A stretch of DNA of 32,003 nt. Origin: Clostridiales bacterium (GTDB lineage: Bacteria > Bacillota > Clostridia > Christensenellales > DTU072). The translations under genes and the position numbers were made by a program. Positions 1 to 32,003 of the stretch are shown piece after piece (the first letter of the stretch is position 1; every line of letters starts with the position of its first letter). A model generated the notes under the pieces. It saw only the letters and a list, made by a program, of their open reading frames with translations. It was not told the DNA's origin and searched no databases. Location: NCBI GenBank assembly GCA_012800525.1, contig JAAZJD010000085.1, positions 1 to 32,003 on the forward strand, written 5' to 3'.

Positions 1-279
1 AAATTATGGAATCTACCATTAACAAATTACTATCTTTCTGAAGTGCAAATGAACAAAATTAAGAACTTTAAACTTTGATGAAAACAGGAACTATCACTAT
101 TTTTGAGAGCTTCATTAAAAAGTCAGGACATGTCTACCTCTAAGTTTTATAGTAGTTAAATTTTAACACTTTTTACGTATGTTTATCAATCTAGACAAAA
201 ATATGTATATTTTATATTTTAAAAATTAAATTGTGATAATTTTTAGTACTATAAAGCAGGCACCTAAGGAGAGTAATAA

Positions 280-369
280 ATGCAATATTATGTAGCTATG
301 GATACAAAAATTAAGCAAAATAATCAGTGGTTAAATGAAAAACTCACTTATTTTTTCTTAAAAAACTAG
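280..369 (+). CDS. Possible 29-aa small ORF (MQYYVAMDTKIKQNNQWLNEKLTYFFLKN)
   Basis: ATG at 280 is preceded by a strong Shine-Dalgarno (AAGGAGAG, 266-273) at good spacing; stop TAG at 367-369. No homology recognised. An 8-bp inverted repeat (TATCAAAA/TTTTGATA, 381-388/396-403) follows it. Confidence 0.3.
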   Translation: MQYYVAMDTKIKQNNQWLNEKLTYFFLKN

Positions 370-555
370 AGTTATCATTCTATCAAAAGAGAATTTTTTG
401 ATAAAAATATCATAGTGTGTAAAAACTTTGTATTTTTTTAAGCTAAAACAACACGTAAGGCATATTTTTTGAATTTTATTTTGAAAAAATATATTAATAG
501 AGAAAAATGTTCACATAAAATTCACATTAAAACTTTGAAAAATCCTAGTTCTTTA

Positions 556-584
556 TTGACTGCAATATACTTAAGGCATATAAT
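556..584 (+). promoter_or_regulatory. Sigma-A-type promoter upstream of the TetR gene
   Basis: TTGACT (556-561), 17-nt spacer, TATAAT (579-584), located 42 bp upstream of the ATG at 627. Confidence 0.75.
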
Positions 585-626
585 ATGAAAAGAGAATAAT
601 GATTTCTTAGTATTTCAAGGTGTAAA

Positions 627-1289
627 ATGCAATATCAAAAAGAGGAAGTACGTAATAGAATTTTGAAGGCTGCTTTAAAAGAATTTAGTAGTCTTGGGTA
701 TTATCGTGCCAGGATGTTGCAAATTAGTAAGAGATCGAAAGTGCCTATTGGCAATTTATACAAATATTTTCCTAGTAAGGAAAGTCTTTTTGAAGCTTTA
801 GTTGACAAGGCAGCAAATCAAGCTCAAGTAATGGTCGATTTTTTCCTATATAGACATGTAGTAGATCAAGACTTGAAAGAGCATACGGAAGAATTAAAGT
901 ATGTCTCATATGCTGTATCTGAATATATAAAAGAGTATAAAGTGGAGCTTTTAATGATATTAGAAAAAAGTTTCGGTTCTAATTATGAAGGCTTTTATAA
1001 CATAATCATTAAAAGAATTGCTGCATTTTTACCAGTAACAAAGAAAAATCCAGAGTCTTTAGTTGCAGAGGTGCTAGCAAAAGGGTTAGTAGAAGGGTTA
1101 ATCATTATAGCGAAAAAGTGTCCAGATGAAGAAATGTATACTCAAATTTCTAGTCTACTTTTATTCTATTTCGCTTCTTTAAGCCTAGACTATATTCAGA
1201 ATATAGAGTTGCCACCAAATGATGATGTGGTAGAAAAGGTCGCTAAGCTGATTGAAAAAAATCAGAACAAAATAAATAAGATAGTATAA
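627..1289 (+). CDS. TetR/AcrR family transcriptional regulator
   Basis: N-terminus RNRILKAALKEFSSLGYYRARMLQISKRSKVPIGNLYKYFPSKESLFEALV matches the TetR_N helix-turn-helix pattern (…IGNLYKYFPSKESLF…). SD-like AAGGTG lies upstream. Confidence 0.93.
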   Translation: MQYQKEEVRNRILKAALKEFSSLGYYRARMLQISKRSKVPIGNLYKYFPSKESLFEALVDKAANQAQVMVDFFLYRHVVDQDLKEHTEELKYVSYAVSEYIKEYKVELLMILEKSFGSNYEGFYNIIIKRIAAFLPVTKKNPESLVAEVLAKGLVEGLIIIAKKCPDEEMYTQISSLLLFYFASLSLDYIQNIELPPNDDVVEKVAKLIEKNQNKINKIV

Positions 1290-1328
1290 GCTAACACTTT
1301 ACTTAAGATACATAGAGAGTTAGTTTAG

Positions 1329-1344
1329 CAAACAAAAATGTTTG
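1329..1344. promoter_or_regulatory. Perfect 16-bp palindrome, candidate operator
   Basis: CAAACA-AAAA-TGTTTG in the 158-bp gap between the TetR gene and the MMPL gene; size and symmetry are compatible with a TetR-family operator. Confidence 0.35.
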
Positions 1345-1447
1345 TGAATTTATGTGGTTAAGTATCGAAATCACATAGGGAATGAATTTGATGTAAAACA
1401 TAAAAACGTGTAAGACATAAATAAAAATACCTGAAGGAAAGAGATAA

Positions 1448-4400
1448 ATGCGTAAATATTCTAGATTCGTTGTAAACAACAAGTTAATAGTGATGATTGT
1501 CTTTATCGTCATCACTTTAGTTATTTCTATTTTCATCCCATTTGTTCGTGTTAACTACGATGACACTTCATATCTACCTAAAAAATCTAATGTATCACAA
1601 AGTTTAGATGAAATGTACAATTCTTTTGGATATGGTGGTAATGTTGCCATTATGTTCAAAGACATAAGTATTGCTCAGGGTGTTAGAAATAAAAACCAAA
1701 TAATGGAAATAAAGGCTAAGCGTGTTATTGATGGTAGATTAATCAAAAAAGAAACAGTTGATCCTATAAATCAAATTGTATGGGTTGACAGTTTAATTTT
1801 AGCTAGAGAACTTAATCTTTGGAAATTAGTTGACACTATGGTACCTAAAGAAGAGGTTGATGAAAATGGGAAAATAGCCCATCCAGCAGGAACTGGAGAA
1901 AGAATTACCCCATATACTAATGTTGAATTAGTAGCTTATGTTTGGGAGATGGGAAGGTCTTTAATTACGCTTTTTGAAGACACTAATTTTACAACAGAAC
2001 TTGCTGATGCAGGAATGCTAGGTTCTATTGATGTCATCAAAACAAAACTAAATACGATAATGATGTCAGATACATTTAAACAAAATGTATATAACGGTAG
2101 TCCTCTTGAAAAGCCAGAATTTTTTGATAAGTTATTTGCAGAAGATCCAAATAACCCTGGTGAAAATGATTTTTTAAATAAGGTGCTTCCAGTTTTGCAA
2201 ACCACAATTACAACAATGGTTGTCGAAGGAAAAATCGCAATCCCAGATGATATGTCTGAAGGTATGGGTTCATTTGATATATCTATGCTTTCAGAGCAAC
2301 TAGCTCCATTTTGGAAACAAAATGCAGGACAAAGTATAGGGACTCCTACAGGCAACGGTTCAGCACTATTTCAAGTAATGTTTACATATTCAGATTATGA
2401 TGATGCAACAGTTGATGCTATTAGTCAAATTAGAAAGTTAAATATAGGAGCTCATGTTGTTGGAAATGCGGCAGTTGTAGCAAACAGTATTGAAGCCGTG
2501 CAATCTATAACTATGAAATCGATGGCTTTTGCTTTTGTCGTTGTCATAGTGATATTGCTTTTAACAACAAATTCATTTTGGGAGCCTGTTTTGTTACTCA
2601 TAACCATAGGTGCTGCAATCCTTTTAAATATGGGAACTAACATTGTAATGTGGAATGGAGTCTCATATATGACTCAAGGAGTTGCTAGTGTTTTGCAACT
2701 AGCTCTCACGATGGACTATTCGATATATTTACTAAACCGATTTAAGCAAGAAAAGCAGCGAGGTTTAACTAGTAATGAAGCAATGGTTGAAGCTTTAACG
2801 AGAAGCTTAAGTCCTGTTTCTTCAGCATCATTAACTACGGTTGCATCTTTTGTTGCACTTTGCTTTATGTCATATAAGCTAGGGCTAGATATGGGTTTTG
2901 TTTTAATGAAGGGTGTTATCTTTTCACTAATTTCAGTTTTTGTATTTATGCCAACTTTAATTTTGATGACAGAAAAGTTGATGTATAAGACAGCACATAA
3001 GACTATAAACTTTTCATTCAAAAGATTTTCAAAGTTTTTAATCAAAACAAGATTTTATATACCAATATTAATACTTGCTTTAGTAGTTCCAAGCTATATA
3101 TTCCAAAAACAAAACAAGTTTACCTATGGGCAAGAAGCAAGTTTAGAGGGGCCCAAAGCTCAGATTACCACTGACAAAGAAGCAATGCGGCAAGTGTTTG
3201 GTGAGCAAAACCAGGTTGTTGTACTTTTGCCTGAAGATGCGGAGTTTACCTCTCAAGAGGTTAAGGTTGTAAAGATGCAAGATGGTAAAGAATATATTGT
3301 TTTACCAGAAGTTGATGTTGAAGGTGATATTAAATCTGAAACTATTATGTCTAGAGAATCTTTGCTGTACGAAAAACTAAATGCTTTAAAGGTTAAAAAC
3401 AATGTTGGATTACCTGTTGTTTTAGGCGTGCAAAGTTTTCAACAAATTGCTGATACTGGGGCTGCAGGCATAATCCCAGCAAATTTAAAAGCACAAATGG
3501 TTGTAGTAGATAACTATGATGATAGGGGCATTAGAAGCTTCAATACAGATCATATAATGATTGATAAAACGGGGGACATTTATGTCATTGAAAATGGCAG
3601 GTATAGGCTAAAAAGAACAGCGGAAGAAGATAGACTTGCCAAAGAAGGGTTTTATACTCAAGCTTCGCCTTTAAGTAAGAAAGATAAAAGCTTATATTAC
3701 GAGTATAAAAATGTCAGTGAGGCAGGCAAACCACCTATATATAAATATGTATTAGTTAAATATGATAATGATACCAAAACATATGAAAATGTTTTAGCCG
3801 ATGGAAAGATTCAAACAAGAGATTTAAAAGCTACAACATATAGGCGTGTTGTAATGTTTTTACCTTTGCCACAAGAGGGAGAAAAGACAACTAAAGCAAT
3901 AGAAGATATTGAGGCGATAATTGTTAATATATACGGAGATCAAGCTAGTAAAGCAGAGGATGGCCAAAAGAGAGCATATACCATTGGGCAATCTGTTGCA
4001 ACGCTAGAAATCAAAGCACTAGTTAATAACGATTATGATATTATTTCTGCAATATCTGTTGTTTTGGTGTTTTTAATATTGCTTGGGACTTATAAAGCAA
4101 TTTTACTACCAATACTAATGATTTTAGTTATACAAAGCTCAATTTATTTCAATATGGTAATTCCATATATTCGTGGTGAGGCAATAGTTTTTGTTGGTTA
4201 TATGATGGTAAGCTCAATCTTGCTTGGTGCAACCATTGACTATGCGATAGTTTTAGTTTCTCACTATATGGAATGTAGAGAAAAGCATAATAAATATGAT
4301 TCTGTGCAGCAAGCTTTAGCAATGTCATCGAGAACTTTAATAACCTCTGGTGGTATATTAACTTTTGCTGGAATTAGTACTAACATTGTAAATAAGGACG

Positions 4401-5194
4401 TTTCTCCTGCAACAGCCATGTTTGGAAGTATGGTTGCAAGAGGGGGTATTGCTTCTCTTATCTTAGTTTTCGTTTTATTGCCACAGTTATTACTTATTTT
4501 TGATACTCCTATTAGATATACCACATGGAAAGGTAAGACTCGAATGATTGAAAATAGGCTTGCAAAACCGCTACATCAAATTGCTGAAAAAGGCAAGATT
4601 GAAACTGAAAAACGTTCTAAAAAAGTATTGACTCCAAAAGAACGAGAAAGGGCGATAATAGACTCTATATTGCGTGGTATTCGAGACAAAGACTACGATC
4701 CAGATACCTTCACTTTTGAAGATTACATAAAAGATACCCCGGAAACAAAAGGCTCTAGTAAAGCACCAGAAGATACAAAGCCTAAGAAAATTATTAATAT
4801 GTATGATACCTTGCAAGAGTCTCTTGGAAAGAAAGATGAGTCTAATACAAAACTTGAGTTTTTCACTGATGTCGATCTTGTGGATATGGCAGAATCTGTT
4901 GCCCCCGTTGAAGATGAAATTTTATCAGATTCAAAAGCTATAGATAAGCCTGAACTTGTCTCTTCCGCCGTTGCTGCAACAAAGGACTCTACTAAGCCAA
5001 CAGAATTGCTTGGAGAATCTAAAAAAGAAGGTGCAAGTTACAGTGAAATTTATGACATTCTAGTGGATAACAAACCAATGGTTAGAAAAAGCACTGGTAC
5101 AAGTAGAGCACAAATTTCCAAAAAGCCATCATCTCCAAAAACTCGCTCAAAGAAATCTACTACAAAAAAATCAACCCCTAAAAAGACTTCTTAA
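1448..5194 (+). CDS. MMPL/RND-superfamily membrane transporter with a long C-terminal cytoplasmic extension
   Basis: Two halves of hydrophobic segments separated by large extracytoplasmic loops; MMPL-type motifs ALTMDYSIYLLNRFKQE and GATIDYAIVLVSHYMECRE; SD GAAGGAAAG upstream. C-terminal tail of roughly 200 aa ends in KKPSSPKTRSKKSTTKKSTPKKTS. Confidence 0.92.
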   Translation: MRKYSRFVVNNKLIVMIVFIVITLVISIFIPFVRVNYDDTSYLPKKSNVSQSLDEMYNSFGYGGNVAIMFKDISIAQGVRNKNQIMEIKAKRVIDGRLIKKETVDPINQIVWVDSLILARELNLWKLVDTMVPKEEVDENGKIAHPAGTGERITPYTNVELVAYVWEMGRSLITLFEDTNFTTELADAGMLGSIDVIKTKLNTIMMSDTFKQNVYNGSPLEKPEFFDKLFAEDPNNPGENDFLNKVLPVLQTTITTMVVEGKIAIPDDMSEGMGSFDISMLSEQLAPFWKQNAGQSIGTPTGNGSALFQVMFTYSDYDDATVDAISQIRKLNIGAHVVGNAAVVANSIEAVQSITMKSMAFAFVVVIVILLLTTNSFWEPVLLLITIGAAILLNMGTNIVMWNGVSYMTQGVASVLQLALTMDYSIYLLNRFKQEKQRGLTSNEAMVEALTRSLSPVSSASLTTVASFVALCFMSYKLGLDMGFVLMKGVIFSLISVFVFMPTLILMTEKLMYKTAHKTINFSFKRFSKFLIKTRFYIPILILALVVPSYIFQKQNKFTYGQEASLEGPKAQITTDKEAMRQVFGEQNQVVVLLPEDAEFTSQEVKVVKMQDGKEYIVLPEVDVEGDIKSETIMSRESLLYEKLNALKVKNNVGLPVVLGVQSFQQIADTGAAGIIPANLKAQMVVVDNYDDRGIRSFNTDHIMIDKTGDIYVIENGRYRLKRTAEEDRLAKEGFYTQASPLSKKDKSLYYEYKNVSEAGKPPIYKYVLVKYDNDTKTYENVLADGKIQTRDLKATTYRRVVMFLPLPQEGEKTTKAIEDIEAIIVNIYGDQASKAEDGQKRAYTIGQSVATLEIKALVNNDYDIISAISVVLVFLILLGTYKAILLPILMILVIQSSIYFNMVIPYIRGEAIVFVGYMMVSSILLGATIDYAIVLVSHYMECREKHNKYDSVQQALAMSSRTLITSGGILTFAGISTNIVNKDVSPATAMFGSMVARGGIASLILVFVLLPQLLLIFDTPIRYTTWKGKTRMIENRLAKPLHQIAEKGKIETEKRSKKVLTPKERERAIIDSILRGIRDKDYDPDTFTFEDYIKDTPETKGSSKAPEDTKPKKIINMYDTLQESLGKKDESNTKLEFFTDVDLVDMAESVAPVEDEILSDSKAIDKPELVSSAVAATKDSTKPTELLGESKKEGASYSEIYDILVDNKPMVRKSTGTSRAQISKKPSSPKTRSKKSTTKKSTPKKTS

Positions 5195-5227
5195 CTCAAA
5201 TACAAAAACTCCAATTAACTTTAAACG

Positions 5228-5262
5228 AAAGTGCATTGCCAAAAAAGCTTTGCACTTTTTTT
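5228..5262 (+). terminator. Rho-independent terminator-like hairpin after the MMPL gene
   Basis: AAAGTGCA (5228-5235) and TGCACTTT (5251-5258), followed by a T tract; 33 bp after the stop codon. Confidence 0.6.
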
Positions 5263-5270
5263 ATCTCACC

Positions 5271-5388
5271 TCAGCAATAACAATCTCTAACTTAAATTGC
5301 ACGGTGTCTTTTCTTCCTCCCAGTAACAGCAAGCTTCAAGTCTCAAAAATCTTATGGTTTATTTTACATCAGCAATAACAATTTCTAA
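5271..5388. repeat. Pair of intergenic 20-bp direct repeats, offset 98 bp
   Basis: tcagcaataacaatctctaa (5271-5290) and tcagcaataacaatttctaa (5369-5388), 19/20 identical. On the minus strand both read as a C-terminal peptide LEIVIA[E/D]V[R/K]-stop. Confidence 0.55.
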
Positions 5389-5564
5389 GTCCTGTAAATC
5401 TCTTAGCTTCAAAAATTATTCGTTATGTGAATTTTTGTTAAAACTTTACAACATTTCAATTTTCGCTATTGCATGCGGGAATATAAAATGTTAATATGTA
5501 ATCACAAAAGCGGGCAAAAATACAAAGAGAAGAAAAACATAAAACTGCTTAACAAAATAATTTA

Positions 5565-5596
5565 AACAAAAGCAAGCGTGCACTATAGCTTTTGTT
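5565..5596. promoter_or_regulatory. Inverted repeat (9-bp stem) in the long leader of the first giant gene
   Basis: AACAAAAGC (5565-5573) and GCTTTTGTT (5588-5596), perfect stem with a 14-nt loop. No strong T tract follows. Confidence 0.35.
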
Positions 5597-5840
5597 AACG
5601 ATATACAACTTCAAATCATCGCTTGTTTTCATTCTTTAGAAAACTGGTGGTTTTTTGAAACTATTGCGGTGAGTTAACGCTCGTCACAAGGTATTTATAG
5701 ATAAAATTTAACAACGATTTGCTAAAATTTTATTTATATTAACAAAAAAGTTGATGCACTAAATAAGCAGTGCAAAAATATATAAAATTTCGCTAACCTA
5801 CATTGTGATACTCCAACACTTTGCGAAAGCAAGAGGAAAT

Positions 5841-8800
5841 ATGACAAAAAAAATATATAGATCAAAAATCACAAAAATGCTCCTATTTGTGCTATTAGCT
5901 TTACTAGCACTAATGGTTTTCTTCGCATTTTCTCCAAAATCCAAAATAACCGCTCATGCTTATAGCTTTAGTGGCTCTTACACCAATTATAGTGGTGGGC
6001 ACAACAATGGACAAACCTCAACTTTTTCCACAATTAATTCAGTTGGCTCAACGGGTTTAGCTTCCGGTTGTACAAGAGGTCAAAAGTGGGCATACAATCA
6101 AAGCAGTGGTGCAGATAGTGATATAACTAGTAATGACAACAATATTAGGATTGATCAAGGAACTTCACCTGATACACGTTATGCTCTTGCATTTACAACA
6201 ATTCAACTTCATTCTTCTGTTACAGCTGCAATTGCGGCAGGAAAAGTAAAAATGACTTTTACATCACAAGTTTGTACTGCAGGAAAGGGTAAAACTTTTT
6301 CAGTTTTTATTGCTTGGGGTTCTGGAAATATTGGAATTGATGGATTTACAAATACTGCAAGTGCTAAAAGTGGCGATTCTACATCAGAATCCTATGTCTC
6401 GCAGTCTGCTACTCTCACCGGCGCTTACAGTAATGTAACTGCGGTAAGGGTTGGTGTGCAAGTTAAAAAAGAGGGTATTGGTAGGCATATGGAGGTTTAT
6501 GCACATCAAATGGTGCTTGAAAGATGGGTGACAGGTACTGTTATTACTCCCCACTCACAATCAAAAACATATGATGGAAATATAGCTCCGTTGCAATGGA
6601 CAGCTACTCCTGGAATTTTAGCAGGAAATACTTTTACACCATCTTGGAGTGGGGCAGGAGCGACTGCGGTAAATGTTGGAACACATACTCTCACATTAGG
6701 TGGAACAGTAGATGGTGGAAGTTATTATACTTATTCTTTTGGTAGCTCGACAACGGTTACTATAAATCGTCGGCCTGTAACTGCAACAGCTGCAGCTAGA
6801 TCTAAAACTTATGGCGAGGCAGATCCTTCTTTAGACTACAGCATTACTAGCGGTAGTTTAGTTTCTGGAGAGTCTCTGGTAGGCTTTTTGTCGCGGGTAT
6901 CGGGGGAAATTGTTGGTACTTATGCAATCGAACGGAATACATTAATCAATGCGAATAATCCAAATTATGATATAGCATATGTGGGGGCAAATCTTACCAT
7001 TAATAAAAAGCCTTTTACTGTTACTATTCAATCAAAAACTATTACGTACGGTGATACAGATGTTACGCTAACCGTAACACCAACGGTACCGAGCGATACA
7101 TGGGCGGCATCAAGTGGTAGTTGGGCTACAATAAATGCTAGTAGTTTGACACGAACAGGTGATAGAAATGCTGGGACATACACAATCAGTAAAGGAGCAA
7201 GTTTTGACACCAATAATTCAAACTATAATTTAACAGTTGTTGGCGATGGAACTGCAACATATACTATTAATCAACGTGGTGTAACTATAAGTGCACCTAC
7301 GATGTCTAGAGAGTATTGGTCGACAAAGAAAGCATATGAAACATATACACCGACTATTACTTACAATCCAAGTAGCTTTAACCCTGCAGGAGCTGGGGCG
7401 GGAATTGTAGCAGTTTCTGGAACACTAAATAGAAATGATGGCGAGGATGTTGCTATATATACAATAAATCGAGGTTCATATACTGACGCAGCTAATCCAA
7501 ATTACAGTATAACTTTTAATTCAGCGACATACACAATAACACAATTTCCAATTCAAGTTCAGCCTAAAGCTAATCAAAGCAAAGTTTATGGTCAAGGAGA
7601 TCCTTCTTTTACTTATGAGAATCTTGTTTACCCAACTGGCGGAGGAGCTGGATATGCAACATTAACTGGTGCACTGGCAAGAACAGGAGGCAATGATGTT
7701 GGATTTTATAATTATGGCTTGGGTACTTTTGAAGCTGCAGGCGCTAATCCGAACTACAGCATAACATTAATGGATAATTCTGGCTCTATAAAATTTGAAA
7801 TTGTTAAAAAGGACATAGAGATTACGGTTCAAGGGGTAAATGTTACTTATGATCCAACAAAAACAGAAGCTAATTATCAAGCAATGCTTGGGGTAGTTAC
7901 GCCAGCTGCTGGTGTATTAGAATATTCTGAGACATTGTCTGTTTTGAATATAACTTTGTCAAAGGCTCTAGGATTAAGTGCAGCGACATATGCAATAACT
8001 CCAGGATATTCAAGTGGCAACTATAATGTCACATTTGTAAATGCAAATTTTGTAATTAGCAAAGCAACTAGAACTATAAATACAAGTGCTATGGCAACTA
8101 CTGCGACATATAGTGGTTTAACACAAACAATTGCAGGTGCAACACGTTCAGTTGATGAATTGCCTGAATTTACAGATACAGAAATTAGCTACAATGGTAC
8201 AAACTCATTCAAAGATGTACCATTAGGAGGAACATTAGAAATATCAATGACTTTGCCAGCATCAACTAACTATTTGGCAACAAGCACAACTCATACAGTT
8301 ACAATTAGCAAATATGCTGTAACAGTTACAATTGCAGATAAGGAAAGTGTATATAAAACAACACCTCAACCATTGACATGGACACATACAAACTTAGTTA
8401 ATGGAGAGCCTAATTCCAATTTAGGGGTTTCCTTGTACACAGGGGTGACAATAAATACTGAAGTTGGCACATATCAAATTACAGGAAGCTATAACAGCCA
8501 AAACTATTTGGTAACTTTTAGCGGTACATATTCTGGAGGCACGTCTGGTACATATTCTGTTACACAAGCTCAAAGTGTAATAACAGGAGGGCTTGGAAGT
8601 TATGTATATAGCGGCTTGCAACAGACTATTAGTGGTTATGTATTAAATAATGAAGAAGCAACTATTACATATGGCAATAATACATTTACAAATGTTCCGG
8701 TAGGGGGTTCCCTCACAATTACATACTATGTTGCAGCGACTAAAAATTACAAAGGTATTTCAACTACAAGCGTGGATGTACCAATTGCAAAAGCAGCGAC

Positions 8801-11800
8801 AGAAATTAAAACAAATGGTGTAAACCTTTCATATACATATGATGGTTATATGCAAACAGTAAGTGGAGCAACAATTGAGCAAATTGCTACACCAGAGGTT
8901 CCAGTAGCAACGATAAAATATAGCAATAACACATTTACAAATGTAGGGACTGGTTCACAAACGGTAACCATATATACAGATGCAACACAAAACTATTTAG
9001 CGGGAAATACTACAGTTGATATAACAATAAGTCCAGCAGCTTTAAGTGCAAGCATAAATAATGCAAGCAAGACTTATGGTCAAGGAGATCCAAGCTTTAC
9101 ATTTGTAGTAAATTCTGGTTTAAAAGGTAGTGATACTGCTGAAGGTTTAGGAATATCCTTAGAAAGAGTTAACACATCAAATGCAGTGGGCACATATGAC
9201 ATTACTAAGGCTTCACAAACAAATGGAAATTATGCAGTTACTATATCAACTGGAACTCTCACGATAAATGCAAAGGCCATTCAAGTTCAAATAAAAGATC
9301 AAGAGAGTGTATATAGAAAATCAGAAAAAGTTTTAACTGTTCCTAAAACGGGTTCAAATCCTGAGGCAGTAGATGAGGTAAATCTTACTGGGCAGCTTGT
9401 ATATACCGATACAATGGGAGATTTAAAGATTGTGTTGACAAGACAAGGACTTTCAGTTGTTGGAGAATATCCTATCGAGGGTTCTCAAGGTAGTGGTGCA
9501 AGTGGTAACTATATAGTTAGTTTTGTAGGCTCTTACACTGGAGGTACAAAAGGAACATATACAATAACCCAAGCTCAAAGAGTTATTAATACCAATAGTG
9601 TAGGACGAAATTATGTCTATAGTGGACAACAACAAACTATTTCTGGTGCTTTTTTAGATGAGAATAATTTAGATGTCGGTGAAAGTCAAGATATCATAAA
9701 TGTTTCTAATAATACATTTACTGATGTACCGCAAAGTCATAACCAAACAGTAACATTTAGTGTTAGTGAAACAGCTAACTTTAAGGCTGTAACTGAAACG
9801 GTTACGGTTTCTATAATCCCATACCATATAAAAGTTAATATATTGGATGCTGAAAGCGAATATGGTCAAGAACCAGTTGTGCTAGATTCAGATTATTGGT
9901 CTTTAGATGAAAGTACTCCAATGCTAACAGGTCAATTAGTTTCAATATTAGGTGTTTCGTTGAATGCTCCTTTAGTAAGCTCCTCATCTGCTATTGGAAG
10001 CTATCCAATCAGTGGTTCTTGGAACAATACTTTGACAAACTATACACTTCAATTTCTAGGCACATATCAAGGTGGAATTAATGGAACATATAGAATAACC
10101 CAAGCTACTACAATAATTACAATTGATATTGGTGAGTATACATATAATGGTTTTAGTCAAACGGTAACGGGAATTACTGCAAATCACAGTGAAAGAACTC
10201 TTGAAATAGGAAATAACACATTTATAGATGTTCCAAATAGTGGTGGAGTGCCAGGTAGGCTAGATATAACATATAGAATGGATGCATCTACAAACTATAA
10301 AGCAGTTCCACTAACAACAGTTTCAGTTTTTATTAACAGGAAACCAACAACACTTGATACAAGCTCAATGATAAAAGAGTATACATATAACGGAAATACT
10401 AGGACAATTACAGGGGCGTCAAACGGGCATACAGGAAATCATGTCGCAAGCATTCAATATGAAAATAATTCATTTAGAAATGTTCCTGCAGATGGATATC
10501 TAGATGTTATCATAACTTCTCCTGCAAACAATAACTATTTAGCTGCCACAACAACTGAAAGAATAACCATAAAGAAAGCAAAAACAACATTAGTCATTGA
10601 AGATAAGAGTGCTTACTATGGCGAGGATACAAAACCATTAACAGCAGTGTTAGCAAGTGGTTCATCTTTACAAGGTGGTGACAAAATTGAATATTTAGGA
10701 TTAACACTTAAAAAAGGTGTAGGAACCGATGTTGGAACATATGATATTTCTTGTACAGGATACACAAATGGAAACTATGACATAACTTTTAATGGCTCAT
10801 ATGGAACTGGTGAAGAAGGTAAAGGTAAATATATAGTTACAGCAAAAAATATTAGTGTAACAATAGCAAATAAAGAAAGTGCATACTTAGCGACACCAGA
10901 GCCTTTGACTTGGAGTTTATCTGTTGGCAGTACTATGGCATATAGTGAAAGCGGCTCTCTTCTAGACATTATTTTAACAAAACAAGGTGAAAACTACGTT
11001 GGTGAATATAGTATTACTGGTGCTCAAGGTGAAAGCGCAAGTGAAAACTATAATGTTTCATTTGTAGATGGTATATATAAAATAACAAGAATAACTAGAA
11101 CTATAGATACAAGTGGCATGGTTTTAGACCGTACATATAGTGGTGTAGAACAAGTCGTAGAAGGTGCCGCTTTATCTGTAGTTGATCCCACTGGCGATCC
11201 AGTCATAGAATACAGCAATAATAGGTTTACAAATGTTCCAGAATCCGGAACTCAAAGAGTTGACATAAATGTTGCGGCCTCAAGAAACTATGAAGCTGTA
11301 TCAACTTTTAGAATCATTAACATTTCAAAATATCAAACAACTGTTACTGTGGCAAATAAAACAAGTGAATACAAATCTGAAACAGTGCCACTAACTGCGA
11401 CATTTGATTCTTTAGCAGCTGGTCAAAATATTTCCGTATTAAATTTAAACCTTTCAACAGAAGCATCTAACTTAAAAAATGCTGGAGAATATGTTATCAC
11501 TGCCACATACTCTAATTCAAATTATAATGTAACCATTAATGAGGGAGTTTACACTATTACCAAGGTTGCTGTAGGTCTAATAGCTGATACAAAAACAGTT
11601 ACATATGGTTCAATGCAATCTTTGACATTTACGCTATCTGGTAGTTTAAAAGCTGGAGATAATATTGCAGACTTAAATGTTGTGTTGCAAAGAAATCCAG
11701 GTCAAAATGTTGGAACATATCCAATCACATTAAAATCATATGATGATACAAATTACACTTTCTCATATACTGGTGCAAACTACAATATAGTAGCAAAACC

Positions 11801-14800
11801 AATTAGTGTCTTAATTGAGTCAAAACAAACTACATATGGAAAAGGAATCGCTCCTTTGACATTTAAAGTTTCAGAATCTACACCACTTGAATATGGTCAA
11901 TCTGCAGACGTTTTAGGTGTTAAGTTAGAAAAATTAGGTGGAATAAATGTTGGTACATATCAAATTACGGGAAGCAAGTTGCCAGCAGGAAGCAATAACT
12001 ATTCACTTACATTTAGCGGCGCTCTTGGGACAATGGGTAAATATGAAATAGTAAAAGCTGATACTGAAATTGATGTCACATCAATATTGAAAGTTTATAC
12101 ATTTACAAATGAAACACAATCTGTTACAGGTGATGCGTCTCTCATTTTAAAGCAAACAGGAGATTACATTAACACTTTAGAGTATAGCAATAACACTTTT
12201 AAGGATGTTCCAGTTGATGGTATGGGTCAATCATATGGAACGCAAGAAGTTACTGTCTCAGTAAGTGGAAACCATAACTATAATCCAAAAGCAGTAAGTT
12301 TTGTAATTACAATCAATAAGGCAGCAACGACTATCACCGCTAACATTACAGATGAATACACATATGATGGTGAAACACAAACTGTAGTAGGGACTGTAAC
12401 TACAAATCAAGTTGGAGCATATCAATCTGCTATAACATATATAAATAACACTTTCAAAGATGTTCCAGTTGCAGAAGCTGGTGCAACATTTGGAACACAA
12501 ACTATGACAATTCAAGTTTGGGAATCTAGAAACTATTTGCCACAAACAAAAAATGTCACTATAAAGATTTTTAAAGCAACAGCTACAATAGATACTTCTC
12601 AAATGCTTGAAAGCTACACATATAACACAACTCAACAAGAAATATTAGGAGCCACATTAAGTCATGGTGAAACTACAATTACATATAGCAATAATACATT
12701 CACTAATGTTCCAACAGATGGATATTTAAATGTTGTAATGAATGCCGTATCTACAAGAAATTATTTAGCTACAAGTGCCACAAAACAAATCACAATAAAT
12801 AAAGCAAAGCAAATTATTAATGTTAGTGAAGTAAAAAGAGAGTACAAAAAGTTAGTAGATACATTACCGGTTACTGTAGATTCTGGCGCAAGTGTTCCAG
12901 ATGTAGCGCAAGTAATTAAATATGAAAACAATGTGTTTTATGCATGGGATGGTGAAGGTGGTTTAGATGGTGCTTCAGTTAAAATCTATGTAGAAGCAAC
13001 ACAAAATTATCTATATTCTGAATCCTTTGTAATCTTATTAGTCGACAAGATTGCATCAGTTATTGATATTTCTGGAGTTCTCAAAAATTATGTATATACT
13101 GGATCGACAATAACAATAGATACAGGAGCTGTATTGACTGTAGGCGATGAGGAAAATCAATTAATTCAATGGGAAAACAATGAGTTTACTACAGTAGCTG
13201 AAGGTAATGCACTAGAAGTTAGGGTTTTTGTTGCAGCATATGGTGATTATTCCGCTGCAGAAGTTAGATTTAGCATTAATGTTGAAAAGGCAAACAGTAT
13301 ATTGTCATTAGATCAAAGTGCCTTAGATTTTGTATATACCGGCTCGCTACAAACTGTTAAGCCTGTAAGTTTGACAAACCATAGCTGTAGAGAAGTTGAA
13401 TATGAAAATAACACATTTACTACAGTAGCTGAAGGAACTGCTTTAAGAATCAAAGCCTACGTTTCAGAAAGTGAAAACTATAAAGCAGCTGCAATTGAAA
13501 ATATTAGGATTAATGTTGAAAAAGCAGATACAAATATTGATTTACAGTATATGACAAAAGACTTTGTGTATACTGGTTTATTGCAACAAGCTGTTGGTGC
13601 AACGATGAATCATAGCCAAGCACCGTTGCAATACATAAATAATACCTTTGTAACTGTTGCAGATGGAAACGGAAAACGTGCTGAAGTTATAGTTCCAGAA
13701 AGTGCAAACTATAAAGGTGCAGCAGCATTTGTAATACTTAATGTTCAAAAAGCCACATACAATATGGTAGGCGTCAGTCTTGCAAACAAAATTGTTGACT
13801 ATAATGCAATGCAACACTCCTTGACAATATCTGGCATACTACCAAATGGCGTGACTGTCACATATTCAACATCAAAGCAAATTAATGCTGGAACATATGA
13901 TGTTATAGCTACTTTTAATGGTGATTTTGCAAACTATAATCAAATTGAAAATATGAGTGCTACATTAAAGATTAATAAAGTTGACTATAACTTTGCAGGA
14001 ATAAGTTTTGAAAGCAAAGAAAAGGTTTATAACGGAAAATACCAATCCTTAGAAATTACTGGAAATTTACCAATAGGCTTAGATAATTCAAGGCCAAACG
14101 TCATATATTCTGGTCAAAGAAAAGTCGTTGGTACAACTGCAATAGTAGCTTCTTTTTCAACTAGCTCAGTTAATTATAAAATTCCAGAAGGCTTAGCTAT
14201 TATGAATGCGAACTTAACAATTAAACCTTTAGAAATTATAGTTGCTACAGGTCAAATAAGAGTGAGTGTTCCAGTAGAAAATCTTGCTAGTTTTACACTC
14301 ACAGAATCTAACTACAAGATAGCAAATAAAGCTTTAGGGGATACTGTTAATATAACATACACATCGGAGTTGATTGAAGATGAGGACGGACCAGTTGGAA
14401 AAGCTTTTGCCAAGATGACCATTCTTTCAGTAGATAATGAAAACTACGCTTTGCCATCTAATCCCGAATTTTATATTGATGCAGCTATTAAGTATCCTAT
14501 TGATATTAGTGTTGGTGCACACTATTTAGAGTATGATGGTACGGAAAAACAATTTGATGTTACGGCAAAAATTAATAACATCGATGTGCCATATAGCGTA
14601 ATGTTTGAACAAGGGCATAGGCAATATAATAGTGCAATTGATGCTGGTGTTTACACTATGATAATTACAGTTGTCGATGAGTATGCAGGTAGAAAAGTTG
14701 TAGAAGAACCAATGCAAATAAATCGAATAGATACAACTTTAAGTATAGCAGGAAGGTTTACACAAACTTATGGAACATTTGAATTGTTTACAGCAAGTTT

Positions 14801-15911
14801 AGAAACTCCATATGAATTTAATGAAGCTGCAAGTTTAGAAATTACATATTCATTTAGTACAGCAATACCAGAGGCTGGTAATCATACAGTAACTGCATAT
14901 TTTGCAGGAAGCAAAAACTATGAAGAAAAAACCATAATAAAACCATTCATTGTAGAAAAGAAAAAGATTACTTTAAAGATTTCAGAAAACAATGAATATG
15001 TATATAACGGCGAAAGACAAAATATTCGTTATAGCTTATCATCTTTTGCTGCAGCAGATAGAAACATTGTCACACTAAATTATGGAGAAAATAATCCTTC
15101 TTCAATCGGTGAATATTCTGTCAATGTTACATTGAATAATCCAAACTATATTCTAGAAAATGTAGTAGGACCTCTTGAGATGAGTATTGTAAAGGCTCCA
15201 CTTGAGATATTTGTAGGCTATGTGTATGGAATTGAAGATAAAGAAATAGACTTTAATTTTGAATATATAGGTTTCGTTCCAGGTGAAGGTGCAGAAGATT
15301 TGGATAAGCTTCCAACAATTAGCAAAAAAGTTTATAAAGCAGGAAATTATGAAATTAAAGCTAGCGGTGCAGAATCTGAAAATTATGACATAAGCTATAT
15401 CCCGTTTGAGCTAGAAGTATATAGGAAAAATTTAACATTGAAAACTAAAGGTGAAGAAGTTACTATTACAGGAATGTATGGTGGGAATTCTAGCGTTAAA
15501 GTAGAAGAAGTTACAGGCGACGTGTTCTTCAATGAATTTTTCAGATTGACAAATTCAGTTACAGCAGCTTACAGAGTTGAAGTAGTAGGAGAACAAAATA
15601 CAGAAATTGATAATACTCCAAGGAAGGTATTGATTAAAAATAACAACATTAAAATAAATCCATTTGTTGGGGCATATTTTATAGATGCTCAAGGAAATAA
15701 AATAAAATTATCCAAACAAGATATTAGCAATGGTTATGTTGAAACAACCTTTGATGCAGATAGAGGATTTATCGTTGTTTATCAAAATCACTTATTATGG
15801 ATAATCTTAGGTTTAAGTGTCCTATTGATAGTTGTGATAACCATACTAACAAAGGCATTAACTCGTAAACGTGGCTCACGCCTTGCTTCAAAGTACAGAT
15901 GGCTCAGTTAA
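5841..15911 (+). CDS. P1: giant secreted, membrane-anchored MBG/YDG-repeat surface protein (about 3,356 aa from the ATG at 5841; ORF track starts at GTG 5805)
   Basis: Signal peptide MTKKIYRSKITKMLLFVLLALLALMVFFAFSPKSKITAHA; non-repetitive N-terminal domain; dozens of about 80-aa repeats of two types: YDG/MBG (…SKTYGEADPSL…GTYxIxxxxxxxxNYxITF…) and YNGxxQTxxGA…NNTFxxVP…NYxA…. Shared C-terminal domain (AYRVEVVG…GAYFID…), TM helix (WIILGLSVLLIVVITIL) and basic tail. AGAGGA precedes ATG 5841. Confidence 0.88.
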   Translation: MTKKIYRSKITKMLLFVLLALLALMVFFAFSPKSKITAHAYSFSGSYTNYSGGHNNGQTSTFSTINSVGSTGLASGCTRGQKWAYNQSSGADSDITSNDNNIRIDQGTSPDTRYALAFTTIQLHSSVTAAIAAGKVKMTFTSQVCTAGKGKTFSVFIAWGSGNIGIDGFTNTASAKSGDSTSESYVSQSATLTGAYSNVTAVRVGVQVKKEGIGRHMEVYAHQMVLERWVTGTVITPHSQSKTYDGNIAPLQWTATPGILAGNTFTPSWSGAGATAVNVGTHTLTLGGTVDGGSYYTYSFGSSTTVTINRRPVTATAAARSKTYGEADPSLDYSITSGSLVSGESLVGFLSRVSGEIVGTYAIERNTLINANNPNYDIAYVGANLTINKKPFTVTIQSKTITYGDTDVTLTVTPTVPSDTWAASSGSWATINASSLTRTGDRNAGTYTISKGASFDTNNSNYNLTVVGDGTATYTINQRGVTISAPTMSREYWSTKKAYETYTPTITYNPSSFNPAGAGAGIVAVSGTLNRNDGEDVAIYTINRGSYTDAANPNYSITFNSATYTITQFPIQVQPKANQSKVYGQGDPSFTYENLVYPTGGGAGYATLTGALARTGGNDVGFYNYGLGTFEAAGANPNYSITLMDNSGSIKFEIVKKDIEITVQGVNVTYDPTKTEANYQAMLGVVTPAAGVLEYSETLSVLNITLSKALGLSAATYAITPGYSSGNYNVTFVNANFVISKATRTINTSAMATTATYSGLTQTIAGATRSVDELPEFTDTEISYNGTNSFKDVPLGGTLEISMTLPASTNYLATSTTHTVTISKYAVTVTIADKESVYKTTPQPLTWTHTNLVNGEPNSNLGVSLYTGVTINTEVGTYQITGSYNSQNYLVTFSGTYSGGTSGTYSVTQAQSVITGGLGSYVYSGLQQTISGYVLNNEEATITYGNNTFTNVPVGGSLTITYYVAATKNYKGISTTSVDVPIAKAATEIKTNGVNLSYTYDGYMQTVSGATIEQIATPEVPVATIKYSNNTFTNVGTGSQTVTIYTDATQNYLAGNTTVDITISPAALSASINNASKTYGQGDPSFTFVVNSGLKGSDTAEGLGISLERVNTSNAVGTYDITKASQTNGNYAVTISTGTLTINAKAIQVQIKDQESVYRKSEKVLTVPKTGSNPEAVDEVNLTGQLVYTDTMGDLKIVLTRQGLSVVGEYPIEGSQGSGASGNYIVSFVGSYTGGTKGTYTITQAQRVINTNSVGRNYVYSGQQQTISGAFLDENNLDVGESQDIINVSNNTFTDVPQSHNQTVTFSVSETANFKAVTETVTVSIIPYHIKVNILDAESEYGQEPVVLDSDYWSLDESTPMLTGQLVSILGVSLNAPLVSSSSAIGSYPISGSWNNTLTNYTLQFLGTYQGGINGTYRITQATTIITIDIGEYTYNGFSQTVTGITANHSERTLEIGNNTFIDVPNSGGVPGRLDITYRMDASTNYKAVPLTTVSVFINRKPTTLDTSSMIKEYTYNGNTRTITGASNGHTGNHVASIQYENNSFRNVPADGYLDVIITSPANNNYLAATTTERITIKKAKTTLVIEDKSAYYGEDTKPLTAVLASGSSLQGGDKIEYLGLTLKKGVGTDVGTYDISCTGYTNGNYDITFNGSYGTGEEGKGKYIVTAKNISVTIANKESAYLATPEPLTWSLSVGSTMAYSESGSLLDIILTKQGENYVGEYSITGAQGESASENYNVSFVDGIYKITRITRTIDTSGMVLDRTYSGVEQVVEGAALSVVDPTGDPVIEYSNNRFTNVPESGTQRVDINVAASRNYEAVSTFRIINISKYQTTVTVANKTSEYKSETVPLTATFDSLAAGQNISVLNLNLSTEASNLKNAGEYVITATYSNSNYNVTINEGVYTITKVAVGLIADTKTVTYGSMQSLTFTLSGSLKAGDNIADLNVVLQRNPGQNVGTYPITLKSYDDTNYTFSYTGANYNIVAKPISVLIESKQTTYGKGIAPLTFKVSESTPLEYGQSADVLGVKLEKLGGINVGTYQITGSKLPAGSNNYSLTFSGALGTMGKYEIVKADTEIDVTSILKVYTFTNETQSVTGDASLILKQTGDYINTLEYSNNTFKDVPVDGMGQSYGTQEVTVSVSGNHNYNPKAVSFVITINKAATTITANITDEYTYDGETQTVVGTVTTNQVGAYQSAITYINNTFKDVPVAEAGATFGTQTMTIQVWESRNYLPQTKNVTIKIFKATATIDTSQMLESYTYNTTQQEILGATLSHGETTITYSNNTFTNVPTDGYLNVVMNAVSTRNYLATSATKQITINKAKQIINVSEVKREYKKLVDTLPVTVDSGASVPDVAQVIKYENNVFYAWDGEGGLDGASVKIYVEATQNYLYSESFVILLVDKIASVIDISGVLKNYVYTGSTITIDTGAVLTVGDEENQLIQWENNEFTTVAEGNALEVRVFVAAYGDYSAAEVRFSINVEKANSILSLDQSALDFVYTGSLQTVKPVSLTNHSCREVEYENNTFTTVAEGTALRIKAYVSESENYKAAAIENIRINVEKADTNIDLQYMTKDFVYTGLLQQAVGATMNHSQAPLQYINNTFVTVADGNGKRAEVIVPESANYKGAAAFVILNVQKATYNMVGVSLANKIVDYNAMQHSLTISGILPNGVTVTYSTSKQINAGTYDVIATFNGDFANYNQIENMSATLKINKVDYNFAGISFESKEKVYNGKYQSLEITGNLPIGLDNSRPNVIYSGQRKVVGTTAIVASFSTSSVNYKIPEGLAIMNANLTIKPLEIIVATGQIRVSVPVENLASFTLTESNYKIANKALGDTVNITYTSELIEDEDGPVGKAFAKMTILSVDNENYALPSNPEFYIDAAIKYPIDISVGAHYLEYDGTEKQFDVTAKINNIDVPYSVMFEQGHRQYNSAIDAGVYTMIITVVDEYAGRKVVEEPMQINRIDTTLSIAGRFTQTYGTFELFTASLETPYEFNEAASLEITYSFSTAIPEAGNHTVTAYFAGSKNYEEKTIIKPFIVEKKKITLKISENNEYVYNGERQNIRYSLSSFAAADRNIVTLNYGENNPSSIGEYSVNVTLNNPNYILENVVGPLEMSIVKAPLEIFVGYVYGIEDKEIDFNFEYIGFVPGEGAEDLDKLPTISKKVYKAGNYEIKASGAESENYDISYIPFELEVYRKNLTLKTKGEEVTITGMYGGNSSVKVEEVTGDVFFNEFFRLTNSVTAAYRVEVVGEQNTEIDNTPRKVLIKNNNIKINPFVGAYFIDAQGNKIKLSKQDISNGYVETTFDADRGFIVVYQNHLLWIILGLSVLLIVVITILTKALTRKRGSRLASKYRWLS

Positions 15912-16089
15912 ACATTAAAATTTTATAATAATATGTAAAAAAGTTTAGTAGCTTTTCAAAATGGTAAAACATTGTTTGTGTCGTGTTTCGCTTTGGAGTG
16001 GCTGTGATGAAAAAAAAGTAAAACTATTAATATAACAAGAGGAATAGCATATAAAAATACAGGGCAAACTAAATAAATACTTAATATGC

Positions 16090-19000
16090 ATGTTTTTAGC
16101 TTTGATTTTACTCATAGCTTTTTTTGCAGTATCCAAAATTTCTATAACTGCATTAGCAAAATCGCCAGTTACAGTTTCTACAAGTAATGTTGGAACATAC
16201 ACATTTACAGGGGGAGAGCAAACAATTACTGGATTTACAGTAGATAATGATGAAACGATTTTACAGTTTTCGAATCATAAATTTACCGATGTGCCAGAGG
16301 GTGGAACTTTAAAAGTTACATATTGGGCAGCTGAAACTACAAACTATGATGCAGTGCCAGCAACAGATTTTGATGTAACGATAAACAAAGCTACAACAGT
16401 AATATATACCGATAGCATTGAAAGGTCATATACATATAACTCGAATACAAGAACAATCAATAGCGGAGCTTCGACTAATCAAGTTGCGACAAGTAGTGTT
16501 CCAGTAGCAAGTATTCAATATTCCAATAACCAATTTAGAGACGTTCCAGAGGGTGGAAAGAAAACGATAGTAATTTCTACTCTAGCAACACAAAATTATT
16601 TGGCAGGAAACGCAACTGTTGAAATAACTATAAATCCATTTCAGATAAGTGGAAATATCATCAATGTAAGTAAAGTATATGGAGAAAGCGAAGGAGTGCT
16701 AGACTTTACTATTCCAGCAGGGCAATTGCTTGGATTAGATACAAAAGAAGGTCTAGGAATAACATTAGGGAGAACCCCTGCTGGAAATGGTGTAGGAACA
16801 TATACAATATCAAAAAATAGCCAAACAAGTAGAAACTATGCAGTCAATATGCCAAATGGAACATATACAATTTCACCTAAACCAATAACTCTAGTTGTTG
16901 AAAATAAAGAAAGTGCATATAAAGCTCCTAAGCAAAGTTTAAGTGTGAAGTTAGATGATGGGCATACATTGGTTGGTGGTGACAATTTAGAGATGCTTAA
17001 AGTTTTGTATTCTCCAATTAATGATACTTATGTTGGAGAATATCCAATTACGGCATATCAAAGTAGTGAAAAGAGCCCTAATTATACTGTAACATTTAAA
17101 GGCTCATATGGTGATGGGAATCAAGGTAAAGGCGTTTATAAAATAAATAAAATTTCAAGAACTTTAGTGAAATCTGAAAGTTTTGTTGAGGTGTTTACAT
17201 ATAATGGGGCACAACAAACAGCAGGGGGTGTTGTTTTATCTGAAGCAGACCCTGCAGGAGATCCAACGCTAGTATTTGTAGGAAATAAATTTACCGATTT
17301 TCCAGGAGGAGATGGAACTGTAACATTTACTGTTAGTGCAGCAGCATCTAGAAATTTTGATGCAGTTTCAGCGACATCATTTACTGTAACTTTAAATAAG
17401 AGAGCTGTAACTGTATTAATTGATTCTAAAACAAGAGAATATAAAAGCAATTTAACTGGAGGGCTAACATTTAGAATTTCATCTGCAACTCCACTTGCGC
17501 CAGGTCAATTGCCAGCTGTATTAAATGTTTCTCTTGAGTCATCTGTCATTTTTGGAAGTAATGCAGGAAACTATCCAATTATAGCTTCATATAACAATAG
17601 TAACTACAACGTAACTTTCAGTGGTGCATATGGTGATGGAAATCAAGGAAAAGGAAAGTATACGATAACTAAAGCTCCAATGTATATTATTGCAGACGGG
17701 AAACAAACAATATATGGTACTGATGTTAACTTAACATATACAATTGATACGCAAACTCCACTAAAACAGGGTGATACAAAGGAATACTTAAATGTGGTTT
17801 TTGAAAGAGATGAAGGCGCTGATGTCGGAACTTATAATATTTCATATGTTTCTGGAAATGATACAAATTATGCAATAGAAGTTAATGCTGATGCAAAATA
17901 TAGAATTTTACCAAAGGCAGTTAATGTCTATATTATTGATAAGGAAAAAGTATATAACGCTGGAGAAGAAGAGTTAGAATATGGAATAGATGCAAACACA
18001 CCGCTTGTATATGATGAAAATATAAGTGTGTTAAAGATTACATTAACAAGAGATATTGGCGAAATGGTTAATGTATATAAGATTAATGCAACTCAAGGTG
18101 CAGATAAGAGTAATAATTATACTGTAACATTTATTGGTTCATGGGGCGATGGAACAGAAGGAAAGGGAACATATACAATAAATAAAGCTCAATTAGAATT
18201 AAATATAAGTGGCGTTGAAGATGAATATACATATACAGGTAATCTGCAAACTGTAGATACTGGCGCCGTATTAGTTGATGAACAAGTAGGGCCATATCAA
18301 AGTACAATTCAATATTCAAATAATACTTTTACTACAGTAGCTGAAGGAAATGGCAAAAAGGTTAAAATTAGTATTGCGGGAAATCCGAACTATTTGGGAG
18401 ATGAAAAGGAAGTAACATTAATTGTAACAAAAGCTGATACTGTAATATATACAAATACATTAATAAATGAATATACATATAATGGAGCTGAGCAAACGGT
18501 ATTAGGCAGTGCCGTTACAAATCATATTGGTGTTAGCACTACTGTGCATTTTCAATATGATACTTTTACACAAGTACCAGAAAACTGCCCAGGTCAAAAT
18601 TATGGAACTCACATTGTTAGGTTATATACCTACGCAAATGACAACTATAATGCAGGAGAGCAAGATTTTGAAATAACTATATTCAAAAAGCAATCTTTAA
18701 TAAATATAGATTCTGTTGTTAAAGAATACACATATTCTCCAGCTGGCCATGAAGTAACTGGCGCAATATTAAATCATTCCGAAGCAAGCCTTGTATATGC
18801 AGGACACGAAATAACAGATGTTCCAACAAATTGTCCAGGTGAAGATTATGGAACACAATTAGTTACCGTAAGTGTATCATATAGTCGCAACTATACAAGT
18901 GTGTCAATGAGTTTCACTGTAAAAATAAACAAAGCTCAGCAAACAATAGATACATCCTTAATTCAAACTTCATATAAATCTGACCCTAGTCCATTCCCAA

Positions 19001-22000
19001 TTGAAATTGTAAAAGATGGAATATACGGTTATGCAACTGTCCCTGATGAGGCACAAACAATATCATATAGTAATAATGTTTTTCAGAATAAAGAAGAACT
19101 TGAAGCAAATGGCAATGTGGTGATTACTGCTGTAGGAAATCAAAATTACATTGAAGTGGTAACAACAGTTTTGTTGGTTATAGATAAATATGTTCCTAAA
19201 TTTAATTTAGATAATGTGACGACAAGTTTCATCTATACAGGTGACATTCAAAAAATTGAAAGTGGAGTGACGCTAGATGAAGGAACAGAATATCAAAAGG
19301 CAAATATAACATATTCAAATAATACTTTTGTAACTGTTGCACAAGGGAATGGAAAACAAGTGACAGTATCTGTGCCAGCAGATGGGGATTTTATAGCACA
19401 TTCTGTAACTTTTCCAATAACGGTTTTAAGGGCAGACACTATAATTACAGTGCCAGAAGCGATAAATTATAAATACAATGGAAAGGAGCAAACAGCACAA
19501 GATTTTGCTTCTATTAACCACTTAGAAGGAGCTATAACATACTCATATAATACCTTTACCACAGTAGCTGAAGGGAATGCTTTAAATATTTTAATTACTG
19601 TAGCAGAAACAGCAAATTATAAAGCTGCTTCAATGCCAAATGTAAAAATAAATGTAGAAAAAGCTGACACTGAAATTAGCCTTGCATTGATGAGAACTAC
19701 TTTTACATATAATGGAAATCTTCAAACGGCAGATGGTGCAAGTGTTAATCATACAGAAAATACTCAAATTACATATGAAAACAATACATTTACTACTGTA
19801 AGTGAAGGGAATGGTAAAGAAGTTACTATAAGAGCATCTGCAACTGCAAACTATAAATCTGCGGTAACTACAACTACCTTAACAGTAAATAAAGGCACAT
19901 ATGATATGTCTACAGTTGGATTTATTGATAAAGAGGTAGAATATAATGGTGAGTTGCATTCTTTAACAATTTTTGGGCAATTACCAGGCGAAGAAGAGGA
20001 AATAACAGTAACATATAGTTCAAATGGAGAAATAAATGCTGGCACTTATCCTATCTCAGCAAGCTTTGAAGGAGATTCAAATAATTATAATTCAATCCCC
20101 TCTCTTAATGCCACATTAACCATAACAAAGGCAACATATGATTTTTCAAACTGTATGTTCTCAAATAAAGAATATACCTATAACGGCAAATATCAAAGCA
20201 TCGTATTTGAAGGAAATATTCCCGAAGGCTACGATGGCTCAGTTCCAAAGATTGAATATGATGGATCTCTTAAAAATGTTGGAAGTATTGAAATTACTGC
20301 AACAGTAAGCTCTTTATCTGATAATTATGAAATAAAAGTTACAGAATATTATGCAACATTGACAATTAGCAAAAAAGGAATTGATGTTTCTAAAACTGCA
20401 AACAAAAGATATTTTAGTTCATATGAAAATGTAGACACTATAAATTTAACATCAGAATATTATACAATAAGTGGACTATGTACGGGGGATGATGTTGACC
20501 TAACATACACTGCTGAATTTGAAGATAAAAGTGCAGTTGGAAAAGCTTTCATACGAATGCTAGTTACTGCAATAGATAATATTAACTATGAACTACCAGT
20601 AATGCCTTACGAAATACAAATAGATGCAGCAATTGTATATCCTATAAATTTAAATATTATTACAACATCGTTTGTATTTGATAATACACCTAAAGTTATG
20701 CCAATAAGTGCAAAAATAGCTGGATATGATATTGATGAAAATAATATCAGCATTCACTTCAGACAAGGTAACGATGTCATGACAGAAGCGATAAATGCTG
20801 GTACATATACGATGGTTGTCACAGCTATAGATGAGTATGCAGGAGTAAAAACCGAAGAGTTAGATATGATAATAGAACGGGCGCCATCGAACATAATTTT
20901 ATCTGGTAACTTTAATCAAATCTATACTCAGTTTGAGCAATTTGCAGCAAGTTTACAAGTAGATGCTGATGATGGCACTGCTCATAGGATTCATATTTCA
21001 TATTCCTTTAGAACATCAATACCTGTTGTTGGAACTCATAGTGTTAGTGCTAGATTTGATGGCTCTTTAAATTATGAACCAAGTGAAGTAAGTAGGTATT
21101 TTAGTGTGTCGCCAACAAAGGTTAGCATATCATTTAGAGAAAATAATAGGTATCCATATACTGGACGCGAGCAAAAAGTGGAGTATACTCTAACTAATCA
21201 AAATCCAGATGACAAAGATATTGTTTTAGTAACTTATGGCACTAATAATCCTATAGGTTTAGGGGAGTATGGCGTTAATTATGTAGTGAATAATCCAAAC
21301 TATGAAATTGTAGGAGTATTTGGTCCTCAAAGCATAATAATTACAAAAGCAAGGTTGGAAATTTCAATAAAACCTATTGTAGCACTAGAAAATAAAAAGC
21401 TTGAATTTGAATTTGAATTCAAGGGTTTTGTAGCGGAGGATACCGAAGGCGTGCTAAAATTTAGCCCCAAAATAGATGGAGATACTTTTGCGGCTGGCAG
21501 TTATACCATTGTTCCTTATGGCGCAAGTGCAGACAATTATAATATTGTATATAAGCCATATAATTTAATTGTTTATCAAGAAAACTTAACTACTAGTGTA
21601 GGTAATAAAGGAAGTATTACAGTTACAGGGCATTATGATTCAAATTTCGAGTTAGATGTTAAACCGGTAGCTGGATTTGACTTTTTCGATTCAATGTTTA
21701 AGTTCTCAAACATTATTCAAAATGCATATAGAGTAGAGGTTGTTGGAGATGGCGAAGCTCCTGAAGGTACAAGGTTAATATATCAAGATGAATCACTTAA
21801 ATCTTCAATTTTGAATGGTGCATACTTTATCAATGACAAAGGAGAAAAGACAAAGCTTGCAGCAAGTGATCTAAGAGATGGGGTTATTGAAACAAAGTTT
21901 GCAGGTCAAAGTGGATATATCGTAGTATATAGAAACTATACAGTAGTTTATGTGATTGTTATTGTGGCAGTTGCAACAGCTTTAATTATTTTATATCTAA

Positions 22001-22059
22001 CTGCAAAGACTGGAAGACGCGGTTCTCCTAAGACAAAAGGCTTTAGAAAATATCGTTAA
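16090..22059 (+). CDS. P2: giant MBG-repeat surface protein paralogue (1,989 aa from the ATG at 16090); homology extends upstream of that ATG to about 16048
   Basis: Hydrophobic leader MFLALILLIAFFAVSKISITALA, then directly into repeats collinear with P1 from about residue 920 onwards. Shared C-terminal domain (AYRVEVVGDG…GAYFINDKGEKTKL…ETKFAGQSGYIVVY), TM helix and RRGSPKTKGFRKYR tail. Upstream in-frame codons read HIKIQGKLNKYLIC, matching the P3 N-terminus. Confidence 0.8.
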   Translation: MFLALILLIAFFAVSKISITALAKSPVTVSTSNVGTYTFTGGEQTITGFTVDNDETILQFSNHKFTDVPEGGTLKVTYWAAETTNYDAVPATDFDVTINKATTVIYTDSIERSYTYNSNTRTINSGASTNQVATSSVPVASIQYSNNQFRDVPEGGKKTIVISTLATQNYLAGNATVEITINPFQISGNIINVSKVYGESEGVLDFTIPAGQLLGLDTKEGLGITLGRTPAGNGVGTYTISKNSQTSRNYAVNMPNGTYTISPKPITLVVENKESAYKAPKQSLSVKLDDGHTLVGGDNLEMLKVLYSPINDTYVGEYPITAYQSSEKSPNYTVTFKGSYGDGNQGKGVYKINKISRTLVKSESFVEVFTYNGAQQTAGGVVLSEADPAGDPTLVFVGNKFTDFPGGDGTVTFTVSAAASRNFDAVSATSFTVTLNKRAVTVLIDSKTREYKSNLTGGLTFRISSATPLAPGQLPAVLNVSLESSVIFGSNAGNYPIIASYNNSNYNVTFSGAYGDGNQGKGKYTITKAPMYIIADGKQTIYGTDVNLTYTIDTQTPLKQGDTKEYLNVVFERDEGADVGTYNISYVSGNDTNYAIEVNADAKYRILPKAVNVYIIDKEKVYNAGEEELEYGIDANTPLVYDENISVLKITLTRDIGEMVNVYKINATQGADKSNNYTVTFIGSWGDGTEGKGTYTINKAQLELNISGVEDEYTYTGNLQTVDTGAVLVDEQVGPYQSTIQYSNNTFTTVAEGNGKKVKISIAGNPNYLGDEKEVTLIVTKADTVIYTNTLINEYTYNGAEQTVLGSAVTNHIGVSTTVHFQYDTFTQVPENCPGQNYGTHIVRLYTYANDNYNAGEQDFEITIFKKQSLINIDSVVKEYTYSPAGHEVTGAILNHSEASLVYAGHEITDVPTNCPGEDYGTQLVTVSVSYSRNYTSVSMSFTVKINKAQQTIDTSLIQTSYKSDPSPFPIEIVKDGIYGYATVPDEAQTISYSNNVFQNKEELEANGNVVITAVGNQNYIEVVTTVLLVIDKYVPKFNLDNVTTSFIYTGDIQKIESGVTLDEGTEYQKANITYSNNTFVTVAQGNGKQVTVSVPADGDFIAHSVTFPITVLRADTIITVPEAINYKYNGKEQTAQDFASINHLEGAITYSYNTFTTVAEGNALNILITVAETANYKAASMPNVKINVEKADTEISLALMRTTFTYNGNLQTADGASVNHTENTQITYENNTFTTVSEGNGKEVTIRASATANYKSAVTTTTLTVNKGTYDMSTVGFIDKEVEYNGELHSLTIFGQLPGEEEEITVTYSSNGEINAGTYPISASFEGDSNNYNSIPSLNATLTITKATYDFSNCMFSNKEYTYNGKYQSIVFEGNIPEGYDGSVPKIEYDGSLKNVGSIEITATVSSLSDNYEIKVTEYYATLTISKKGIDVSKTANKRYFSSYENVDTINLTSEYYTISGLCTGDDVDLTYTAEFEDKSAVGKAFIRMLVTAIDNINYELPVMPYEIQIDAAIVYPINLNIITTSFVFDNTPKVMPISAKIAGYDIDENNISIHFRQGNDVMTEAINAGTYTMVVTAIDEYAGVKTEELDMIIERAPSNIILSGNFNQIYTQFEQFAASLQVDADDGTAHRIHISYSFRTSIPVVGTHSVSARFDGSLNYEPSEVSRYFSVSPTKVSISFRENNRYPYTGREQKVEYTLTNQNPDDKDIVLVTYGTNNPIGLGEYGVNYVVNNPNYEIVGVFGPQSIIITKARLEISIKPIVALENKKLEFEFEFKGFVAEDTEGVLKFSPKIDGDTFAAGSYTIVPYGASADNYNIVYKPYNLIVYQENLTTSVGNKGSITVTGHYDSNFELDVKPVAGFDFFDSMFKFSNIIQNAYRVEVVGDGEAPEGTRLIYQDESLKSSILNGAYFINDKGEKTKLAASDLRDGVIETKFAGQSGYIVVYRNYTVVYVIVIVAVATALIILYLTAKTGRRGSPKTKGFRKYR

Positions 22060-22262
22060 TTTTTAAATTAAGCAATCTCGAATTTAATAATTTTTATAAA
22101 ATGTTATTTGAAGTAAATTAAATAATAAAAGCATTTTTTAAAGTTTGACGATTTAAATTTATCCAAATATTACAAGTTTTTAGGCATTTTCAGTTAAAAA
22201 ACATTAGTTTTATGTTTTTTATGTGTTTTTTTAGGAAATAATAAAAAATTTCATTAAAATGG

Positions 22263-22291
22263 TTGCAATATTAGAATTATTCTTATATATT
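22263..22291 (+). promoter_or_regulatory. Candidate sigma-A-like promoter for P3
   Basis: TTGCAA (22263-22268), 17-nt spacer, TATATT (22286-22291) in the 399-bp P2-P3 intergenic region. The background is AT-rich, so the specificity is limited. Confidence 0.3.
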
Positions 22292-22387
22292 ATATGTAAC
22301 ATGGGCAACACAAAGGTTGTATATAACATTTTATATATATAACATTTGTACTCAATATAAAACTTAATATTCTGGGAAAGAAGAGAG

Positions 22388-22405
22388 GCATTGACGCAAT
22401 GCGTC
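22388..22405. promoter_or_regulatory. Two overlapping, mutually exclusive small hairpins in the P3 leader
   Basis: GCATTG-ACG-CAATGC (22388-22402) overlaps GACGC-AAT-GCGTC (22393-22405); a comparatively GC-rich palindrome in a very AT-rich intergenic region, followed by GTTTTTG. Confidence 0.35.
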
Positions 22406-22458
22406 GTTTTTGCACACTCTAAAGGTTTTGTATATGCTCTTTGAGGTAGAAAAGTTTA

Positions 22459-23499
22459 ATGGGGGCAAAGCATATAAAAACGCAAGCTAGAAAACTTAAT
22501 AAGTATATTTTATACATTCTCATAGGCTTAGTACTGCTTATGGCTATTTTTGCTATTCCAAAAACTTCAATTAAAGTATTTGCATGGCAAGCTCCTGGGC
22601 ATAGTTGGAATTTCAGACATTTTACTGGAAATAATCCAGCTATGGATAATGACCCACAAACTTCAATGGGGAGTGGCAATTTTAATGGTATGTCTAATAT
22701 GATGCTCTCTAATGTTGGTTTGTATAATTTATATGATACATCGTATACACAAGCTGGTGCAGGTGTTAATGATTTATATAGATTGCAAGCCTTGGATGTA
22801 GAGGCCTCTTCTGGACCAAATCATCAAGAATGGTGTAGTGGCAGTGCTTGGCTTGCGCATGGTTCAAAAAGTTGGGTTTCTAACTTTGGAAGCGGGCAGC
22901 CAACTTCATTTTTCAAAGGTGACTATTCTAACTTGAGTGGACAATATATGTACAATAAAAACACTCATAGAACTATTTTCTTTACAACCATAAAGTTATC
23001 TCCAAATATTATTAATGGTTTAAAAAACGGAACTATTGAAATAATATTTTCTGCATATGGAGAAAATAAGAATTATTTTGATGCTACTCACCAAGTAAGT
23101 ACTGATCAATATACTGGTTCATTTATAACTCTTGGAAAATATGCATTACCAGCTACAGGTGATGAACCAGTAACTCACCAAAACAATAAATATATATATG
23201 ATTCTACTTCTTGGCGCGATTTGCATAATTTCCAAACAATTTATGGAAACAATTCAGGTGATGCATATTATCAAATTTTAGATGTTCCAGGAGGCACACA
23301 GCGAGCAACAGGAGTAGGGGGACTTGGTAACCTTTATAATGGTGGCGGAAGGTCATATTTTGTTTCAAAACTTGGGCATAACAACAAGGCATATCCAACA
23401 GGGAGTGGAATTGATGAGTATGACTCTATTAGAATAGGTATGTATTTCATTAGGTATGTATTTCATAGATGGGAAAAGCGAGTCTACTCAAATTCTTAA
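22459..23499 (+). CDS. P3a: signal peptide plus N-terminal head domain of the third giant surface protein; frame broken at the 16-bp duplication
   Basis: Signal peptide MGAKHIKTQARKLNKYILYILIGLVLLMAIFAIPKTSIKVFA. N-terminal domain shares motifs with P1 (RTIFFTTIKLSPNIINGLKNGTIEIIFSA versus YALAFTTIQLHSSVTAAIAAGKVKMTFTS). The last residues (RYVFHRWEKRVYSNS) are out-of-frame sequence. Confidence 0.8.
   Translation: MGAKHIKTQARKLNKYILYILIGLVLLMAIFAIPKTSIKVFAWQAPGHSWNFRHFTGNNPAMDNDPQTSMGSGNFNGMSNMMLSNVGLYNLYDTSYTQAGAGVNDLYRLQALDVEASSGPNHQEWCSGSAWLAHGSKSWVSNFGSGQPTSFFKGDYSNLSGQYMYNKNTHRTIFFTTIKLSPNIINGLKNGTIEIIFSAYGENKNYFDATHQVSTDQYTGSFITLGKYALPATGDEPVTHQNNKYIYDSTSWRDLHNFQTIYGNNSGDAYYQILDVPGGTQRATGVGGLGNLYNGGGRSYFVSKLGHNNKAYPTGSGIDEYDSIRIGMYFIRYVFHRWEKRVYSNS
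23435..23466 (+). repeat. Perfect 2 x 16-bp tandem duplication disrupting the P3 reading frame
   Basis: taggtatgtatttcat (23435-23450) is immediately repeated (23451-23466). Deleting one unit joins the two ORFs as …DSIRIGMYFIDGKSESTQILNSGMYNMQLEV…. Confidence 0.95.
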
Positions 23500-26400
23500 C
23501 TCTGGTATGTACAATATGCAACTTGAAGTAAGATCAAAAGCACCAATTACAGTAACCTTTGATAATCAACAAAAAGAATATGGTGATCCAAATCCAGCAA
23601 TGACTGCAACAGCAACAGGACTTATTGGCAGTGACACTGTAACTAGTGTGACAGGCAGTTATAGCTGCGACGCAACATCACCAGTGGGTAGCTATACGGG
23701 TAGTGCTACAGGCTATACTTTAACAAATGGAAATCAAGCTTACTATCCAAATGTTACTTTTGTAAATACTAGTCCCACTTTGACTGTTAATCAACGGAAC
23801 ATATCAATAACCTCGCAAAGTTTAAGCAAACTTTATGGAGCAGCAGATCCTACCCATACATATACTGTTACTTCTGGAAGTGTAGTTAATGGTGATACTA
23901 TTGGACAGATAACTAGAGCTAGCGGAGAAACGGTCGATACTTATGCCTATTCTTTAACTTCGCCTAACTCGAATTACAACATAACATTTACTTCTACAAA
24001 TTTTACAATCAATAAAAGACCAGTGACAATTACACCAGATGCCTTATCTAAAGTACAAGGAAATTCTGATCCTACTTTGACATATGCCACAAACTTAGGT
24101 TCATGGGCACCTCTAACTGGTGCTTGGGCTGATTTTGCAGGTGAATTATCTAGGGATCCTGGTGAAACTCAAGGTACATACAATATTTTACAAAATACCC
24201 TTACAAATATAAACAACTCAAACTATGATATAACTTTTACAAGCGGTGTTAAATTTACAATTACAGCGCCAAAAGCAACAAGAACCATAACTTATACAGG
24301 ACCTTCATCATTACAATATAATGGTTCACTACAAGCATTTACTGGAGCAACATTAAGCCATTCAGATGATAATGATACGATTAGTTATAGCGGTAATACA
24401 TTTACCGACGTTCCAGCAAGTGGCAAATTAAACTTTACGATTTCGGCACCAGAATCTACAAACTATCAAGCTTGCAGTTTGGATGTTGAAGTATCCGTTA
24501 CAAAGATAGCTTTAACAATAGCAATAAATAATGCAACAAGTGTATATAGGGCAACATTAGATACATTAACTTCATCATTAACCACTGGAACTTTAGCAGG
24601 TGGTCAAGATGCAGGCAAGACATATAATGTTGTTTTGAATCTAAATTTAACAACCACAGCAACAACAACATCAAATGTCAATACATATCCTATAAGTGGC
24701 AATTATACAAACGGAAACTATGATGTAACTTTTACAGGTTCATATACGGGTGGAACTCAAGGCACTTATACAATTACGAAAGCAACTCCAGTTATTACAA
24801 CGACAGGCGTAAATAAGACATACAAATATAACGGATTAGAGCAAGAAGTAAATAGTGGAGCAACAACAGATCAGGTTGGCGATTATATTTCTCCAATTGC
24901 ATATAGCAATAACAAATTTACAAATGTAGGTACAGGCACACAGGTAGTAACAATTTCAACAGCAGAAAACCAAAACTATAATGCAGCAACTACAACTGTA
25001 ACTATAACTATTTCTAAGATTGCCTTGACAGTATCAATTGCTGATAAAACAAGTGTATATAAAGAATCAATAGTAGAATTAACATCAACATTAACAACTG
25101 GAACTTTAGCAGGTGGGCAAGATGCAGGCAAGACATATAATGTTGTTTTAAATTTAACTTTATCAACCACTGCAACTTCAAGTTCAAATGCAAACACATA
25201 TCCAATAACAGGAAGTTATACAAACGGAAACTATGATGTAACATTTACTGGTTCATATAGTGGAAATACTCAAGGCACATATACAATTGCAAAAGCAGAT
25301 AGTGTTGTAAGTGGAACTTTGGGACCATATACATATACAGGGTCACAACAAACAATTAATGGATTAACCTTAAATCACACGGAAACAACAATCCAATATA
25401 GTAATAACACTTTTACAAATGTTCCAGCAGGTGGAATACAACAAGTAACCTACCATGTAGCACCAACCACTAACTACAATGGAATTGGAAATACCACAGT
25501 CGATGTAACAATTAATAAAGCAGACAGTGTAATAAGCGGTTCATTAGGTACATATACATACAATGGAAGTGAGCAAACAATAACAGGACTAACTTTATCT
25601 AAAGGTGATGGAACGATAGTATATATAAACAACAAATTTACAGATGTGCCAACAACAGGAACACAAAAAGTAAAATACAGTGTAGCAGCAACAAACAACT
25701 ATAATGGAATCGCAGAAACTGAAGTTGATGTAACTATTTCTAAGCTAGCTATAACAGTAACGATAGAAGATAAGAGCAGTGTATATGGTTCAGGGTCTTT
25801 AAGCACATTGACATCGACAGTACCAGCAGGAGCATTGGTAGGACAAGATGCAAGTGGTTCACATATTACAGTATTAGGAATTAGTTTATCAACTGATGCA
25901 AAAACAAATTCAAATGCAGGCACCTATGCAATAAGTGGATTATATGATAGTGGTAACTATGCAGTAACTTTTTATGGTTCATATAGTGGAAACACTCAAG
26001 GTACATATACAATAGATAAAGCAGATAGTGTAATAAGTGGAAATTTAGGTACATATACATTTAGTGGAGCAGAGCAAACGATAACAGGACTAACGTTATC
26101 TACAGGTGATGGCACGATAGTATATACAAACAACAAATTTACAGATGTACCAACAACAGGAACACAAAAAGTAAAATACAGTGTAGCTCCAACGACTAAC
26201 TATAATGGAATAGCAGAAACTGAAGTAGAAGTAACGATAAACAAGGCATCTACAGTAATAGTAACGACTGGAGTAAACAAGACATATACATATAATGGAT
26301 TAGAGCAAGAAGTAAATAGTGGAGCAACGACAGAGCAAGTAGGAACAGCAGGTGTAGCAGTAGCTGCTATAAAATACAGTAACAATACTTTTATAAATGT

Positions 26401-29400
26401 AGGTACAGGCAAGCACACAGTAACGATATATACAGATGCAACCCAAAACTATCTAGCAGGAAACACGACAGTAGAAATAACGATATCAGCAAGAGAAATC
26501 ACAGTAACGATTGGAGATAAGGGCAGTGCATATGGAGCTGATATAGTAACATTGACTTCTAGTGTAACAAGTGGAAGTTTAGCAGGTGGACAAGATGCAG
26601 ATAAGACTCATGTTGAAGTATTGAACTTAACTTTAAGTACTACAGCAACAAAGACATCAAATGTAGGCACATATCCAATAAGTGGGTCATATGATAATGG
26701 GAACTATGCTGTAACATTTAGCGGTTCATATACAGAAAACACTACAAAAGGGACATATACAATAGGGAAAGCGTCAGTAACTGCAACAATATCTGATGCA
26801 AGTAAGACATATGGTCAAAACGATCCAACATTTGATTTTGTAGTAAACTCAGGTCTAGTAAATGGTGATGAAAAAGCAGCTTTAGGCATCACATTAGAAA
26901 GAATAAACACATCAAATGCAGTAGGTGAATATACAATTACGAAAGCATCGCAAACAAATAATAATTATGAAGTAACGATGACAAGTGGCAAATTGACCAT
27001 AAATGCAAAAGCGATAGAGATAAAAGTAGAAGATAAGACAAGCATATATGGTTCAAGTGTAGCAGATTTAAGCTGGGTATTAAATACTGGTTCTAGCATG
27101 GCATATGAAGAAGTAGCAAGTGCAGTATTGGTAATTAATTTAAGTTGTGCAGCATCAAGCAGTTCAAATGTAGGCGAATATGCAATAAGTGGAGCAGTAG
27201 ATGCAACTTCATCAAAGAATTATTCAATCAGTTTTGTAGGAACATATGCAAGTGATAATACAAAAGGCACATATGAAATAACACCAGCGACAGTAGATGT
27301 CACAATCTCAAATGCAAGCAAGACATATGGTCAAGATGATCCAAGCTTTGGCTTTACAGTAACATCAGGTTTAGTAAATCCAGATACCGCATCTTCGTTG
27401 GGATTAACATTAGTAAGAGCAAATAGTACAGTACAAACGGTAGGCACCTATGCAATAACGAAAGATAGTCATACAAATAATAACTATCTTGTAAATGTTA
27501 CCCAAGATGGTGTATTTACTATAAATGCAAAAGCGATAGAGGTAAAAGTAGAAGATAAGACAAGCGTATATGGTCAAGCGGTAGTAGATTTAAGTTGGGT
27601 ATTAAATACTGGTTCTAGCATGGCATATAGTGAGGATGCAAGCACAGTATTGGTAATTAATTTAGCATGTGGAGTAACGACAAGTAGTCCAAGAGGAACA
27701 TATCCAATCACAGGAACAGTAGATGAAAATTCATCAGATAACTATAGTATAAGTTTTGTAGGTTCATATGCAAGTGACAATACAAAAGGCACATATGAAA
27801 TTACTCAAAGAGGAGTAACAGTAAAAGCAAATTCTGACAGTAGAATATATTGGTCAATGAAACAAGAAGATGAAACATATTCTGCAACAATAACATATGC
27901 AGGTGACTTTGACCCAGCAACAGCAGGGGAAGGAATTGTAGCCGTTAATGTAGTACTAGAAAGAGAAAATGGCGAGGATGTTAATACATATTCAATACTA
28001 GCAAGTGCCGATATGGCAGCAAATAATCCAAACTATGATATTACATTCACAGCTGGCACATATGAAATTACAAAGTTTAATATTTCAATTACACCAACAA
28101 CTGGTCAAAGCAAGACATATGGAGATGCAGATCCAGCAACATATACATATGAAGACTTAATATATCCAGAAGGCACAGGATATGCAACATTAGTTGGTGC
28201 ATTAGGAAGAGCTGCAGGAGAAGATGTAAATACCTATGCATACAATATTGATTCATTCAAAGCAGTAGACAATCCAAACTACAACATAACTTTGGTAGAA
28301 GGTAAAACATTTGCAATTAATAGAAAGTCAGTAACAATTACCCCAACTGCTTTATCTAAACAATATGGAAATCTAGATCCAGAATTGACGTTTGGAAACA
28401 ATTTAGGAGAATGGAAAGCATCAAGTGACAGTTGGGCAGCGATAACAGGAGTGTTATCAAGAATTCCTGGCGAAACAGTCAATACATATGCTATTACTCA
28501 AGGTGAAGTAACAAATGCAAATAATGGAAATTATGACATAACCTTTGTAGATAGTGTTGTATTTACAATCACAAGAAGGGATGTAACAATTACTCCAGAT
28601 GATAATCAAGGTAAAGAATATTATTCATGCCTACAAGCAGATGAGGGTGCTTTAACATATACTCATACATCATTGAAAGATGTGAGTTTTGTAGACTTTA
28701 CACCAGATGTGTTAGATGGAAAACTTGCAAGAGTAGAAGGAGAAGATGCTGGTAATTACTTAATTAATTTAGGAACATTAATAAATTATAATAATCCTAA
28801 TTACAACTTAAATATAGATGCAGTTAACTATGTAATTAGCAAGTTTAAGGTTCAAGTAACAGCAGATAGTGGAAAAGAAAAAGTTTATGGTGAAGTTGAT
28901 CCAGTATTTACATATACAACTGATAGCATGCCAGCGGTTGAAGGGTATAAAGCTTTAGAGGGTGCATTAACTAGAAAGAATTTAACCATACAAACCGTCG
29001 GAGATTATCAAATATTGCAAGGTACTTTAACAAATACCAAAAATTCTAACTATGATATCACTTTTGTATCTGCATCTTTCCAAATTACTAAAAAAGCAGT
29101 AACTATTACGCCAGATACTCTATCTAAACAATATGGAAATCTAGATCCAGAATTGACGTTTGGAAACAATCTAGGAGAATGGAAAGCTGATGAGACAGGT
29201 AGCTGGGCTGCGTTTGTAGGGCAACTATCTAGAAACGACGGCGAAATTGTAGGAGAATATGGCATTTTACCAGGTACACTTGTAGAGTATAATAATCCAA
29301 ACTACGATATCAACTTCATTGACACAGTTAAGTTTACAATTACTAGAAGAGATATAACTGTAACACCAAATTCTAATCAAAGCAAAGAGTATTATGAGTG

Positions 29401-31771
29401 TTTGCAAGTTGCAGAATCTGACTTGACATACACCCATAGTGCATTAAAAGATGCTAATTTTGAAAGCTTTACACCAAAAGCTTTAGAGGGAACACTTGCA
29501 AGAGCAGAAGGCGAGGATGCTGGAGATTATTTAATTAATTTAGGTACATTAACAAATGATAAAAACTCTAATTACAACATAAGCATTGAAACAGAATATT
29601 ACGTAATTAGACCATTTGAAGTTGAAATAACTCCAAATAGTGGACAAGAAAAAGTTTATGGTGAAGTTGATCCAGTATTTGCATATACAACTGATAGGAT
29701 GCCAGCAATAGAAGGATATAAAGCTTTAGAAGGAAAACTAACTAGGGCAAACATAGATGAACAAAATGCTGGTAATTATCAAATTTTACAAGGAAATCTT
29801 ACAAACGCAAAAAATTCAAACTACAACATTACATTTTCAGTGTCAGTGGTAACTTTCAAGATTAATCCAAAGTTCATTGAAATTAAAATCGCAGATAAAA
29901 GTAGTCTAGAAGGTGATGAGCCAGTCCAATTGACATGGACGTTAAATGATGGCTTCTCAATGGCTTATGAAGAAAATGCTGAAACTGAGCTAATAATAAC
30001 TTTGGTTGCTATTGATGTAACATCTAGCTCTGCTGTTGGCGAATATGAAATTATCGGAACAGTTGAGGCTAGCTCTTCTAATAATTATTTGATTACGTTT
30101 GTTGGAAATCATATAGATGGCGATAAGGGTATTTATACAATTATAGCAGCAATGCTTTTAAATCCTGTATTTAACTTAAGTTACTTTAATACACACATAT
30201 ACACATATACAGGTGAGACTCAAACAGTTGGTAGTGGAGCAATACTAGAAATCGGAACAGCTAACCAAAAAGCAAATATAAAATATTCAAATAATACATT
30301 TACAACAGTAAGTGAAGGAAATGCATTACTAGTTAAAGTCTCTGTTGAGGCAGATGGAGAATATAATGCATATTCTACTACTTTTAGAATTAAAGTTCAA
30401 AAAGCTGAGACACAAATTAATTTATCTTCAATGAAAACAGTGTTTACATATAATGGACAACTTCAAACAGCTAGCGGTGCAAAAGTAAATCATTTAGAGA
30501 ATGCAAATATCACATACGAAAATAATACATTTACAACTGTAAGCGAAGGAAATGGAAAGGTTGTTAAAATCAAAGCTGCAGCAACAGCAAACTATAAAGC
30601 TAAAGAAGCAACTGTTACTTTAACCGTAAATAAGGCAACTTATGATTTTTCTCATTGTACATTTGAAAATCAAGAAAAAGAATATAATTGTGAAGAACAA
30701 ATGATTGAAATTGAAGGAAAGCTTCCTGTAGGTTTTGATGGCTCTAAACCAAAAGTTGAATACATTGGTTCCCTTAAAAATGTTGGATGCGTTGAGGTTA
30801 AAGTAAAAATAACATCAACATCAGAAAACTATATGATACCTGAAATTGATGCTGAACGTTGTGCAATGCTTACAATTTGCAAAAAGAGGATTACCATTTC
30901 TGTTAAACCTTTCTTAGCAATAGAAAACAAAAAATATAATTTTGAATTTGATATAGATGGTTTACAAGGCACTGATACTATGGAGATATTTGATGTTAAA
31001 CCAGAAGTAGAGGGTTATGGCACTTCAATAGAGGTTGAGGCTGGTAGATATACAGTTAAACCGTTTGGTGCAAGTGCAACCAATTATGAAATTTCATATT
31101 TGCCATATACTTTAATAGTGCATAAAGAAAACTTAACATCAGATTTAGGAAATAATGTAGACCTTACAATTACAGGATATTATGATCCTAGCTTCCAATT
31201 AGAAGTTACTCCAGATAAAGATTTTGAATTTGATGACCCGCTATCAAAGATATTACATATCGTACAAAAATCATACAAAGTAAGAGTAGTTGGCGGTGAA
31301 GGATTAGAACTTCCAGAAAGTATCAAATTAATATATAGGGACAATACACTTAAATCTTCTATTTTAAATCGTGCATATTGGATAAATGAAAATGGTGAAA
31401 AGATTAATCTTTCAGCCAAAGATGTTGTTAAGGAAGGATTCATTGAAACAAAATTTACAGGTGAAAGTGGAGAATTAATAATATATAAAGACTATACAGT
31501 AATTTATATAATAGCTTCTGTAAGCATATTGGTTTTCTTAGTTGTTTTATACTTAATCTATAGAGAATATAGAGATAAGAAAAAAAGAGCAGCACAAAAA
31601 GCAGAAGCTACCGAAGAGGCAAGAAAGGCAAATATAAGGAAAAATGTAAAGAGTAAAGAGGATAAACAACCTAAAGTCAAGGAAGATAAAAACAAAACGG
31701 TTGAACTTAAAGATCAAAAAGATTTGCCAAAAACTGAAGAATCAAAAGATTCAAACGAAAAAAAAGAATAA
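23456..31771 (+). CDS. P3b: repeat stalk, C-terminal domain, TM and charged tail of the third giant surface protein (2,771 aa; lacks its own signal peptide)
   Basis: Starts MYFIDGKSESTQ…, the in-frame continuation of P3a when one 16-bp unit is removed. Many YDG/MBG repeats; C-terminal domain (SYKVRVVGGEG…RAYWINENGEKINL…ETKFTGESGELIIY) homologous to P1/P2; TM YTVIYIIASVSILVFLVVLYLIY; long Lys/Glu-rich tail. Confidence 0.88.
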   Translation: MYFIDGKSESTQILNSGMYNMQLEVRSKAPITVTFDNQQKEYGDPNPAMTATATGLIGSDTVTSVTGSYSCDATSPVGSYTGSATGYTLTNGNQAYYPNVTFVNTSPTLTVNQRNISITSQSLSKLYGAADPTHTYTVTSGSVVNGDTIGQITRASGETVDTYAYSLTSPNSNYNITFTSTNFTINKRPVTITPDALSKVQGNSDPTLTYATNLGSWAPLTGAWADFAGELSRDPGETQGTYNILQNTLTNINNSNYDITFTSGVKFTITAPKATRTITYTGPSSLQYNGSLQAFTGATLSHSDDNDTISYSGNTFTDVPASGKLNFTISAPESTNYQACSLDVEVSVTKIALTIAINNATSVYRATLDTLTSSLTTGTLAGGQDAGKTYNVVLNLNLTTTATTTSNVNTYPISGNYTNGNYDVTFTGSYTGGTQGTYTITKATPVITTTGVNKTYKYNGLEQEVNSGATTDQVGDYISPIAYSNNKFTNVGTGTQVVTISTAENQNYNAATTTVTITISKIALTVSIADKTSVYKESIVELTSTLTTGTLAGGQDAGKTYNVVLNLTLSTTATSSSNANTYPITGSYTNGNYDVTFTGSYSGNTQGTYTIAKADSVVSGTLGPYTYTGSQQTINGLTLNHTETTIQYSNNTFTNVPAGGIQQVTYHVAPTTNYNGIGNTTVDVTINKADSVISGSLGTYTYNGSEQTITGLTLSKGDGTIVYINNKFTDVPTTGTQKVKYSVAATNNYNGIAETEVDVTISKLAITVTIEDKSSVYGSGSLSTLTSTVPAGALVGQDASGSHITVLGISLSTDAKTNSNAGTYAISGLYDSGNYAVTFYGSYSGNTQGTYTIDKADSVISGNLGTYTFSGAEQTITGLTLSTGDGTIVYTNNKFTDVPTTGTQKVKYSVAPTTNYNGIAETEVEVTINKASTVIVTTGVNKTYTYNGLEQEVNSGATTEQVGTAGVAVAAIKYSNNTFINVGTGKHTVTIYTDATQNYLAGNTTVEITISAREITVTIGDKGSAYGADIVTLTSSVTSGSLAGGQDADKTHVEVLNLTLSTTATKTSNVGTYPISGSYDNGNYAVTFSGSYTENTTKGTYTIGKASVTATISDASKTYGQNDPTFDFVVNSGLVNGDEKAALGITLERINTSNAVGEYTITKASQTNNNYEVTMTSGKLTINAKAIEIKVEDKTSIYGSSVADLSWVLNTGSSMAYEEVASAVLVINLSCAASSSSNVGEYAISGAVDATSSKNYSISFVGTYASDNTKGTYEITPATVDVTISNASKTYGQDDPSFGFTVTSGLVNPDTASSLGLTLVRANSTVQTVGTYAITKDSHTNNNYLVNVTQDGVFTINAKAIEVKVEDKTSVYGQAVVDLSWVLNTGSSMAYSEDASTVLVINLACGVTTSSPRGTYPITGTVDENSSDNYSISFVGSYASDNTKGTYEITQRGVTVKANSDSRIYWSMKQEDETYSATITYAGDFDPATAGEGIVAVNVVLERENGEDVNTYSILASADMAANNPNYDITFTAGTYEITKFNISITPTTGQSKTYGDADPATYTYEDLIYPEGTGYATLVGALGRAAGEDVNTYAYNIDSFKAVDNPNYNITLVEGKTFAINRKSVTITPTALSKQYGNLDPELTFGNNLGEWKASSDSWAAITGVLSRIPGETVNTYAITQGEVTNANNGNYDITFVDSVVFTITRRDVTITPDDNQGKEYYSCLQADEGALTYTHTSLKDVSFVDFTPDVLDGKLARVEGEDAGNYLINLGTLINYNNPNYNLNIDAVNYVISKFKVQVTADSGKEKVYGEVDPVFTYTTDSMPAVEGYKALEGALTRKNLTIQTVGDYQILQGTLTNTKNSNYDITFVSASFQITKKAVTITPDTLSKQYGNLDPELTFGNNLGEWKADETGSWAAFVGQLSRNDGEIVGEYGILPGTLVEYNNPNYDINFIDTVKFTITRRDITVTPNSNQSKEYYECLQVAESDLTYTHSALKDANFESFTPKALEGTLARAEGEDAGDYLINLGTLTNDKNSNYNISIETEYYVIRPFEVEITPNSGQEKVYGEVDPVFAYTTDRMPAIEGYKALEGKLTRANIDEQNAGNYQILQGNLTNAKNSNYNITFSVSVVTFKINPKFIEIKIADKSSLEGDEPVQLTWTLNDGFSMAYEENAETELIITLVAIDVTSSSAVGEYEIIGTVEASSSNNYLITFVGNHIDGDKGIYTIIAAMLLNPVFNLSYFNTHIYTYTGETQTVGSGAILEIGTANQKANIKYSNNTFTTVSEGNALLVKVSVEADGEYNAYSTTFRIKVQKAETQINLSSMKTVFTYNGQLQTASGAKVNHLENANITYENNTFTTVSEGNGKVVKIKAAATANYKAKEATVTLTVNKATYDFSHCTFENQEKEYNCEEQMIEIEGKLPVGFDGSKPKVEYIGSLKNVGCVEVKVKITSTSENYMIPEIDAERCAMLTICKKRITISVKPFLAIENKKYNFEFDIDGLQGTDTMEIFDVKPEVEGYGTSIEVEAGRYTVKPFGASATNYEISYLPYTLIVHKENLTSDLGNNVDLTITGYYDPSFQLEVTPDKDFEFDDPLSKILHIVQKSYKVRVVGGEGLELPESIKLIYRDNTLKSSILNRAYWINENGEKINLSAKDVVKEGFIETKFTGESGELIIYKDYTVIYIIASVSILVFLVVLYLIYREYRDKKKRAAQKAEATEEARKANIRKNVKSKEDKQPKVKEDKNKTVELKDQKDLPKTEESKDSNEKKE
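24590..25280 (+). repeat. Two-domain DNA repeat, offset about 513 bp
   Basis: actttagcaggtggtcaagatgcaggcaagacatataatgttgttttgaat (from 24590) recurs nearly identically from 25103; protein TLAGGQDAGKTYNVVLNL in both. Confidence 0.75.
25520..26235 (+). repeat. High-identity domain repeat, offset about 501 bp
   Basis: gcaga[c/t]agtgtaataag…aacaacaaatttacagatgt[g/a]ccaacaacaggaacacaaaaagtaaaatacagtgtagc… at 25520 and again at 26021; protein DSVISG…TITGLTLS.GDGTIVY.NNKFTDVPTTGTQKVKYSVA. Confidence 0.8.
26777..27820 (+). repeat. Two-domain super-repeat, period 522 bp (174 codons)
   Basis: ataaatgcaaaagcgatagag at 26999 and 27521; flanking protein [SKTYGQ.DP.F…INAKA][IE.KVEDKTS.YG…DLSWVLNTGSSMAY…ASDNTKGTYEIT] occurs twice. 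Confidence 0.8.
28321..29858 (+). repeat. Three-domain super-repeat, period about 768-771 bp
   Basis: Exact 50-mer tatctaaacaatatggaaatctagatccagaattgacgtttggaaacaat at 28353-28402 and 29121-29170. Collinear modules LSKQYGNLDPELTFGNNLGEWK…, SKEYY.CLQ…TYTH…LKD…, and EKVYGEVDPVF.YTTD.MPA.EGYKALEG.LTR follow in both copies. Confidence 0.85.
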
Positions 31772-31851
31772 TTAATTTATATTAATCAAATATATTTTTT
31801 AAAAAGCTGTATAATATAGGTAATAAATATGGTTAATATAAAGAGTATATT

Positions 31852-32003
31852 ATGAAAGTGGCGTTAATTTTAAACGGTGAGAATTTAGATACCCAAATAA
31901 AAGAAGATATAATCATTTGTGCAGATGGTGGCTATAGGCATGTAGTAGATAAAAAAGTGCATGCTATTATTGGCGACTTTGATAGTTTGAAAATTAAACC
32001 TGA
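31852..32003 (+). CDS. thiN: Thiamine pyrophosphokinase, N-terminal part (truncated by window end)
   Basis: MKVALILNGENLDTQIKEDIIICADGGYRHVVDKKVHAIIGDFDSLKIKP; CADGG and IIGDFDSL motifs are typical of thiamine diphosphokinase. Confidence 0.85.
   Translation, partial: MKVALILNGENLDTQIKEDIIICADGGYRHVVDKKVHAIIGDFDSLKIKP

Follow-up and report, generated by a model that had tools for sequence, protein, structure and literature searches.

The giant surface-protein gene P3 is split by a perfect 16-bp tandem duplication, which we regard as probably a recent, spontaneous mutation that inactivated the gene and is revertible in principle, rather than as an evolved switch. The stretch of DNA analyzed (hereafter, the window) is the complete 32,003-bp contig C43 of assembly G000 (1.78 Mb, 109 contigs). 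Genes for a TetR-type regulator and for an MMPL transporter precede the giant genes P1, P2, and P3, and at its end the contig enters a gene whose beginning reads like thiamine diphosphokinase. Coordinates of the features discussed are collected in Table 1.

Table 1. Features of the P3 locus and its giant paralogues, in window coordinates
Feature	Position	Strand	Basis
P1, giant MBG_2 paralogue in this cluster, intact (listed ORF begins at GTG 5805)	5841..15911	+	
P2, MBG_2 paralogue; 5' end without a start codon at the place matching P3's	16090..22059	+	
P3 head ORF, 346 aa; orphan head preceded by a signal peptide (KHIKTQARKLNKYILYILIGLVLLMAIFAI...KVFA)	22459..23499	+	ORF list
ATAG, recurring at 23465-23468; 15-bp spacing in the one-copy context	23434..23437	+	
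Copy 1 of the 16-bp unit TAGGTATGTATTTCAT	23435..23450	+	sequence and tandem-repeat check
Overlap with both frames open, 62 nt	23438..23499	+	read from sequence
Copy 2 of the 16-bp unit, perfect; downstream frame shifted +1 relative to the head	23451..23466	+	
P3 body ORF, 2,771 aa; 18 MBG_2 stretches, C-terminal transmembrane (TM) segment and charged tail	23456..31771	+	

The duplication and the gene that it splits

At 23435–23466, the unit TAGGTATGTATTTCAT is present exactly twice, head to tail, with 100% identity between the copies and no partial third copy beside the array (2.0 copies), as a sequence-only reading of this DNA had reported. The unit does not occur again in the 1.78-Mb assembly, and the array is the sole perfect tandem with a period of at least 10 in the window. 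Perfect tandems with a period of at least 16 were absent from Markov-shuffled windows (orders 1 to 3, 300 each), and composition leads to an expectation of 5e-5 perfect repeats of at least 16 bp per window.

The P3 head ORF runs through the array and stops 33 bases 3' of it, and its last ~16 residues, those past copy 1, are out of frame. The body, in the +1 frame relative to the head, has neither a signal peptide of its own nor a good Shine-Dalgarno sequence at its ATG. Its match to MBG_2 (YGX type, PF18676) reaches 497.9 bits against a curated cut-off of 25, which places it among the MBG_2 giant surface proteins together with P1 (12 matched stretches) and P2 (4). The head, in contrast, is an orphan with no Pfam match, and an AlphaFold model of the head alone was uninformative (pLDDT 33). 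Third-position GC is low both 5' and 3' of the break; this is the signature of coding sequence in the cluster and is shared by P1 and P2. A match between the P3 and P1 heads was considered as proof that head and body were ancestrally joined and was rejected as too weak, with 4 of 300 shuffles scoring equally well.

Several features of the surrounding sequence were recorded. The P3 leader contains a small GC-rich hairpin followed by T5 (22388–22406), a terminator-like arrangement ~50 bases upstream of the start codon, and promoter-like sites in the region are not commoner than in shuffles. P1 begins ATGACAAAAAAAATA (5841–5853), placing an A8 tract immediately 3' of its start codon; as a slippage site this tract is more classical than the 16-bp array, yet such tracts are common in AT-rich signal peptides. 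In P2 (16037–16092), a good ribosome-binding sequence, AAGAGGA, is present but no ATG, GTG, or TTG stands at the place matching the P3 start. The P2 frame instead contains a TAG at 16045 and then a well-spaced ATA at 16051, and its first ATG (16090) falls within the signal peptide. This gene may be crippled, or it may start at a rare codon.

Copy number and reading frame

We counted the head frame for arrays of one to seven units. With one copy it is open for 3,098 codons, in agreement with the earlier proposal that removal of a copy fuses both ORFs into a product of ~3,098 aa. With two copies, the assembled state, it is open for 346, and a single surface-protein gene is divided by the frameshift into ORFs of 346 and 2,771 aa, again as that reading had described. 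With three or more copies (counted up to seven) the head frame stops after 336 codons, because TAG is read in frame at the very start of the third copy. One copy alone is thus ON, and two to seven copies are all OFF. Four copies, previously expected to be in frame, do restore the frame count, but the TAG of the third copy leaves them OFF.

Lying within the head-coding part of P3, the duplication would, by shifting the frame, silence P3, a giant MBG-repeat surface protein anchored in the membrane, in the genotype as assembled. The most that two-copy cells would produce is a 346-aa head, secreted but lacking the TM anchor; the body lacks a signal peptide. From the two-copy allele, the head could still be released in soluble, secreted form. 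Slippage that removes one copy would restore the P3 frame at a low rate, an event made feasible by the copies being perfect and adjacent. We infer from this arrangement that the lesion has cost P3 its function and that it can revert.

The loss of function would be bypassed if programmed +1 ribosomal frameshifting let the two-copy allele yield the complete protein. The two frames overlap at 23438–23499, the only site where a ribosomal shift could join head and body, and the required shift is indeed +1. Reading of the overlap, however, identified no recognized +1 slippery signal, the perfect duplication alone accounts for the shift, and shifted translation would put an unrelated peptide into the head. 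We consider this explanation exceedingly improbable.

The frame count also bears on whether P3 belongs to an evolved contingency locus, in which the second 16-bp copy would be repeatedly gained and lost under selection, with P3 ON at one copy and OFF at two or more. The array is an intragenic tract (two 16-bp units) whose copy number alters the frame, the gene is of the right class (a secreted, TM-anchored giant surface protein), the break comes early, between head and repeats, with the body frame intact, and slippage switches of surface structures occur in gut commensals, as in the pili of Bifidobacterium breve (PMC9187656). The array nonetheless has two copies only and forms no long tract, and the in-frame TAG of the third copy leaves one expression-compatible copy number where several would be expected. 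Together with the absence of comparable arrays from relatives and the presence of a like-sized, neutral-looking intergenic duplication in the same genome (both described below), these properties make an evolved contingency locus unlikely. Also quite unlikely, in our view, is a one-sided binary switch in which one copy would give an anchored giant adhesin-like protein and more than one a secreted soluble head; since the third copy opens with a stop codon, expansions of such a switch would never leak back ON.

Age, origin, and genomic background of the break

Across its 2,771 codons, the P3 body contains no further stop or frameshift. Given its codon make-up, about 4% of substitutions in the body create a stop, and a neutral body frame would probably be expected to acquire one by about 0.9% divergence. 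Because the body codons are still open, the break appears to be either recent or purged and remade or frequently repaired, possibilities that these data do not separate.

The intact body also argues against permanent pseudogenization, in which P3 would be one of several decaying genes of the cluster, with no return. The adjoining P2 lacks a canonical start codon and carries an in-frame TAG where P3 starts, and such genes do get lost, as the giant MBG gene of the relative G018 is split in its head region (L105 of contig C27, 12370–12466), apparently by a small, simple indel. With 2,771 body codons free of further damage, we find permanent decay of P3 very unlikely.

At the exact 16-bp breakpoints there is no microhomology (0 bp), and the duplication is therefore not a textbook slippage product. 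Possible origins are a blunt template switch or, in view of the recurring ATAG (Table 1), a 15-bp duplication plus one added base (T), the second of which leaves some room for sequence error. The true genome could hold one copy, or a 15-bp in-frame duplication, with P3 intact; the assembly is fragmented into 109 contigs, and one T is all that separates the observed sequence from a 15-bp duplication on the ATAG microhomology. Against an artefact of sequencing or assembly, 32 bp fits well inside a short read, so the copy number can be read by an assembler without guesswork. Perfect tandem duplications this long are not produced spuriously by k-mer assemblers, and the repeat is exact across both copies. 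An artefact is, on this evidence, distinctly unlikely.

A survey of about 600 kb of other stretches of G000 provided a same-genome background. Tandem repeats in long ORFs with units of at least 12 bp have unit lengths that are multiples of 3, barring one 13-bp pair, which sits in an intact ORF. A second perfect two-copy 16-bp tandem, TTCATTTTAGTTATCA, lies at 2229–2260 of L130 (G000:C21), between the convergent 3' ends of genes read as a malic enzyme and EF-G. Because this tandem is intergenic and neutral-looking, the genome evidently makes 16-bp duplications without any coding switch. The same genome also contains arrays of 12-bp repeats lying partly in ORFs and partly in intergenic DNA (L147, C10:40001-60000, 4774–5061; L056, C1, 4525–4695; L062, C7, 6377–6521). 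On the minus strand of C83, a 3,134-aa giant ORF (24257–33658 of the joined stretch L054+L055) ends without the C-terminal TM segment present in its neighbors.

The P3 head was absent from all 58 relatives' genomes searched, a set containing no other species of the genus, and 396 genomes of the order contained no convincing homologue (one marginal match, E 0.005). Neither the head in genome_contigs nor the junction pattern in viral_contigs was found. The comparison of repeat conservation accordingly covered paralogous giant genes only, the P3 head having no homologue to compare. In the family, giant MBG_2 ORFs are commonplace, and at about 40 MBG-gene loci in 16 relatives there was no non-3n duplication splitting a giant gene; the P3 break is an exception among the family members surveyed.

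The ON/OFF phase switch put forward by the sequence-only reading is thus upheld in its duplication, frameshift, and gene split, but its status as a switch is weakened by a minimal two-copy array, by ON expression at copy number 1 alone, by the neutral-looking intergenic 16-bp duplication in G000, and by relatives' giant genes lacking such arrays. A recent inactivating mutation, which that reading had listed as an alternative, fits better than a maintained contingency locus.

Comparison with known systems and implications

The closest parallels to a recent, revertible duplication are in Streptococcus pneumoniae, in which cap3A, cap8E, and tts undergo reversible tandem duplications (Waite 2001, 2003, as cited in PMC4243769 and PMC4022640). 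In those capsule genes, as in P3, a tandem duplication breaks an ORF and perfect adjacent copies allow precise reversion; like cap3A, P3 carries a perfect, adjacent, non-3n duplication within an otherwise intact ORF. P3 differs in that its product is a giant surface protein, its bacterium is uncultured, and the gene is known from a two-copy assembly. The expected reversion for insertions of up to 9 bp is at most ~1e-5 (PMC4022640), and the rate for the 16-bp unit may be somewhat higher than that. The P3 lesion is probably a mutation caught in the act, behaving like the reversible pneumococcal capsule-gene variants.

Other systems share single aspects of the locus. Slippage at an intragenic G-tract in the pilus genes of B. 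breve fuses two ORFs (PMC9187656), and in such simple-sequence-repeat contingency loci, as in P3, repeat number decides whether a surface gene reads as one ORF or two. Those loci, however, are built of numerous short units and pass through every frame, whereas P3 has two 16-bp units and higher copy numbers that are all OFF; the Bifidobacterium pilus tracts are, moreover, long homopolymers supported by population data, and P3 is known from one assembly. In fission yeast, ssp1 acquires microhomology-mediated tandem duplications (Dan 2021, as cited in PMC13207564) that, like the one in P3, are short and intragenic and can revert, as we expect of P3; the exact breakpoints in P3 lack microhomology, and the organisms belong to different domains of life. 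Promoter tandem repeats of Mycobacterium tuberculosis, with units of about 55 bp, vary in copy number (PMC12817950). They are long-unit tandems as in P3, with variation seen within a population, but they lie in promoters and come with population data, whereas the P3 array is intragenic, frame-shifting, and drawn from one assembly.

For claims of sequence switches in general, checking whether the frame stays open at higher copy numbers offers a cheap filter. If one- and two-copy alleles do not coexist, P3 serves as a warning: a perfect short duplication found in a surface gene of a single assembly is what an ordinary recent mutation would be expected to look like. If the array is instead maintained by selection in this uncultured, commensal-type bacterium, it would be a long-unit contingency locus, and if one- and two-copy alleles coexist, a simple switch that can be read from sequence would act on giant surface proteins in uncultured bacteria.
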